In this document: positions 1 to 64,000 of the stretch, in pieces
How positions within the stretch are numbered: the first letter of the stretch is position 1
Layout: each line of letters opens with the position of its first letter
Source of the DNA: Streptomyces sp. BA2
GTDB taxonomy: Bacteria > Actinomycetota > Actinomycetes > Streptomycetales > Streptomycetaceae
Direction: 5' to 3'
DNA: 64,000 nucleotides
Assembly: GCF_009769735.1 (NCBI RefSeq)
Contig: NZ_WSRO01000002.1
Span: 8,109,001 to 8,173,000, forward strand
The notes under the pieces: model-generated
The model's database searches: none
What the model was told of the DNA's origin: nothing
What the model saw: only the letters and a program-made list of their open reading frames with translations
Position numbers and translations under genes: made by a program

Positions 1-2
1 CG

Positions 3-254
3 ACGATCTTCTTCGCGTCCATCATCTGCATGATCAACTCGCTGCAGACCTTCGACCTGATCTACATCATGATGGCCGAGAAGAACCCGGCGATCGGCGA
101 CACCCAGTCCGTGGTGAGCCTCTTCTACAAATGGGCCTTCGTCGAGAACGCCCAGGGCGCCGCAGCCGCGCTCGCCTTCCTGCTCATGCTGATCATCGCG
201 GCGCTGACGCTGGTGCAGTTCAGGCTGCAGAAGAGGTGGGTGCACTATGCGTGA
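3..254 (+). CDS. Carbohydrate ABC transporter permease, C-terminal part (MalF/UgpA type)
   Basis: Only the last 83 codons are in the window; the gene enters from the left edge in the frame starting at base 3. The visible part has one clear transmembrane segment (AAAALAFLLMLIIAALTLVQF) followed by a short basic cytoplasmic tail (RLQKRWVHYA), the usual end of a MalF-class inner-membrane permease. The phrase QTFDLIYIM just before it is common in sugar permeases of this family. The stop codon overlaps the start of the next permease gene by 8 bases, so the two are translationally coupled and probably form the heterodimeric membrane channel of one importer. The substrate cannot be read from the sequence. 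Confidence 0.85.
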   Translation, partial: TIFFASIICMINSLQTFDLIYIMMAEKNPAIGDTQSVVSLFYKWAFVENAQGAAAALAFLLMLIIAALTLVQFRLQKRWVHYA

Positions 255-1104
255 GTCCTCGCCCCGTCGGCGTATCAACGCCCGTCGTATCAACGCCGGT
301 TCGGTCGCCACCCACGCGGCGCTCTCGCTCGGCGCCCTGGTGATGGTCTTCCCCTTCCTGTGGCAGCTGCTCACCGCGGCCAAGTCTCTCGCCGAGACGG
401 CCAAGGTGCCTCCGACGTTCCTGCCCGACACCTGGAACTGGTCGAGTTTCGAGGAGGTCTTCACCGCGCTGCCGTTCCGGGACATGCTGTTCAACAGCGT
501 CTTCAACACCGTGGGGCGCACGGTCGGACAGCTGGTGTTCTGCTCCCTCGCCGCCTACGCCTTCGCGCGCATGCAATTCCGGGGCCGTAACGTCCTGTTC
601 GCGCTGTTCCTCTCCGTGCTGATGGTGCCCAGTTCGCTGCTCGTCCTGCCGCAGTACGACATCATCCAGCGGCTCGGCCTGCTCAACTCGGCGCCCGCGC
701 TGTTCCTGCCGGGCATGTTCAGCGCGTTCGGGACCTTCATGCTGCGCCAGTTCTTCCTCACGCTCCCCAAGGAGCTTGAGGAGGCCGCGCGGATCGACGG
801 CGCGGGTTCGTTCCGCATCTTCTGGTCGATCATGCTGCCGCTGGTGCGGCCCGCGCTCGCCGCGCTCGCCGTCATCACCGCGATGTGGTCGTGGAACGAC
901 CTCCTGTGGCCGCTGATCGTCAACACCGACCCGCAGAAGATGCCCATCAGCGCCGGACTGACCTCACTGGAGGGCCAGTTCGAGACCAACTACCCCGTGA
1001 TGATGGCCGGTTCGCTCATCGCGAGCCTGCCCATGCTCATCGTCTACGTCTTCCTGCAACGGCACTTCGTGCAGAGCGTCGCCCTCTCCGGCTCCAAGAG
1101 CTGA
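247..1104 (+). CDS. Carbohydrate ABC transporter permease (MalG type)
   Basis: This 285-residue inner-membrane permease has the six-helix pattern of the MalG/LacG family. It carries the cytoplasmic EAA loop (EEAARIDGAGSFRIFWSIMLP, about residues 178-198), which docks onto the ATPase subunit. The start overlaps the preceding permease by 8 bases. Two Gfo/Idh/MocA dehydrogenases follow within 60 bases, so the importer probably supplies a sugar or polyol that these enzymes oxidise. No ATPase or binding-protein gene is visible. In actinomycetes the binding protein usually lies upstream, outside this window, and the ATPase is often the shared MsiK; that last point is family knowledge, not something seen here. 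Confidence 0.93.
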   Translation: MRESSPRRRINARRINAGSVATHAALSLGALVMVFPFLWQLLTAAKSLAETAKVPPTFLPDTWNWSSFEEVFTALPFRDMLFNSVFNTVGRTVGQLVFCSLAAYAFARMQFRGRNVLFALFLSVLMVPSSLLVLPQYDIIQRLGLLNSAPALFLPGMFSAFGTFMLRQFFLTLPKELEEAARIDGAGSFRIFWSIMLPLVRPALAALAVITAMWSWNDLLWPLIVNTDPQKMPISAGLTSLEGQFETNYPVMMAGSLIASLPMLIVYVFLQRHFVQSVALSGSKS

Positions 1105-1119
1105 CCCCCCCTTTTTTTC

Positions 1120-1143
1120 AGGAACCAGGACAGGAACCAGGAA
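1120..1143 (+). repeat. 12-bp tandem duplication before the first dehydrogenase
   Basis: Two adjacent copies of AGGAACCAGGA(C/A) lie between the permease stop and the dehydrogenase start, just after a C/T homopolymer run. The second copy runs into the GAAAGG ribosome binding site. This looks like replication slippage and no function is evident. Confidence 0.6.
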
Positions 1144-1157
1144 AGGTAACTCCCTAC

Positions 1158-2207
1158 ATGCGACCGCTTCATATCGGCCTGATCGGGGCGGGCGGCATCG
1201 CCCGCGCCCATCTCCCCGGCTGGCTGGAACTGGGTGCGCGCGTCAGTGTGTACACCGTCGACGGCTCGGCGGAGAAGCTCGCCGCCGAGTACGCGAGCCG
1301 CGAGGTCACCGCGGTGGCGGACCTCGGTGAACTGCTCGCCGACTGCACGGCCGTCGACATATGCACCCCCACCCCCACGCACAAGGAACTCGCCCTCGCG
1401 GCCGTAGCGGCGGGCCGGCACGTCATCTGCGAGAAGCCCCTCGCGCTGGGCGCCACCGACGCCGAGGAGATCGCGGCAGCCGCCGAGGCGGCGGGTGTCC
1501 GGCTGCACCCCGCCCATGTCGTGCGGTACTTCCCGGCGTATGCGGCGATGCAACAGGCCGTCGAGCGAGGCGAGTTGGGTGACCTAGCGGTGCTGCGGTT
1601 CACGCGCGGCGGGGCGCGGCCGCAGTGGGCGCCCTGGTTCGGTGACCCCGCCAAGTCCGGCGGCGTCATCATGGACCTGATGGTGCACGACATCGACATC
1701 GCCCGCTGGGTCGCGGGCGACGTGGTCCGCGTGCACGCGCAGACGCGGGGCGTCGAGCACGCCACGGGCGGCGGCCAGGCCGAGGTCGTCTCGGCGACCG
1801 CCGTCCTCACCCACGCCTCCGGCGCGATCAGTCACGTCACCGGGCTCTGGGGCCTTCCGGACCAGCAGTTCCGTACGACGTTCCGCGTCGCGGGCGGCGA
1901 CGGGCTGCTGCGGCACGACTCCACGTCCGTGCCCGGCTACCGGATCACCGCGCAAGGGGTGCGCGCGGCCAACGAGGGCATCCCGTCGAGCCCGATGACG
2001 GAGAGCCCCTACCTGGCCGAGCTGCGGGAGTTCGCGGCTTCCTGGGAGGACGGCGGCGGAGAACCGCGGGTGCGCGCGCGGGACGGGATCGAGGCGGTGC
2101 GGATCGCCGAGGCTGCCGTGGAGTCGAGCCGTACGGGCCGGGCGGTGGAGCTCCGGACCGGTGTCGCGGTAGAGATCCGGGCCGGTGTCAAGGAGGTCGC
2201 GCGATGA
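1158..2207 (+). CDS. Gfo/Idh/MocA-family oxidoreductase
   Basis: A 349-residue NAD(P)-dependent dehydrogenase of the glucose-fructose oxidoreductase / myo-inositol dehydrogenase family. The N-terminal Rossmann motif is GLIGAGGIARAH (residues 7-18). The family CEKPLA signature follows the second nucleotide-binding region, and the C-terminal alpha/beta substrate domain contains MDLMVHDIDIARW. The ATG at 1158 is chosen because GAAAGG lies 11 bases upstream and the Rossmann strand begins at once; longer versions add unrelated residues. It overlaps the next dehydrogenase by 4 bases (ATGA). With the ABC importer upstream it probably oxidises or epimerises an imported sugar or inositol; the exact substrate is unknown. 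Confidence 0.9.
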   Translation: MRPLHIGLIGAGGIARAHLPGWLELGARVSVYTVDGSAEKLAAEYASREVTAVADLGELLADCTAVDICTPTPTHKELALAAVAAGRHVICEKPLALGATDAEEIAAAAEAAGVRLHPAHVVRYFPAYAAMQQAVERGELGDLAVLRFTRGGARPQWAPWFGDPAKSGGVIMDLMVHDIDIARWVAGDVVRVHAQTRGVEHATGGGQAEVVSATAVLTHASGAISHVTGLWGLPDQQFRTTFRVAGGDGLLRHDSTSVPGYRITAQGVRAANEGIPSSPMTESPYLAELREFAASWEDGGGEPRVRARDGIEAVRIAEAAVESSRTGRAVELRTGVAVEIRAGVKEVAR

Positions 2208-3214
2208 AGGTCGCCGTTCTGTCGTTCGCCCATGTCCACGCGGCCGGATACCTCCGGCTCCTCGCCCGCATGCCCGGAGTCGAGGTGATCGGCAGCGATC
2301 CGGACAGCGGGTCGGCCGCGCCCGGTGAGGTGCGGGGGCGCGCCTTCGCCGACGAGATGAGGGTCGCGTACGCGCAGACGTACGCGGAAGTCTTCGCCTG
2401 GGGCCCGGACGCGGTGATCGTCTGCTCCGAGAACGCCCGCCACCGCCCCTTGGTGGAGCTCGCCGCGTCCCATGGCGTGGATGTCCTGTGCGAGAAGCCC
2501 CTGGCCACGACGGTCGAGGACGGCGAGGCGATGCTCGCGGCGTGCCGGGAGGCCGGGGTACGGCTCGCGGTCGCCTTCCCGGTCCGGTTCAGCCCCGCGT
2601 ACGCGGCCGTCAAGGCGGCCGTCGCGTCCGGTGAGGCAGGCCGGGTCCTGACCGTGTCAGGTGCCAACAACGGCTCTATGCCGGCCTCGCGGCGGTGGTT
2701 CGCCGACCCCGAACTCGCGGGCGGCGGCGCCCTGATGGACCACACGGTTCACATAGCCGACCTCCTGGACGACCTCTTCGGCGACGCGCGCCCCGTCGAC
2801 GTGTACGCCCAGACGAACAACCGCATGTACGAGGGTGAGGTCGACGCCGAGACCAGCGGTCTGGTCACCGTGACCTACGACAACGGCTCGGTGGCCACGA
2901 TCGACTGCAGCTGGTCGCATCCCCGCTCCCACCACTCCTGGGGCGGCCTCGAACTCACCGTGGTCGGTGAGCGGGCGACCCTGGAGATGGACGCCTTCGA
3001 CCAGTCGGTGCACGGCTACAGCGAATGCCGCCGCCAAGGCCTCGAACTGCCCTTCGGCGCCGACCTGGACGAGCGGATGCTGCGGGCCTTCCTCCACGGT
3101 CCGGGCGAGGGCGGCATGGACGTGGCCGACGGCGATGGCGGGCTGCGGACGCTGAAGATCGTGACGGCTGGCTATGCGTCGGCCCGGAGCGGGGTGCCGG
3201 TGGCGGTGGGCTGA
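2204..3214 (+). CDS. Gfo/Idh/MocA-family oxidoreductase, second copy
   Basis: A 336-residue protein of the same family as its upstream neighbour but clearly diverged. Its N-terminus (MKVAVLSFAHVHAAGYLRLLARM) lacks the usual GxGxxA loop, having SFAHVHAAGY instead. The CEKPLA motif and the MDHTVHIADLL helix, which carries the usual catalytic-region His, are present. The ATGA overlap with the upstream gene indicates translational coupling in one sugar-utilisation operon. The altered dinucleotide loop is seen in many family members and does not by itself mean loss of activity. The substrate is unknown. Confidence 0.87.
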   Translation: MKVAVLSFAHVHAAGYLRLLARMPGVEVIGSDPDSGSAAPGEVRGRAFADEMRVAYAQTYAEVFAWGPDAVIVCSENARHRPLVELAASHGVDVLCEKPLATTVEDGEAMLAACREAGVRLAVAFPVRFSPAYAAVKAAVASGEAGRVLTVSGANNGSMPASRRWFADPELAGGGALMDHTVHIADLLDDLFGDARPVDVYAQTNNRMYEGEVDAETSGLVTVTYDNGSVATIDCSWSHPRSHHSWGGLELTVVGERATLEMDAFDQSVHGYSECRRQGLELPFGADLDERMLRAFLHGPGEGGMDVADGDGGLRTLKIVTAGYASARSGVPVAVG

Positions 3215-3259
3215 GGCGACGGCGGTGGCCGGGGCCGCGGCGGGGCTGCCCGGCGGTCC

Positions 3260-4657
3260 TCAGCCGCCGAACAGCTGCGTCCAGTACGTCCCGGCCGAGC
3301 CGCCGCCCGCGAAGCCGACGCCGAGGTGGGTGAAGGAGGGCTTGAGGATGTTGGCCCGGTGGCCGGGGCTGTTCATCCAGCCGTCCACCACCTCGGCGGG
3401 CGTGCGCTGCCCGCAGGCGATGTTCTCGCCGATCGCGCGGTGCGTGCTGCCCGCGGCGGACGCGCGGTGCCAGGGTTCGCCGCCGTCGGGCGAGGTGTGG
3501 GAGTAGAAGGCGCGGGCGATCATGTCCGCGCTGTGGCCCTGCGCCGCCACGGTCAGGAGCGGATCGGGGGAGAGGGGGCGCAGACCCGCGGCCGTCCGCT
3601 CGGCGTTGGTGAGACGGAGCACGGCCGCCGCCCACTCCGCCAGGCCCTGCCCGCTGAACGGTGCGGCCCACAGCGCCGTCCAGTAGACGTCCCCGGAGCG
3701 CGCGTCGGCGGTATGGGCCACCCCGACGTGCGTGTACGAGCGGCTGTGCACCGTACGCCGCGTCTGCTCGCCGGAGAGGCAGTACTCCACGAACTCGGCG
3801 GGCGAGCGCGGCCCGGAGACCAGATGCTCGCCGATGGCCAGGTACGCGTACCCGCCCGCGACGACGCGCTGGTAGAGGGACGTGCCGTCCGAGTGCTCCG
3901 AGCTGAGCGTGGACCGCGCCGCCATCCCGGCGGCGTGCGCGTGCGCGGCGGCGGTCAGCCGGGCGTCGAGAGCGACGGGAGGCGCGCCGACCGAGGCCCG
4001 CGCGGCGTTGACCAGCGGGAGGAACCCGTCGGGGGCAGGCGGGCCGGAGGGTAGGGGAGGCCTGGACGCGGCGGGGCGGAAGGACGGCGACGCACCGGCA
4101 TGCACGCTCGCCGACGCCCCCGCGGCGACCGGCGATCCCGCGGAGACCGGCGGCTGCGTGACTCCCTCCGCCACGTCCTCCTCCGCCACGTCCACCCCGA
4201 AGTCGCGCGCCACCCCGGCGAGCCCGTCCGCGTACCCCTGACCGAGTGCCCGGAGCTTCCACCCCTGGCCGCGGCGGTAGATCTCCGCGAGCAGCAGCAC
4301 CGTCTCGCGGTCGGGGCGCGGCGGTGTGAAACGAGCCACAAGCCGGCCGCCGGGCCCGTGCACCTGGAGCGCGATGGCGGGGAGCCGGCCCAAGGGAGTG
4401 CCCGGCTCGGCGGGGCTGACGGCCACGGTGACGCGGCTGGCACCGGCGCGAAGGCGCCGTCCGTCGACCGTGACCGTGTCGCCCTGGAGCCGGGCGCCGG
4501 ACGTGGCGGGCTGGTTGTAGAAGACGAAGTCGGCGTCGCCCGCGACCTTCCCGCTGTCGCCCGTGACGATCACGGACAGGTCGAAGGGGCCGGGCACCCG
4601 GAGGGTGACAGCACCGTCCGGCAGCGGCACGTTCCCCCCGGCAACCAGCTCGTTCAT
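3260..4657 (-). CDS. TerD-like domain fused to two CAP (SCP/YkwD) domains
   Basis: This 465-residue protein has three parts. Residues 1 to about 165 resemble the TerD tellurium-resistance / stress fold (GDADFVFYNQP, a beta-rich core, and an ETVLLLAEIYRRGQGWKLRALGQGY end), a calcium-binding fold. A Pro/Ala/Ser-rich linker follows to about residue 215. Then come two CAP/SCP domains, each with a HSxxMA-like helix and H-S-E/SHT motifs; the second has SADMIARAFYSHTSPDG and ends in GVGFAGGG...YWTQLFGG. No signal peptide is evident, which is odd because CAP domains are normally extracytoplasmic. The ATG at 4657 precedes the TerD start directly. Its function is unknown; calcium-related stress or cell-surface roles are guesses from the domains. 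Confidence 0.8.
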   Translation of the reverse strand: MNELVAGGNVPLPDGAVTLRVPGPFDLSVIVTGDSGKVAGDADFVFYNQPATSGARLQGDTVTVDGRRLRAGASRVTVAVSPAEPGTPLGRLPAIALQVHGPGGRLVARFTPPRPDRETVLLLAEIYRRGQGWKLRALGQGYADGLAGVARDFGVDVAEEDVAEGVTQPPVSAGSPVAAGASASVHAGASPSFRPAASRPPLPSGPPAPDGFLPLVNAARASVGAPPVALDARLTAAAHAHAAGMAARSTLSSEHSDGTSLYQRVVAGGYAYLAIGEHLVSGPRSPAEFVEYCLSGEQTRRTVHSRSYTHVGVAHTADARSGDVYWTALWAAPFSGQGLAEWAAAVLRLTNAERTAAGLRPLSPDPLLTVAAQGHSADMIARAFYSHTSPDGGEPWHRASAAGSTHRAIGENIACGQRTPAEVVDGWMNSPGHRANILKPSFTHLGVGFAGGGSAGTYWTQLFGG

Positions 4658-4837
4658 GCCAGGACAACGCGAGGGCGGCACCGCCAGGTTCCCGGCACGC
4701 GGACACCGAGCCGGAGGTACCGCCCCACGGCGGAGGCCCCCTGAGACCGGAGGCGGATCCGCGCCGGAAAAGCCGCGTATTAGCGTGGGGGTCACGGGAA
4801 AGCACAATTCACCGACAGGATCCGAGGTGCCCGGCAG

Positions 4838-6184
4838 ATGGCAAGCCGCAGCGAGAGCCGTACCCAGCTCGTCGAGGGACTCATGGAGCGGTTCCCGCAG
4901 GTGCCGCGAGAGGCGGTGATCAAGGAGGACCTGCTCAGGGGAGGCATGGCGTTCGACGAGTCCGCGCTCAGCGACAACGAGGGCGGCGAGGTCAAGCCGA
5001 AGTCGTACTTCATCTTCTCCTTCGACCACAGCACCCTGCCCGAGCTCGGCGCCGCCGCCCTGCGCCGTCCGCCCGAGGAGATCGTCCTCACCGGTGGCCC
5101 TTACGACCTGCGCCGCACGGTCGTCTCGGTCCGCGTGAACCCCTCGTCGCCGTACCGCGTGGCGGCCGACGACGACGGCGTACTCGGCCTCTACCTGGAC
5201 GGCGTACGCATCTCCGACGTGGGTCTGCCGCCGATGCCGGACTACTACCGGCACACCCTTGAGAACGGCAAGTCCGTGATGGAGGTCGCGCCCACCATCC
5301 AGTGGGGCTACCTGATCTATCTGACGGTCTTCCGGGTCTGCCAGTACTTCGGTGCCAAGGAGGAGTGCCAGTACTGCGACATCAACCACAACTGGCGCCA
5401 GCAGAAGGCGGCGGGCCGCCCCTACACGGGCGTGAAGCCGATGGAGGAGGTCCTCGAAGCCCTCGCCATCATCGACAAGTACGACACCGCGAAGTCCTCC
5501 ACCGCGTACACGCTCACCGGCGGCGCCATCACCTCGCAGATCGGCGGCAAGGACGAGGCCGACTTCTACGGGCAGTACGCGAAGGCCATCGAGGAGCGCT
5601 TCCCCGGCCGCTGGATCGGCAAGGTCGTCGCGCAGGCGCTGCCCAAGGCGGACGTGCAGCGCTTCCACGACTACGGCGTGCGGATCTACCACCCCAACTA
5701 CGAGGTGTGGGACCCGTACCTGTTCGAGCGCTACTGCCCCGGCAAGGAGCGCTACGTCGGCCGTGACGAGTGGCACCGCCGCATCCTGGACTCCGCCGAG
5801 GTCTTCGGGCCGCGCAATGTGATCCCGAACTTCGTGGCGGGCGTGGAGATGGCGGAGCCGTTCGGCTTCAAGACGGTGGGCGAGGCCATCGACTCCACCG
5901 TCGAGGGGCTCCAGTACTTCATGTCGCGCGGCATCACGCCCCGCTTCACGACGTGGTGCCCGGAGCCCACGACGCCCCTGGGCAAGGCGAATCCGCAGGG
6001 CGCGCCGCTGGAGTACCACGTGCGTCTCCTTGAGGCGTACCGCGCGACGATGGAGGCCAACGGCCTGACGTCACCGCCCGGTTACGGCCCCGCGGGGCCG
6101 GGGCGCGCCGTCTTCTCCGTCTCCTCCTTCATGGACAGCCTGCCCGCGGAGCAGTCGGCCGAGGAAGTCGGGGAGACGGTCTAG
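4838..6184 (+). CDS. Radical SAM protein with an atypical Cx8Cx2C cluster motif
   Basis: A 448-residue protein. Three cysteines in CQYFGAKEECQYC (Cys168, Cys177, Cys180) followed by DINHNWRQ fit a radical SAM [4Fe-4S] site with expanded CX8CX2C spacing instead of CX3CX2C. Downstream, the phrase LTGGAITSQIGGKDE looks like the SAM-binding GGE-type strand, and a TIM-barrel-like C-terminal half follows (VGRDEWHRRILDSAEVFGPRNVIPNFVAGVEM). An N-terminal domain of about 150 residues precedes the cluster. The gene stands alone between divergent or convergent neighbours, so context gives no substrate. GAGG about 10 bases upstream supports the start. I do not recognise a named pathway for it. Confidence 0.78.
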   Translation: MASRSESRTQLVEGLMERFPQVPREAVIKEDLLRGGMAFDESALSDNEGGEVKPKSYFIFSFDHSTLPELGAAALRRPPEEIVLTGGPYDLRRTVVSVRVNPSSPYRVAADDDGVLGLYLDGVRISDVGLPPMPDYYRHTLENGKSVMEVAPTIQWGYLIYLTVFRVCQYFGAKEECQYCDINHNWRQQKAAGRPYTGVKPMEEVLEALAIIDKYDTAKSSTAYTLTGGAITSQIGGKDEADFYGQYAKAIEERFPGRWIGKVVAQALPKADVQRFHDYGVRIYHPNYEVWDPYLFERYCPGKERYVGRDEWHRRILDSAEVFGPRNVIPNFVAGVEMAEPFGFKTVGEAIDSTVEGLQYFMSRGITPRFTTWCPEPTTPLGKANPQGAPLEYHVRLLEAYRATMEANGLTSPPGYGPAGPGRAVFSVSSFMDSLPAEQSAEEVGETV

Positions 6185-6195
6185 GAGGAACGGGT

Positions 6196-6810
6196 CTAGG
6201 GGGCGGCGAGCGCCGACAGTAGACGCTCGGCCTCCGCCGTCACCGCGGTGAGGGCGGAGGCCGGGTCGGGCGAGCGGGCGAGGAGCATGCCCGCCTCGCA
6301 CAGCGCGCCGAACATCATCTGGCAGCGCACGTCCAGATCTCCGTCGCCGAAGTGGCCCGCGGTCGCCGCCGCACGCATTCCGTCCGTCAACACCCGCAGA
6401 GTATGGGCGTATTCGATCTCGCGGACGGTCTCCCAGCCGAGGACCGCGGGCGCGTCGAGCAGTACGATCCGCCGGAAGCCGGGGTCGAGGCAGTGCTCCA
6501 GGAAGCGGCGGCAGCCGCGCCGCAGCGCGGACCAGGCGTCGGGCTCCTCGGCGGCGGCGCGCGCCAACTCGGCCGCGATCTCCTCCTGTTCACGGACGAA
6601 CACCGCGTGGAAGAGAGCTGCCTTTCCCTCGAAGTGGTGGTAGGCCGCTCCCTTGGTGACCCCGGCGGCGGCCGCCACCGCGGCGATCGAGGTGGTCGCG
6701 TACCCCTCGCCGCCGAAGAGCCGCTGTGCCGCGGTGATCAGCTGCGCGATGGTCACGTCGGAGCGTTCCGCCTGTGTACGGCGGGCAGTTGGGTGCGCGG
6801 GCGGGATCAC
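6196..6810 (-). CDS. TetR-family transcriptional regulator
   Basis: A 204-residue repressor-type protein. The N-terminal helix-turn-helix is clear (ITAAQRLFGGEGYATTSIAAVAAAAGVTKGAAYHHFEGKAALF), with the Y-H-H-F pattern typical of TetR proteins. The C-terminal half is helical and ligand-binding. The GTG at 6810 is chosen because AGAGGAG lies 6-12 bases upstream; a longer reading would run through the operator-like palindrome at 6864-6878. It is transcribed divergently from the saccharopine-dehydrogenase-like gene at 6893 and probably represses it and itself through the shared 82-base gap. The ligand is unknown. Confidence 0.9.
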   Translation of the reverse strand: MIPPAHPTARRTQAERSDVTIAQLITAAQRLFGGEGYATTSIAAVAAAAGVTKGAAYHHFEGKAALFHAVFVREQEEIAAELARAAAEEPDAWSALRRGCRRFLEHCLDPGFRRIVLLDAPAVLGWETVREIEYAHTLRVLTDGMRAAATAGHFGDGDLDVRCQMMFGALCEAGMLLARSPDPASALTAVTAEAERLLSALAAP

Positions 6811-6863
6811 GGTCGGCTCCTCTTGACGAACATACTCAGGGTACGTAGGTTCCGCACCAGTTG

Positions 6864-6878
6864 CATACCTTCGGTATG
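6864..6878. promoter_or_regulatory. Palindromic operator candidate for the divergent TetR regulator
   Basis: A perfect inverted repeat CATACC-TTC-GGTATG sits in the 82-base gap between the TetR gene and its divergent neighbour, 14 bases before the neighbour's ATG. A degraded half-site-like CATACTCAGGGTACG lies about 33 bases away at 6831-6845. Position and symmetry fit a TetR dimer site; binding is inferred. Confidence 0.55.
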
Positions 6879-6892
6879 GAAGCGAGTTGAGC

Positions 6893-7942
6893 ATGACAAA
6901 GCCGCTCTTCGCGATCTACGGTGCCTATGGCCACACCGGACGCCTCGTGGCATCCGAACTCCTCGCCAGAGACGCCGAGTTACTCCTGGTCGGCCGCAAC
7001 GCCGAGGCGTTGCGGAACGTTGCTGACGAACTCGACGCGGGGCAGCGGGTGCGGACCCGCACCGCCTCCGTGGACGACGCCACCGCACTGCGCGAGGTGA
7101 TGACGGACGCCGACGTCCTCATCCAGTGCGCGGGGCCCTTCGCCGTCACCGGCGCGCCCGTCGCCACCGCGGCCGCGGAAGCGGGCTGCCACTACATCGA
7201 CCACGCGCTCGAACCCCACCACGTGAAAGGGGTGTTCGACACCGCGCAGGCCACGGCGCAGCGCACCGGCGCCGTCATGATCCCCAGTCTCAGCTTCTAC
7301 GGCGGCCTCGGCGACCTGCTCGCGGGAGCGGTGTCGGACGGCATCGCGGGCATCGACCGGATCGTCATCGCGTACGCCGTGAACGGCTGGCGGCTGACCA
7401 CCGGCGCGAAGAACACCGCGACCCACCTCCTCGCCGAGACCGAACGCCTCACCTTCAGCGACGGCGCCCTGCACACGGGCTACGTCGAACCCCGCAACGC
7501 CGTCTTCCCCTTCCCGCCGCCGCTCGGCCCGCGCTCGATGATCGCTCCGTTCCCGTCGAGCGAGGCCGTGACGGTGCCGCGCCATGTCCCCGTCCGCACC
7601 ATCGACCTGATGCTCAGCTCAAGCGCCTTCGAGGCCAAGGACGCCTTCGAGAGCGAACACATCGGCGCCGCGGAGCGGGCGGGCACCGACTTCACCATCG
7701 CCGTCCAGGCCATGTGGGAAGGGGGCGGCGTGGCAGGGCAGTTGACGGGCCACGACCTGTGGCGGGCCGGAGCGCTGGCCTCGGTGGAAGGCGCGGTGCG
7801 GATCGCGGAAGGGAGGGGGCCCACGAAGACCGGCGTCCTCGCACCCGGCGAGGCGTTCCCGGCGGAGCCGTTCCTGCGTGATCTGGAGCGGCAGGGCGCG
7901 TTCACGCTCACGCTGCGGCGCGGAGAGGCCGGAGAGGAGTGA
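6893..7942 (+). CDS. Saccharopine dehydrogenase-like / trans-acting enoyl reductase-like NAD(P) protein
   Basis: A 349-residue protein with an N-terminal Rossmann fold (FAIYGAYGHTGRLVASELLARD, residues 5-26). The next conserved stretch is ADVLIQCAGPFAVTGAPVATAAAEAGCHYID, typical of saccharopine-dehydrogenase-like proteins, followed by a C-terminal catalytic-fold domain. Members of this family in actinomycetes are mostly uncharacterised reductases rather than lysine-pathway enzymes. The ATG at 6893 has GGAAGCGAG just upstream. It is divergent from a TetR regulator and sits next to an NmrA-like gene, suggesting a small inducible redox or detoxification operon. Confidence 0.82.
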   Translation: MTKPLFAIYGAYGHTGRLVASELLARDAELLLVGRNAEALRNVADELDAGQRVRTRTASVDDATALREVMTDADVLIQCAGPFAVTGAPVATAAAEAGCHYIDHALEPHHVKGVFDTAQATAQRTGAVMIPSLSFYGGLGDLLAGAVSDGIAGIDRIVIAYAVNGWRLTTGAKNTATHLLAETERLTFSDGALHTGYVEPRNAVFPFPPPLGPRSMIAPFPSSEAVTVPRHVPVRTIDLMLSSSAFEAKDAFESEHIGAAERAGTDFTIAVQAMWEGGGVAGQLTGHDLWRAGALASVEGAVRIAEGRGPTKTGVLAPGEAFPAEPFLRDLERQGAFTLTLRRGEAGEE

Positions 7943-7947
7943 GCGGG

Positions 7948-8829
7948 ATGGCGTCGAACGAACCGGTCCTTGTCACGGGAGCGGCGGGTGGACAGCAGGG
8001 GTCCACGGGCCGCCATGTGGTGCGGCTGCTGCTCGATCGTGGTCAGGCGGTACGTGCTTTCGTACGCACCGACGACGAACGCGCGGCAGGGCTGCGGAAG
8101 TTGGGAGCGGAGGTGGTCGTCGGCGACCTCCGCGAGATCACGGACGTACTCACTGCGGTACGGGGCGTGCGCCGCGCCTTCTTCACGTACCCGGTGACGG
8201 ACGGCCTCCTTGAGGCGACCGGCGCGTTCGCGGCGGCGGCCAAGCGGGAGGGCCTGGAGCGCGTCGTCGAGGTGTCCCAGCTCGCGGCGGCGCCGGACGC
8301 GGGGACGCCGCGGATGCGGCAGCACTGGGTCGCGGAGGAGGTCTTCGACTGGGCGGGGGTCGGGGCGGTGCACCTGCGCGCCGGGGTCTTCTTCGAGAAC
8401 CTGGACTTCCTGGTGCGGGCGGGCGGCGGCCACGAGCTGGCGATGCCGCTGGGCCCGCTGGACACGGTGCTTCCGCTGATCGCGGGGGAGGATGTGGCGC
8501 GGGTGGGCGCGGGGCTTCTCGCGGACCCGATGCCGTCGTGTCCGGACCCGGTGGTGCTGCTGACGGGGCAGGTGCTTTCCGTGGCCGAGATCGTGGAAAC
8601 GTTCGGCGGCGGCCTGAAGTACGTGGACGCGTCGCCGGAGGAATGGCGGGAGGGGGCGATGTCCCTGTACGGGGACGCGCACGTGGTGGCCCACCTGGAC
8701 AAGCTGTGGGAACTGTTCCGCCTGATCGGCTCGCACCACCAGCTGTATGAGGTGACGGAGGCGATCGAACGGTTCGGGGGTGACGTGCCGGGGACGCTGC
8801 GGGAGTTCGTGCGGGGGCGGAGGGGCTGA
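7948..8829 (+). CDS. NmrA-like NAD(P)-binding atypical SDR
   Basis: A 293-residue atypical short-chain dehydrogenase. The Rossmann motif is VLVTGAAGGQQGSTGRHVV near the N-terminus. Next come the NmrA-type strand VVVGDLREITDV and YPVTDGLLEA, and VVEVSQLAAAP stands where classical SDRs have their catalytic Ser. Family members include quinone or azo reductases and redox-sensing regulators. The ATG at 7948 is preferred over the GTG at 7939 because a GGAG lies 8 bases before it; the GTG would overlap the upstream stop as GTGA. The tight spacing makes it the second gene of the TetR-controlled unit. Confidence 0.8.
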   Translation: MASNEPVLVTGAAGGQQGSTGRHVVRLLLDRGQAVRAFVRTDDERAAGLRKLGAEVVVGDLREITDVLTAVRGVRRAFFTYPVTDGLLEATGAFAAAAKREGLERVVEVSQLAAAPDAGTPRMRQHWVAEEVFDWAGVGAVHLRAGVFFENLDFLVRAGGGHELAMPLGPLDTVLPLIAGEDVARVGAGLLADPMPSCPDPVVLLTGQVLSVAEIVETFGGGLKYVDASPEEWREGAMSLYGDAHVVAHLDKLWELFRLIGSHHQLYEVTEAIERFGGDVPGTLREFVRGRRG

Positions 8830-8843
8830 GGTCTTGCCTCCGG

Positions 8844-8960
8844 CGGGCTGATTTTTCAGCCCGTCCGGCGTTTGAGGACGAACTCGGCGGAGCCGGTGAT
8901 GACGGTACGCAAGGCCCCCGCGCCAGCGGGTTTTCGGGAAGGGGCGGGTTTGGGGAATGA
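8844..8960. repeat. Interspersed intergenic repeat, copy 1, with terminator hairpin
   Basis: It begins with an 8-bp stem CGGGCTGA / TCAGCCCG around a TTTT loop (8844-8863), suitable as a terminator for the NmrA-like gene. It then continues for about 100 bases (CAGCCCGTCCGGCGTTTGAG through to GGGAAGGGGCGGG). The same sequence recurs inverted at 17506-17608 with only scattered differences. Such non-coding elements are widespread in Streptomyces intergenic regions. Confidence 0.75.
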
Positions 8961-9003
8961 TCGATCAAACCGCAGCCCCACCCAACCCGCTCCTGGAGGA
9001 AAC

Positions 9004-9777
9004 GTGCCGCAGAACCCCGTAACCGTCATCACCGGCGGCAGCCGCGGCATAGGCGCAGCCGTCTCCACCCGCCTCGCCGCGGACGGCCACCACATCGCGA
9101 TCGGCTACCACTCCGACGCCGAGGCGGCGCAGAAGGTGGCCGAGACCGTCCGCGCGACAGGCACAGGCACAGGCGCCCGCTGCGTCACCGTCCGGATGGA
9201 CACCGCCGACGAGGCAGACGTCGACCGCCTCTTCGACACCGCCGCCGCGGAACTCGGCCCGGTCACGGGACTGGTGAACAACGCCGGAATCGGCGCCCCG
9301 GTGGGCCCCCTCGCCGAGGCCGACGCCGCCGCCATGCGCCGCGCACTCGAAGTGAACGTACTCGGCTACCTCCTCTGCGCCCGCCGCGCGATCCGCGACA
9401 TGAAGCGGACCGGCCCCGGCGCCGGCGCAGGCGCAGGCGCAGGCGGCGGCATCGTGAACATCTCCTCCGCGGCGGCGACCCTCGGCGCCCCGGGCGAGTA
9501 CGTCCACTACGCCGCCGCCAAGGGAGCCGTCGACACGATGACCGTCGGCCTTTCGAAGGAGGTCGCGGCGGACGGCATCCGCGTCAACGCGGTCGCGCCC
9601 GGCGTGATCTGGACCGAGTTCCACGCGGACCCCGAGCGCCCGGCGAAGCTCGCCGCGGGCATCCCGCTGGGGCGATCGGGCCACCCCGACGAGATCGCGG
9701 CGGCCGTCGCCTGGCTGCTCTCGGACGAGGCGTCCTACACGACCGGCACCATCCTGCGGGTGGCGGGCGGAAGGTGA
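9004..9777 (+). CDS. SDR-family oxidoreductase (3-oxoacyl-ACP-reductase-like)
   Basis: A 257-residue classical short-chain dehydrogenase. It has TGGSRGIG for cofactor binding (residues 10-17), NNAG, the catalytic Ser in IVNISSAAA, and the YAAAKGA (YxxxK) active site. It ends with the usual SDEASYTTGTILRVAGG. The GTG start at 9004 has GGAGGA four bases upstream. An insertion of alternating Gly/Ala (GAGAGAGAGGG) between the catalytic regions comes from a GGCGCA microrepeat and is probably recent slippage in a surface loop. The substrate is unknown; the gene has no operon partner. Confidence 0.9.
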   Translation: MPQNPVTVITGGSRGIGAAVSTRLAADGHHIAIGYHSDAEAAQKVAETVRATGTGTGARCVTVRMDTADEADVDRLFDTAAAELGPVTGLVNNAGIGAPVGPLAEADAAAMRRALEVNVLGYLLCARRAIRDMKRTGPGAGAGAGAGGGIVNISSAAATLGAPGEYVHYAAAKGAVDTMTVGLSKEVAADGIRVNAVAPGVIWTEFHADPERPAKLAAGIPLGRSGHPDEIAAAVAWLLSDEASYTTGTILRVAGGR

Positions 9778-9851
9778 GCCACCGGGGGTGAGCCACCGGG
9801 CACGCGCGCGCCCGGCCGAAGCCGAACCGGCACGCGCGCGTGCCGCAGTCC

Positions 9852-9894
9852 TAACGCCACTCCTTACGCCAGTCCTGACGCCACTCCTTACGCT
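9852..9894 (+). promoter_or_regulatory. Leaderless -10 box within a 19-bp direct repeat
   Basis: Two copies of T(A/G)ACGCCACTCCTTACGC occur 24 bases apart (9852-9870 and 9876-9894). The second ends in TACGCT, a good TANNNT -10 box exactly six bases before the ATG of the GNAT gene. This spacing puts the transcript start at the A of the ATG. No ribosome binding site is present, which supports leaderless translation. Confidence 0.45.
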
Positions 9895-9900
9895 TGGCGC

Positions 9901-10455
9901 ATGATCACGGAATCCGCCCGCATCACCCCGGACGTCGTCATGCGCCCCGCCACGCTGGAGGACGCGGAAGGTCTCGCCCGCGCCTGTCTGCACAGCCGCG
10001 CCCACCTGGAGCCGTGGGAACCGATCCGGCCCGAGGAGTACTTCACCCCGCGGGGTCAGGCCGCCCGGCTCCGCAGCCGGCTGGAGGAGGCGAGGGCCGG
10101 GCGTGCCGCGCCCTGGGTGCTCGACCGTGAGGGGGAGATCGTCGGCTCGCTCACCCTGTCGGCCATCACCCTGGGCCCCCTCCGCAGCGGCACCCTCGGC
10201 TACTGGATCGACGTGGACCACGTCGGCCGAGGTCTCGCCACCGCCGCCGTCACCCGGGCCTGCGAGTCCGCCGACACCGAGCTCGGCCTGCATCGCGTCG
10301 AGGCGAACACCCTCCTCGACAACGTCCCCTCGCAGCGCGTTCTCGCCAAGTGCGGCTTCGAGGAGTTCGGTGTCGCGCCGGAGTACCTGCACATCCATGG
10401 CGCCTGGCGCGACCACCGGCTCTTCCAGCGGATCCTCAACGACCGCACCCCGTAA
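9901..10455 (+). CDS. GNAT-family N-acetyltransferase (RimJ/RimL-like)
   Basis: A 184-residue acetyltransferase. MRPATLEDAEGLARACLHSRAHLEPWEP and GSLTLSAITLGPLRSGTLGYWIDVDHVGRGLATAAVTRACESA match the RimJ/RimL pattern, including the acetyl-CoA pyrophosphate loop in VGRGLATAAV. The C-terminal HRVEANTLLDNVPSQRVLAKCGFEEFG is the typical end of the fold. It transfers acetyl from acetyl-CoA to an amine, either a protein N-terminus or a small molecule; which one cannot be told. There is no Shine-Dalgarno sequence and the start appears leaderless. Confidence 0.92.
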   Translation: MITESARITPDVVMRPATLEDAEGLARACLHSRAHLEPWEPIRPEEYFTPRGQAARLRSRLEEARAGRAAPWVLDREGEIVGSLTLSAITLGPLRSGTLGYWIDVDHVGRGLATAAVTRACESADTELGLHRVEANTLLDNVPSQRVLAKCGFEEFGVAPEYLHIHGAWRDHRLFQRILNDRTP

Positions 10456-10488
10456 GGGACTCCGTGAGCTGCCGTGAGCTGCCGGGAG

Positions 10489-12018
10489 CTAGATGATGTC
10501 CTCCGCGATCTCCGCCTGCTCCCGCTCCGACCCGTACGCCGACGGCGTGCTGTAGGAGCGCCGCGCCACGAACCACCACACCGTGGCGAGGGTCAGCACC
10601 ACGACCAGCGCGATCGACGCGTAGTTCATCGTGTCGACCGTCACCGGTGAGGCCTGCGGCAGACAGAACAGGACCGTCACGAAGCCGACCCAGACCACCG
10701 CGACCCAGCCGATCGGCTTGCTCCAGCGGCCCAGGTTCCACGGACCCGGCTGGAAACGGTCGCCCGCCCGCAGCCGCAGGAAGATCGGGATGGCGTACGC
10801 GGGCGTGATCCCGATGACGTTGATGGCGGTCACGGCCGTGTACGCGGTCGTCGAGTACAGGGAGGGGAGGGCGATGACGGCGGCGAGACCGACCGACAGC
10901 CACACCGCGGGCACCGGCACCTGCGTACGGGAACTGACCTTGCGCCACAGCTTCGAGCCGGGCAGCGCGTTGTCGCGGCTGAACGCGAACACCATCCGGC
11001 TCGCCGCCGCCGTCTCGGCGTTGCCGCAGAACAGCTGCGCCACGATCACGATGAGCAGCAGGGCCGTCGCGCCGGACTCGCCCAGGGCGTCGATCATGAT
11101 CTGCGCGGGCGGTACGCCGGTCTCGCTGTTCTGCGTCCCCGCGTAGTCCTGGATCGCGAACGTCAGCCCGGCCAGCAGGACGAAACCGGCTATCCACGAC
11201 GCCCAGATGGCACGCACGATGCCGCGTGCCGCGGTCACCGAGGCGTTGGAGGTCTCCTCCGAGAGGTGAGCGGAGGCGTCGTACCCGGAGAAGGTGTACT
11301 GCGCGAGGAGCAGGCCGATCGCCGTGACGTAGAGCGGGTTGTCCCACCCGGTGTCGTTGACGAACTCACCGAAGACGAACCCGGGCGACTGGTGGTGGTC
11401 CGGCACGATCGCGAGGGCGCCCACGATCACGGCGACACCGGCCACGTGCCACCACACGCTGATCGAGTTGAGCAGGCTGACCAGACGCACGTTGAAGAGG
11501 TTCAGGACGGCGTGCAGGAGCAGGATGCAGAGGAAGATCAGGAAGGTCTTCTCCGGCGTCGGCGTGAAGCCGAACTTCAGGTTCAGGAACGCCCCGGAGA
11601 AGAGCGCCGCGCCGTAGTCGATGCCCGCGATCGCGCCGAGCAGGCCGAGCAGGTTCAACCAGCCCGTGTACCAGCCCCAGCGCCGGCCGCCGAGCCGGTC
11701 GGCCATGTAGTAGAGGGCCCCCGACGTCGGGTACGCGCTGGTGACCTCGGCGAGGGCCATGCCCACGAAGAGCACGAAGAGGCCGACGCCCGCCCAGCCC
11801 CAGAGCATCACGGCAGGGCCGCCGGTGCCGAGCCCGAAGCCGTACAGGGTCATGCAGCCGGAGAGGATCGAGATGACGGAGAAGCTGATGGCGAAGTTGC
11901 CGAATCCGCCCATCCGGCGCGCCAGGACCGGCTGGTAGCCGAGCTCCCTGAGCCTCTGTTCCTCGTCGGGCAGCGGGGCCGCGGTCGATGTGGGACTCGA
12001 CCAGGTGGTGCGGGACAC
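10489..12018 (-). CDS. APC-family amino acid permease (GABA-permease-like)
   Basis: A 509-residue integral membrane protein with about 12 hydrophobic helices. The opening GFGNFAISFSVISILSGCMTLYGFGLGTGGPAVMLWGW is characteristic of the amino acid/choline and GABA-permease branch of the APC superfamily. SGYDASAHLSEETSNASVTAARGIVRAIWASW is the conserved cytoplasmic loop. The GTG at 12018 has GGAGGT nine bases upstream. The likely role is proton-coupled uptake of an amino acid or amine across the inner membrane. The gene stands alone, facing the same way as the hypothetical gene behind it. Confidence 0.93.
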   Translation of the reverse strand: MSRTTWSSPTSTAAPLPDEEQRLRELGYQPVLARRMGGFGNFAISFSVISILSGCMTLYGFGLGTGGPAVMLWGWAGVGLFVLFVGMALAEVTSAYPTSGALYYMADRLGGRRWGWYTGWLNLLGLLGAIAGIDYGAALFSGAFLNLKFGFTPTPEKTFLIFLCILLLHAVLNLFNVRLVSLLNSISVWWHVAGVAVIVGALAIVPDHHQSPGFVFGEFVNDTGWDNPLYVTAIGLLLAQYTFSGYDASAHLSEETSNASVTAARGIVRAIWASWIAGFVLLAGLTFAIQDYAGTQNSETGVPPAQIMIDALGESGATALLLIVIVAQLFCGNAETAAASRMVFAFSRDNALPGSKLWRKVSSRTQVPVPAVWLSVGLAAVIALPSLYSTTAYTAVTAINVIGITPAYAIPIFLRLRAGDRFQPGPWNLGRWSKPIGWVAVVWVGFVTVLFCLPQASPVTVDTMNYASIALVVVLTLATVWWFVARRSYSTPSAYGSEREQAEIAEDII

Positions 12019-12105
12019 GGATATACCTCCGTCGAGGAGCGGGGGATGAGGGGGAGAGCGGGTGGTGCTGGCGTGTTCGTGCTGATCCGGGAGGGGGCGA
12101 TTGCC

Positions 12106-13098
12106 TCAGCCCGGGTCTCGTAAGGCGCTCAGACAGCGCGTACGTGCCTGTGTGAACGCCTCGGCCGCCGCGTCCGCGTCACCGGGCGACCGCGTGCGGT
12201 ACGTCCACGGGGCCACGGTGTAGAAGGGGTCGAGTACCTCGAACACCCTGGCTGCGTCCCGGAATTGATGTGCGCCCCACAGAGCGTGGGCCAGGTGGCT
12301 GAGGTCGAGGAGCGAGGTCGCGGCAGGCAGCGCGTGCTCGAACCACAGGTGCAGCGCGCGCAGGGCGGAACGGGTCGCGTCCTCCCCGATCCAGTGCAGA
12401 TCCAGGGCGTGCTCGGCGCCGCCGTCCTTGCGGTACCGCTCGACGCGCACATAGAGGGGCAGTACGTGGAGTGCCGATCCCGCGGGCGCCGAACCGGACG
12501 CCCAGTGGGCGAAGTTGACCGCTTCGGTGAGCGGGCCGCCGGGGCGGCGGGTGTAGGCGAACTGCAGCATCCGGTGGTAGGCCTCGCGGTTGCCCGGGTC
12601 GCGCTTGTCGGCCTCGGCGAGCAGATGCCAGGGGCCGGGGAAGAGCATCGGCTCGGGGGCCGGTACGCGGTGCTCGTCCCACCGCTGCCCCTTGTCGAGC
12701 TGCGCGAGGGCGAGCAGGCAGACCCACGGCACGGGGTCCTCGGGCGAGGCGTCGATCGTGGCTCCGCACGCCGCTGCCGCCTCGCGCCACAGTTCGTTGG
12801 TGTGACGGTGTCCGCCGCGATGGGCGCGCAGGGTCCGCTCGACGAGGACCCTGGTGTTCAGCACGGATGCCGCGGCGCTGTGCGGTTCCTCGGCCTGCCA
12901 GGTCCTGACCACATCGGAACCGGCGACGGCGGCGGCCAGGATCTGCGTGCGTTGCGTCCACAGTCCCCAGTCGGGTGTCGAGTCGAGCAGATTGCGCGTC
13001 GACACCCAGCGACCCGCCTTGAGGTCCTGGAGCACGGCGCGCAACTGTTCGTCGTGGCCCGCCGGGTGGTACACGGGGCGGCCTGACGGAGTGGGCAT
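12106..13098 (-). CDS. Hypothetical protein, helical, possibly TPR-like
   Basis: A 330-residue soluble protein that I do not recognise. It is Trp- and His-rich and predicted mostly helical, with repeated patterns of paired helices (LLALAQLDKGQRWDE, LHLWFEHALPAATSLLDLSHLAHALWGAHQFRDAARVFEVL) that recall tetratricopeptide arrays. There is no signal peptide or membrane segment. AGAGGA lies shortly before the ATG. Codon use is normal for the replicon, so it is probably a real chromosomal gene. The next gene on the same strand is the permease at 10489-12018, 88 bases further on. Confidence 0.7.
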   Translation of the reverse strand: MPTPSGRPVYHPAGHDEQLRAVLQDLKAGRWVSTRNLLDSTPDWGLWTQRTQILAAAVAGSDVVRTWQAEEPHSAAASVLNTRVLVERTLRAHRGGHRHTNELWREAAAACGATIDASPEDPVPWVCLLALAQLDKGQRWDEHRVPAPEPMLFPGPWHLLAEADKRDPGNREAYHRMLQFAYTRRPGGPLTEAVNFAHWASGSAPAGSALHVLPLYVRVERYRKDGGAEHALDLHWIGEDATRSALRALHLWFEHALPAATSLLDLSHLAHALWGAHQFRDAARVFEVLDPFYTVAPWTYRTRSPGDADAAAEAFTQARTRCLSALRDPG

Positions 13099-13151
13099 GA
13101 ATCCTCTGTGGGGAGGAGGGCGGTGGGCAGGGGAGGAACTGGCCTATGGCG

Positions 13152-13187
13152 GAGTGATGTTGTTCGGCTGAGTGATGATGTTCGGCG
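13152..13187 (+). repeat. 18-bp tandem repeat in a divergent intergenic region
   Basis: Two adjacent copies of GAGTGATG(T/A)TGTTCGGC(T/G) lie in the 257-base gap between the hypothetical gene and the FGGY kinase. The rest of the gap is unusually AT-rich (up to about 13290) and probably contains the promoter of the hypothetical gene. No further gene is seen. Confidence 0.5.
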
Positions 13188-13319
13188 GTCAGTGTAGATC
13201 TGTAACTTCCGTTTACAGGTCGGTTCGTGGATCTTTTGGGATCGATTTGTGTTCAACTCGGCGCGCCCGTTGGCAATTTGAAAAAGAGTCAGTGACGGAC
13301 CGGCCCATGAAGGGGGCTC

Positions 13320-13349
13320 TTGACGCCCTCCTGGGCGCTGTAGCAGGCT
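13320..13349 (+). promoter_or_regulatory. Leaderless promoter of the FGGY kinase operon
   Basis: TTGACG (13320-13325), an 18-base spacer and CAGGCT (13344-13349) match the Streptomyces housekeeping consensus TTGACR-N18-TAGRRT. Six bases later comes the GTG at 13356, so transcription should begin at the start codon itself. No ribosome binding site precedes this GTG. Confidence 0.5.
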
Positions 13350-13355
13350 TCCGCG

Positions 13356-14824
<1,469 letters not shown>

Positions 14825-14828
<4 letters not shown>

Positions 14829-16267
14829 GTGTCACCACCAAGGGCCCGTTGCCGGCGGAGCCCTACGACGTGACCGTCGTCGGCGCCGGGGTGGTCGGCT
14901 CGGCCATCGCCCGCGAACTGGCCGGACACCACCGCCTCCGTGTCGCCCTGGTGGAAGCCTCCGGTGACGTGGGTGACGGCACGTCGAAGGCCAACACCGC
15001 GATCCTGCACACCGGTTTCGACGCCGTGCCGGGCTCCCTGGAGGCCCGTCTCGTGCGCGAGGGCAGCCGTCTGCTCGCCGCGTACGCCGCCGAGTCGGGC
15101 ATTCCCGTCGAACCGGTCGGCGCACTGCTCATCGCCTGGGACGAGGAGCAACTGGCCGCACTGCCGGGCCTGTTGAAGAAGGCGGAACGCAACGGCTACG
15201 ACGAGGCCCGCATCATCGGCGCCGACGAGGTCCGGGCCCGCGAACCCCACCTGGGCGAAGGCGCCCTGGGTGCCCTCGACGTCCCCGGCGAGTCCATCAT
15301 CTGCCCCTGGACGACGACACTCGCGTACGCCACCCAGGCCGTCCGCGAGGGAGTGGACCTGCACCTCAACTGCACGGTGGAAAAGGTCGGTTCGTCTCCT
15401 CCCGGCGGCTCCGAATGCCATGAACTGACCACGCCCCGTGGTGTCGTACGCACCCGCTACCTCATCAACGCCGCGGGTCTGCACGCCGACGCGCTCGACC
15501 GGCGGGTGCTCGGCCGGGGCGCGTTCACGGTGACCCCGCGCCGCGGCCAGCTCATCGTCTTCGACAAGCTCGCCCGCGACCTCGTCAGCCACATCCTCCT
15601 GCCGGTGCCGACGGCGCTCGGCAAGGGCGTGCTCGTGGCGCCGACCGTGTACGGGAACGTCCTTCTCGGCCCCACCGCCGAGGAGTTGGACGACAGGAGG
15701 GCGACCGGCACGACCGGGGAAGGTCTTGCCGGGCTGCGCGCCAAGGGCCGGCGCATCCTGCCCGCGCTGCTGGACGAGGAGGTCACCGCCGTCTACGCCG
15801 GGCTGCGCGCGGCCACCGAGCACGACGACTACCAGATCCACGGTTCACCGGAGGAGCGGTACATCACCGTCGGCGGCATCCGGTCCACGGGCCTCACCGC
15901 GTCGATGGCGATCGCGGAGTACGTCGTCGGCCTGCTCGCCGAGGCCGCGGGCCCCGACCTCGACCTGACGGTGGCCGGAAACCTGGACCCGGTGAGCATG
16001 CCGAACCTCGGAGAGGCGTTCCTCCGCCCCTACCAGCGCGCCGACCTCATCGCGACCGACTCCGCGTACGGCAGCATCGTCTGCCACTGCGAGCGCGTGA
16101 CCCGCGGGGAGATCAGGGACGCCCTCATCAGCACGGTCCCGCCCGGATCACTTGACGGCCTGCGGCGCAGGACGCGGGCGCGCGGCGGGCGCTGCCAGGG
16201 GTTCTACTGCGGGGCCGCCGTACGCGAACTCTTCGACGGCTGGGGCGAGTCGGGGGCGGCGCGATGA
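14825..16267 (+). CDS. FAD-dependent oxidoreductase with C-terminal BFD-like [2Fe-2S] domain (GlpA-like)
   Basis: A 480-residue flavoprotein. The N-terminal FAD motif is VTVVGAGVVGSAIARELA, and a DAO/GlpA fold follows (ANTAILHTGFDA; YINAAG-type strand [35 protein letters not shown] near the C-terminus). The last about 60 residues hold a BFD-like iron-sulphur motif, CHCERVTRGE followed by RCQGFYC, as in anaerobic glycerol-3-phosphate dehydrogenase subunit A. It probably oxidises the phosphorylated polyol made by the upstream kinase and passes electrons to the next flavoprotein. It is coupled by overlaps on both sides (ATGA each). Confidence 0.87.
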
Positions 16268-17496
16268 GGCGGCAGCGGAGTGTGGACGTACTGGTCGTCG
16301 GCGGTGGTCCCGCGGGGCTCGCCGCGGCCGCGAGACTCGCCGCGTCGGGCGCGGGCACGGTGGAGGTCCTCGAACGCGAGGCGCGAGCGGGCGGAGTGCC
16401 GCACCACTGCCACCACGGCGGGTTCGGACGCTGGGGAGTGACAGGACCGCAGTACGCGGAGCGCCTCGTCGAGGACGCGCTCGGCGCCGGAGCGGCCGTG
16501 CGGACCGGGGTGAGCGCCACCGGCTGGGCCGGGCCGCTGTCCCTGGACACGACGGGACCGCACGGCCTGGAGCGGATCACCGCGCGCGCCCTGATCCTGG
16601 CCACGGGCGCGCGGGAACGGCCACGGACGGCGCGGCTCGTGCCGGGGTCGCGCCCGGCGGGAGTCTTCACCACAGGGGAGTTGCAGCAGGCGGTCAACAT
16701 CTACCGGCAGGAGATCGGCACCAGGGCGGTCGTCGTGGGAGCCGAGCCGGTGAGCTACGCGGCGCTGTCCGCGCTGCGGCGCGCGGGCGTGGAGGTCGCC
16801 GCGCTCGTCACGGAGGAGAAGCGGCCCCAGGTAGGCCGGTGCCGGGCGGCCGCGGCCCGGCTCGGGGTCCCCTCGGTGCCGCTGGTGACCGGGGCGGTGG
16901 TGGCCGAACTCATGGGCCGTGGGCGGTTGTCGGGGGTGCGGCTGCGGCGGGGCGATGGGCGCGACGGGCGCGAGTGCGTGCTCGCCTGCGACACGGTGGT
17001 GTTCACCGGCGACTTCGTCCCTGACCACGAGCTGGCGCGGCGCGGGGGTGTCCTTCTCGACGCCGGAACGCGGGGCCCGGCGGTGGACGGCTCGTTCCGC
17101 ACGGCGTCCCCGGGCGTCTTCGCTGTGGGCAGCGGGGTGCATGCGGTGGTGCCGGCGCGGGTGGCGGCGGGGGAGGGCGTACGGGTCGCTCGCGCTGTGC
17201 GGGGGCATCTTGAGGGCGTGGGGTGGCCGTGCGGCGCGGTGCCGGTGGTGGTCGGGGCCCCACTGCGGTGGGTGGCACCGAACCTTCTCTCGCCCGGAGC
17301 TCCGGGGAGTCGCTTCGTCCTGCGGACTGCGAAGGCCTTGGTCTGCCCTGTTCTGGTCGTCTCGCAGGATGGGCGGTGCTTGTACCGGCAGCGGGTGCTG
17401 GGGAAGGTCCTTCCCAACCGGGGGCTGTACTTCTCGGGGAGCTGGGTCGGGAAGGTTGACGCGGGTGGTGGTCCGGTGCGGGTGGCGCTCGGCTAG
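16264..17496 (+). CDS. NAD(P)/FAD-dependent oxidoreductase, partner subunit
   Basis: A 410-residue pyridine-nucleotide-disulphide-oxidoreductase-like protein. It has an FAD motif VLVVGGGPAGLAAAARLA at residues 10-27, ALILATGARERPRTARLVPGSRPAGVFTTGELQQ, and a second nucleotide site around AVVVGAEPVSYAALSALRRAGVEV. No redox-active CxxC pair is visible. Adjacent GlpA-like, FAD/NAD and kinase genes recall three-component polyol-phosphate dehydrogenase systems, but the small DUF1667 partner found in some of them is absent. It may use NAD(P) to reoxidise or supply electrons to the GlpA-like subunit. The end of the gene is followed by an intergenic repeat. Confidence 0.82.
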   Translation: MRRQRSVDVLVVGGGPAGLAAAARLAASGAGTVEVLEREARAGGVPHHCHHGGFGRWGVTGPQYAERLVEDALGAGAAVRTGVSATGWAGPLSLDTTGPHGLERITARALILATGARERPRTARLVPGSRPAGVFTTGELQQAVNIYRQEIGTRAVVVGAEPVSYAALSALRRAGVEVAALVTEEKRPQVGRCRAAAARLGVPSVPLVTGAVVAELMGRGRLSGVRLRRGDGRDGRECVLACDTVVFTGDFVPDHELARRGGVLLDAGTRGPAVDGSFRTASPGVFAVGSGVHAVVPARVAAGEGVRVARAVRGHLEGVGWPCGAVPVVVGAPLRWVAPNLLSPGAPGSRFVLRTAKALVCPVLVVSQDGRCLYRQRVLGKVLPNRGLYFSGSWVGKVDAGGGPVRVALG

Positions 17497-17505
17497 GCCC
17501 TATTC

Positions 17506-17638
17506 CTTCCCCAACCCCGCCCCTTCCCGCGAACCCGCTCTGGCGCGGGGGCCTCGGTTGCCGTCATCACCGGCTTCGCCGAGTTCGTCCTCAAACGCCG
17601 GACGGGCTGGAAATCCAGCCCGTCCGGCGTTTGAGGAC
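17506..17638. repeat. Interspersed intergenic repeat, copy 2 (inverted), with a 24-bp perfect hairpin
   Basis: Bases 17506-17608 are the reverse complement of the element at about 8857-8960. They are joined head-to-head to a second partial copy, forming perfect 24-bp arms (17587-17610 and 17615-17638) around an AAAT loop. A smaller CTGGGGC-GGA-GCCCCAG hairpin follows at 17653-17669. This fills most of the 313-base gap between the polyol operon and the thiolase and probably also terminates transcription from both sides. Confidence 0.75.
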
Positions 17639-17765
17639 ATCTTGTGCGGGGTCTGGGGCGGAGCCCCAGGTAGGTCCGGGGCACAGGCACGGTTTTCGGG
17701 AAGGGGCGGGGTTGGGGAAAAGACCGCTCTTCCGCCGAGCGGAGCCTCCCCGTACACTAAAAAAC

Positions 17766-17776
17766 TAGCAGTGCTA
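17766..17776. promoter_or_regulatory. Small palindrome upstream of the thiolase gene
   Basis: TAGCA-G-TGCTA within a short AT-rich tract (AAAACTAGCAGTGCTAATTT) lies 33 bases before the thiolase GTG. Its position and symmetry fit a TetR- or FadR-type operator for fatty-acid genes, but no regulator gene is adjacent. Tentative. Confidence 0.4.
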
Positions 17777-17809
17777 ATTTACGTACCGCAAACGATCCGG
17801 AGCCGTATC

Positions 17810-18997
17810 GTGCGCCCAGTCCACTTCGCCGCAGCCCGCCGCACCCCCATCGGCAAACTCCGCGGCACCCTCTCCTCCGTACGCCCGGACGACCTCGCCG
17901 CCACCGTCGTACGCGGCCTCCTGGCCGGCACCCCCGAGCTGGACCCCGCCCGGATCGACGACGTCTACTGGGGCGCCGCCAACCAGGCGGGCGAGGACAA
18001 CCGCAACGTGGCCCGCATGGCCGCCCTCCTCGCCGGCCTCCCGGACTCCGTGCCCGGCGCCACCGTGAACCGGCTCTGCGCCTCCGGCATGGAAGCCGTC
18101 ACAGCCGCCGCCCGCACCATCGCCTGCGGCGAGGCCGACATCGTCCTCGCGGGCGGCTCCGAGTCGATGAGCCGCGCCCCCTTCGTCCTGCCCCGCCCCG
18201 ACGAAGCGCTGCCGCACAAGATGGAGACCGCCGACACCCGGCTCGGGTGGCGTCTCGTCAACCCCGCCATGAAGGACCTCCACGGCGTCCTCGCCATGGG
18301 CGAGACCGCCGAGGAAGTGGCCGCGCGCCACAACATCTCCCGCGAGCGCCAGGACACCTTCGCCCTCCGCAGCCACCAACGCGCCACCGAGGCCCGCAAG
18401 AACGGCCACTTCGACGCCGAGATCCTCCCCGTCACGCTGCCCGACGGCACCCTCGTCGACCTCGACGAATGCGTCCGTGAGAACACCTCGTACGAGAAGC
18501 TCAGCAGTCTGCGCCCCGTCTTCCGCAAGGACGGCACCGTCACCGCGGGCAACGCGTCGCCGATGAACGACGGCGCTGCCGGACTCCTCCTCGTCAGCGA
18601 GGAAGCCCTGAACGAGCTCGGGCTCGAATCCCTCGGGCGTTACGTCGCGGGCGCCTCCGCCGGTGTGCATCCGGACGTCATGGGCATCGGACCCGTCCCC
18701 GCCACCCAGAAGGCGCTCACCCGCGTCGGCTGGTCCATCGACGATCTCCAGGAGGCCGAGTTCAACGAGGCGTTCGCCGCCCAGGCCATCGCCTGCGTCG
18801 ACGCGTTGGGCATCGACCCGGAGCTGGTGAACCCCACCGGCGGCGCCATCGCCATCGGCCACCCCCTCGGCTGCTCCGGCGCCCGCATCCTGACCACCCT
18901 CCTTCACCGCATGCGCCGCACCGGCGCGGCCCGCGGCCTCGCCACGATGTGCGTGGGCGTCGGCCAGGGCAGCGCGCTGCTCGTCGAGCGCGGCTGA
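17810..18997 (+). CDS. Acetyl-CoA C-acyltransferase (thiolase)
   Basis: A 395-residue thiolase. The nucleophilic cysteine is in NRLCASGMEAV (about Cys89). NEAFAAQ and GGAIAIGHPLGCSGARI supply the catalytic histidines, and CVGVGQGSALLVER holds the C-terminal cysteine region. The length is typical of degradative thiolases. It cleaves 3-ketoacyl-CoA with CoA, or runs in reverse to make acetoacetyl-CoA. The GTG at 17810 has GGAG seven bases upstream. An acyl-CoA ligase follows after 60 bases, so the pair probably serves fatty-acid or aromatic-acid beta-oxidation in the cytoplasm. Confidence 0.95.
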   Translation: MRPVHFAAARRTPIGKLRGTLSSVRPDDLAATVVRGLLAGTPELDPARIDDVYWGAANQAGEDNRNVARMAALLAGLPDSVPGATVNRLCASGMEAVTAAARTIACGEADIVLAGGSESMSRAPFVLPRPDEALPHKMETADTRLGWRLVNPAMKDLHGVLAMGETAEEVAARHNISRERQDTFALRSHQRATEARKNGHFDAEILPVTLPDGTLVDLDECVRENTSYEKLSSLRPVFRKDGTVTAGNASPMNDGAAGLLLVSEEALNELGLESLGRYVAGASAGVHPDVMGIGPVPATQKALTRVGWSIDDLQEAEFNEAFAAQAIACVDALGIDPELVNPTGGAIAIGHPLGCSGARILTTLLHRMRRTGAARGLATMCVGVGQGSALLVERG

Positions 18998-19057
18998 AAT
19001 TCCCCCCCCGCAAGACCGCACGGAACGCAAGGAACGCAAGGAAACGGAGCACCACCC

Positions 19058-20575
19058 ATGGCCACGCTGTCCCTCGCCGCGATCCTCGCCGAGCCCGCCC
19101 GCCGCAGGCCGGACCGCACCGCCCTCGTGGAGGGTGAACTGCGGCTCTCCTTCAGTGAGTTGTGGGCGCAGGCCCGCGCGCAGGCGGCGGCGCTCGTGGG
19201 GCTCGGGGTGCGGCCGGGGGACCGGGTGGCTCTGATGGCGCCCAACACCGCCGAGTTCCCGCGCGCCTATTACGCGATCCTCGCCGCGGGCGGCGTCGTC
19301 GTCCCCGTACACCTCCTGCTCTCCGCGGAGGAGGTCGAGCACGTCCTGCGGGACAGTGGCGCCACCTTGCTGCTTTGCCACCCCGCACAGGCCGGGACTG
19401 GCAAGGCCGCCGCCGCGGCCACCGGCGTACGGATGCTGACCCTCGGCGGGGACGGCGAGCTGGAGACCCTGGCGGGCGCGGCCGAGCCACTGCCCAGCTA
19501 CGTCACGCGGGACGCCGACGACCCCGCCGTCGTCTTCTACACCAGCGGCACCACGGGCGTCCCCAAGGGCGCCGTGCTCAGCCACCTCAACCTCGTGATG
19601 AACGCGACCGTCTGCGCCTTCGACGCCCATGACGTGCGCCACGACGACATCGCGCTCGGCGCGCTCCCCCTCTTCCACGCGTTCGGCCAGACCGTCTCCA
19701 TGAACGCGACCTGGCGCGCGGGAGCGACGCTCGTCCTGCTGCCGCGCTTCGACGCCGCGCGGGCCGTCGAGCTGATGGCGGCGGAGGGCGTCAACACCTT
19801 CCACGGGGTGCCGACGATGTACGTGAACCTCGTGGCCGCCGCGTCCACGGCCCCCGAGCTGCCCACGCTGCGGCTCGCGATCTCCGGCGGCGCCTCGCTG
19901 CCCGTGGCCGTACTGGAACGCTTCGAGCAGGCCTTCGGCGTACCGGTCTACGAGGGGTACGGGCTCTCCGAGACCTCGCCCACCGCCTCCGTGAACCAGC
20001 CCGTCTTCGGCACCAGGGCGGGCAGCATCGGCCACCCGCTGTGGGGCGTCGACGTGGAGATCGCCCGCGCCGACGTCGAGGGGCGCATCGAGCTGCTGCC
20101 TGCGGGGGAGCTCGGCGAGGTCGTGGTCCGCGGCCACAACGTCTTCTCCGGCTACCTGGGGCGCCCGGAGGCGACCGCCGAGGCCGTCGTCGACGGCTGG
20201 TTCCGTACCGGTGACCTCGGGACCAAGGACGGCGACGGCTTCCTGGCCATCGTCGACCGCAAGAAGGACGTCATCATCCGCGGCGGCTTCAACGTCTACC
20301 CGCGCGAGGTCGAGGAGGTGCTCATGCGCCACCCGGACATCGCGCACGTCGCCGTGATCGGGCTGCCCGACGACGTGCACGGCGAGGAGATCTGCGCCGT
20401 CGTCGTCGCGGCACCCGGCTCCGCGCCCGACGCCGGGCAGATCACCGAGTGGTCCAAGGAGCACCTGGGCCGCCACAAGTACCCGCGCCGCGTCGAGTTC
20501 ACCGCCGAACTGCCGCTCGGCCCCAGCATGAAGATCCTCAAGCGGGAGCTGCGCGCCACCTACAGCGGGGCGTAG
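19058..20575 (+). CDS. Acyl-CoA synthetase (AMP-forming, FadD-like)
   Basis: A 505-residue ANL-superfamily ligase. The P-loop-like motif is FYTSGTTGVPKGAVLSH. Then come the aromatic/fatty-acid pocket region LPLFHAFGQTVSMNATW, YEGYGLSETSP, WFRTGDLG, and the C-terminal catalytic lysine in LPLGPSMKILKREL. It activates a carboxylic acid as the CoA thioester. It lies directly behind a thiolase in the same orientation, which supports acyl-CoA metabolism over antibiotic biosynthesis. The chain length of its substrate is not readable from the sequence. Confidence 0.92.
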   Translation: MATLSLAAILAEPARRRPDRTALVEGELRLSFSELWAQARAQAAALVGLGVRPGDRVALMAPNTAEFPRAYYAILAAGGVVVPVHLLLSAEEVEHVLRDSGATLLLCHPAQAGTGKAAAAATGVRMLTLGGDGELETLAGAAEPLPSYVTRDADDPAVVFYTSGTTGVPKGAVLSHLNLVMNATVCAFDAHDVRHDDIALGALPLFHAFGQTVSMNATWRAGATLVLLPRFDAARAVELMAAEGVNTFHGVPTMYVNLVAAASTAPELPTLRLAISGGASLPVAVLERFEQAFGVPVYEGYGLSETSPTASVNQPVFGTRAGSIGHPLWGVDVEIARADVEGRIELLPAGELGEVVVRGHNVFSGYLGRPEATAEAVVDGWFRTGDLGTKDGDGFLAIVDRKKDVIIRGGFNVYPREVEEVLMRHPDIAHVAVIGLPDDVHGEEICAVVVAAPGSAPDAGQITEWSKEHLGRHKYPRRVEFTAELPLGPSMKILKRELRATYSGA

Positions 20576-20588
20576 GTTTCGCCCCGGC

Positions 20589-21341
20589 ATGGACATATCT
20601 CTCTGGGAATTCGCCGCGCTCGCCGCGGCCGCGGTGCTCGTCGGCTTCTCGAAGACCGCCGTCAGCGGGGCCAACACGGTCAGCCTCGCGGTCTTCGCCG
20701 CGGTCCTGCCGGCCCGCGAGTCGACCGGTGTCCTGCTGCCCGTCCTCATCGCGGGTGACGTCCTGGCCGTCCTCACCTACCGCAGGCATGCTCACTGGCC
20801 CACCCTGTGGCGGCTGTTCCCCGCCGTCGCGGGGGGCGTGGTGGTGGGCACGGTCTTCCTGATGTGGGCCGACGACGCTGTCGTCCGTACGTCGATCGGG
20901 GCGATCCTGCTGATGATGGCGGCGGTCACGCTGTGGCGCCGCCGGGCCCCCGCGGTCGAGCCGGAAGCCTCGCACCCCTCGCGCGGCTCCCGGCTCAAGG
21001 CCCCCTCCTACGGCGTGCTCGGCGGCTTCACCACCATGGTCGCCAACGCGGGCGGCCCGGTCATGTCGATGTATCTCCTCTCCGCGGGCTTCCAGAAGCT
21101 CGGCTTCCTGGGCACGTCGGCGTGGTTCTTCCTCATCGTCAACACCTCCAAAGTGCCGTTCAGCGTGGGCCTCGGCCTGATCGACGCGCACTCGCTGCTG
21201 CTCGACGCCGCACTCGTGCTCTTCGTCATCCCGGGCGCCCTCATCGGCAAGGCGGCCGTGCACCGGATCAATCAGCGCCTCTTCGAGCGACTGGTGATCG
21301 GGGCCACGGTGCTCGGTGGCCTCCAGCTGCTGCTGCGCTGA
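20589..21341 (+). CDS. TSUP-family exporter (TauE/SafE-like)
   Basis: A 250-residue membrane protein with about eight hydrophobic segments. The repeated TauE/SafE signature is visible in VGFSKTAVSGANTVSLAVFAAVLPARESTGVLLPVLIAGDVLAV and in its second half (GGFTTMVANAGGPVMSMYLLSAGF). Family members move sulphur-containing organic anions or sulphite across the inner membrane; the substrate here is unknown. The start lies 13 bases after the acyl-CoA ligase stop, with no clear ribosome binding site. TAGGTT overlapping the upstream stop could be a -10 box giving a very short leader. Confidence 0.87.
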   Translation: MDISLWEFAALAAAAVLVGFSKTAVSGANTVSLAVFAAVLPARESTGVLLPVLIAGDVLAVLTYRRHAHWPTLWRLFPAVAGGVVVGTVFLMWADDAVVRTSIGAILLMMAAVTLWRRRAPAVEPEASHPSRGSRLKAPSYGVLGGFTTMVANAGGPVMSMYLLSAGFQKLGFLGTSAWFFLIVNTSKVPFSVGLGLIDAHSLLLDAALVLFVIPGALIGKAAVHRINQRLFERLVIGATVLGGLQLLLR

Positions 21342-21395
21342 ACTGCTCGAACTGCTCGAACTGCTCGAACCCGGCCGCGCGGCGCCGCGTAGCCT
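21340..21395 (+). promoter_or_regulatory. Triplicated 9-bp repeat and leaderless -10 box before cobK
   Basis: Three adjacent copies of GAACTGCTC (21340-21366) end the exporter gene. They are followed by TAGCCT (21390-21395), a -10-like hexamer placed exactly six bases before the cobK ATG. No ribosome binding site is present, as at the GNAT and FGGY kinase genes. The repeats leave CGAAC about 19 bases upstream of the -10 as a poor -35. Confidence 0.45.
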
Positions 21396-21401
21396 CAGGG
21401 C

Positions 21402-22193
21402 ATGCATGTGCTCGTCCTCGGCGGAACCACCGAAGCCCGCCGGCTCGCCGCCGACCTCGCCGTCCGCCCCGGCGTCCGTGTGACCACCTCGCTCGCGGGG
21501 CGCGTCAGCCGCCCGGCCGCGCTCGAAGGAGACGTACGCATCGGCGGGTTCGGCGGTGTGGACGGCCTGGCCGCCTGGCTGCGCGACCACGAGGTGGACG
21601 CCGTCGTGGACGCCACCCACCCCTTCGCCGCCACCATCAGCGAGCACGCGGTCCGTGCGGCGGCGGCCACCGGCATCCCTTCCGTCATGCTGCGCAGGCC
21701 GGGCTGGCGGCCACAGCCGGGCGACCACTGGCACGACGCCGCCTCCCTCACGGACGCGGCGGCGCTGCTGCCCGCACTCGGGCGCCGCGTCTTCCTGACC
21801 ACTGGGCGCCTCGGCCTCGCCACCTTCGCGGACGTACGCGCGGTCCCGGACCTGGCGGAACTCCACTTCCTCGTACGCTCCGTGGAACCGCCGGATCCGC
21901 CCCTGCCCCGCCACACCGAGGTGCTCCTCGACCGCGGCCCCTACACCGTGGAGGGCGAGACGGCGCTGCTGCGCGAGCACCGCATCGACGTCCTGGTGAC
22001 CAAGGACAGCGGCGGCGTGGCCACGGCGGCCAAGCTCACCGCCGCCCGCGCGCTGTCCGTACCCGTGGTGATCGTCCGGCGCCCTAGGCCGCCGGAGGGC
22101 GCGACGGTGCTGCCGGACGGGAAGAGCGTGCTGGCACACCTGGAAGAGAGCCTCGGTGAACGGGGCCTCGGTGAACAGAGCCACGGTGAATAG
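21402..22193 (+). CDS. cobK: Precorrin-6A reductase
   Basis: A 263-residue enzyme of aerobic cobalamin synthesis that reduces precorrin-6A to precorrin-6B with NADPH. The N-terminal LVLGGTTEARRLAADLA, the central VDATHPFAATISEHA and the late VTKDSGGVATAAKLTAARALSVPVVIVRRP are signature stretches of CobK/CbiJ. The length is normal. The start is probably leaderless. The last 15-20 residues are encoded by a 15-bp tandem repeat and are likely variable between strains. cobF, another precorrin-6A-stage gene, lies 2.2 kb away on the opposite strand, beyond an exporter gene. Confidence 0.95.
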   Translation: MHVLVLGGTTEARRLAADLAVRPGVRVTTSLAGRVSRPAALEGDVRIGGFGGVDGLAAWLRDHEVDAVVDATHPFAATISEHAVRAAAATGIPSVMLRRPGWRPQPGDHWHDAASLTDAAALLPALGRRVFLTTGRLGLATFADVRAVPDLAELHFLVRSVEPPDPPLPRHTEVLLDRGPYTVEGETALLREHRIDVLVTKDSGGVATAAKLTAARALSVPVVIVRRPRPPEGATVLPDGKSVLAHLEESLGERGLGEQSHGE

Positions 22194-22209
22194 GCACGCG
22201 GTGAACAGG
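22150..22209 (+). repeat. 15-bp tandem repeats at the 3' end of cobK
   Basis: GGTGAA recurs with an exact 15-base period at 22155, 22170, 22185 and 22200, with units of the form CCTCGGTGAACGGGG. The first three units are within the cobK coding end (LGERGLGEQSHGE) and the last lies after its stop. The gap to the convergent exporter gene is only 24 bases, so the repeat fills the junction. Confidence 0.6.
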
Positions 22210-22217
22210 GCCGCGGT

Positions 22218-24317
22218 CTAGGCCTTGCGTGACGGTACCGCGACCGGCTGCCTCGCCTCGGGGACCAGGCCATGCTCCAGATCCTCCACGAGCAGCCGCT
22301 TCGCGATCGCGTCCACGGCCTTGACGAGGTCCTGGTCGGCGGGACGGCCGCTGTCCTTCTCCACCTGCTCGCCCAGCCACTTGGCCCACGCCTTGCCGAT
22401 CACGTCGGCCTCGCGTTCACCGGCGGGGGTGTGCGAGAAGAGCGTCCCGGAGCGGGTGAGGAACCCTTCCTCGACCATGCGGTCGAAGACCGGCACCAGG
22501 ACTTCCGCCGGCAGCTGACGCCGGGCGGCGATCAGGCTCAGATTCGAGTGACCGACCATCCGGTCGAAGAGCGTCACCTGCATCACGGCCCACGCGCCCG
22601 CGACGTCGAGCCGGGTGTCGGACTCGCGGATGACACGACGAGCGGTGTCCATGCCGGTACTGCGGATGATGTTCCCGACCGCAAGCTCGAGCACCTGGTC
22701 CGGGCTGCCGCTCGACGTCGGCGACGCGAAGCCCTCGCCCATGTCCGAGGAACTCATCCGCGCGCTGTCCCGCAGCTGCACCTGCTTGAGGAAGAGCGCC
22801 ACCAGGAACCCGAGCAGCGCCACGGGCACCGTCCACAGGAACACGGTGTGCAACGTGTCGGCGTACGCCTTGATGATGGGCACGGCCGCTTCCGCGGGAA
22901 GGCCGTGCAGCCCCTGCGGACTCTGTGCGGCCTTGGCCACCACGGCGGGATCCGCGGCCCCGGCCTGGGCCGCCGCCGCGACCCCGTCCTCCAGATTCGG
23001 TTTCAGCGTATTCGCGTAGATCGTCCCGAACACGGCGGTGCCGAAGGAGCTGCCGAGCGTACGGAAGAAGGTGACCCCTGAGGTCGCCGTGCCCAGGTCC
23101 GAGTAGACGACGGTGTTCTGCACGGCGATCGTCAGGACCTGCATGCAGAGCCCGATGCCGGCGCCGAGGACGAACATGTACAGCGATTCGAGCCAGGCGC
23201 TGGTCTCACTGCCCATGAGCGAGAGCAGATACAGCCCGAGCGCCATCACCAAGGCACCAATGATGGGAAAGATCCGATACTTCCCGGTCTTGCTGACCAC
23301 ATTGCCGCTGAAGATCGAAGCGATGAGCAGCCCGATCACCATGGGCAGCGTCCGCACGCCCGAGATCGTGGCCGAGTCCCCGTCGACGTACTGCAGATAG
23401 GTCGGCAGGAACGTCATCGCGCCCAGCATCGCGAAGCCGACGATGAAGCTGAGGATCGAGCAGACCGTGAAGACGGGATTGGCGAAGAGCCGCATCGGCA
23501 GCATCGGTTCGGCGGCCCGCGTCTCGACCACACAGAACAGCGCGAGCGCGATCGCGCCGCCCACGAACAGCGCGATGATGGTGCCGGACCCCCACGCGTA
23601 CTGGTTGCCGCCCCAACTCGTCGCCAGGATCAGCGCGCTGGCGCCGATCGCGACGAACGCGATGCCGAGATAGTCGATGACGGGACGCACCGCCGACTTC
23701 ACGACGGGGATCGTGCGGGCCGCGGCGATCACCACGACGATCGCGATGGGCACGTTGACGTAGAAGGCCCAGCGCCAGGTCAGATGGTCGGTGAAGAGCC
23801 CGCCGAGCAGCGGCCCGATGACGGTGGCGACACCGAATACGGCGCCGATCGCCCCCTGGTACTTGCCGCGCTCGCGCAGCGGGATGACATCGGCGATCAA
23901 CGCCATCGAGGTCACCATCAGCCCGCCCGCGCCGATGCCCTGAAGGGCGCGCCAGGCGATGAGCAGCGTCATGTTCGTGGACAGACCGCACAGGAACGAG
24001 CCGGTGATGAAGACGATCGCCGAGACCTGAAAGACGATCTTCCGCCCGAAGAGGTCACCGAACTTGCCGACCAGGACCGTGGCGACGGTCTCGGCGAGCA
24101 GATACGACGTCACGACCCACGACATGTGCTCGGCGCCGCCCAGATCCGCCACGATCGTGGGCAGCGCGGTGCCCACGATGGTCTGGTCGAGCGCGGCGAG
24201 CAGCATCCCCAGCATGATCGTCACGAAGACGATGTTGCGGCGGCGCTTGTCCAGGACGGGTGGCCCCTGCGCAGGGGCCTCGGCGGCGGGCTCGGCGGGC
24301 TCGGCGGTGGTGGTCAC
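22218..24317 (-). CDS. DHA2-family MFS drug exporter with C-terminal winged-helix-like extension
   Basis: A 699-residue protein. Residues 25 to about 510 form a 14-helix EmrB/QacA-type drug:proton antiporter, with [17 protein letters not shown] in helix 1, [10 protein letters not shown] in loop 2-3, and [29 protein letters not shown]. Helix 5 carries the antiporter motif [15 protein letters not shown]. About 170 more residues follow. Their central part ([60 protein letters not shown]) reads like a MarR-type winged helix with its wing. Such a tail is unusual for the family's normal length of about 500. It may be a regulatory or sensing domain; that is inference. Confidence 0.88.
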
Positions 24318-24394
24318 ACCGTCACCCTCACACCGCGCATGGGCCTGTGCATGCGGGGCCGGTCCGGTCCGGTGACGTTCGTCGGCGAGGGCGT

Positions 24395-25174
24395 TCAGTC
24401 CAGGTTGCGGCGCAGCAGATAGGTGTCCATGATCCAGCCCTTGCGCTCGCGCGCCTCGGCCCTGAGGGCCTCGATGCGGGGAGCGGCTTCGTCGAGCGGC
24501 CCGGAGACGAGGATCTCGTCGGCGGTCCCGATGTAGGCGCCCCAGTAGATGTACATGTCGCCGCCCTCTCCGCCTTGGTACTGCCGGAACGCCTGCTGAG
24601 CATCGAGCATGACCACGACATCATCGACACCGTCGGGAAAACCGCCGTCGGCGAGGCGCCGCCCGGTGGTGATCTGCACGGGGCGCGCGACGCGGTTCAG
24701 GCCGGTGCGGTGCTTGGCGGCGAGCGAGGAAACGCTGCTGATACCGGGCACGACGTCGTACGAGAAGGTCAGCTCGCCCCGGTCGAGGACCTCCTCCAGA
24801 ATCCCGAGCGTGCTGTCGTACAGCGCGGGATCGCCCCACACCAGGAACGCGCCGCACTCGTCCTCGGCCAGCTCATCGGCGATCATCCGCGCGTAGATGT
24901 CCGCACGGCGGCTGCGCCAGTCCCCGACGGCGGGTGAGTAGTCCGCCCCACCCGCCTTCCGGTCGCGTGCGGGGTCCCGCGCCTCGACCACACGGTAGGC
25001 GCCGTCGGCGCGGTGCGCGTCGAGGAGATCACGCCGAAGCTGGACGAGATCGTCCTTATCGCCGCCCTTGTCGAGGATGAAGAACACGTCGGTGCTCTTC
25101 AGGGCCTTGACGGCTTGCAGGGTCAACTGGTCGGGGTCGCCCGCGCCGATACCGATGACATGAATCTTTCGCAC
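24395..25174 (-). CDS. cobF: Precorrin-6A synthase (deacetylating)
   Basis: A 259-residue SAM-dependent methyltransferase of the tetrapyrrole methylase family, acting in aerobic cobalamin synthesis: it methylates C-1 of precorrin-5 with loss of the acetyl group. [22 protein letters not shown] is the family glycine-rich start. [41 protein letters not shown] and [33 protein letters not shown] follow the CobF pattern. The GTG at 25174 is chosen because the conserved strand begins two residues later; longer readings add only Pro/Arg-rich low-complexity sequence. It is probably transcribed with the DUF309 gene upstream or from its own promoter. Confidence 0.93.
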
Positions 25175-25656
25175 GCCGAGAGTCTGCCGTACGGGGGTGA
25201 GGGGGGAGACGGGGGGCTGGGCGGGGCGAGTCATGCCGGGGCGTGCCGGGTGGCTGGTCGGTGGGGTGCGGTTCGGGGGCTGGTGTGGTGTTGCCGTTGC
25301 CTGGCGGCGCGATACCCATGCTTGTCGCCGGGGCGGTGGTTCCGGGCTGGGGCGGTGTGGTGCTGCTGCTGGGCGGTGCGATGCCCGGAATCGTGACCGG
25401 GGCGGTGCCGCCAGGCCGGGTTCGTGGGGCGCTGCTCGGGGGCGGGGCGGTGCTTCGGGGTTGGCGTCCTGGGGTGCTGCTCGGGGGGGCAGTGTGGTGC
25501 GGCTGCTGCTGGGCTGGTCGCTCCGATGCTGGCCCCGGCTTGCTGGCCCCGGCTTGCTGGCCCCGGTTTGCTGGTGCCGGCTGCCCGGCCGGGGTGTTCC
25601 GCCCGGGGTGTCCGGCGTCCGGCCCGGGTCGTTCGGGCGGGACCGCGGCGGCTGCG
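25175..25656. other. Low-complexity GC-rich spacer with 14-bp tandem repeats
   Basis: This 482-base gap between DUF309 and cobF holds no convincing gene. All frames read as Pro/Arg/Ala- or Gly-rich low-complexity sequence. Three tandem units of GGCCCCGG(C/T)TTGCT lie at 25531-25572, and looser repeats of CGGGGCGGTG-type words are spread over 25320-25480. Open frames on both strands cross it, but this is expected from its composition. Confidence 0.6.
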
Positions 25657-26166
25657 TCAGTTGCCTCCGCGCAACCGCGGCGCGTGCTCGGCGGCGTCCA
25701 CCCTGGACCCGCCCCCCTCCAGGGACCGCGCCAACTCCTGCGCCCACGCCACGAGTCCGTCCACATCGATCCCGTACGGCCGCTCGCCCCACTTCCCGCC
25801 GCCGATCGCACCTGCCCCCCTGCGCAGCAGCCGCGCCCCGCCCGTGAGGTTGCCGCGGGCGGAGTGGGTCAGCCCAACGGCCAGCTGCGCGAGCCCTTTC
25901 CACAGGTCGCGCTCGTCATCGGGCCCCGACTTCCAGGCGTCCTCGAAGACCTCGTGGGCGTGAAAGGGCCGCCCCGCGTCGAGCAGCGCCTGCGCCTGAG
26001 TGACCGTCTCATCGGGCGTACGCGTGACCCCCTCGGGCTGCCGTTCCACGCCGTCGGTGCCGTACGGCAACGGCCGCCCGAGCCCATCACGCGGCCGCGC
26101 GTTACGGGCCCGCCCTTCGGCGTCACGGTCACGGCCACGGTCATCGGGGCGAGGTGCGGTGCTCAT
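25657..26166 (-). CDS. DUF309-family protein
   Basis: A 169-residue protein. The central part (ALLDAGRPFHAHEVFEDAWKSGPDDERDLWKGLAQLAVGLTHSARGNLTGGARLLRRGAGAI) is the DUF309 signature, with the conserved HEVFEDAWK and a helical bundle. An about 50-residue Arg/Asp-rich N-terminal extension precedes it. The biochemical role of the family is not established to my knowledge. It is transcribed towards cobF, but 480 bases of low-complexity DNA separate them, so an operon is unlikely. Confidence 0.88.
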   Translation of the reverse strand: MSTAPRPDDRGRDRDAEGRARNARPRDGLGRPLPYGTDGVERQPEGVTRTPDETVTQAQALLDAGRPFHAHEVFEDAWKSGPDDERDLWKGLAQLAVGLTHSARGNLTGGARLLRRGAGAIGGGKWGERPYGIDVDGLVAWAQELARSLEGGGSRVDAAEHAPRLRGGN

Positions 26167-26274
26167 ACGGCGATTGTCCCTCGCGAGGGCGCTCGGCGGG
26201 GGCGAGGACCACCCCCGAACGTGGGGTAAAGTTCTGTCTGCGCGATCACGCAGAACACCGCGGGACACGCGCAC

Positions 26275-26348
<74 letters not shown>

Positions 26349-26360
26349 CGGAAACGTCGC

Positions 26361-26392
26361 AAGTAGGGGCCATCTTCGGATGGCCCCTACTT
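26361..26392 (+). terminator. Rho-independent-type hairpin after tRNA-Pro
   Basis: A perfect 14-bp stem (26361-26374 with 26379-26392; AAGTAGGGGCCATC and its complement) closes on a TTCG tetraloop 13 bases after the tRNA. It is followed by a short T/G-rich stretch (TTCGTGTTTG). It probably terminates the tRNA transcript. Confidence 0.8.
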
Positions 26393-26397
26393 CGTGT

Positions 26398-26464
26398 TTG
26401 GGAGCAACTCTGGGAGCGGGGAGCCGCTCCCTGCGCTCCCAGGGAGCGGCTAGTCTGGGAGCGA
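26398..26464. repeat. Repeated GGGAGC words next to tRNA-Pro (possible integrase arm sites)
   Basis: The hexamer GGGAGC or its complement GCTCCC occurs seven times in 67 bases, including three TGGGAGC direct copies and an inverted pair around CCGCTCCCTGCGCTCCC. Clustered short repeats beside a tRNA 3' end resemble the arm-type binding sites of tyrosine integrases. No integrase gene remains in the window. Confidence 0.4.
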
Positions 26465-26660
26465 CGCCAACTGGGGGTGGACGGACGGTCACCCGATCCG
26501 GTCGCTCCCAGGCAGAGTCTCCGCCGCACGGTCTGATGTTCGAGGCAAGGGGCCGCGCTGTTCGCCCCCTTGTCCGAATACTCGTCATGGGGCCGTGCTC
26601 CCACTCGTCCCCTTGACGGCTTGTGCCGACCCCTTGTTCTTCCACTCCCCGTGTCCCATC

Positions 26661-26838
26661 GACGACGGTCAGGTGGTCGGCCTGCCCCTGCAGGCCATCG
26701 TGGACCGCAACGGCCAGCGCATCACCCTCCGCTACACGCCCGACGGCACTCCGGTGGAGGTCGCCCACTCCGGCGGCTACCGCATCGCCATCGACCACCA
26801 CCGCGACCTGCCCCGCATCAGCGGCCTGCGCCTGCTCG
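26661..26838 (+). pseudogene. Fragment of an Rhs/YD-repeat protein
   Basis: About 60 codons read DDGQVVGLPLQAIVDRNG followed by ITLRYTPDGTPVEVAHSGGY, the kind of sequence seen in Rhs polymorphic-toxin repeats (DRNG...RYxxDGxPxEVxHSGGYR). There is no proper start, no neighbouring repeat and no toxin tip, and the frame soon becomes nonsense. Rhs genes normally exceed 1,000 codons, so this is a small remnant, probably left by integration or deletion next to the tRNA. Confidence 0.55.
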
Positions 26839-26862
26839 ACCCCAAACACCCCGAACCTCCTC

Positions 26863-27146
26863 GACGCTTCCGCCCTGTGGCATCTTTTTCGTACGCCGGG
26901 GGCGTTGCGGCCCTGGGAAGGGCATATCGCCGCCGGGGTTCTTCATATCTGTGAGCCCGCGCGGGCGGAGTGCCTCTACTCGGCCACAAGTCCGGCCCAC
27001 CGCGACGAGTTGGCCGAAGAGCTGGATGTTCTCTGCCGGTTCTCGCCGGTTCCCAAGAACGCGTGGCGCTGGGTCGATGGTGTGTGCGACAGCAACCCAC
27101 CACGATCACACGGTGCGCCACGTGGACAACGGCTTCGCGCGAACCG
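26863..27146 (+). pseudogene. Frameshifted VapC-like PIN-domain toxin remnant
   Basis: One frame reads DASALWHLFRTPGALRPWEG, then ICEPARAECLYSATSPAHRDELAEEL and VPKNAWRWVD. This matches the start of a PIN-domain ribonuclease, with the first acidic residue in DASALW and the second (Glu) in ARAEC. At about 27078 the reading switches by one frame to VCATATHHDHTVRHVDNGFA, which is the usual PIN C-terminus (xCAxAxHH...VxHVDxxF). Roughly 20 expected residues between the two parts are missing. There is no start codon in context and no antitoxin gene. The toxin is therefore broken by a deletion and frameshift. Confidence 0.65.
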
Positions 27147-27762
27147 GGAGTGGGGCAGTCGACCACCTGCGGAGATGGTCCCGCTGGGCTCGATGGGCCC
27201 CAACCGGGCGGGCCGGCACCGCACCGCGACCGGGGGTCAGCATCCCGCGCTGTGCGGGCGGCACCGCGCATCGGCCGAACGCACCCGCGCACGCATCGTG
27301 ATTCTGCCGAAGTGCACCCCGGACGCGATGACGGGAACCACCGCCAATACCCGCCCGCTCACAACATCAGCGGCTGAGCCGGATTGCGTGATCGTGGATG
27401 AGGCGCAGCTTATTGCGCCGGCGGCGTCATCGCAGGAAGAACCGCCTGGTGAAAGCGGAATAGCGGAATATCAGAACCGCGAAGTGGTCTGGCTTCTAGC
27501 CCGGGATATTGCCGGAACATCTCTGACCCCGCACCAAAAGAGTGCCGCGTCGTTTACCAGGACCCCCACGCCAGGTCACGGCAGCGGGTTTTGAACTTCG
27601 TGGATATGGTCATGCGCAGTCTTGCACTCATCACTCCCCCTGGTGGTGCACGAGCATAAGCAATCGCATCAGGGAGAGGTGTGGACGGAAAGCCTCTTCA
27701 TTGAGTGTCCGCACCGGCTCAATGCCCCGTTCGCAAACCGAAACGCTCGCGGTCCCCCCGCT
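27147..27762. other. Degenerate region without intact genes
   Basis: About 600 bases of lower-GC, poorly structured sequence between the PIN remnant and the hairpin at 27763. One plus-strand frame contains PDCVIVDEAQLIAP (about 27382-27423), resembling a Walker-B segment of a helicase or kinase. No Walker A is found, and the surrounding residues do not look coding. It is best read as decayed mobile-element DNA. No RNA gene or promoter was recognised. Confidence 0.5.
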
Positions 27763-27787
27763 CACTTTTCCGCAATGCGGAAAAGTG
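27763..27787. terminator. Perfect 12-bp hairpin at the end of the LuxR-type regulator
   Basis: Arms CACTTTTCCGCA and TGCGGAAAAGTG with a single-base A spacer (27775), then TTT on the plus strand. It lies 51 bases beyond the stop of the regulator encoded on the minus strand and could end that transcript. It also separates the decayed region from the gene cluster. Confidence 0.6.
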
Positions 27788-27837
27788 TTTCTGCATGTCG
27801 GTAGATTATGGCTCGGTGGCAGAACTGTCAACGCCGA

Positions 27838-28881
27838 CTACCGAACGTTGTGAACGTTCTCCTGGTTGGCGCCGGGTACATCGACGAGCTGCAGGGCCGC
27901 CGCTTTCACGCCAGCCTCGAATCGGCTCTCGGCGTCGAGCTTCTCCATGATCGACGTGGTCATACGGCGCAGTGTGCGCGGCGAGATGCCGAGGGCCCGG
28001 GCGATCGAGTCGTCCTTGCTGCCGTTGGCAAGCAGCTTGATCACTGCCGTCTCGCGCTCGTCCAGTTCCACTTCGCCGGGGGTGTCCACGGCGCCCTTGG
28101 GGGCCGCCGTGGCGTCGGGCGGCACCGTGCCGTGCACCCAGCAGTGCTCGAAGGTGCCGCGCAGCAGCTGGCAGATGTCGGGGCCGCGGGCCTCCAGTGC
28201 GGTCATCTGTCCGTCACGGGGTGAAGCGGACATGTAGGCAAGGGCGTTGTCCACGAGGATCATCCGGAACGGCAGCACGGAGGCGAGTCGAACCTCGCAG
28301 CCGGCGTCCTTCAGGGCGGCCAGATGGGCACGGCCGTGGGGCAGGCTCGCCATCGAGTTGAGGTGGATGGCCCGCATGGTGACGCCCCTCTTCAGAGCGG
28401 TCTGATTGCGTTCCATGCTCTCCTGGAGCATGCGCTGCGGCAGGGGCGAGCCCGGGTGCATGCTCAGGATCTCGTTCTGCGCCTTGATGGCCGCGCCGTG
28501 CAGCGCGGCGGCGATGCTGTCCTCGCCGATCAGCAGATTGAGCTGGGCGTCGCTCTCCGTCCTCGACTGCAGGGCGAGGAGATTGGAGCCCAGGATCGCC
28601 ATGGTCTCCGACAGCTCTTCGTTGAGCGTGAGCCGCTCGCGTATCGCCTGCTGCTCGAGGGCGAGCAGCTGCGCCAGGGCCGTCTCCGGGTGGACGGCGA
28701 CGAAGGTGTCGCCGGCGGTGGTGGGCCGGATGAGACCCAGCTCGAGCAGAAGCGCCTCGGCTGCTTCGAAGGTCTGGTCGCTCAGCTTGAGGCGGGTCCG
28801 GGCCGCCGAGGTGCTCCTCCCTGATTCGGCCAACATATGGCGGAAGAGTTTGTGGGCGTCGACTGCGGTTTCCTGGTGCAT
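27838..28881 (-). CDS. LuxR-type HTH regulator with TrmB-like N-terminal half; probable cluster regulator
   Basis: A 347-residue regulator. The C-terminal about 65 residues (LDERETAVIKLLANGSKDDSIARALGISPRTLRRMTTSIMEKLDAESRFEAGVKA) form a LuxR/FixJ-type helix-turn-helix. The N-terminal region (FRHMLAESGRSTSAARTRLKLSDQTFEAAEALLLELGLIRP) looks like a TrmB/helical winged helix, and the middle (LALEQQAIRERLTLNEELSETMAIL...) is a helical linker with a phospholipase-D-like sensory fold, typical of this Streptomyces regulator class. It is divergent from the biosynthetic block across a 408-base gap and is the first intact gene after the decayed tRNA region. A pathway-specific activator role is inferred from position. 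Confidence 0.85.
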   Translation of the reverse strand: MHQETAVDAHKLFRHMLAESGRSTSAARTRLKLSDQTFEAAEALLLELGLIRPTTAGDTFVAVHPETALAQLLALEQQAIRERLTLNEELSETMAILGSNLLALQSRTESDAQLNLLIGEDSIAAALHGAAIKAQNEILSMHPGSPLPQRMLQESMERNQTALKRGVTMRAIHLNSMASLPHGRAHLAALKDAGCEVRLASVLPFRMILVDNALAYMSASPRDGQMTALEARGPDICQLLRGTFEHCWVHGTVPPDATAAPKGAVDTPGEVELDERETAVIKLLANGSKDDSIARALGISPRTLRRMTTSIMEKLDAESRFEAGVKAAALQLVDVPGANQENVHNVR

Positions 28882-29209
28882 GGGTCCCTCGAAATCGGGC
28901 GAGCTGGCGGGTTACCACAACTTTCAACGGTTTAAGTTTGAAACTGGCTTGGCCCCCCAGACGGGCCCTTCGGACCCGCTGCTGCACGTTAACTCATGAC
29001 TTCCGCTTATGGACATGGCACTGAGTGGCCACGGTTCCCGCTGGACTCTTGCAGGTTGAATCAGAAAGGATCGTGATGTCGATGCCCGGTGGCGGCTGAA
29101 AAGCAGCCAAGGGTTTCCGCCCGGTGTTTGTGCGAACCATGGCCCGTTTATCGGGAAGAGCTCGCCCGGCGCACCGGATTCTTTCTCTCCTGGCGCAGCG
29201 ATGGCGCTG

Positions 29210-29248
29210 CCCGGAGAGCTCCGGGGAATCTCGGGGGCAAAGCCCCGA
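29210..29248 (+). promoter_or_regulatory. Two consecutive hairpins in the leader of the biosynthetic operon
   Basis: CCCGGA-GAGC-TCCGGG (29210-29225) is followed by TCGGGGGC-AAA-GCCCCGA (29231-29248) and then a T-rich run (CGTCTTTTGCATT), about 40 bases before the first gene. The arrangement could attenuate transcription, but no obvious leader peptide with tandem Trp codons is present. The rest of the 408-base divergent gap (28882-29289) contains no recognisable gene. Confidence 0.35.
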
Positions 29249-29289
29249 CCGGATCACGTCTTTTGCATTACAGGGGGGATGACTGCGCG

Positions 29290-30816
29290 ATGGCATGGAC
29301 CACGTTGCCGGAACGCGTCGGCACACAGGCAGAGCAGCGCCCGGACGCCCCGGCCCTGCTCTGGCACGGGCAGGAGATCGGCTACGCCGAGCTGAGCGGC
29401 CTGGCCGGCACGGCTCGCCGAGGCCTCGAAGCGCTGGGGCTACCGGGCGAGGGCCCGGTAGCCCTGGTGGCCAAGAAATCTCCACAGGCCGTCGCGGTCC
29501 TGCTCGCCTGTCTTGCCCTGCGTCAGCCCGTGCTCATCCCTTCCGCCGAGCTGGGTGAGGAGACGCTGGGCGAACTTCTCGCCCGGGCTGGGGCTCCATG
29601 CCTGCCCAGTCCCTTGGCCCTCACGGACCAGGCGGCACACCCCGGGCTTGTGCTCGGCGAGCCCGCCGGGACCGAGGGCTCCGGGTGTCCGGCCCTGCCC
29701 GAGGACACCACTTTCCTGCTGACCACCTCTGGCTCGACCGGACTGCCCAAGGCCGTGCCCGTGTCCGCCGCCGCCCTCGACCGCTTCACCGCCTGGGCCG
29801 GGCAGCGGTTCGGGATCGGACCGGGATCCACCGTGCTCAACTACGCCCCGCTCAACTTCGACCTGTGTCTCCTCGACATCTGGACGACCCTGGCGAGCGG
29901 CGGCTGCGCGGCCCTCGTGGACCAGGACCTGGCGGTCAACCCGGCCCATCTGCTGCAGCAGTTCCAGGCCCGCCCGGTCCAGGTGGTGCAGGGCGTACCG
30001 ATGCTCTTCCAGCTGCTCGGACAGGCCGAACGGCTCTCCCGCGGCGATGAGTTCGCGCAGGTCGAGCACGTCCTGCTGACCGGCGACGCAATCTCCGCGA
30101 AGGGGCTCGGAGCCCTGCCGGGGCTCTTTCCGAAGGCCAGGCTGCACAACGTCTACGGCTGTACGGAGACCAACGACAGCTTCGTCCACGAGATCGACCC
30201 GGCCGTGGATCCGGGGCGCTACGGTTCGGTGCCGATCGGCAGCCCCGTCACCGGCGCCGACGCGCTCGTCCTCGATGAGGAGGGCGCCGTCCTCACCGGT
30301 GCGGGCCGGGGTGAACTCATGGTCCGTACGCCCTTCCAGAGCGCCGGATACCTCGACCCCGCCCTGGACGACGGCGTGTTCGTCCCGCACCCTGGCGGCG
30401 GCTCCGCCGAGCCGGGCGCGACCGGGCGCTGGTACCGCACCGGTGACCTGGTCCGGCGCCACCCGGACGGGACGCTGACGCTCGAGGGCCGGCGCGACTT
30501 CGTGGTCAAGGTCCGCGGAGTACGCATCAACACCGCCGAGGTGGAAGAGGCGCTGCGCCGGCATCCGGAGGTGGCGGACGCGGCGGTGCTCGCCCTCCCC
30601 GACGAGCGGGCGGGCAAACGGCTGCACGCGGTCGTGCAGCGCACCGGGCATTCGGCGCTCAACGGGCTTCAACTCCGCGAGCACGCCGCCAAGTTGCTGC
30701 CCAGAGTCGCCATTCCCTCGAAGGTCGACCTTGTGGACACCGCGCTGCCCCGCACTCCCACCGGAAAGCTCGACCGCAAGGCCGTGCTGGGACGGCTGCA
30801 CGGGCAGAGCGCCTGA
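29290..30816 (+). CDS. Free-standing amino-acid adenylating enzyme (carrier-protein loading ligase, PltF/RedM-like)
   Basis: A 508-residue ANL-superfamily ligase with A3 core LTTSGSTGLPKAVP, A5 NVYGCTETND, A7 YRTGDLVRR, A8 region VVKVRGVRINTAEVEEALRRH, and catalytic Lys in PTGKLDRKA. Placed by eye on GrsA, its pocket reads D235, L236, L239, Q278, L299, T301, V322, D330, S331. The D-L-L opening recalls prolyl ligases of pyrrole pathways (recalled as DLLYLALVC), but the polar Q278, T301, D330 and S331 argue for a more polar amino acid; I infer glutamine. It probably loads the carrier protein encoded 120 bases downstream. The first gene of an 11-gene block; no ribosome binding site stands at the ideal distance, but a GGGGGG run lies 12 bases upstream. 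Confidence 0.85.
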   Translation: MAWTTLPERVGTQAEQRPDAPALLWHGQEIGYAELSGLAGTARRGLEALGLPGEGPVALVAKKSPQAVAVLLACLALRQPVLIPSAELGEETLGELLARAGAPCLPSPLALTDQAAHPGLVLGEPAGTEGSGCPALPEDTTFLLTTSGSTGLPKAVPVSAAALDRFTAWAGQRFGIGPGSTVLNYAPLNFDLCLLDIWTTLASGGCAALVDQDLAVNPAHLLQQFQARPVQVVQGVPMLFQLLGQAERLSRGDEFAQVEHVLLTGDAISAKGLGALPGLFPKARLHNVYGCTETNDSFVHEIDPAVDPGRYGSVPIGSPVTGADALVLDEEGAVLTGAGRGELMVRTPFQSAGYLDPALDDGVFVPHPGGGSAEPGATGRWYRTGDLVRRHPDGTLTLEGRRDFVVKVRGVRINTAEVEEALRRHPEVADAAVLALPDERAGKRLHAVVQRTGHSALNGLQLREHAAKLLPRVAIPSKVDLVDTALPRTPTGKLDRKAVLGRLHGQSA

Positions 30817-30935
30817 CTCCCGTACGAATCCACCCCGCTGCGGCACCCCGTCCGGCTGCCCTGCGGGCTCGCCCGGCTCGCCCGTGCGAGCCGTCCGATT
30901 CCCGTATGAACCCGTCACCCTTTCAGGAGGCCGAC

Positions 30936-31196
30936 ATGGCACGTATCGACGACATCAAGAAGTACCTGGTCGAGGAGTTCCTGCTCGACATCCCCGCCGA
31001 CGAGCTGGCCGACGACTACGACCTGCTGGCCAACGGCGTGATCGACAGCCTCGGCCTGCTCACCCTGGTCAGCTGGCTCGAGGACCGGTACCGCCTTGAC
31101 ATCGACGCCATGGAGATCGCCCCGGACAACTTCCGTTCGGTCGGCGACATCGAGACGTTCGTGGCCTCGGGCGACGTGCCGGCCGGAGCCAAGTAG
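30936..31196 (+). CDS. Stand-alone acyl/peptidyl carrier protein
   Basis: An 86-residue carrier protein. NGVIDSLGLLTLVSWLEDRY contains the DSL motif, with Ser38 as the phosphopantetheine attachment site. The four-helix acidic composition and length are typical. AGGAGG lies five bases before the ATG. It sits between the ligase and TrpD-like genes with a 2-base gap to the latter. In pyrrole-forming pathways an equivalent protein holds the aminoacyl thioester while a flavin dehydrogenase oxidises it; the same trio (ligase, carrier, dehydrogenase) is present here. Confidence 0.95.
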   Translation: MARIDDIKKYLVEEFLLDIPADELADDYDLLANGVIDSLGLLTLVSWLEDRYRLDIDAMEIAPDNFRSVGDIETFVASGDVPAGAK

Positions 31197-31198
31197 CC

Positions 31199-32275
31199 GT
31201 GACCGAACTGCTCCACAGCCTCGTGGCCCGCACCCGGCCGGTGACCGTCCAGGAATGGGACGGCTTCTGGGACCGGCTGCGGCACAAGGAACTGCACCCC
31301 GGAGAGGCCCTCGCCACGGTCAGTGCGCTGTCCACCCGGATGCCGCAGGCGCAGACCGCGGTGGCGCTCGTGGCCTCGCTGGACGCACGGCGCGAGCAGC
31401 CGGCGTCCTGGCCGGGCACGGTCAACGTGGTCGGCACCGGGGGTGGCCCTGCCACTTTCAACCTGACCACCGCTTCGGTCCTGGTCGCGGCCGCCACCGG
31501 CGTCAAGGTCGTGAAGACCGGGTCGCGCGGCTACACCAGCCGATTCGGCTCCATCGACCTCCTCGAACGCCTCGGCATCCCCACCGCCTCCTCGTACGCC
31601 GAGTGCGAGGACATGCTCGACGCCCATGGCATCGCCTTCGCGGACGGGTTCGTCTACCCGGCGGAGCTGAGCCGTCTGGCGCGGGCGATCCTCCCGTACG
31701 GCATGAAGCAGGTCGGCCGGATCTTCAACGTCCTCGGCCCCTTCCTGGCGGCCGTTCCGGTCGGCGCCCAGCTGACGGGGGTCTCCGACGCGGCGCTCGT
31801 TCCGGCCCTGGCGGAGGTGGCGGACTCGCTGTCGGGGCGCGAGGTCTGGCTGCTCCACAACAACCACGGGGTGGACGAGCTGATCGGGTTCGCGAGGAAC
31901 ACGATCCGTACCGGGGCAGGCAGCCCGGACCTGACGATCGAGCCCGGAACTCTGGACGGGGTGTGCCTCCACCCGGGCACGCTCGCCGAACTGGGTCCGA
32001 ATTACGACGACGCGGGGTCGCCGGTCCCGCAGCTGCTCGCGCTGCTCGGCGGGGACGGGCCCGACGCCGCCGTGCAGAGCATCTGCCTGAACGCGGCCGC
32101 GGCGGCGGTCGCTTCGGGCACCCGCACCGATTGGGCGGAAGCCTTCCGAGTCGCTCAGAACGCGATGCACTCGGGCGCCGCGCTCGAGTTGGTCGAGCGG
32201 CTGCGCGCATTTCGCCGGGCGCGGTCGCACCCGGCGGGCAACCAGGGGGAGCCGGTGATGGCACGTGTCGGCTGA
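31199..32275 (+). CDS. TrpD-like phosphoribosyltransferase with altered acceptor site
   Basis: A 358-residue homologue of anthranilate phosphoribosyltransferase, a class-IV PRTase. The fold markers are present: VVGTGGGPATFNLTTASV, KTGSRGYTSRFGSIDLLERLG, IFNVLGPF and the Mg-binding HGVDELIGF (Asp226-Glu227). The PRPP loop GTGGD reads GTGGG. The residues that hold anthranilate in characterised enzymes are changed: KHGN is KTGS (His107 to Thr, Asn109 to Ser), and the Arg164 position in the MKxVxxxRxxLGxR region aligns with Gly168. PRPP chemistry is therefore probably kept with a different amine acceptor, which I infer to be an aminopyrrole carboxylate. It overlaps the TrpA-like gene by 11 bases. 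Confidence 0.88.
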   Translation: MTELLHSLVARTRPVTVQEWDGFWDRLRHKELHPGEALATVSALSTRMPQAQTAVALVASLDARREQPASWPGTVNVVGTGGGPATFNLTTASVLVAAATGVKVVKTGSRGYTSRFGSIDLLERLGIPTASSYAECEDMLDAHGIAFADGFVYPAELSRLARAILPYGMKQVGRIFNVLGPFLAAVPVGAQLTGVSDAALVPALAEVADSLSGREVWLLHNNHGVDELIGFARNTIRTGAGSPDLTIEPGTLDGVCLHPGTLAELGPNYDDAGSPVPQLLALLGGDGPDAAVQSICLNAAAAAVASGTRTDWAEAFRVAQNAMHSGAALELVERLRAFRRARSHPAGNQGEPVMARVG

Positions 32276-33101
32276 ACCGACCCACGTAGCAGGCGCGTCG
32301 GAGCGGCGGTTCTTCGCGGGGCGCGGACCGTCGGACCCGGGGCTCGCGCTCTTCGTGAACGCCGGCGACCCGGGCCTGGACCGGCTGCGCGACCTCGTCC
32401 TGCTCCTGGACGAGGCGGGCGTGGACTGCCTGGAGCTCGCGGTGCCCTTCCCGGACTCGGTCACCGACGGCCCGGTCATCCGGCGCTCCGCCCGCCGGGC
32501 CCTGGACAGGGGGACGGACCTGGACGCCGTCCTGGGGTTCATCGCGGCGGTGCGGCCCCGGCTGCGGCACACCAAGGTGGCGCTGCTCGCGGACTGGCGG
32601 CACTCCGTACGGCCCGTGGGGATCAAGGAGTTCGTGGCCAAGTCCCGTGACTGCGGCGCTGACGGCGTCCTCTTGCACGGACTGCCGCCACGGGCGGCCC
32701 CGGGCTATCTGGAGGCCGCCGAGCGGATCGGCCAGCCCGTCGTCACCAGCTGTTACGCCGGGTCGGAACCCGACGTACTGGCGCAGGCGGCCCGGCATGC
32801 CACCGCCTATCTCTATCTCGTCGCCCACTACGGGCGTTCCGGGACCGCCCCGCCGCCCCGGGCGGACGCGCTGAGGCCGGTCCTCGCCACCCTGCGGGGC
32901 AGCACGGCCGCGCCGATCGCCGTGGGCTTCGGGGTACGGACCGGTGCGGACGTCCGGACGATGGGCGCACTCGGTGCCGACGCGGCGATTGTCGGCACAG
33001 CCCTGGTGGACCGCGTCGAGCAGGCGCAGAACGCCGGCGGCGACCTGCTCGCCGAGGTCGGCCGGTTCGTCGAAGGGCTGCGCCCGGAACCGGCGCACTG
33101 A
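32265..33101 (+). CDS. TrpA-like lyase (tryptophan synthase alpha homologue)
   Basis: A 278-residue TIM-barrel protein. LELAVPFPDSVTDGPVI matches the TrpA active-site segment: Glu57 and Asp68 correspond to the catalytic Glu49 and Asp60 of the Salmonella enzyme. Later phosphate-binding strands (VGFGVRTGADVRTMGALGADAAIVGTALVD) are also kept. TrpA cleaves indole-3-glycerol phosphate to indole and glyceraldehyde-3-phosphate; here it should release the free heterocycle made by the TrpC-like enzyme. The normal TrpA loop carrying LxGLPxE is recognisable as GVLLHGLPPRAA. The start is inside the end of the TrpD-like gene, indicating coupling. Confidence 0.88.
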   Translation: MSAEPTHVAGASERRFFAGRGPSDPGLALFVNAGDPGLDRLRDLVLLLDEAGVDCLELAVPFPDSVTDGPVIRRSARRALDRGTDLDAVLGFIAAVRPRLRHTKVALLADWRHSVRPVGIKEFVAKSRDCGADGVLLHGLPPRAAPGYLEAAERIGQPVVTSCYAGSEPDVLAQAARHATAYLYLVAHYGRSGTAPPPRADALRPVLATLRGSTAAPIAVGFGVRTGADVRTMGALGADAAIVGTALVDRVEQAQNAGGDLLAEVGRFVEGLRPEPAH

Positions 33102-33144
33102 CAGTCAACTACTTATTCACAGCAGAGTCGTTGGGGGGAAATCC

Positions 33145-33519
33145 GTGATCATTCGCAAGCTGGAAGACGTGAAGACCGTGGACTGGGGGAACGGCGTCAG
33201 CCGCAGATTCCTCCTCGAGGCCGACAACATGGGGTACACGGTCACCGACACCGTCGTGGCCGCCGGCTCCAAGTCCCTGCTCGAGTACCGCCGCCATCTC
33301 GAAGCCTGCTACTGCATCTCGGGCCGTGGCGAGGTCGTCGACATGGCGGGGGAGAGCCACCTCATCGAGCCGGGCACGCTCTACGCCCTCGACGAGCACG
33401 ACGCGCACTGGCTGATCGCCTGGCCGGAGGAGGACCTGCGCCTCGTCTGCGTTTTCACCCCGGCCCTCAACGGTGACGAGGTCCATTCGCTGGACGGCGC
33501 GGCCTCGTCCCACTACTGA
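33145..33519 (+). CDS. Ectoine-synthase-like cupin (EctC homologue)
   Basis: A 124-residue cupin aligning end to end with ectoine synthase: MIIRKLED at the N-terminus, LEACYCISGRGEV, PGTLYALDEHDAHWL, and LVCVFTPALNGDEVH at the C-terminus. The three metal ligands of EctC (Glu57, Tyr85, His93 in the Paenibacillus enzyme) correspond to Glu53, Tyr80 and His88. There is no ectA, ectB or ectD nearby, so it is not for ectoine osmoprotection. EctC closes a cyclic amidine by losing water, and the true enzyme is reported to cyclise glutamine to 5-amino-3,4-dihydropyrrole-2-carboxylate as a side reaction. I infer this reaction, perhaps on the carrier-bound thioester. The GTG start has a GGGGGGAA tract upstream. 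Confidence 0.9.
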   Translation: MIIRKLEDVKTVDWGNGVSRRFLLEADNMGYTVTDTVVAAGSKSLLEYRRHLEACYCISGRGEVVDMAGESHLIEPGTLYALDEHDAHWLIAWPEEDLRLVCVFTPALNGDEVHSLDGAASSHY

Positions 33520-33570
33520 CGCACCCCACCACCGTGCCGCGCACCGCCACCACCTTCCAGGAGTTCCACC

Positions 33571-34710
33571 GTGATCGAATGGTCAAGCGACCAGCGTGAC
33601 CTGCGCGACGGCCTCACCCCGTGGTTCGAGAAGTTCGGCGACGACCACTTCCGTTACGACAAGCAGGCCGAGTTCCCCCGCGTGCCGTGGGACGCCGTGG
33701 CCCAATCCGGGCTGCTCCGGCTGCCGTTCGGCGAGGAGTGGGGCGGGCTCGGACAGTCGCTGCTCACCACCATGTACGTCCTCGAAGGACTCGGCCACGG
33801 CTGTCGCAATGGCGGACTCAACTTCTCCGTCACCACCCACATGGTCAGCACCGGCGTGTCGCTGCAGCGGTTCGGCTCGGCCGAGCTCAAGCGGCGTCAT
33901 CTGCCGGGCGTCTGCGAAGGAACGACCATCGGCGCGCATGCGATCAGCGAACCGGGCAGCGGCTCGGACGCGATGAACATGCGCACCACCGCCATCGCCG
34001 ACGGCGATCACTTCGTGCTCAACGGCAGCAAGACCTTCGTCAGCAACGGCCCGGTGGCCGACCTGATCGTCGTCTACGCCAAGACGGACCCGACGGCGGG
34101 CCCGCTCGGGGTGACCGCGTTCCTGGTGGAGCGGGACACCCCTGGGCTCACCGTCGGCAACCCCATCGAGAAGATGGGCCTGAAGGCCTCGCCGCTGTGC
34201 GAGCTGTACTTCGACGACTGCCGGGTGCCCAAGGCGAATGTGATCGGCCGGGTCGGCACCGGCTTCCTGGTGCTCGATCACGTGATGAAGTGGGAGATCC
34301 TCTGCTCCTTCATCGTCGGCACGGGCGAGATGCAGCGCCGCCTGGAGAGCTGTATCGCGTACGCCGGTGAGCGCACGGCGTTCGGGCAGCCGATCGGTGG
34401 CTTCCAGTCGGTGGCCAACCGGATCGTCGACATGAAGATCGGCCTCGAGACCTCCCGCAAGTGGCTGTACGACACCGCACAGAAGGTCACCACCGGGCAG
34501 AAGGTCACGGTCGACCTGGCCACGGCGAAGCTGATCACCAGCCGGGCCGCGCTCGAATCCGCGCTGAGCGCCGTCCAGATCTTCGGCGGCAACGGCTACA
34601 TGGCCGAGTACGGCCTGGAGCAGGAGCTGCGCGGAGCCGTCGCCGGAACCATCTACTCCGGCACCACCGAGGTCCAGTACAGCCGTATCGCCTCGATGCT
34701 CGGCCTGTGA
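33571..34710 (+). CDS. Acyl-CoA-dehydrogenase-fold oxidase for a carrier-bound amino acid
   Basis: A 379-residue flavoprotein of the acyl-CoA dehydrogenase family. The flavin segment is AISEPGSGSDAM (residues 124-135), followed by VLNGSKTFVSNGPVADLIVV and QIFGGNGYMAEYGLEQELRGAVAGTIYSGTTEVQ. The segment HVMKWEILCSF places Glu242 where prolyl-carrier dehydrogenases such as PltE/RedW have their catalytic base (EWE-type), rather than at the C-terminal position of fatty-acid enzymes. With the ligase and carrier genes it should dehydrogenate a ring carbon next to the thioester, aromatising a pyrroline. One two-electron oxidation of the cyclic amidine would give an aminopyrrole. Confidence 0.88.
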   Translation: MIEWSSDQRDLRDGLTPWFEKFGDDHFRYDKQAEFPRVPWDAVAQSGLLRLPFGEEWGGLGQSLLTTMYVLEGLGHGCRNGGLNFSVTTHMVSTGVSLQRFGSAELKRRHLPGVCEGTTIGAHAISEPGSGSDAMNMRTTAIADGDHFVLNGSKTFVSNGPVADLIVVYAKTDPTAGPLGVTAFLVERDTPGLTVGNPIEKMGLKASPLCELYFDDCRVPKANVIGRVGTGFLVLDHVMKWEILCSFIVGTGEMQRRLESCIAYAGERTAFGQPIGGFQSVANRIVDMKIGLETSRKWLYDTAQKVTTGQKVTVDLATAKLITSRAALESALSAVQIFGGNGYMAEYGLEQELRGAVAGTIYSGTTEVQYSRIASMLGL

Positions 34711-34769
34711 GCCGGAGGAGCGGGAGAAGCGAGACAAGCGGGAGAACAGCTGTGACAGGGAGAACGACC

Positions 34770-35444
34770 ATGCAACCCACACTCGCCGCCACCGACTTCC
34801 TCGACCACGGCTCCGCCGAGGTGACCGGGTTCGTCGACGAGGTGCTGCCCGATGGCGGGGCCGACGACCGGGACCGGGCGGTGCGCCTGTACTACGCGGT
34901 CCGCGACAAGATCGGCTACGAGATCTACGGCGCCGACTTCTCCCGCGAGGGGCTGACCGCGTCGCAGGTCGTCAAGGCAGGCAAGGGACTGTGCATCCAC
35001 AAGTCCGTCCTGTACGCCTCCGCACTGCGCTCGGTCGGCATTCCGGCCCGGCTCGTGCTCACCGACGTACGCAACCATCTGTCGTCGCCGAAGATCCGGG
35101 AGTTCATCGGCGGTGACGTTTTCCACTACCACGCGCTCACCTCCGTACGGCTCGACGGCCGTTGGATGCGGGCCACCCCGGTGTTCAACCGGCTGCTCTG
35201 CCGCCTCTACGGCATGCGGCCGCTCGACTTCGACGGCACCGCCGACAGCGTCTACCACCCCTATGACGGCCAGGGGAAGGCGCACATGGAGTTTCTCAGA
35301 GAGCACGGCGAGTTCGACGATCTGCCCTACCAGCAGATCCTCGACGGCATGCGCAGCGCGCATCCGAAGATCTTCGCCGGCCCTGACCGGACCCGGTTCG
35401 CCGACGGGTCGCTGGTGGCCGATGCCGCCACCGAGCTCGCCTGA
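34770..35444 (+). CDS. Transglutaminase-like cysteine hydrolase/acyltransferase
   Basis: A 224-residue transglutaminase-core protein. KAGKGLCIHKSVLYASALRSVGIPARLVL contains the catalytic Cys75. FHYHALTSVRLDGRWMRATPVFN supplies the His (His119 or His121) and the acidic/Asn third member. This fold hydrolyses or transfers acyl groups from thioesters through a cysteine intermediate; relatives in antibiotic clusters move amino acids between carrier proteins. Here it may release the aminopyrrole carboxylate from the carrier so that the Trp-type enzymes can act on the free acid. The GTG at 34752 is an alternative start in frame. The residues after His121 are typical of bacterial members. Confidence 0.85.
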   Translation: MQPTLAATDFLDHGSAEVTGFVDEVLPDGGADDRDRAVRLYYAVRDKIGYEIYGADFSREGLTASQVVKAGKGLCIHKSVLYASALRSVGIPARLVLTDVRNHLSSPKIREFIGGDVFHYHALTSVRLDGRWMRATPVFNRLLCRLYGMRPLDFDGTADSVYHPYDGQGKAHMEFLREHGEFDDLPYQQILDGMRSAHPKIFAGPDRTRFADGSLVADAATELA

Positions 35445-35503
35445 CACCTCATCAATTTCCTTTGTTCATCAGCCTTTTCACCGCAATCGCGAGGACTACC
35501 GAC

Positions 35504-36868
35504 GTGGACACCATCAAGTACCAGCTCCGTGACGACCAGATACCCACCAGCTGGTACAACATCGCCGCCGATCTCGCGCGGGTCGACCCGCCGCTGCACC
35601 CGGGCACCGGGCAGCCCGCCACCGTCGACGACCTGACCGGCATCATGCCCAAGGAGCTCGCCGAGCAGGAGCTGACCCTGGAGCGGGACATCGAGATCCC
35701 CGCCACCGTGCGGCAGATCTATGCGCAGTGGCGTCCCTCGCCGCTGTTCCGTGCCCGCCGCCTCGAGCGGGCGCTCGGCACCCCGGCGCGCATCTACTAC
35801 AAGTACGAGGGCGGCAGCCCGGCCGGCAGCCACAAGCCGAACACGGGTATCGCGCAGGGCTTCTACAACAAGGAAGCGGGCATCCGCCGTCTGGCCACCG
35901 AGACCGGCGCCGGCCAGTGGGGCTCGTCCCTCGCCCTGGCCGGCGCGTTCTTCGGCCTCGAGGTCAAGGTCTTCATGGTGAAGGTGAGTTATCACCAGAA
36001 GCCCTACCGCAGGGCCCTGATGCACACCTACGGCGCCACCTGTGTGCCCAGCCCCTCCACCGAGACCGCGGCGGGCCGCGCCATCCTCGCCGAGGACCCG
36101 GACTGCCCCGGCGCGCTCGGCATCGCGACCTCGGAGGCGATCGAGGTCGCCATGAACGACCCGTTCACCAACTACGCCGGTGGCAGCGTGCTCAACCACG
36201 TCGCGCTGCACCAGACGGTCATCGGGCAGGAAGCCCTCCTGCAGATGGACATGGCCGACGACTACCCGGACATCGTGATCGGCTGCGCCGGCGGCGGCAG
36301 CAACCTGGCCGGTCTCACCTTCCCGTTCCTCGGCGAGCAGCTGCGCGGCGGCAAGCAGGTCCGGGTGATCGCCTCCGAGCCCGAAGCCTGCCCGACCCTG
36401 ACCAAGGGCCAGGTCGCCTACGACTTCGGTGACACCGCGCAGCTCACCCCGCTGCTCAAGATGCACACCCTCGGCCACTCCTTCGTCCCGCCGTCCATCC
36501 ACGCCGGTGGCCTGCGCTACCACGGCATCGCCCCGCTGGTCAGCCAGGCGCTGCAGGACGGTCTGATGGAGGCGCGGGCGGTCCCGCAGACCGCCTGCTT
36601 CGAGGCCGGCCTCACCTTCGCCCGCAGCGAGGGCATCGTGCCCGCCCCCGAGTCGACGCATGCCATCCGCGCCGCCATCGACGAGGCCCTGCGCTGCCGC
36701 GAGGAGGGCAGGTCCGAGGCGATCCTGTTCGGCCTGTCCGGCCACGGCCACTTCGACCTGGGCTCATACGAGAAGTACATGGCCGATGAGCTGGCGGACG
36801 AGGGCTACGACGAGGAGCTGGTGGCCCGCTCACTGGCCCGCATCCCCGCTCCCTTCGGCCAGGTCTGA
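35504..36868 (+). CDS. TrpB2-type tryptophan synthase beta homologue
   Basis: A 454-residue PLP enzyme of the TrpB2 subgroup, recognised by its N-terminal extension, RPSPLFRARRLERALG and the lysine motif YEGGSPAGSHKPNTG (Lys111). ETGAGQWGSSLALAGAFFGLEVKVFM and GCAGGGSNLAGLTFPFLG are the substrate and phosphate loops, and PAPESTHAI the C-terminal loop. TrpB2 enzymes act with little dependence on TrpA and accept free indole with serine or phosphoserine. I infer condensation of the new heterocycle with serine to give a tryptophan-like amino acid. The GTG at 35504 has GAGG about 10 bases upstream. A canonical SHK(I/L)N reads SHKPN here, a change next to the catalytic lysine. Confidence 0.92.
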   Translation: MDTIKYQLRDDQIPTSWYNIAADLARVDPPLHPGTGQPATVDDLTGIMPKELAEQELTLERDIEIPATVRQIYAQWRPSPLFRARRLERALGTPARIYYKYEGGSPAGSHKPNTGIAQGFYNKEAGIRRLATETGAGQWGSSLALAGAFFGLEVKVFMVKVSYHQKPYRRALMHTYGATCVPSPSTETAAGRAILAEDPDCPGALGIATSEAIEVAMNDPFTNYAGGSVLNHVALHQTVIGQEALLQMDMADDYPDIVIGCAGGGSNLAGLTFPFLGEQLRGGKQVRVIASEPEACPTLTKGQVAYDFGDTAQLTPLLKMHTLGHSFVPPSIHAGGLRYHGIAPLVSQALQDGLMEARAVPQTACFEAGLTFARSEGIVPAPESTHAIRAAIDEALRCREEGRSEAILFGLSGHGHFDLGSYEKYMADELADEGYDEELVARSLARIPAPFGQV

Positions 36869-36873
36869 TCCCC

Positions 36874-37581
36874 GTGTGGCTGAAGGTGTGCGGACTCACC
36901 CGCACCAGCGAGATCAGACTGCTGAGCAGCTCCCCGGTGACCACGGTCGGCCTCTGGTACGGAGTGCCGGACGGCAAGGCCGACCTGACGCGGGACGAGC
37001 TGACGACGCTGGCGGGGCTCGCCCTGGAGCGCGGTCTTGAGCCCGTCCTGGTCACGCTCCTCGACGACCCGGAGCAACTGCGCGATGCCGTACGGGCTTC
37101 GGGGGTGCGCCGCGTCCAGCTGCACGGCTACACCACGCCGCGGCAGGTGGCCGCGGTCCGGGCGGCCCTGCCGGACGTCGTGCTGCTCAAGGTGCTGCAT
37201 GTGCGCCGCGGCAAAGTGCTTGAGAAGCCCTTCGTCACGGCCTTCGAGCGTGCGGGCACCGACCTGTTCCTGTTCGACTCGGTGGGCGACGACGGGCGGA
37301 TCGGCAGCACCGGCAAGCCACTTGACCCCGCGGCCCTGGCGCCTGTGCTCGACACGGTACGGATCCCGTTCCTGCTCGCCGGCGGGCTGACCGCCGGCGC
37401 GGCCAAGGAGCACGGCGCGGCCCTGCGGCACGACGGATTCCTCGGCATCGATGTGGACAGCGGGGCGCGCAGGCCCGACGGCACGCTTGCCCCGCTGATC
37501 GTCGATGGGATCCGGCACGCCTGGAGCGAGGAACTGCGCCGCCGTAGAGAGGAGTTGCGCCATGCCGTCGCCGTCAGCTGA
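36874..37581 (+). CDS. TrpF-like phosphoribosyl-amine isomerase
   Basis: A 235-residue TIM-barrel homologue of phosphoribosylanthranilate isomerase. The N-terminal KVCGLTR holds the catalytic cysteine (Cys6), and LFLFDS holds the catalytic aspartate (Asp135). LLAGGLTAGA and GIDVDSGARRPDG are the two phosphate-binding motifs. It should carry out the Amadori rearrangement of an N-phosphoribosyl amine. Streptomyces normally uses the bifunctional PriA for tryptophan and histidine synthesis and has no separate trpF, so a dedicated TrpF inside a gene cluster is notable. It lies 5 bases after TrpB and overlaps TrpC by 20 bases. Confidence 0.92.
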   Translation: MWLKVCGLTRTSEIRLLSSSPVTTVGLWYGVPDGKADLTRDELTTLAGLALERGLEPVLVTLLDDPEQLRDAVRASGVRRVQLHGYTTPRQVAAVRAALPDVVLLKVLHVRRGKVLEKPFVTAFERAGTDLFLFDSVGDDGRIGSTGKPLDPAALAPVLDTVRIPFLLAGGLTAGAAKEHGAALRHDGFLGIDVDSGARRPDGTLAPLIVDGIRHAWSEELRRRREELRHAVAVS

Positions 37582-38344
37582 TTCCGCACCCGCCGAGCTC
37601 ACCGGCGGCGGACGCTTCGGTGCCGCGCTGCGCACCGCCGACATCCCCGTGATCATGGAGCTCAAGCGCAACAGCGCGCACGGCGCCGACCTGTTCGCAG
37701 GCCGTCCGGTCGGCGAGCTGGTGGCGCGGTACACGGAGCTCGGCGCGCCCGCGCTCTCCGTGGTCACCGGGTCCTGGTTCGGCGGCACACCCGAGCTGCT
37801 CGAAGAGGTGGCCGAGGCCACCGAACTGCCTCTCCTGGTCAAGGACTTCTTCACCAAGGAGAAGCAGATCGCGGCCGTGGCCGCCGCAGGGGCGTCCGCG
37901 GTTCTGCTCACCGCGACCGTGCTGCCGCGCACGGTGCTGCGCCGGCTGATCGGGATCTGTCTGGAGTACGACGTGACCCCGTTCGTCGAGATCACCTCCG
38001 AGGCCGAACTCGCCACGGTGGAACAGGCGCAGGACTGTGTCATCGCCGTCAACAACAAGGACATCCGGCAGCGCGAACGCGACACCGGAGACCTGGGGCG
38101 CAGCCATCGGCTGATCGACCGGGTCCGCGCCACGGGCACCGCCGTGCCGGTCAGCGCCAGCGCCATCGAGACCCCGGGCGACGCGGCCGGACTGCTGTCC
38201 GCGGGCTATCGGGGGCTGCTGATCGGTACGGGTCTGCTGCGGGCCGCCGACCTCGACGCCTGGTTCGGCGAGCTCAGGGCCCTGTGGCCCCCGGGCGCGC
38301 ACGACGCCACCGGGGCCGACTCCCGTAAGGAGCGCACTCCATGA
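37562..38344 (+). CDS. TrpC-like ring-closing synthase (IGPS homologue) with altered substrate loop
   Basis: A 260-residue TIM-barrel homologue of indole-3-glycerol-phosphate synthase. Catalytic positions are largely kept: Glu33 and Lys35 in IMELKRNSAHG, Lys94 in LLVKDFF, Glu143 in PFVEITSEAEL, Asn164/165 in VNNKD, and Ser200. Two features differ from true TrpC: the substrate-carboxylate loop SPSKG reads NSAHG, and the ESG motif reads ASA, replacing the Glu210 equivalent by Ala199. IGPS closes the pyrrole ring with loss of the anthranilate carboxylate. The changes fit a substrate whose carboxylate is elsewhere and must be removed later by the UbiD-like enzyme. It overlaps that gene by 4 bases. 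Confidence 0.9.
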   Translation: MPSPSADSAPAELTGGGRFGAALRTADIPVIMELKRNSAHGADLFAGRPVGELVARYTELGAPALSVVTGSWFGGTPELLEEVAEATELPLLVKDFFTKEKQIAAVAAAGASAVLLTATVLPRTVLRRLIGICLEYDVTPFVEITSEAELATVEQAQDCVIAVNNKDIRQRERDTGDLGRSHRLIDRVRATGTAVPVSASAIETPGDAAGLLSAGYRGLLIGTGLLRAADLDAWFGELRALWPPGAHDATGADSRKERTP

Positions 38345-39828
38345 CCGGCAACCCCGGCCTTTCGGTGCGCGCCGCACTGGCCCAGCTGCGGGCCCAGGAG
38401 CCCGAGGCACTGCACGAGTACACCGAGCCGATGCCCGTGGCGGAGGTGGCGGCCCACTTCGCCGCCGCCCACGCCGGCGTACCGGCCGTCGGGATCTCCC
38501 GCAGCGAGCCCGCGGTGCTCTACCGCGGCGTCAAGGGATTCCAACTCCCCGTCCTGCTCGGTCTGTACGGTGACGCGGCACGGCTGCGGCGCTGGCTGCC
38601 GGGTCTGCCGGACCGGGCCGCCCCGGACACGGTGGTCCCGCTGCTCGCGGCGGCGGCCCGGACGGCGCCGCGCGAGGTGCCCGACGCGCCCTGCCGTGCG
38701 GTGGCCGCCGTCGGCGACGAGGTCGATCTGCGCCGGCTGCCCGTACTGACCAGCACACCTCGGGACGCGGGCCCGTATCTGACCACCGCGCTGATCCGGG
38801 CCGAGGACCCGGTCACCGGGGAGACCGCGCTCTCCTGCCACCGCATGCTGGTGCTCGACCGGTCCCGGCTCACCGTGTGGATGGTGCCGGGCCGCAAACT
38901 AGGCGAGCTGCACCGGCGGGCCCTGGAGCGGGGCGATCGCCTCCCGGTCAGCGTCAGCATCGGGGTGCCGCCCGCCGTCATGGTGGCCTCCGCGGTCAAC
39001 ACGGCCTTCCTGGGGCCGGGTGACGCTCCGTCGGCGGACGGGCCCCCGGTCGAGCTCTCGGTCGACAAGCTGGCCCTCGCCGGGGCGCTGGCCGGCGAGG
39101 CGATCGAGCTCTCGCCGGGCCTGACCCAGCCCGTGCCCGCGCTCGCCCAGGCCGAGATCGTCATCGAGGGACACCTCGACGACCAGGTGGCGGACGAGGC
39201 TCTCGACGGCGCCGAACCGGGGCTTTCGCTGCCGGAGTTCCTCGGCTACGACGGCCGGGCCCGGTCCGGCCTGCCGGTGCTCACCGTGACCGCGGTCACC
39301 ACCCGCCACGACCCCCTCTACCAGGCGGTCGTCGGCCCCGGCCGGGAGCAGTCGTACCTCCTCGGCACCGCCGGGGCGCTGTCCGTCGCACTCTCCCTGC
39401 CGCACCACCCTGACCTGGCCGTCCACGACCTGCACTTCGCCGCGGCCGGCGGCGGCATGCTGCTGCTCACCGTCGCGGTGCGCAAGGCGTCCGCCGCGGG
39501 GGACACCGCCCTGCCCGGCCTCGCCCGCGAGATTCTGCGCCGGCACCCCTTCGTCAAGACGGTCGTCCTCACCGACGAGGACATCGCCGTCTCTTGTACG
39601 GAGGACGTGCTGTGGGCGATGACCACCCGCTCGAATCTGGCGGCCGACTGTACGGAGTGGACGGATCTGGGGCCCGTACCGATGGACCCCTCCCAGACCG
39701 AGGCCTGGGCCGAGCACCGGGCGGCGGGCCGGATCCCCGGCCGGGTGGCCCTCGACGCGACCACCCCCTTCGCCCTGCGCGAGACGACCGGACGCAGCTT
39801 CGCCGTGCCCGCGCCCCGGCCCGGCTGA
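38341..39828 (+). CDS. UbiD-family (prFMN-dependent) decarboxylase
   Basis: A 495-residue member of the UbiD decarboxylase family. The fold is recognisable from VLYRGVKGFQLPVLLGLYGD, VDLRRLPVLTSTPRDAGPYLTTALI (metal and cofactor region with ALSCHRMLVLD), ALAQAEIVIEGHLDD (acidic residues Glu272 and Glu276) and LPEFLGYDGRARSGLPVLTVTAVTTRHDPLY. UbiD enzymes need prenylated FMN made by UbiX, for which no gene is present in the window. Family members reversibly decarboxylate pyrrole-2-carboxylate and furan or indole carboxylates. Removal of a ring carboxylate from the new heterocycle is therefore a good fit. It is the last gene of the block; an intergenic gap of 318 bases follows. Confidence 0.88.
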   Translation: MTGNPGLSVRAALAQLRAQEPEALHEYTEPMPVAEVAAHFAAAHAGVPAVGISRSEPAVLYRGVKGFQLPVLLGLYGDAARLRRWLPGLPDRAAPDTVVPLLAAAARTAPREVPDAPCRAVAAVGDEVDLRRLPVLTSTPRDAGPYLTTALIRAEDPVTGETALSCHRMLVLDRSRLTVWMVPGRKLGELHRRALERGDRLPVSVSIGVPPAVMVASAVNTAFLGPGDAPSADGPPVELSVDKLALAGALAGEAIELSPGLTQPVPALAQAEIVIEGHLDDQVADEALDGAEPGLSLPEFLGYDGRARSGLPVLTVTAVTTRHDPLYQAVVGPGREQSYLLGTAGALSVALSLPHHPDLAVHDLHFAAAGGGMLLLTVAVRKASAAGDTALPGLAREILRRHPFVKTVVLTDEDIAVSCTEDVLWAMTTRSNLAADCTEWTDLGPVPMDPSQTEAWAEHRAAGRIPGRVALDATTPFALRETTGRSFAVPAPRPG

Positions 39829-39856
39829 GTGCCGAGCGGACCGGCCCCTGGCCTGT

Positions 39857-39920
39857 AGCGGCCATGGCCGCTTTGTGGCACCGCGGCATCGCCCCGACCA
39901 TGCCCGTGCATGGCTAGGGT
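39857..39920 (+). promoter_or_regulatory. 16-bp palindrome and -10-like box before the NRPS gene
   Basis: AGCGGCCATGGCCGCT (39857-39872) is a perfect palindrome. TAGGGT (39915-39920) is a -10-like hexamer without a convincing -35. Together they suggest the NRPS gene at 40147 has its own promoter or that the decarboxylase transcript ends here. The remaining bases to 40146 hold only a ribosome binding site (GAAGGAG, 40131-40137). Confidence 0.35.
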
Positions 39921-40146
39921 CGACTGTCCGGTGCCCTGAACAGCACGCCGTCGTGCCGAGTCGCCCGCGTCAGGACGTGGCGCCCTGTGCCGCCGCGTCG
40001 TACGAAACCCGCGGCAGCCGCTGACGCCGGCGGATCCGCAGGTGGCCCCCCCCGCTCGTGCCGCAGCGCCGCGGCCCGGCAGCAGACGAATGAACAGACG
40101 ACAACGAGACGTTGCGCGGGCGTCGTCCGCGAAGGAGTACCGGGAC

Positions 40147-43100
40147 ATGTCGAAGAGCCTCAACGAGGACGAGTACCGCGCCATCGTCGAGTGGAACGGC
40201 GGAGCGGCAGGCGCCGCCCGCCCGGAGCCGGCCGACGCCACGCTGCCCGCGCTCTTCGCGGAGACCGTCCGCGCCCACCCGGACCGCACCGCCGTCAGCT
40301 GCGGCACCGACGCGCTGACCTACGCCGAAGTGGCCGCCCGGGCGAACCGCCTGGCCCGCCTCCTTGCCGAGCGCGGCATCGGGCCCGGCCAGCTGGTGGC
40401 CCTGGCCCTGCCCCGCTCCCTCGACCTGGTCGTCGGCCTGCTCGCGGTCACCGCCTCGGGCGCCGCGTATCTGCCGATGGACCCGGACTACCCGGCCGAC
40501 CGCGTGGCCCACATGCTTCAGGACGCCGCCCCCGCCGCGCTGCTCACCGACACGGCGACGGCTCCCGGACTGCCCGCCAACGCACTGCCCGCGATCCTGG
40601 TGGACGGCTCGGACCACGCCGCGTACAGCCCGGAGGAACTCACCGACGCGGATCGCGCCCGGCCGCTGCACGCCGAGGACATGGCGTACGTCATCTACAC
40701 CTCGGGCTCCACCGGCCGCCCCAAGGGCGTCCCCGTCACCCACCACAACGCGACCCGGCTGTTCTCGGCGACCGAGCACTGGTTCGGCTTCGACGAGCGG
40801 GATGTGTGGACCCTCTTCCACTCCTACGCCTTCGACTTCTCGGTGTGGGAGCTCTGGGGCGCCCTGCTGCACGGCGGGCGGCTCGTGGTGGTGCCGTATC
40901 TGACCGGCCGCGACCCCGCGGACTTCCGCGCCCTGCTGGCCCGCGAGCAGGTCACCGTCCTCAACCAGACGCCGTCCGCGTTCTACCAGCTGGCCGCCGC
41001 CGACCACGAGCATCCGGCCGGTGAACTGGCCCTGCGCTACGTCGTGTTCGGCGGTGAGGCCCTCGAACCCGCCCGGCTCGCCGACTGGTACGAGCGGCAC
41101 GCGGACGACACGCCCACCCTGGTCAACATGTACGGCATCACCGAGACCACGGTGCATGTCTCGTATGTCGCCCTCGACCGTGCGGCGGCCGCCGCGAGCA
41201 CGTCGAGCGGCATCGGCGTGAACATCCCCGACCTGCGCGTCTACGTTCTCGACGAGGAGTTGCGGCCGGTACCGCCGGGTGTCACGGGTGAGATGTACGT
41301 CGCCGGGGCAGGTGTCGCCCGCGGCTATCTGGGCCGGCCCGCGCTGACTGCCGAGCGGTTCGTCGCGGACCCGTTCGCCGCGTACTTCGGTGAGAGCGGC
41401 AGCCGGATGTACCGGTCGGGCGACCTGGCCCGGCGCACCGCCGACGGACAATTGGAGTACTTCGGGCGCGCCGACCAGCAGGTCAAGATCCGCGGCTTCC
41501 GTATCGAGCCGGGCGAGATCGAAGCGGTGCTCGCCGGGCACCCGGACGTGGCCGATGCCGCCGTCGTCGTACGCGAGGACATCCCGGGCAGCAAGCGCCT
41601 CGTCGGCTATGCGGTACCGGCCCGCGATGGCGTGACCGGCGCCGCGCTGCGCGAACACGCCGCGGCAGGGCTGCCCGCCTACATGGTGCCGTCCGCCGTG
41701 GTCCTGCTCGACCGGCTGCCGCTCACCGCCAACGGCAAGCTCGACCGCGGGGCCCTGCCGGAGCCGGGTGCGAGCCGCCCGGCCGGCTCCGGGCGCGCGC
41801 CGCGTACGCCGCGTACGCCCCAGGAAGAGCTGCTCTGCGGGCTGTTCGCCGAGACGCTGCGACTGCCCCAAGTCGGCGTCGACGACGACTTCTTCGCACT
41901 GGGCGGCGACTCCCTGCTGGCCGTCCGACTGCTGCGTGCCGTGCGCAAGGAGCACGGCAGTGCGCCCACGGTGGCCGCGCTGTTCGGCGCACCGACGGTG
42001 CGCGGTCTTGCCCCGCTCGTCGGTGGCACCGGTGGCGGGGCCGGTGGTGTCGGTGGTGTCGGTGGTGTCGGGCACGAGGTGCCGCCGCTGGTCCGGGCCA
42101 CCGGGCACGAAGGGCCGCTGCCGCTGTCGGCTCAGCAGCGCAGTCAGTGGTTCCTCAATCGCTTCGACGGCTCCGCTGCCGAGCGGGATGGCGCGCTCTA
42201 CAGCATTCCGCTCGCCCTCCATCTCGACGGCACGCTCGACACGGCGGCACTGCGGGCCGCGCTGGGCGATGTGGTGGAGCGGCACGAGGTGCTGCGCACG
42301 GTCTTCCGCGAGGGGGCCGACGCGCCGCACCAGGTGGTGCTGCCGTTCGGCGAGGCTGCCCCCGCGCTGCTCGACGGCGGCCGGGTCGGCAGGGCCGCCT
42401 TGCCCGCGGCCCTGCGGGCCGCCGCCACCCGGGGCTTCGACCTGAGCGCTGAAATCCCGCTCCGCGCCCAGCTGTTCCACGTCGGTCCGCAGGCACATGT
42501 GCTGCTGCTCGTGGTGCATCACGCCGCGTGCGACGGCCGGTCCCTCGAGCCGCTCGGCCGGGACCTCTCGCAGGCGTATGCGGCGCGGTGCGCAGGCGTG
42601 GCGCCCACATGGGTGCCGTTGCCGGTGCAGTACGCGGACTTCGCGCTGTGGCAGCGTGCGGTGCTCGGCGATGAAGGTGCTGAGGGCGATGAAGGCGATG
42701 GAAGCAGCCTCGGTGCCCGTCAGCTGGTGTTCTGGCGGGAGGCTCTGGCCGACCTGCCGGAGCAGCTGGACCTGCCGGTGGACCGGGCCCGCCCGGTCCG
42801 GCCCACGTTCCGCAGTGGCTCGGTCCCGCTGAATCTGCCGACCGCCTTGCATGAGCAGATCCGGGGAGCGGCCCGGGAGCACGGGGTCACCTCATTCATG
42901 GTGCTGCAGTCGGCGCTGGCCGTGGCGCTGACCCGGTTCGGCGCGGGCACCGACATCCCGATCGGCACCCCGGTCGCGGGCCGCGCCGACGAAGCCCTCG
43001 ACGACCTCGTCGGACTCTTTGTGAACACCCTTGTGCTGCGGACGGATACGTCGGGGGATCCGACGTTCGCGGAGTTGCTGGGGCGGGTGCGGGAGACGGA

Positions 43101-46100
43101 TCTGGCGGCGTTCGCGCATCAGGATGTGCCGTTCGAGCGTCTGGTGGAGGAGCTGAACCCGTCGCGGTCGCTGGCCCGGCACCCCCTCTTCCAGATTCTC
43201 CTCGCTTTCCAGGAGAGCCCCCTTGCCGAGCTCGACATGCCGGGTCTGACCGCCCGCATGGAAGAGATCGACTCCGGTTCCGCCACCTTCGACCTGGTCG
43301 TCGACGTGGTCGAGCGCTTCGGTGCCGAGGGAGCCGCGGCCGGGCTCGAAGGCAGCGTGCAGTTCTCGCTGGACCTCTTCGACCGGGTGACGGTGAAGCG
43401 GTTTGTGGGGGTGTTGGTGCGCGTGGTGGAGGCGTTGGTCGCTGATCCGGGTGTGCGGGTGGGTGCGGTGGAGGTGTTGTCGCCGGTTGAGCGTGGGCTG
43501 GTGCTGGGGGAGTGGGTCGATACGTCGCGTGAGGTGGCGGGTTTGGCTTTGCCTGGGCTGGTTGAGGCTCAGGTGGTTCGGACGCCGGGTGCGGAGGCTG
43601 TGGTATTTGGTGAAGTCGTCTTGTCGTATGGGGAGTTGAATCGGCGGGCGAATCGGCTGGCGCGGTTTTTGATCGGTCGGGGTGTAGGGCCGGAGCGGTT
43701 TGTGGCTCTGGCGTTGCCGCGGTCGGTGGAGATGGTGGTGGCGTGGCTGGCGGTGCTGAAGACGGGTGCGGCGTATCTGCCGGTGGACCCGGGGTATCCG
43801 GCTGACCGGATCGCGTACATGCTCGAAGACGGACAGCCGATGGTGGTGCTGACCAAGGCCGCGGTCGCCGGGCAGGTCGCCGACACCGGTACCGAGGTAC
43901 CGCTTGTGGTTCTCGACGACCCTGAGACCTCGGCCCTGCTGGGCGGCCACGCTGACCACGACGTTCTCGATGAGGAGCGGGCTCAGCAGCTGTTGTTGTC
44001 GCATCCGGCGTATGTGATTTATACGTCGGGGTCGACGGGGCGGCCCAAGGGTGTGGTGGTTTCGCATCGGGGTGTGGCGAGTGTGGCGGGGGTGCATGCG
44101 GATCGGTTGGGTCTGGGTGTGGGTTGCCGGTTCTTGTTGGTGGTGTCGATCAGTTTCGATGTGTCGATGGCGGATATCGCCATGACGTTGTCGTCGGGTG
44201 CGGCGTTGGTGGTGCCGCAGCCGGGGCAGCAGGCTGTGGGCGAGGAACTCGCCTCTCTGATAACCGAATTCGAGGTGACGCACACCGATTTGGTGGCTCC
44301 GATGCTGATCTCGTTGCCGGAGGGTGACTTCCCGTCGCTGCGGGGTTTTGTGGTGGGTGGTGAGGCGCTTCCGGCGGAGATGGTGGAGCGGTGGTCGCCG
44401 GGGCGGACGGTGATGCAGGTCTATGGTCCGACCGAATCGACGGTGGTGGCCACGATGAGCGACCCTCTGGTCCCGGCCGAGCTTGCCCCGCCGATCGGCC
44501 GTCCGATCTGGAACACCCGTACCTATGTGCTGGATGCCAGGCTGCGGCCGGTTCCGGTGGGGGTGGCGGGTGAGTTGTATATCGCGGGCGCGGGTCTGGC
44601 CCGCGGTTACCTGCGTCGTCCCTCGCTGACGGCTGAGCGTTTCGTTGCCGATCCGCATGGCCCGGCCGGATCGCGGATGTACCGCACCGGGGATCTGGCC
44701 CGCTGGCGGGCGGACGGGAACCTGGAGTTCCTGGGCCGGGTCGACCAACAGGTGAAGATCCGGGGCTTCCGGATCGAACTGGGCGAGATCGAAGCCGCGT
44801 TGGCGCGGTTCGACGGGGTGGGGCAATCGCTGGTGGTGGTCCGTGAGGACGCGGCCGGAATCAAGCAGCTGATCGGCTATGTGGTTGCCGCGACGGGTGC
44901 GGTTCTGGAGCCTGCCGAGGTCAGGGCATCCCTGGCGGACGGGCTGCCGGACTATATGGTCCCGGCCGCGGTGATGGTGCTCGACGCGCTGCCGCTGACA
45001 CCCTCCGGCAAGCTGGACCGCAAGGCCCTGCCCGAGCCGGACCTCAGCCACGCAGGCACCGGCCGAGCGCCACGTACGCCTCAGGAAGAAGTGCTGTGCG
45101 GGCTGTTCGCCGAAGTCCTGGGCCTGCCCCGGGTCGGTATCGACGACAGCTTCTTCGAGCTCGGCGGGCACTCGCTCCTCGCCACCCGCCTCGTCTCCCG
45201 CATCCGAGCGACCCTCGGCGCCGAACTCGGCATCCGTACCCTCTTCGAAGCCCCCACCGTCGCCACCCTCACCGTCCAACTCGCTGAAGCACAGGGCGAG
45301 ATACGCCCGGCACTGCGCCCCGTCGAACGTCCCGAGCAGACGCCCGTCTCCTACGGACAGCAGCGGCTCTGGCTCGTCGGCAAGCTGGAGGGCAACAGCG
45401 CCTTCTACAACATGCCGATCGCACTGCGCCTCAAAGGCGACCTCGATGTGCCGGCACTGTACGCGGCACTCGGCGATGTGGTGGAGCGGCACGAGGTCCT
45501 TCGTACGGTCTTCGGTGAGGCGCACGGGCAGCCGTACCAGGCGATCCTGCCCGCCGAAGAGATCACCGTGCGCCTGGACGTCACCGAGGTCACCGAGTCC
45601 GGGCTACAGCGCGCGCTGGTCGCGGCAGCCGCGCTCGACTTCGATCTGAGCACCGAGATCCCGCTGCGCGCCCATGTGTTCCGCGTCGGGCCGCAGGAGC
45701 AGGAGCAGGTGCTGTTGCTCGTCCTGCATCACATTGCGGGCGACGGCTGGTCGCTCGGTCCACTGACGCACGACCTCGCGCACGCGTACGCGGCGCAATG
45801 CGTCGGGGTCGCGCCGGAGTGGACGCCCCTGCCGGTGCAGTACGCGGACTTCGCACTGTGGCAGCGTGCGGTGCTCGGCGACGAGAGCGATGAAAGCAGC
45901 CTGGGCGCCCGGCAGTTGGCGTACTGGCGGGACACACTCGCCGAGCTGCCCGACCAGCTGGACCTGCCGATGGACCGGCCGCGTCCGGTGCGGGCGACCT
46001 TCCGCGGCGGGTCCGTTCCCTTCAGCCTGCCGGCGCCTCTGCACGAGCAGGTCGGGCGGGTGGCCCGGGAGCACGGGGTCACCACGTTCATGGTGCTGCA

Positions 46101-49100
46101 GTCGGCGCTGGCCGTGGCGCTGACCCGGCTCGGTGCGGGCACCGACATCCCGATCGGTACTCCGGTGGCCGGGCGTACCGATGAGGCGCTGGAGGACCTT
46201 GTCGGGTTGTTCCTCAATACCCTTGTGCTGCGGACCGATACGTCGGGGGATCCGACGTTCGCGGAGTTGCTGGGTCGGGTGCGGGAGACGGATCTGGCGG
46301 CGTTCGCGCATCAGGATGTGCCGTTCGAGCGTCTGGTGGAGGAGCTGAACCCGTCGCGGTCGCTGGCCCGGCACCCCCTCTTCCAGATCCTTCTGGTGCT
46401 GCAGAACACCCCTGGTGAGCAGCCCGAGTTCAACGGTCTGACCGCCTCCGAGCACGCCTTCGACCGGGAGACCGCCAACTTCGACCTGGTGGTTGATGTC
46501 GCGGAGCGGTTCGGCGAAGGAGGTCGGGCCGCGGGGCTCGAGGGTGCCTTCGAGTACGCCACCGATCTGTTCGACCGGGTGACGGTGGAGCGGTTTGTTG
46601 GGGTGTTGGTGCGGGTGGTGGAGGCGTTGGTCGCTGATCCGGGTGTGCGGGTGGGTGCGGTGGAGGTGTTGTCGCCGGTTGAGCGTGGGCTGGTGCTGGG
46701 GGAGTGGGTCGATACGTCGCGTGAGGTGGCGGGGTGTGCTTTGCCGGGGTTGGTTGAGGCTCAGGTGGTTCGGACGCCGGGTGCGGAGGCGGTGGTATTT
46801 GGTGAAGTCTCCATGTCGTATCGGGAGTTGAATCGGCGGGCGAATCGGCTGGCGCGGTATCTGATCGGTCGGGGTGTGGGGCCGGAGCGGTTTGTGGCTC
46901 TGGCGTTGCCGCGGTCGGTGGAGATGGTGGTGGCGTGGCTGGCGGTGCTGAAGACGGGTGCGGCATATCTGCCGGTCGACCCGGGGTATCCGGCTGACCG
47001 GATCGCCTACATGCTCGAAGACGGACAGCCCGTAGCCGTGGTCACCACGCGCGCCGTGGCCGGACAGATCCGCGAGGCCGGGGCCGATGTGCCCCTCGTC
47101 GTCCTCGATGACGCGGACACCGCGCAGGTCATCGCCGGTCAGGCCGAGACCGACCTGACCGACAGCGAACGGCTTGGTCCGCTCCTGCTGTCGCATCCGG
47201 CGTATGTGATCTATACGTCGGGATCGACGGGGCGGCCCAAGGGTGTGGTGGTTTCGCATCGGGGTGTGGCGAGTGTGGCGGGGATGCATGCGGATCGGCT
47301 TGGTCTGGGTGTGGGCTGCCGGTTCTTGTTGGTGGTGTCGATCAGTTTCGATGTGTCGATGGCGGATATCGCCATGACGTTGTCGTCGGGTGCGGCGTTG
47401 GTGGTGCCGCAGCCGGGGCAGCAGGCTGTGGGTGAGGAACTCGCCGGGTTGATCAATGAGTTCAAGGTGACGCACACCGATTTGGTGGCTCCGATGCTGA
47501 TCTCGCTGCCGGAGGGGGACTTCCCCTCGCTGCGCGGTTTTGTGGTGGGTGGTGAGGCGCTTCCGGCGGAGATGGTGGAGCGGTGGTCGCCGGGGCGGAC
47601 GGTGATGCAGGTCTATGGTCCGACCGAATCGACGGTGGTGGCCACGATGAGCGATCCCCTGGTCCCGGCCGAACTCGCCCCGCCGATCGGCCGTCCGATC
47701 TGGAACACCCGTACCTATGTGCTGGATGACGGGCTGCGGCCGGTTCCGGTGGGGGTGGCGGGTGAGTTGTATATCGCGGGTGCGGGCCTGGCCCGCGGCT
47801 ACCTGCGTCGTCCCTCGCTGACGGCTGAGCGTTTCGTTGCCGATCCGCATGGTCCGGCCGGATCGCGGATGTACCGCACCGGGGATCTGGCCCGCTGGCG
47901 GGCGGACGGGAACCTGGAGTTCCTGGGCCGGGTCGACCACCAGGTGAAGATCCGGGGCTTCCGGATCGAACTGGGCGAGATCGAAGCCGCGTTGGCCAAG
48001 CACGAGCACGTGGCCCAGTCCGTGGTCGTGGTCCGCGAGGACGCGGGCGGCATCAAGCAGCTCATCAGCTACGTCGTCCCCCCGCCCGGCGCCGATGCCG
48101 AGCCCTCGGACATACGCGCCCGCCTCGGCGAGGAACTGCCGGACTATATGGTCCCGGCCGCCGTGATGGTGCTCGACGCGCTGCCGCTGACACCCTCCGG
48201 CAAGCTGGACCGCAAGGCCCTGCCCGAGCCGGACCTCAGCCGGGCGAGCACCGGCCGAGCGCCGCGTACACCTCAGGAAGAAGTGCTGTGCGGGCTGTTC
48301 GCCGAAGTCCTGGGCCTGCCCCGGGTCGGTATCGACGACAGCTTCTTCGAGCTCGGTGGGCACTCGCTCCTCGCCACCCGCCTCGTCTCCCGCATCCGAG
48401 CGGCCCTCGGCGCCGAACTCGGCATCCGCACCCTCTTCGAAGCCCCCACCGTCGCCACCCTCACTGTCCAACTCACCCACGGCAGAGCCGAGGACGACTT
48501 CGATGTGCTGCTGCCCATCCGGGCACAGGGGAGCAGGCCGCCCCTGTTCTGTGTGCATCCGGCAGCCGGTATCAGCTGGGTGTACTCCGGGCTGCTGCGG
48601 CACCTCGACGCGGACATCCCGCTCTACGGGCTCCAGGCGCGCGGGATCACCGAGCCCGAGCACCGGGCGGGAACCCTCGGTGAGCTGGCTGCCGACTACC
48701 TGGCGCAGATCCGCAAGGTCCAGCCCAACGGCCCCTACCGCCTGCTGGGCTGGTCCTTCGGCGGCGGTGTCGCCCAGGAGATCGCCGTACAGCTGCAGGA
48801 ACAGGGCGAGCAGGTCGCCGTACTGGCGCTCATGGACAGCTACCCCGGCGGTGGCGAGCAAGGCCGCCGCGGCACCCCGGCAGCCGGACCGGAGCAGGCA
48901 GCCGGGCCGGAGCAGGGCGACCTCGCCGGCATGCTCGACTCGCTCGGCTTCCGCACCCGGGACGCCGAAGGCCGGACCCTGGCCCCCGCCGAACTGACCG
49001 AACTGCTCGACGCCGAGGGAAGCCCGCTGTCCGCGCTCGACGCGAGCAGGCTGACCGCGCTCGCCCGGGCCTTCGCCGACCATGTGCGGCTCGCCCGGGA

Positions 49101-49311
49101 GGCCCAACACCGGCTGTACGAAGGCGATCTGCTCTTCTTCACCGCCACGGCCGACAAGACACCGGCCGACCCGACAGCCCAGTCCTGGCGGGCCCATGTC
49201 ACCGGCCGGATCGACGACCACCCGGTGGCCTGTGCGCACGGGGCCATGACCCAGCCGGACCCCCTCGCTGAGATCGCGGGGCCGCTCGGCAGGGCGCTGA
49301 ACCGCCCCTGA
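40147..49311 (+). CDS. Three-module NRPS: A(Thr)-T-C-A-T-C-A-T-TE
   Basis: A 3,054-residue synthetase: A1 about 25-525; T1 with Ser589; C1 with HHAACDG (His791-His792); A2 about 1120-1630; T2 with Ser1676; C2 with HHIAGDG (His1861-His1862); A3 about 2180-2700; T3 with Ser2740; and a C-terminal thioesterase with GWSFGG (Ser2870). The A1 pocket reads DFWNVGMVH, one step from the threonine code DFWNIGMVH. A2 and A3 both read D-V-A-D-V-G-V-V-V (Asp1338/1381 and Asp2402/2445), close to tryptophan (DVALVGAVS) but with Asp for Leu at position 278. I infer two copies of a tryptophan isostere after threonine. There is no epimerase or methylase domain. The ATG at 40147 has GAAGGAG nine bases upstream. 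Confidence 0.95.
43387..44800 (+). repeat. Duplicated NRPS segment, copy 1 (end of C1 through A2)
   Basis: Long blocks of this segment (for example 43390-43830, 44020-44460 and 44560-44800) are almost base-for-base identical to 46570-47980. They are separated by more diverged patches around 43840-43990 (A2-A3 linker). The identical blocks use many TTG, GGT, GTG and CGG codons with lower GC at third positions than the rest of the gene. This suggests recent duplication or gene conversion between modules 2 and 3. Confidence 0.85.
46570..47980 (+). repeat. Duplicated NRPS segment, copy 2 (end of C2 through A3)
   Basis: Partner of the segment at 43387-44800. The substrate-pocket part is identical at all nine specificity residues, so the duplicated modules select the same amino acid. 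The patch at about 47030-47190 differs from copy 1 and has the gene's ordinary GC-rich codon use, marking the limits of homogenisation. The T domains at 45070-45290 and 48260-48480 are also near-identical. Confidence 0.85.
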
Positions 49312-49377
49312 CGGCCGGATCCGGCCGTGACGACCACTTCATCGATCACCCCCACGAACGAACCGAGGGAAGCAGCA

Positions 49378-49599
49378 GTGCAGACAAACCCGTTCGAGAA
49401 CGCCGACACGAGCTACCTGGTGCTCGTCAACGACGAGGGCCAGCGCTCCCTGTGGCCCGCCACCATCGACGTACCGGCGGGCTGGACCGTCGAGTTCGGC
49501 CCCGAGGCCCGCCAGCACGCCGTCGACCACATCGAGACCACCTGGCAGGATATGCGCCCGCGCAGCCTGGTGCGTGCCGTGGAGGGTGAGGCCGCATGA
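49378..49599 (+). CDS. MbtH-like protein
   Basis: A 73-residue MbtH-family chaperone that binds NRPS adenylation domains and is often needed for their folding or activity. [25 protein letters not shown] and [10 protein letters not shown] contain the conserved asparagine, SLWP and PxGW elements, including the tryptophans that grip the A-domain. GAGGGA lies seven bases before the GTG. It follows the NRPS by 66 bases and overlaps the exporter by 4 bases, so it belongs to the same operon and probably serves the A domains of both assembly lines. Confidence 0.96.
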
Positions 49600-51146
49600 C
49601 CGGGGAGCGGGCCGGACAGCAGAACACGGCGCCGCCCGGCCTTCGGGAGCGGCTCGTCGTGAGGATGCGTACACCCTGGTGGGCGATGTTCGCCATCTGC
49701 TTCGCCAGCGCCGTCGTGCTGCTCGACACCACCGCGGTCAATGTGGCCCTCGCCGAGATCGGCACCGGCCTCGACGCGGGTCTCGACCAGGTCCTGTGGG
49801 TGGTCAACGCCTATCTGCTCTCGTACGCCGCCCTGTTGGTGATCGGCGGCCGGCTCGCCGACATGTTCGGGCCGCGCCGGGTCTTCCTGGTCGGCCTTGC
49901 CGTGTTCACGGTCTCCTCCGTCGGCTGTGGGATGGCCCAGGACGCGGGGCAGGCGATCGCCGCGCGCCTCGCACAGGGTGTGGGCGCCGCCCTGCTCACT
50001 CCGCAGACCATCGTGATCATTACGCGGATCTTCCCTGCTGAGCGGCGGGGAAAGGCGATGGGCGTGTGGGGCGGGTTCGCGGGCATCGTCGCGGCGGCCG
50101 GGCCGACCTTCGGCGGCCTGCTCGCCGCTTCGCTCGGCTGGCGCTGGATCTTCTACATCAATGTGCCGGTCGGGATCATCGGCGCGGTCCTCGTGCTGCT
50201 CGCCGTGCCCAAGCTGGACACCGGCAAGAAGCAGCGTCTCGATGTGCTCGGCGCGAGCGTCCTCGCCGTCGCGATGCTGGCCATCGTGTACGCGCTGCTT
50301 GAAGGCGAGGCGCACAACTGGGGCAGCCTGTGGGGTCCGGTGACCGTGCCGGTGCTCGCCGGTGCGGGGATCCTCGCCCTCGGTGCGTTCTTCCTGGTCG
50401 AGCGGGAGCGGCAGGGCCGGGATCCGCTGATTCCGTTCGCAGTGCTGCGGGACCGCAACTTCTCGCTCATGGCGGTTGTCGTCTGCGTGCTGCCGTGCGG
50501 ACTCGGTGGCGTCATGCTGCTCACGCCGCTGTACTTGCAGGACGTGCAGGAGTTCTCCGCCTTCCAGGCGGGCCTCCTTGTCGCTGTGGCGCCGCTGGTG
50601 TCGGTGTTCATCGCGCCGTACTCGGGCACGCTCACCGACCGGTTCGGCGGCAAGTACGTGCTGATCACCGGCCTCGGCTTCTTCGCGGGCGGCATCGCGC
50701 TGATGGGCGCGCTCATCCAGGACGGCTCCGGCTGGACCGTGCTGCTGCCCGGCCTGATCTGCGTCGGCATCGGCATGGGCGTCGGCTTTGCGCCGGCGAG
50801 TGTCGTGGCCTTCCGGAACATCGATCCCGACATGGCCGGTTCGGCGTCCGGGGTGTTCAACACGACCCGGCTGAGCGGCAGTCTGCTCGGCAGCGCGGCC
50901 GTGGGCGCCGTGCTGCAGGCGCAGCTGGCGACCGGGGATGCCACCACCGCCATCAAGTTCACGATGTTCCTGCCCGTGGCGATCATGTCGGCGGGTGCGC
51001 TGCTCACTCTGGCGATCCGGGAGAGCGCACCGGGTACCGCGAACGAAAAGGTTGCCGAGCCCGAGCCCGAGCCCGAGCCCGCGGCCGAGTCCGCCGCCGA
51101 ATCCGGGGCGGGCACGGAGCAGGAATCCTCGGTGGGGTTGCGCTGA
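49596..51146 (+). CDS. MFS exporter (DHA2/14-helix), probable product export
   Basis: A 516-residue drug-exporter-type membrane protein. [27 protein letters not shown] is helix 1 with the DHA motif [27 protein letters not shown] is the loop 2-3 motif, [38 protein letters not shown] helix 4 to loop 4-5, and [15 protein letters not shown] the helix-5 antiporter motif. The C-terminal cytoplasmic tail is a Glu/Pro repeat region (PEPEPEPEP), from a GAGCCC microrepeat. Translational coupling to MbtH places it in the NRPS operon, so it most likely exports the peptide and gives self-resistance. Confidence 0.93.
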
Positions 51147-51366
51147 GCCGATGCGGGCCGAGAATTCCTCAGGTTCCACATCCGTGGCGCATTGTCCGTA
51201 TCCCGGAAGTCCAGGGAAACGGTGGGTGCAGGATGTGGTCCTTGGGCGGTCCCTGGGTGGCCCCGGGAATTCTGTGAACGCGTTACCGGAAAAACGAAAG
51301 CCCGGCGAATCCGTGCTCGGTTCTGCTGAATACGCATACCTGGTTACGGCTGTCTGAAAGCGCGGA

Positions 51367-51411
51367 GATCCGCCCCTCCGGTCGCGCTCGGCGCGACCGC
51401 AAGGGCGGATC
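51367..51411. terminator. Strong two-part hairpin between the exporter and SDR genes
   Basis: The outer stem GATCCGCCC/GGGCGGATC (51367-51375 with 51403-51411) encloses an inner 8-bp stem CGGTCGCG/CGCGACCG around a CTCGG loop, followed by CCTTGTGTT. It lies between two converging genes and can act as a bidirectional terminator. The rest of the gap 51147-51366 contains nothing recognisable. Confidence 0.75.
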
Positions 51412-51431
51412 CCTTGTGTTGCCCGGACGGC

Positions 51432-52172
51432 TCAGACGACGTGCCGGCCGCCGTCCACCGTCAGTACGTCCCCGGTGGTGTACGCGGCGTTCGCCAGGTA
51501 GAGCGTCGCCTCCGCCACGTCCTCGGGCGTACCCACCCGGCGCAGTGGTGTGTTCGCGGTGATCCACTCGCGGGAGCTGTCCCAGACCTCTTCGGCCTCG
51601 TCGTACCAGGGGGTCTCGATGAGCCCCGGGGCGACGGCGTTCACCCGGATCGCCGGGCCGAGCTGGGTCGACAGCAGGCGCGTCATGTGGTTGAGCGAGG
51701 CCTTGCTGACCGCGTAGGGGATGGAGCTGCCGAGCGCCCGGGTCGCGGAGACCGAGGAGACGTTGATGATCGCTCCCGCCCCGCTGGCCCGGAGGTTGGG
51801 GACCGCGGCCGTGGTCATCTGCCAGGCGCCGATGACGTTGACCTCGAAGATGGAGCGCCAGACGTCGGCGTCGGCGGCCTCCAGGTCGTTCAGGGGGATG
51901 AAGCGGGTGGCGCCGGCGTTGTTGACGAGGATGTCGAGCCGTCCGTAGGCGTTCACGGCGCTCTCCACGAGGCGGCGGCAGTCGTCCGCCTTTGACACAT
52001 CGCCCTGGACGTATATGGCGTCCGGGAGTTCCGCTGCCAATGACTTGCCCGCGGCTTCGCTGCGCGCGGAGTTGACGACCACCTTGATGTTCTCAGCGGC
52101 AAGGCGGCGGGCAACTGCAGCGCCAATTCCGGATGACGATCCGGTGATCAGGGCGACGCGTTCCTCGCTCAT
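51432..52172 (-). CDS. SDR-family oxidoreductase inside the gene cluster
   Basis: A 246-residue classical SDR. ALITGSSSGIGAAVARRLA is the NAD(P) site, and ILVNNAGATRF, INVSSVSATRAL (catalytic Ser) and YAVSKASLNHM (YxxxK) complete the active site. YTTGDVLTVDGGRHVV is the usual C-terminus. AGGAGGTAGAA precedes the ATG on the minus strand. It is transcribed away from the second NRPS operon and shares its promoter gap. It may reduce a keto group of an intermediate or modify a building block; nothing in the sequence specifies which. Confidence 0.92.
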   Translation of the reverse strand: MSEERVALITGSSSGIGAAVARRLAAENIKVVVNSARSEAAGKSLAAELPDAIYVQGDVSKADDCRRLVESAVNAYGRLDILVNNAGATRFIPLNDLEAADADVWRSIFEVNVIGAWQMTTAAVPNLRASGAGAIINVSSVSATRALGSSIPYAVSKASLNHMTRLLSTQLGPAIRVNAVAPGLIETPWYDEAEEVWDSSREWITANTPLRRVGTPEDVAEATLYLANAAYTTGDVLTVDGGRHVV

Positions 52173-52189
52173 TTCTACCTCCTGAAGCG

Positions 52190-52258
52190 TTGACAAATTG
52201 TTGAAGCGGATCATAGCTTACTGTCCGTCTTGCGGAAACGACTTTCCGTCTAATGGAA
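52190..52258 (+). promoter_or_regulatory. Consensus promoter with two phased operator repeats for the second NRPS operon
   Basis: TTGACA (52190-52195), 18 bases, then TAGCTT (52214-52219) make a near-consensus sigma-HrdB-type promoter facing the A-T gene. On the other strand TATGAT (52215-52210) is a -10 for the divergent SDR gene, so the two overlap. Immediately downstream are two copies of TCCGTCT-N3-GGAA at 52224-52237 and 52245-52258, exactly 21 bases (two helical turns) apart, as expected for a dimeric repressor or activator binding one DNA face. Confidence 0.6.
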
Positions 52259-52337
52259 TTATGGCGCTCGGTGTTCATTTCGCCGGGGGGTCGCCCGGGG
52301 GCCGTCCGGGGAATCGGTACTGAGCACGAGGAGAGTC

Positions 52338-54224
52338 ATGGGGTCGTCGTCGGCAGTTTCAGAGGAGCCAGGTGCGGGGGGAGTTCACCGCATCGTCGAG
52401 GCGCGGCTGCACGACAACCCCGACGCCGTCGCGGTCCGTGAGGCCCTCACCGGAGTCGAGCTCAGCTATCAGGAGCTCTGGTACCGGGCGGGCGCCGTAG
52501 CTGGTCAGCTGGCCGCGCATGGCGTCGCGCCGGGCCGCCCCGTCGCCGTCGACCTGGACCGCGGCGCCGAGCTCGCCGTCGCGTTGCTGGGCATCGCACG
52601 GGCCGGCGCCGCCTACCTCCCGCTCGACGGACACGCCCCGGCCGACCGGGCCGCGACCGTGCTCAAGGAAGCGGGGGTCGGCGCCATCATCGTCGGCGAG
52701 GGCCCGGCCCCGCGCTCCCGCCCGCTCGACGCCGACCCCGCCGTTCCGCGGTTCACCGTGCCGGAGGCGGTCCGGGCCGACACCCCGGCCCCCGATGTGC
52801 GGGTGGACGAGGAGTCCCCCTGCTGCGTCGGCTACACCTCGGGCTCCACGGGCGTCCCCAAGGGCGTGCTCGTCCCGCACCGTGCCGTCCGCGACCTGGT
52901 GACCGCGCCCGTCCATGGCGACCTGCACGCCGACGACCGGGTCGGCAGCGTCGCCAACCCCGCCTTCGACGCCGCCACTTGGGAGGTCTGGGGCGCCCTC
53001 ACCGCAGGCGCCACGCTGGTGGTGCTGCCCTCTGTGGTCGATGTCGACCTGCAGCGCTGGGCCGCGCTGATCCGCGATGAGGGCATCAGCGCAATGCTGC
53101 TGACCACCTCGCTGTTCCACATGGTGGCCAGGGAGGCCCCCGGAGCGCTCGGTTCGCTGCGGCTGCTCTTTGTCGGTGGCGAACAGCTGGAGCTCCCGGC
53201 GGTCCGCCGGGTGCTGGCCGAGGGGCCGCCCGGACGCCTGGTCAATGTGTACGGGCCCACCGAGACCACCGTCCTCGCCACGTACTTCGACTGCACCGAG
53301 GCGTCCCTGGCGGACCGGACCCGTGTTCCCATCGGCCATCCCGTGCGGGCGGCGGAGATCCACGTTCTCGACGACGCGCTCACCCCCGTCGCCCCGGGCG
53401 GCGTGGGCGAACTCTGCGTCGGCGGGCCCGGAGTGGCCACCGGCTACCTCGGGCAACCGGAGCGCACCGCCCGGTCCTTCGTTCCGTACGAGGCATCCGA
53501 CGGCACCCGCGGCACCGTCTACCGCACCGGCGACCTGGCCCGCCAACTACCCGACGGGGCATACGAATTCATCGGCCGTGTCGACCGCCAGGTGAAGCTG
53601 CGCGGCTTCCGGATCGAGCTGGAGGAGATCGAGGGGGCCGCCGTCGCCACCGGCCTGACCGAGGCCGCGTTCGTGGAGAAGATCGGCGAGGGGCCATCGG
53701 CCAAGCTGGTCGGCGCCTGTCTGGCCCCGGCATCCGGCGTGGACGTCACCGCCGAACTCGCCCGGCGGCTCGGCGGACAGCTGCCCTCCTACATGGTCCC
53801 CGCCCAGTGGCTGACCCTGGACACGCTCCCGCTCGGCTCCACGGGCAAGGCCGACCGGCGGCACATCGGAGAGCTGATCGGCGCGTTCGCCTCGGCCCAG
53901 GAGCAGCGCCCCGGCCCGGCCGGACAGTCCGCCGACGCGGTCCCTGCCGACGCGCCCCCGGATGACGCGCACGCGGTCGACCCGTTCGAGGCCGACCCGG
54001 TCGAGGCCCGTATCGCCGGGGTCTGGGCCGAACTCCTCGGCACCCCGGACGTGTCAGCGTCCGACGATTTCATCAGCCTCGGCGGCAACTCGATCGTGGC
54101 CACCCAGGCCGCGTTCCGGCTCAGCGAACTGCTCGGCACACCGCTCGACCCCACCGACATCCTGCTCGCCGCGGACCTGGCGGAGCTGGCCGGGCAGATC
54201 CGGGCCGCCGGGGTGCGGCTCTAG
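52338..54224 (+). CDS. NRPS loading protein: A-T didomain
   Basis: A 628-residue protein with an adenylation domain (about 20-520) and a carrier domain ([10 protein letters not shown], Ser585). Core motifs are [57 protein letters not shown] and STGKADRRH. The pocket read by eye is D-A-W-L-F-G-V-V-L; I do not recognise a firm code, and a hydrophobic or non-standard amino acid is possible. Lacking a condensation domain, it probably starts the second assembly line and passes its amino acid to the C domain of the next protein. GAGGAGAG lies just before the ATG. Confidence 0.9.
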
Positions 54225-54225
54225 G

Positions 54226-54245
54226 CCCTGCCCTGCCCTGCCCTG
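54226..54245 (+). repeat. Four tandem CCCTG pentamers
   Basis: Four CCCTG units directly follow the stop codon of the A-T gene. It is a simple slippage repeat in a 121-base junction between two NRPS genes. Confidence 0.7.
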
Positions 54246-54308
54246 CGCCCCGGGCCCTCCGCACGATGCGTGCCCGGCCCAACCCGCTTACGTAGCCCAC
54301 TGCTTGAC

Positions 54309-54322
54309 GCACCACGTGGTGC
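54309..54322. promoter_or_regulatory. Perfect 14-bp palindrome before the C-A-T-C-T gene
   Basis: GCACCACGTGGTGC lies 24 bases before the ATG of the next NRPS gene, preceded by TTGAC. Its symmetry suggests an operator or a hairpin that modulates expression between the two NRPS genes. No binding protein can be assigned. Confidence 0.4.
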
Positions 54323-54345
54323 ACCACTTGAGGAAGGAACCCCCG

Positions 54346-57300
54346 ATGGCGCAGCCGCGCCCGTCCTCCCCTGCCGTGCCCCCGGCACCCCAGCGCCTCG
54401 CGGCCACCGTCGCGCCGCTGTCGCCCGCGCAGGAGCGGCTCTGGTTCATCCACCAGGCAGCGCCCGACTCCGCGGTCTACAACGTGCCGCTCCTGAGCCG
54501 CTGGCGCGAGCGCATCAGCGTCCCGGCGCTCACCGCGGCCCTGGCCGCGGTCGTCGCGCGGCACGAGGTGCTGCGTACGAGCTATGCGGTACGTGACGGG
54601 GCCGCGGTCCAGCACATGGCCGAGCCCGGCTCCGTCCGCGTACCCCTGACCGTCATCGAGTCGGGGCCGCCGGACGATCCGGAGCTGGCCAAGGAGGCCC
54701 GCGCGCCCTTCGCCCTCGACGCCGGGCCGCCGCTGCGCTGCACGGTGTGGCAGGAGGACGACGGGCCCGGCACCATGCTGCTCACCGTCCACCACATCGC
54801 GATCGACGGATGGTCCCTCGGCGCGCTCTACGGCGACCTCGCGGACGCGTACCGGCAGGCGCTCACGGGCGCACGCCCGGTCCTTCCCGAACTGCCCGTG
54901 CAGTACGCGGACTTCGCTGTCTGGGACCGTGCCGTCGCCGACGGCCCCGCGCTGGAGGCCCGCGTCCGCGAACGGGCCGCGCGGCTCGCCGGGGCGGTCG
55001 GCGAGCTTGAACTCGGGCCCTGCCCGCCACGCCGCCGCACCGCCGAGGGTGACCGCCGCGGGGAGCAGCACCGGTTCGCGCTCGACGCGGAGCTCTCGGC
55101 AGCGGTCGACGCCCTGGCCAAGCGGCTCAAGGTCACCCCGTTCGTCGTGCTGTTCGCCGCCTTCCAGGCCGTGGTGCAGCGCTGGACCGGGCGGCGTGAG
55201 TTCCTGCTCGGCACGGTCGCGGCCAACCGGCCGCACCCCGCGGTGGAGGGCCTCGTCGGCTTCTTCGTCAACAGTGTTCCGCTGCACTGCGCACCCGATC
55301 CCGAGGCCACCTTCGCCGAGCTGTGCACGGCGTCGCGCGGCGAGGCCTTCCGGGTTCTGGCCCATCAGAGGCTCCCGTTCGACCGGCTGACCGCCGCGGT
55401 CCGGGGCAACCTCGCCGACGTGGGATTCGTGCTCCAGAACGCACCGGCCGCCGACCCCGGGGGCCGCCACCCCTGGCACCCGCCCGTCCTGCTCCCCACC
55501 GGCACCGCCAAGCAGGACCTGTCCCTGATCCTCGAGTACGCGCCCGACGGCGGTCTTTCCGCCACCATCGAGTACGCCACCGACCGCTACCGGGCCGAGA
55601 CCGCCGCCCACGTCGCCGAGAGCTACCGTGCCCTGCTGACCGCGGCCGTCGCCGACCCGGAGTCGCGGCTGCGTGAACTCCCGGTGACCCGGCGGGCGTC
55701 GGGGGAGCTGCCGTACGGGGTACTGACCGGCGCCGGGCCCTCCGCACGCGGAACCGGCGCCTCGACCGTGCTGCCCCTGCTCGAACACCGCCTCGCCACC
55801 GCCGCCCCGGACGCCGTCGCCGTCACCTGTGCGGGACGGAATCTCACCTGGGGTGAGCTCGATGCCTGGTCGCGGACCGTGGCCGGGCAGCTGCGGGCGC
55901 ATGGCGTCGGGCGGGGAGACCTGGTGCCGGTGCTCTCGGCGCGGGGCGCGTCCCTGGTCGCCGGGTGGCTCGGGGTGCTGCGGGCCGGGGCGGCGTTCGT
56001 GCCGCTGGCGATGGACACCCCGGCCGCGCGCATCGAGTTCATCCTCGGCGAGACCGCGGCCCAAGTGGTGCTGGTCTGTGCGGAGGGCGTCGACCATCTC
56101 GCCGGCCTCGACACCGGTGCCAAGCCGGTACTGCTCGACGAACTACGCGCACAGGGCTCCGGGTTGATGCCGTTCGCCGGTGAGCAGCCAGCCGGTGACG
56201 ACCCCGCCGCGGTGATCTACACCTCCGGCACCACCGGCCGCCCCAAGGGTGTACTCGTCCCGCACCGTGGGCTGCTCAATACCGCGCAGTGGTGGGGCCG
56301 GGACTGCGGACTCGGCCCGGACGACCGGCTGCTGCTCACGGCGGGTACCGCCTTCGACCCCGCCGCCTTCAACGTCGTGGAAGCACTGCTGGCCGGCGCC
56401 CGCCTGATCGTCGCCGACGACGTGGAGCGGCGCGACCCGCGCGCCCTGCTCCGCCTGGTCCGGAGGCCTGAGGGCGCGACCGTCGGCGGCTCGCTGACGC
56501 CCAGCCTGCTGCACGCCATGCTGGATGCCGACGAGGACAACACCCCCGCCGGAGCGGCCGCCACCACCCTGCGCGTCCTCTACTCCGGAGGCGAGGCCCT
56601 CCCGCGCAGGCTGGCCACGGCATGCGTACGCCGCTGGGGCACCGCGGTCCGCAATGTCTACGGTCCCACCGAGGCGTCCTGCAACAGCACTTACGCCGCG
56701 GTCGACCCGGCCGACGACCAGGCCCCCGCGATCGGTGTGCCGCTGCCCGGCACCCGCGCCTATGTGCTCGGGCCGCACGGCGAGGAACTGCCGCCGACCG
56801 TCCCCGGCGAGCTGTACGTGGCGGGCGCCGGTGTGGCGCTCGGCTATCTGAACCGGCCGGACCTCACCGAACAGGCCTTCCTGCCCGACCCGTTCGGTGC
56901 ACCCGGCACCCGCATGTACCGGACCGGCGACCGCGTGGTGCTGCGCGCGGACGGCAGCCTCGGCTATCTCGGCCGGGCCGACGACCAGGTCAAGATTCTC
57001 GGCAATCGCATCGAGCCGGGCGAGGTCACCCGCCTCATCGAGGAGAACCCGGCCGTCGCGGCCGCGGCCGTGCACGCGGTGGGAACGCCGCCCGCGCTCG
57101 CCGCGTACGTCGAACTCGCCGACGAGTACCGGGTCGGCGAGGCGCGCCCGTCCCGCGAGGAGGTGGTCCGCCCGCTGCTGCGCTGGCTGCCCGCCGCCGT
57201 CCTGCCCGCCGAGATCTACGCCGTGGCCGCCCTGCCCCGCACGGTCAACGACAAGGTCGACTTCGCGGCCCTGGCCGGGCTGCGCGACCGGCCGCTGCCG

Positions 57301-59286
57301 CACGCCGCCCCCACCGCCGCACTCACCCCGGCGCAGCGCCGGGCGGCCGCCCTCCTCGTATCCGTGCTCACCCCCGCACCTGACCCGGCATCCCTCGGCC
57401 CCGACGCGGACTTCTTCACCCTGGGCGGACACTCGCTGCTCGCCGTCCGGTTGCTGGCCGAGGCCGAACGGCAATGGGGCACGGCCGTTTCGCTGCGGGC
57501 CTTCCTCGCCGAGCCGACCGTGGCCGGGCTGGCCCGCTGCCTGGCGGAGACGCAGGAGAGGCAGGAGGCGCAGGAGACAGCGGAGGGCCGGGACCGGAAA
57601 CAGCACATGGCGCGTACCGCCGCCGAGTGGGACGCCCAGGGCCCGCACCCGGCCACTCCCGTACAACAGCGGCTCTGGTTCATGGACCGGCTGCCCGCCC
57701 AGCGCACGGCGTATCTCGCCCCCAGCGTCGTCGAGTTCACCGGCGCCGTGGACCGCGAGGCCTTGCGCGAAGCCTTCGCCCGTACGCTCGCCCGGCACCC
57801 GGGCCTGCGCTCCCGCTTCGCGCTCGATGCCAAGGCCCGCAAGATCGTCTACCGCACGGACGGAGCGGTCCCCGGTGTCGTCCTGGAAGACGGCACCGGC
57901 TGGGCGGAGGCCGAGCTCGATGCGCGCATCGGCGAGCTGTGCTGGACGCCGTTCGACCTCGCCGCCGACGCACCGGCGCGCGGCTCGGTGATCGCAGTCG
58001 CCGACGACCGCACACTGCTGGTGTACGGCGTGCATCACATCGTCTCCGACGGCTGGTCCCTGGAGCTGGTCATGCGGGACATCGCGCAGACCTACCGGGC
58101 TCTGACCACGGGCGTGCCGCTCCTCCTCCCGGAGCCGGGCCACCCGGCCGCGGTGCCCACGGACGGCGCGGGCGCGGTCACGGACGGGACGGAGAGGCTG
58201 CTCGCCGCGCTGCGCGGGGCGCCCACCGATATCGAGCTGCCGCACGACCGGGCGCGTACCAAGACGCAGTCGACCGACGCGGACCACCGTGAGGCACGGC
58301 TGACCGGTGAACTCCCGCAGCGGATCAGGGAGATCGCGGCGGAACAGCGCTGCACCACCTTCATGACCGCGGCCACCCTCCTCGCGGCCGCTCTGGCCCG
58401 GCGCTCCGGCCAGCGGGACTTCCTGTTCGCGTTCCCCTGGGCGGGCCGCGACGGCACCGGGCGTGCCGAAGCGGTCGGCATGTTCGTCAACACGCTGCTC
58501 GTACGGGCGGATCTGGCGGACGGACCGACCTGGCGTGAACTCCTCGCCCGAGTGCGGGAGTCGGCGCTCATCGCGTACCGGTACGCGGACACGCCCTTCG
58601 ACGCACTGGCCGCCGCGCTGCACCCGGACCGCGATCTGAGCAGGCCGCCCGTCACCCCGGTGTATCTGAACGCCGTCGACGAAGCGCCGCAGCCGCCGCG
58701 GCTCAGCGGTGCGGCAGGGGCCCGCTATGTGGTCCCGCCTCGGCTGAAGGCCAAGTACGAGCTGGAGCTGACCTGCACCGGCGGCGCGGACGGCCTCGTC
58801 TTCTCCCTTGTCCATCTCACCGCTCTGTTCGACGGGCCGACCGTCGACGAGCTACTTGCCGACCTGGCGCGGGCCGCCCGCGACCTGTCCAACGATCCGG
58901 AGGCCCCTGTGCTCGACACCGTTTCCCAGCCGAAGACCGACGCCCCGCGCACCACGGACGAGCTCGCCGACCTGGTGGCCGACGCCTGGAGCGAGGTGCT
59001 TGATGTGCCCGATGCGCCGCGCGACGTCAACTTCTTCGAGGCAGGCGGGGATTCGCTGCTGCTCATCGTGCTCCTGGACCGGCTCGGCGAGCTCACCGGT
59101 CGCGAGCTCGATGCCGCCGACCTCTTCGAGCACAGCACGGTGGAGGCCCAGGTGGCTTTCCTCCTCGGCAGCGCCACCGCTGCCGCCGCCCCCGCCCCGC
59201 AGCAGCCGGAGACCGGTGTGGTCCGGGGCCGGTCCGGCCTCATCGGCCGCAACCGTCGCACTGCCTCGCCGGAGGGCTCCGCATGA
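54346..59286 (+). CDS. NRPS: C-A-T-C-T (last carrier has no cognate A domain)
   Basis: A 1,646-residue synthetase. C1 has HHIAIDG (His149-His150). The A domain runs about 470-985 ([39 protein letters not shown], and the catalytic lysine in TVNDKVDF). T1 is LGGHSLLAV (Ser1030). C2 has HHIVSDG (His1230-His1231). T2 is AGGDSLLLI (Ser1570). The A pocket reads D-P-F-S-Y-G-V-C-N, which I cannot assign. The second carrier is preceded by a C domain but no A domain, so it must be charged in trans, possibly by the free-standing ligase at 62972. AGGAAGGA precedes the start; the stop overlaps the KS gene (ATGA). Confidence 0.93.
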
Positions 59287-62200
59287 GCCCCACCGCCGAC
59301 TTGAACGACGACGGGGCGATGGACGGGGCGATAGCCGTCATAGGCGTCGGCTGCCGTTTCCCCGACGCCTGGAGCCCGCACGAGTTCTGGCAGAACATCG
59401 CGACCGGTCAGGTCGCGATCCGGGACCTCGATCCCGACCGGCTGCGCGCGGCGGGCCTGAGCGAAGAGCTGCTCGCCTCGCCCGAGTACGTGAAGCGGGC
59501 GGCCGGCATCCCGGGCGCCGCGGAGTTCGCCGCCGACTTCTTCGGCTACTCGCCCTCCGAGGCCGAGGCCACCGACCCCCAACAGCGCATTTTCCTGGAG
59601 GCCTGCTGGCAGGCCCTGGAGTCCGCGGGCCGCCCGCCGATCGGCGACAGCCTGGTCACCGGCGTCTTCGCGGGCGGCAGTCCCAGCACCTACCTCGCGG
59701 CCTTGCAGACTTCCCGAGCGCTGGCCGGCGGTGTCATCGCGGCTGTCGACGACGTGGCCCTGCATCTGGGCGGTCTCGGCGACTTCCTGCCGTCCCGGGT
59801 CGCGTACAAGCTGGGGTTGCGCGGACCGTCCATCGGTGTGCAGACCGCCTGCTCGTCCTCGCTGACCGCAGTGCACTACGCGGTTCTCAGCCTGCTGTCC
59901 GGCGAGTGCGACATGGCCCTCGCGGGCGGCGCCTCGGTCAATGAGCCGATGCTCGGCTACCGCCACCAGGTGGGCGCGCTCTCCTCGAAGGACGGCTACT
60001 GCCGGCCGTTCGATGCCCGCTCGACCGGTACGTCCTTCAGCTCGGGCGTCGGAGTGGTGGTGCTGCGCCGGCTCGCCGACGCCCAGCGCGACGGCGACCC
60101 CGTGCTCGCCGTCGTACGGGGCACCGCCGTCGGCAACGACGGCTCCAACCGCTCCGGCTTCACCGCCCCCAGCCCCGCGGGGCTCGCCGACGTCGTGGCT
60201 GCGGCCCTCGATGTGGCCGGGGTCCGCGGCGACCAGCTGCGTTATGTCGAGGCTCATGGTTCCGGTACCCCGCTGGGCGACCAGATCGAGCTGCGCGGAC
60301 TGACCGCGGGCCTGCGGGCCGGTTCTGGGCCGGCGCTGACCGGGTACTGCGGCCTCGGCTCCGTCAAAGCCAACATCGGGCACTGCGGGCCCGCGGCCGG
60401 TATCGCCGGACTGATCAAGGCGATCCAGGTGGCCCGCACCGGCCGGCTCCCGCCACACCCGCTCTTCGAGCGCCCGCGCAACCCCGGCGTGCTCGCCGAA
60501 AGCCCCTTCACGATCTCCCGGGACGCGGGCGCCGCCGCCGACGGAGCCCCCTACACTCTGGTCAACTCCATGGGCCTCGGTGGCACCAACGCCACCGCGG
60601 TCATCGGTCCGCCGCCCGCCCCGACCCGCGCCCCGGCCCCCGAGCGCGAGCAGGCCAGGCTCGTCCTGTCGGCCCGCGACGAGGCCGAACTCGACGCAGT
60701 GGCCCGGAACCTGGCCGATGCCCTGGAGCAGGACCCGGCCCTGCCGGTCGCCGATGTGGCCCACACCCTGCGGGTCGGCCGCACCGGCCAGGCCCACCGC
60801 CGCGTGGTGACCGTCCGCCCGGCCGACGACCGCGCCCTGCTCGCCGATGCCCTGCGCGCTCCCGCCGAGCCCGCGCCGAAGGCACTGCGCCGGGTGCAAC
60901 TGGTGGTCTCGGCACCGGCCGCGGTGGCCCGGCCCGTCCTCACCCGCCTGCACACCGCGTTCGGCGGACGTGCCGAGGTCGTCACAGTCACCGGAGACGA
61001 ACTGACCGTACCGGCAGGCAGGTTCACGATCCTGATCGGCCCGGGGGTGGACAGGCACGCAGGCCACCAGGCCCTCGAAGGCACGGAGATCGACCACGTC
61101 CTGCCGCTGGAAGACCCCGACGGCAACCCCGCAGACCCCGCAGACCCCGGAGGCCCCGACTGCGGCAATCCCGGCTCCAGGCCTCTGCTCGCCGACCGAC
61201 TGGACGCGGCCGTCACCGCCGCCTGGCTGCATGGCATCGAGGTCGACTGGGCAGCCCTCGCGGACGGCCGCGGACAGCGGCTCGCCCTGCCCACCTACCC
61301 CTTCACGCGCGGCCGTTACTGGGCCCTCGACCACCTGCCCCCGCCGGCCGCGCCCCCCGCGCGGACCGCGGAGACCGCCCCCGCAGCCGTCGCCACGCCG
61401 GGAGACGAAGCGCCGGGAGACGAGGCGCCGGGAGACGAGGCGCCGGACGAGGGCGATTCCGTACTGCGCGCGCTCCTCGAGCTGTGGCGGCAGATCTTCG
61501 GCCGCACCGACCTCGGCCCGGATGAGCAGTTCGGCGAGCTGGGCGGTGACTCCCTCACCGCGATGCGCGTGGAGGCAGGCGTCCAGCGACAGTTCGGCGT
61601 CGCCGTGAACGTCTACCGGGTGGGCGGGGCCCAGGCCACCGCGCGCAGAACGGCCGAGATCGTACGCGGCCTCACAAGCGCACCGGACACCGCCGAAGCC
61701 ACGGCCGCCCGCCCCTGTGCGGCACCGGCACCGGCCCCGGCCACCGAGGCCGACCTGGTCGACGCCGACCTCCGCCTCCCCCTGGGCGAGGTGCACCCCA
61801 ATACCGGAATCGGAACCGGGGCCACGGCTGCCGGGGACACTCTGCTGACCAGCGCCACCGGCTTCCTCGACACCTTCGTACTGCACGAGCTGCTGAGGTC
61901 GGGCGAGGGCCGCGTGCACTGTGTGCTGCCCGTGGCCGGCGAGGCCGAGGGCCGGGAGCTGCTCAGGGCGCGGGCCGAGGCCTGTGCGCTACCGGCCCCC
62001 GACCCCGCACGGGTGCCGTTGCTGCTGGCAGGACCGGCCGGGCTCGCCGGGCTGTTCGCCGGGCCGGCGGCCGCTCAACTCCCGGCCGGGGTGGGCCGGG
62101 TGGTGCACACGTCCGCGCCGTTCGGGCTCACAGGACCGTACGAGGAGCTGCGCGACGACACCGTCCTGCCGTTCGCCGCGCTGCTCACCTGGATGCGCGG

Positions 62201-62975
62201 CCACGGCATCGAAGACATCACCCTGCTCTCCACCCTCAGCGCCTGCGGCGCCGGACTCGGCGCAGAGAGCCGCGTCGAGGAGACCCGGGAACAGCCGCTG
62301 CGCCCCGGCATGCACGGCGGGGCCGTCGCCGCCTGGGTCGGTGAGCGCCTGCTGGGGCGGGCCGAACAGGACGGCATGCGGGTCCGGGTGTTCCGTACGG
62401 GGCTGCTGCTCGGCAGCGCCGCCTCCGGCGCCTGCGACCCCGACCACCCGCTGTGGCGGCTGCTCGCCGGCGCCTTGGCCGTCGGGGCGCACCCGAGGGA
62501 CGAGCGCCCGCTGGCCGTGAGCCCGGTCGATCTCGCGGCCCGCGCCATCGCCGAACTCGCCCTCTCCCCGGTGTCGGAGGGCCGCGCCTACCACCTGGTC
62601 GGCGAGGACACCGTGACCGCACAGCGACTCTTCGAGCTGCTCGCGGCCGCGGACCGCCCGACGTCCACCGTCACCGAGCGCCAGTGGCAGCGCGACATCG
62701 CGCTGCGCGCCCTGGACCACGAGAACGAGACGCTCGACCCGCTCGCCCCGCGCGCCATGGGCCGTTTCGCCCTCGGCGCCACCCGGATCGAGGCCAAGGC
62801 CTGGCAGTCCTGGCTCAGCAGCGGCGGCCACGACCCCCGGCCCACCGGCGAACTCCTGCTGCGCAGCCTCGACTTCGCCGCGCGGCGCCGCGGCGGCTAC
62901 GCGGAGCTCCTCGGCCACGTGGCACTGCGCGAAGACGCCCCGCAAGGCACCCTCAGCACGCAAGGAACCCGATGA
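59283..62975 (+). CDS. AT-less PKS module: KS-T with C-terminal degenerate thioester-reductase-like domain
   Basis: A 1,230-residue protein. Residues 15 to about 440 form a ketosynthase with Cys190 (TACSSS), His325 (EAHGSGTP) and His367 (KANIGH) all intact. Residues 440-700 resemble only the KS-AT linker and post-AT segment ([12 protein letters not shown]); an acyltransferase core with GHSxG is missing. A carrier domain follows (LGGDSLTAM, Ser757). The C-terminal about 370 residues resemble an NRPS/PKS terminal reductase, but the cofactor loop TGATGFLG reads TSATGFLD (856-863) and the GYxxSKW catalytic motif reads GGAVAAW (Tyr to Gly1013, Lys to Ala1017). It is probably non-redox, perhaps a Dieckmann-type R* or scaffold domain. 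Confidence 0.88.
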
Positions 62976-64000
62976 ACGACCGCACGCTGTACGACTGGTT
63001 CGCGAGCTCCGTGGACCGTTACCCCGACGAGCCCGCCCTGGAGGTGAAGGGCCAAACCCTCACCTACCGGCAGCTCGACGAGCGGGCCTGCGCGGTCGCC
63101 GCCGCACTCGTCGAGGCGCACGGCAAGCCCCCCGCCAGGATCGCCCTGCTGGCATCGCGCAGCCTCACCGCCTTCGCGGGCTATCTCGCCGCGCAGCGCC
63201 TCGGCGCCACGGTGACCCCGCTCAACCCGGGCTACCCGGCCCGCCGTAACCGTGCCGTGTGCGAGCTCGCCCGCGCCGACGTCCTCGTGGTGGACGACGG
63301 TGGTGCCGCCCAACTGGAGGCAGCTCAGGGGCAGTCGGGGCTCACCGTGGTCCGGCTCGACGACGACGCGACGGCCGGGCTGCCGTACGCGCAGGGGGTG
63401 CTGCCGCCGCGTACCGCCACACCCGACGACATCGCGTACGTCCTGTTCACCTCCGGCTCCACGGGGCGGCCCAAGGGCGTACCGGTCAAGCACCGCAATC
63501 TCGCGCCGTACATCGCCCACAACATCGAACGCTTCGAGGTCGGCCCCGGCTGCCGGGTCTCGCACACCTTCGACCTCACCTTCGACCCGTCGGTCTTCGA
63601 CCTCTTCGTCACCTGGGGCGGCGGCGCCACCCTCGTCGTGCCGCAGCGCATCGAACTGCTCAAGCCGGTCGAGTACGTAGTCGAACGGTCCCTCACTCAT
63701 TGGTTCTCGGTGCCTTCGGTGGTGTCCGTGACGGCGGGCCTCGGCAACCTGCCCGCGGGCGAGGCGACCCAGCTGCGCTACGGCATCTTCATCGGTGAGC
63801 AGCTCACCGACCGCCAGGCCCGGCTGTGGCGGGCGGCGGCGCCCAAGGCGCGGATCGAGAACGTCTACGGCCCCACCGAACTCACCGTCGCCTGCACCGA
63901 GTTCAGGCTCCCCGAGGACCCGGACGACTGGCCCGACTCGTCCAACGGGACCGTGCCCATCGGCCCCGTCTACGGCTTCCTCGACCATGTCGTCCTCGAC
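62972..64000 (+). CDS. Free-standing amino-acid adenylating enzyme (truncated by the window edge)
   Basis: The first 343 codons of an ANL-superfamily enzyme; the C-terminal A8-A10 part lies beyond the window. [21 protein letters not shown] is the A3 core, TFDLTFDPSVFDLFVTW the A4 region and NVYGPTELTVACTEF the A5 region, typical of amino-acid-activating rather than acyl-CoA ligases. The pocket begins D-P-F, as in the A domain of the preceding NRPS, then F278, I299, I301, V322, V330, A331. Its ATGA overlap with the KS gene puts it in the same operon. It is the best candidate for loading the A-less carrier of the C-A-T-C-T protein. Confidence 0.9.
   Translation, partial: MNDRTLYDWFASSVDRYPDEPALEVKGQTLTYRQLDERACAVAAALVEAHGKPPARIALLASRSLTAFAGYLAAQRLGATVTPLNPGYPARRNRAVCELARADVLVVDDGGAAQLEAAQGQSGLTVVRLDDDATAGLPYAQGVLPPRTATPDDIAYVLFTSGSTGRPKGVPVKHRNLAPYIAHNIERFEVGPGCRVSHTFDLTFDPSVFDLFVTWGGGATLVVPQRIELLKPVEYVVERSLTHWFSVPSVVSVTAGLGNLPAGEATQLRYGIFIGEQLTDRQARLWRAAAPKARIENVYGPTELTVACTEFRLPEDPDDWPDSSNGTVPIGPVYGFLDHVVLD

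Follow-up and report, generated by a model that had tools for sequence, protein, structure and literature searches.

A stretch of 64,000 nucleotides from Streptomyces sp. BA2 (contig NZ_WSRO01000002.1; hereafter the window) carries eleven co-directional genes at positions 29290-39828, and Pfam and NCBIfam searches confirm the families, order and coordinates that a sequence-only reading had assigned to this block. On the forward strand, a discrete adenylating ligase (29290..30816; Pfam AMP-binding; pocket code DLLQLGVDSK) and a stand-alone carrier protein (30906..31196; Pfam PP-binding) precede a TrpD-like phosphoribosyltransferase (31199..32275; Pfam PF00591, Glycos_transf_3; below the TIGR01245 cut-off), a TrpA-like lyase (32265..33101; Pfam PF00290, Trp_syntA; above the TIGR00262 cut-off), an EctC-like cupin (33145..33519; Pfam PF06339, Ectoine_synth) and an acyl-CoA-dehydrogenase-like flavoenzyme (33571..34710). 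These are followed on the same strand by a transglutaminase-fold protein (34770..35444; Pfam Transglut_core), a TrpB2-like PLP enzyme (35462..36868, start uncertain; above the NF009057 and TIGR01415 cut-offs), a TrpF-like isomerase (36874..37581; a weak Pfam PRAI match, above cut-off), a TrpC-like ring-closing enzyme (37505..38344, start codon uncertain; Pfam IGPS) and a UbiD-like prFMN decarboxylase (38341..39828; Pfam UbiD).

The cluster extends past 39828, again on the forward strand, through a nonribosomal peptide synthetase (NRPS) with three A, two C and three T domains and one TE (40147..49311) and an MbtH-like protein (49327..49599), a homologue of which lies beside the NRPS of relatives, to an MFS transporter (49596..51146), a likely exporter and the probable end of the cluster (Pfam assignments). 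Its probable start is a LuxR-type regulator upstream on the reverse strand (27838..28881; Pfam GerE). In each of the three nearest TrpB2 clusters, homologues of these four genes flank the cassette, with the MFS transporters at 63-70% identity; K. aureofaciens, S. coffeae and Streptomyces sp. NEAU-Y11 each have a LuxR homologue of 38-40% identity next to their cassette. The earlier statement that every gene has a place thus fell short, having left out the NRPS at 40147-49311. Further NRPS/PKS genes at 52338-62975 were considered and rejected as members of the cluster, their PKS protein being unmatched at 1e-10 in the flanks of the nine TrpB2 loci. The two NRPS proteins of that region do have matches in 7/18 flank stretches of these loci, at 24-38% identity. 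In six of the seven the NRPS at 40147-49311 matches far better (46-55%), and the seventh (L117) holds a weak match only.

We fetched 80 loci with the TrpD-like family, each reaching 10 kb to either side, and asked which carry the eight core genes (ligase, carrier, TrpD, TrpA, EctC, dehydrogenase, TrpF and TrpC). All eight were matched in 66/80 loci, or 57/67 among those reaching beyond 8.6 kb in the 3' direction (locus counts here and below are not corrected for kinship), and the gene order is therefore beyond chance. The TrpD-like marker is found in 20/392 genomes of the genus and also in proteobacteria. The genomes of L034 and L092 are without a cassette-type EctC, which suggests that EctC may not be indispensable everywhere, and in L073 and L097 a TrpB2 gene is present in a neighborhood without ligase, TrpA, EctC and dehydrogenase.

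One of these loci (L107) belongs to Micromonospora okii TP-A0468, the producer of kosinostatin, and has all eight core genes in the same order at 42-66% identity. About 11 kb separate its TrpD gene from two ketosynthase genes in tandem, an interval that contains sugar-nucleotide genes, and the genome paper attributes kosinostatin to one type II set (PMC8698034). From place and content, we infer that these eight genes are the kosinostatin/quinocycline kstB/kstC genes. Kosinostatin bears a pyrrolopyrrole ring (PMC7918784), and the proximity of the same cassette to type II ketosynthase genes in its producer supports the earlier proposal that the block builds such a ring. Loci L008 and L010, which lack TrpA, had been considered as representatives of the kosinostatin type, an assignment rejected on finding TrpA in the M. 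okii locus. The species of a further locus, L077, is said to have an almost complete kosinostatin cluster (PMC7918784), and L077 has a transglutaminase-fold gene. Kosinostatin aside, the literature searched gave no account of products of ketosynthase-linked cassettes.

The residues of the loading enzymes point to an amino acid substrate. Asp235, the residue that holds the alpha-amino group, is present together with Q278, G301, D330 and K517 in 74/74 cassette ligases (a count that leaves out one stray domain, in L080), that of M. okii included. The attachment serine of the carrier is found in 79/80 rows, the remaining one being a gap. Adenylation codes were interpreted against known codes, and pocket position 278 was placed by spacing and checked against the Thr, Gly and Ser codes, which fit neighboring domains. 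Read in this way, the common code with its conserved Gln278/Asp330 pair fits an alpha-amino-acid type compatible with glutamine, in line with the amino acid substrate proposed from sequence, and tends to disfavor nicotinate, the origin published for the kosinostatin ring. The PDB entries nearest to the ligase include a prolyl-carrier ligase, 6o6e. The prolyl code, DLLYLALVCK, differs from the window code at positions 278, 301, 322, 330 and 331.

For the EctC-like cupin, whose nearest PDB entries are 5ONN/5ONO, the iron ligands Glu57, Tyr84 and His92 (numbering of PMC6344544) are kept in 75/75 rows. The glutamine side reaction that the sequence-only reading had invoked for EctC is indeed described in the literature, where the Halomonas elongata enzyme (H. 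elongata EctC) cyclizes glutamine to ADPC (PMC6344544). The gene is flanked by the TrpA-like and dehydrogenase genes, with ectA and ectB not adjacent. Replacement of Asn38 by Thr and of Trp51 by Glu was considered as a mark of a carrier-bound substrate but rejected, since these positions are not diagnostic: position 38 is likewise changed in the genome's own ectoine synthase, and both positions are changed in the S. alaskensis enzyme. Anthelvencin may be another case of EctC-type glutamine cyclization. The dehydrogenase had been likened to PltE/RedW-type enzymes, and its best NCBIfam models, PigA (368 bits, cut-off 500) and RedW (356 bits, cut-off 650), support a RedW/PigA-like enzyme, with both scores below the cut-offs.

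The homologues of tryptophan enzymes combine largely conserved catalytic residues with a changed TrpD pocket. In the TrpD-like protein, His136 and Asn138 (M. tuberculosis numbering), the residues that hold anthranilate, are replaced in 81/81 sequences, while the Mg-binding Asp-Glu is kept in 81/81. The genome's own TrpD elsewhere keeps the standard His and Asn, which argues that the cassette TrpD is no longer fitted for anthranilate. A search for the chorismate-binding domain PF00425 found no match in the window (six in the genome, the nearest ending about 349 kb before the window), bearing out the absence of an anthranilate synthase. The genome carries a further TrpD and TrpC outside the window, and the TrpF-like gene is its sole PRAI-family match. 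Catalytic residues are kept in TrpF (Cys7 and Asp126 in 75/75), in TrpA (Glu49 and Asp60 in 74/74) and in TrpB2 (PLP lysine and catalytic glutamate in 10/10). The TrpC-like protein has Glu51, Lys110 and Glu159 in 76/76 and Lys53 in 75/76, with alanine at the Glu210 position in 75/76; the TrpC of the kosinostatin producer is without Asn180.

The three remaining genes of the block are distributed differently. Counting as without TrpB2 any locus with none within 10 kb, UbiD is present in 9/9 loci with TrpB2 versus 8/71 others (L042, L053, L059, L060, L061, L065, L070 and L090), which supports the proposed joint action of the two enzymes. At least one of these eight does have TrpB2, about 13 kb away in L060, and no TrpB2 match was found in the whole genomes of L042, L053, L061 and L090. 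A whole-genome search of 12 genomes found TrpB2 (E 1e-60) in four, the kosinostatin producer not among them; two or three of the four are proteobacterial clusters with UbiD. On the TrpD tree, TrpB2 requires four changes. The transglutaminase-fold gene occurs in 12/17 UbiD loci versus 9/63 without UbiD, and its product has Cys and His in 22/22 sequences, the position read as the triad acid not being acidic. Among UbiD proteins, a conserved Arg is found in 18/18 and the Glu of PEFLGY in 16/18; those of L073 and L097 are without the segment bearing the catalytic Glu. A UbiX gene is present elsewhere in the genome. Membership in the UbiD family is thus upheld. UbiD enzymes decarboxylate pyrrole-2-carboxylates, as the sequence-only reading had noted, but the nearest relatives of this protein are AroY-type protocatechuate decarboxylases (5ny5, E 9e-54), and PA0254, which acts on pyrrole-2-carboxylate, ranks far below them.

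Ketosynthase genes show the opposite association, occurring within 10 kb in 51/71 loci without TrpB2 in that range and in 0/9 with it. The idea that TrpB2 clusters and ketosynthase clusters are sharply separate was nonetheless rejected, as it is true only within 10 kb: L060, where a search found no NRPS, has a ketosynthase gene together with TrpB2, UbiD and transglutaminase-fold genes. In 54/80 loci there is no match to UbiD and none to the transglutaminase-fold protein. Taken with the frequency of ketosynthases, this makes it doubtful that the acid is released before the Trp-like steps, as had been proposed, and more likely that these steps take place on the carrier.

Within the NRPS, the A1 code DFWNFGMVH is Thr-like, and A2 and A3 share the code DVADVGVVV. 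The latter is found in nine A domains from six TrpB2 clusters, window included, and in 0/26 other near A domains read from genomes of the genus. It was not found in five of the eleven TrpB2 clusters, where L049 has other codes and L092, L073, L097 and L060 have none in the flanks scanned by a motif-based search that can miss domains. A2 and A3 would likely take a tryptophan mimic, giving a Thr-X-X peptide.

We consider it rather likely that the block consists of the cassette of the kosinostatin producer with transglutaminase-fold, UbiD and TrpB2 genes added, which together would make 3-(pyrrolo[2,3-b]pyrrolyl)alanine, an amino acid of formula C9H11N3O2 that the NRPS would likely build twice into Thr-X-X. 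From the genes, their conservation, their residues and the adenylation codes, we infer the following reactions and products. The ligase would load glutamine on the carrier, the EctC-like cupin would close carrier-bound glutamine to a cyclic amidine with loss of water, and the RedW/PigA-like dehydrogenase would remove two hydrogens, aromatizing the carrier-bound ring to a 5-aminopyrrole-2-carboxyl thioester. TrpD would then put phosphoribose from PRPP on the exocyclic amine for rearrangement by TrpF, TrpC would form the second pyrrole by closure at the unsubstituted ring carbon adjacent to the amine (without decarboxylation, unlike with anthranilate) and TrpA would split off glyceraldehyde phosphate, all probably on the carrier. 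The transglutaminase-fold protein likely hydrolyzes the thioester to release the acid, after which UbiD would remove the ring carboxylate and TrpB2 would join serine to the ring. In kosinostatin and most ketosynthase-linked cassettes, which lack one or more of these three enzymes, the carboxyl would be kept and elongated instead. We regard as evenly balanced the wider proposal that this is a dedicated tryptophan isostere made from glutamine, PRPP and serine with its own A pocket, DVADVGVVV, in which Asp278 would meet the extra ring NH, and that polyketides, too, draw on this cassette, with the carboxyl kept, so that the kosinostatin ring would come from glutamine and not nicotinate.

The same ring might be made without ending as an alanine, with TrpB2 in another role or the carboxyl retained. 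The 71/80 loci without TrpB2 within 10 kb, the four UbiD genomes without any TrpB2 match and the pairing of TrpB2 with ketosynthase in L060, where no NRPS was found, all lend this outcome a small chance; against it, the Lys and Glu of TrpB2 are kept, the enzyme is never without UbiD in the loci examined, and a long NRPS match is present in 5/9 TrpB2 loci versus 1/71 others, with a common unusual code. The ring could also come from nicotinic acid and ribose, with the ligase loading nicotinate, contraction of the carrier-bound ring to a pyrrole and addition of the second pyrrole by the Trp-like enzymes. Three sources state this origin for kosinostatin (PMC5321127, PMC8400222, PMC7918784), which would give the homologous pathway another starting point and counts against the glutamine scheme. 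We nevertheless think it improbable given Asp235 and the invariant Gln278/Asp330 in all 74 ligases, the kosinostatin producer's included, and a cassette that has an EctC-type cyclase and a RedW-type dehydrogenase and no gene expected for pyridine contraction.

Still less probable is a pyrrole-2-carboxyl-carrier derived from proline, as in prodiginines and pyoluteorin, on which EctC and the Trp-like enzymes act otherwise. The PigA and RedW models and 6o6e point in this direction, but the dehydrogenase falls short of both families, the pocket differs at five positions from the prolyl code, a plain pyrrole would offer TrpD no amine, and the EctC iron ligands are kept throughout. Five Trp-pathway homologues in one block might further suggest that the block serves to provide the NRPS with tryptophan or plain indole. 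This we find very hard to credit, as the window lacks an anthranilate synthase, the anthranilate residues of TrpD are replaced throughout and the genome has other TrpD and TrpC genes; the ligase, carrier, EctC and dehydrogenase would moreover be idle.

The proposed route from glutamine to pyrrolopyrrolylalanine is not new in kind in its ring-building part, as the cassette occurs in the producer of kosinostatin (2013), a pyrrolopyrrole antibiotic, and the ring idea is thus not wholly new. No report of the tryptophan isostere, of TrpB2 with an NRPS or of an aminopyrrole with ectoine synthase was found in the literature searched, and PMC8698034, as excerpted for pyrrolopyrrole and glutamine, does not describe such a route. 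If true, the proposal would provide the full set of genes for making a tryptophan substitute that contains a third nitrogen, together with a matched adenylation pocket, of use in peptide engineering and in genome mining of peptides missed by standard predictors, and would make the origin of the kosinostatin ring, nicotinate or glutamine, testable anew.

The block can be compared with several known systems. With prolyl-carrier oxidation (RedM/RedO/RedW and PltF/PltL/PltE), which likewise yields a carrier-bound pyrrole, it shares the trio of ligase, carrier and acyl-CoA-dehydrogenase-like enzyme, but it has another pocket code, an EctC-type cyclase between and an amino-bearing predicted product. 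The cupin has the iron ligands of ectoine synthase but is not next to ectA/ectB, and its predicted substrate is carrier-bound glutamine. For the UbiD, in contrast to AroY-type enzymes, the predicted substrate is a pyrrolopyrrole carboxylate and not protocatechuate. The tryptophan pathway TrpD-TrpF-TrpC-TrpA-TrpB provides the same sequence of reaction types, with TrpF, TrpA, TrpB2 and most TrpC catalytic residues kept, whereas the window is without anthranilate synthase, the TrpD pocket is altered, the TrpC Glu210 position is alanine and ring closure is predicted on a CH carbon. The kosinostatin system has the same cassette and the same predicted bicyclic ring, but no transglutaminase, UbiD or TrpB2 match within 10 kb of TrpD or in further flanks, and no TrpB2 in the producer's genome at E 1e-60. 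Its cassette neighbors sugar genes and genes for type II ketosynthases, whereas that of the window neighbors an NRPS, and a scan of a subset of the window's ORFs showed no pair of type II ketosynthases. Its published origin is nicotinate and ribose, where glutamine is proposed here.

Pfam and NCBIfam assignments agreed with a sequence-only reading on the place, strand and gene families of an eleven-gene block (29290..39828, + strand) that holds ligase, carrier, TrpD, TrpA, EctC, dehydrogenase, transglutaminase-fold, TrpB2, TrpF, TrpC and UbiD genes. The lack of an anthranilate synthase was also borne out, with no match to any chorismate-binding enzyme in the window. The host genome (10.04 Mb; the window is bases 8109001-8173000 of one of its contigs) carries a second TrpD and a second TrpC elsewhere, and the TrpF-like gene of the window is its sole PRAI-family match. 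Downstream of the block lies an NRPS with three A, two C and three T domains and a TE, followed by an MbtH protein and then an MFS transporter. A LuxR gene, the NRPS, MbtH and the MFS gene are kept in the three nearest clusters with TrpB2.

Right after the cluster, at 52338-62975, sits a second assembly line composed of an A-T, a two-C-domain NRPS and a ketosynthase protein that also bears a NAD_binding_4 reductase domain; no orthologue of it was found in the flanks of TrpB2 loci. The host genome also encodes a further EctC-like protein (G000:C1:427243-427599, locus L193) that is 53% identical to the window's and keeps the iron ligands. Its neighbours, read by eye, include a dihydroorotate-dehydrogenase-like frame.

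Of 392 genus genomes, 20 (the host included) contain a match to the TrpD-like protein at E 1e-60 or better. Using an alignment of 18 TrpD-like proteins, we scanned contigs representing one genome per species and retained the best 80 of 85 loci, each reaching 10 kb to either side of the TrpD match. Matches to all eight core genes (ligase, carrier, TrpD, TrpA, EctC, dehydrogenase, TrpF and TrpC) were present in 66 of these best 80 of 85 loci, and the other 14 include short contigs as well as real differences. Neither TrpB2 nor UbiD appeared in wider stretches taken at another 20 places across 17 of the 19 other genus genomes; the two remaining genomes are the UbiD-bearing one of L090 and one with a short contig. 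Proteobacterial cassettes occur in Azospirillum (L060), Roseomonas (L065), Rhodospira (L070) and an Acetobacteraceae MAG (L046). In three genomes (G129, G199 and G272), TrpD matches of equal score lie at mirrored positions near both chromosome ends, so the cassette seems to sit in terminal inverted repeats. On the TrpD tree, the proteins of Rhodococcus rhodnii NRRL B-16535 and Kibdelosporangium aridum (L039 and L041) are almost identical, which points to either a recent transfer or a mislabelled assembly.

EctC-like proteins keep the iron ligands together with Trp21, Ser23, Arg25, Thr40, Tyr52 and Phe106 in 75 of 75 rows. Also kept are Cys7 and Asp126 of TrpF (75/75), Glu49 and Asp60 of TrpA (74/74) and the Lys and Glu of TrpB2 (10/10); UbiD is closest to AroY, and UbiX is present in the host genome. 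The TrpD-like proteins keep the Mg-binding pair in 81/81 rows. In all 81, His136 is replaced by Thr or Ser and Asn138 by Ser or Ala, and the carboxylate-binding Arg region is rebuilt, with Arg in 2/81 at one candidate position; the host genome's own TrpD has the standard residues. TrpC keeps Glu51, Lys110 and Glu159 (76/76), Lys53 (75/76) and Asn180 (73/76, with Thr in L107, the locus of the kosinostatin producer). Position 210 is Ala in 75/76 and position 182 is Lys in 74/76, these being Glu and Arg in the host genome's own TrpC. Judged from sequence, the altered pocket would fit ring closure on a CH carbon.

The neighbourhoods of the cassette differ in what accompanies it. Among the best 80 of 85 loci, UbiD occurs in 9/9 with TrpB2 within 10 kb versus 8/71 others, and a transglutaminase-fold gene in 12/17 with UbiD versus 9/63 without. 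In this same best 80 of 85, a ketosynthase lies inside 51/71 loci without near TrpB2 and 0/9 with it, and a long NRPS match in 1/71 and 5/9, respectively. As first scored, TrpB2 requires four changes on the TrpD tree, three of them forced by supported branches (ungrouped rows left out); with so few independent events, Fisher values for the locus counts overstate the evidence. By Pfam, examples of the ketosynthase loci contain KAS II, KAS III and a MaoC-like protein.

We read this as two main routes for the cassette. In one, the ring carboxyl would stay on the carrier and then be elongated. In the other, the ring acid would be released, its carboxyl removed and an alanine side chain added to the other ring. 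The sequence-only reading had placed release before the TrpD, TrpF and TrpC steps. Neither UbiD nor transglutaminase was matched in 54/80 loci (best 80 of 85), so the carrier is the more likely place for the Trp-like steps, with release likely late. The transglutaminase-fold gene is not confined to the amino-acid branch, since it is present at L077, whose species is named in a passage of PMC7918784 as carrying an almost complete kosinostatin cluster.

We searched 12 genomes for TrpB2 at E 1e-60, namely those of the eight loci that have UbiD but no near TrpB2 and those of L107, L077, L046 and L043. TrpB2 (72%) and a transglutaminase-fold gene lie ~13 kb from TrpD at L060, TrpB2 lies at a position fitting an L060-like layout at L065, and it is on another contig for L070 and L059. 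None was found at this threshold in the genomes of L042, L053, L061 and L090, nor in those of L107, L077, L046 and L043. Because L060 is among the 51 ketosynthase loci, TrpB2 and ketosynthase can coexist. Flank and whole-genome data widen the TrpB2 branch, yet blur its split from the ketosynthase clusters; as these effects oppose each other, our overall estimate is unchanged.

L060 with its flanks (L140, L141) also contains a ketosynthase-like gene, an ABC ATPase, an FtsX-type permease, a LolA-like protein and a flavin amine oxidase. Core cassettes adjoin KAS II and KAS III genes at L056, at L045 and in the half of the TrpD tree that has 47 rows; L045 also has a MaoC-like gene and L056 an aminotransferase. 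Cassettes of the L056/L045 type may be a family whose products carry a pyrrolopyrrole starter. L034 and L092 are TrpD/TrpA/dehydrogenase cassettes with no cassette-type EctC anywhere in the genome (best match 38-40%), suggesting that the amidine arises by another route or that the product differs. At L073 and L097, ligase, TrpA, EctC, dehydrogenase and part of UbiD are missing beside the rest, and EctC-like genes at 56-62% are found elsewhere.

In the window's NRPS, the A1 code is DFWNFGMVH, which we take to be one letter off the Thr code; A2 and A3 are 92% identical and both read DVADVGVVV. Next to the cassette, this code also occurs in K. aureofaciens, S. coffeae and Streptomyces sp. NEAU-Y11 (one domain each) and in two Lentzea (two each), for a total of nine domains in six clusters, window included; the two Lentzea are closely related to each other, and so are S. 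coffeae and NEAU-Y11. When the loci collected by then were scanned for it as a protein motif, it turned up in these six clusters only. As a control, we searched the 392 genus genomes with the second A domain of the window's NRPS and took 29 other loci: the code appeared in 0/26 readable A domains (L155, L167 and L169 gave no code), position 278 not being compared there. L049, which has TrpB2 and a 46% NRPS homologue, has A domains with other codes, and none were found in the scanned flanks of L092, L073, L097 or L060. With X as the predicted tryptophan mimic 3-(pyrrolo[2,3-b]pyrrolyl)alanine, the relatives' peptides would presumably, going by their A-domain codes, be Ser-Gly-X in K. aureofaciens and longer chains ending Gly-X-X in Lentzea. 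Our searches of open-licence PubMed Central papers found no account of the amino-acid branch coupled to an NRPS code of its own.

With pocket position 278 set by spacing, Asp235, Gln278, Gly301, Asp330 and Lys517 are constant in 74/74 cassette ligases (73 loci and the window; stray domain L080 dropped), and the pocket code is DLLQLGVDSK in the window and DLLQFGLDSK in L107. Because an alpha-amino group is usually held by Asp235, nicotinate is an unlikely substrate as far as the pocket residues tell. Passages of the kosinostatin literature give a nicotinic acid origin, at odds with Gln (PMC7918784, PMC5321127, PMC8400222), and one assigns nicotinic acid loading and pyrrole formation to kstB genes and joining with PRPP to kstC genes (PMC7918784). 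The chemistry of EctC calls for a suitably spaced side-chain amide, and a passage of PMC6344544 describes the H. elongata enzyme as forming the cyclic amidine ADPC from Gln; the carrier-loaded precursor is thus probably Gln.

All eight core genes are present at L107 (Micromonospora okii TP-A0468). On its contig, TrpD (63845-64870) and tandem ketosynthase genes (G401:C12:76112-78096) are separated by a nucleotidyltransferase and a sugar-nucleotide dehydratase-like gene; the ketosynthases fall just beyond the locus edge, leaving L107 outside the 51. The kosinostatin ring is the [2,3-b] isomer. A passage of PMC8698034 describes this strain as having two type II sets, of which ORFs 8-66 to 8-68 are assigned to kosinostatin; from contig place and sugar genes, we infer that the kosinostatin set is the C12 rather than the C19 tandem pair. 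Passages of PMC7918784 state that kosinostatin contains a pyrrolopyrrole ring, and a table there shows 'ectoine' in the kosinostatin-like region of the related strain 28ISP2-46. The sequence-only interpretation is partly supported: the pyrrolopyrrole ring and the amino-acid ending stand as the best reading, and Gln as the probable precursor; release is likely late rather than early, and the ring-building cassette is not new in kind. The same cassette is found in a strain that makes a pyrrolopyrrole, and the ring predicted from sequence is one already known from that strain.
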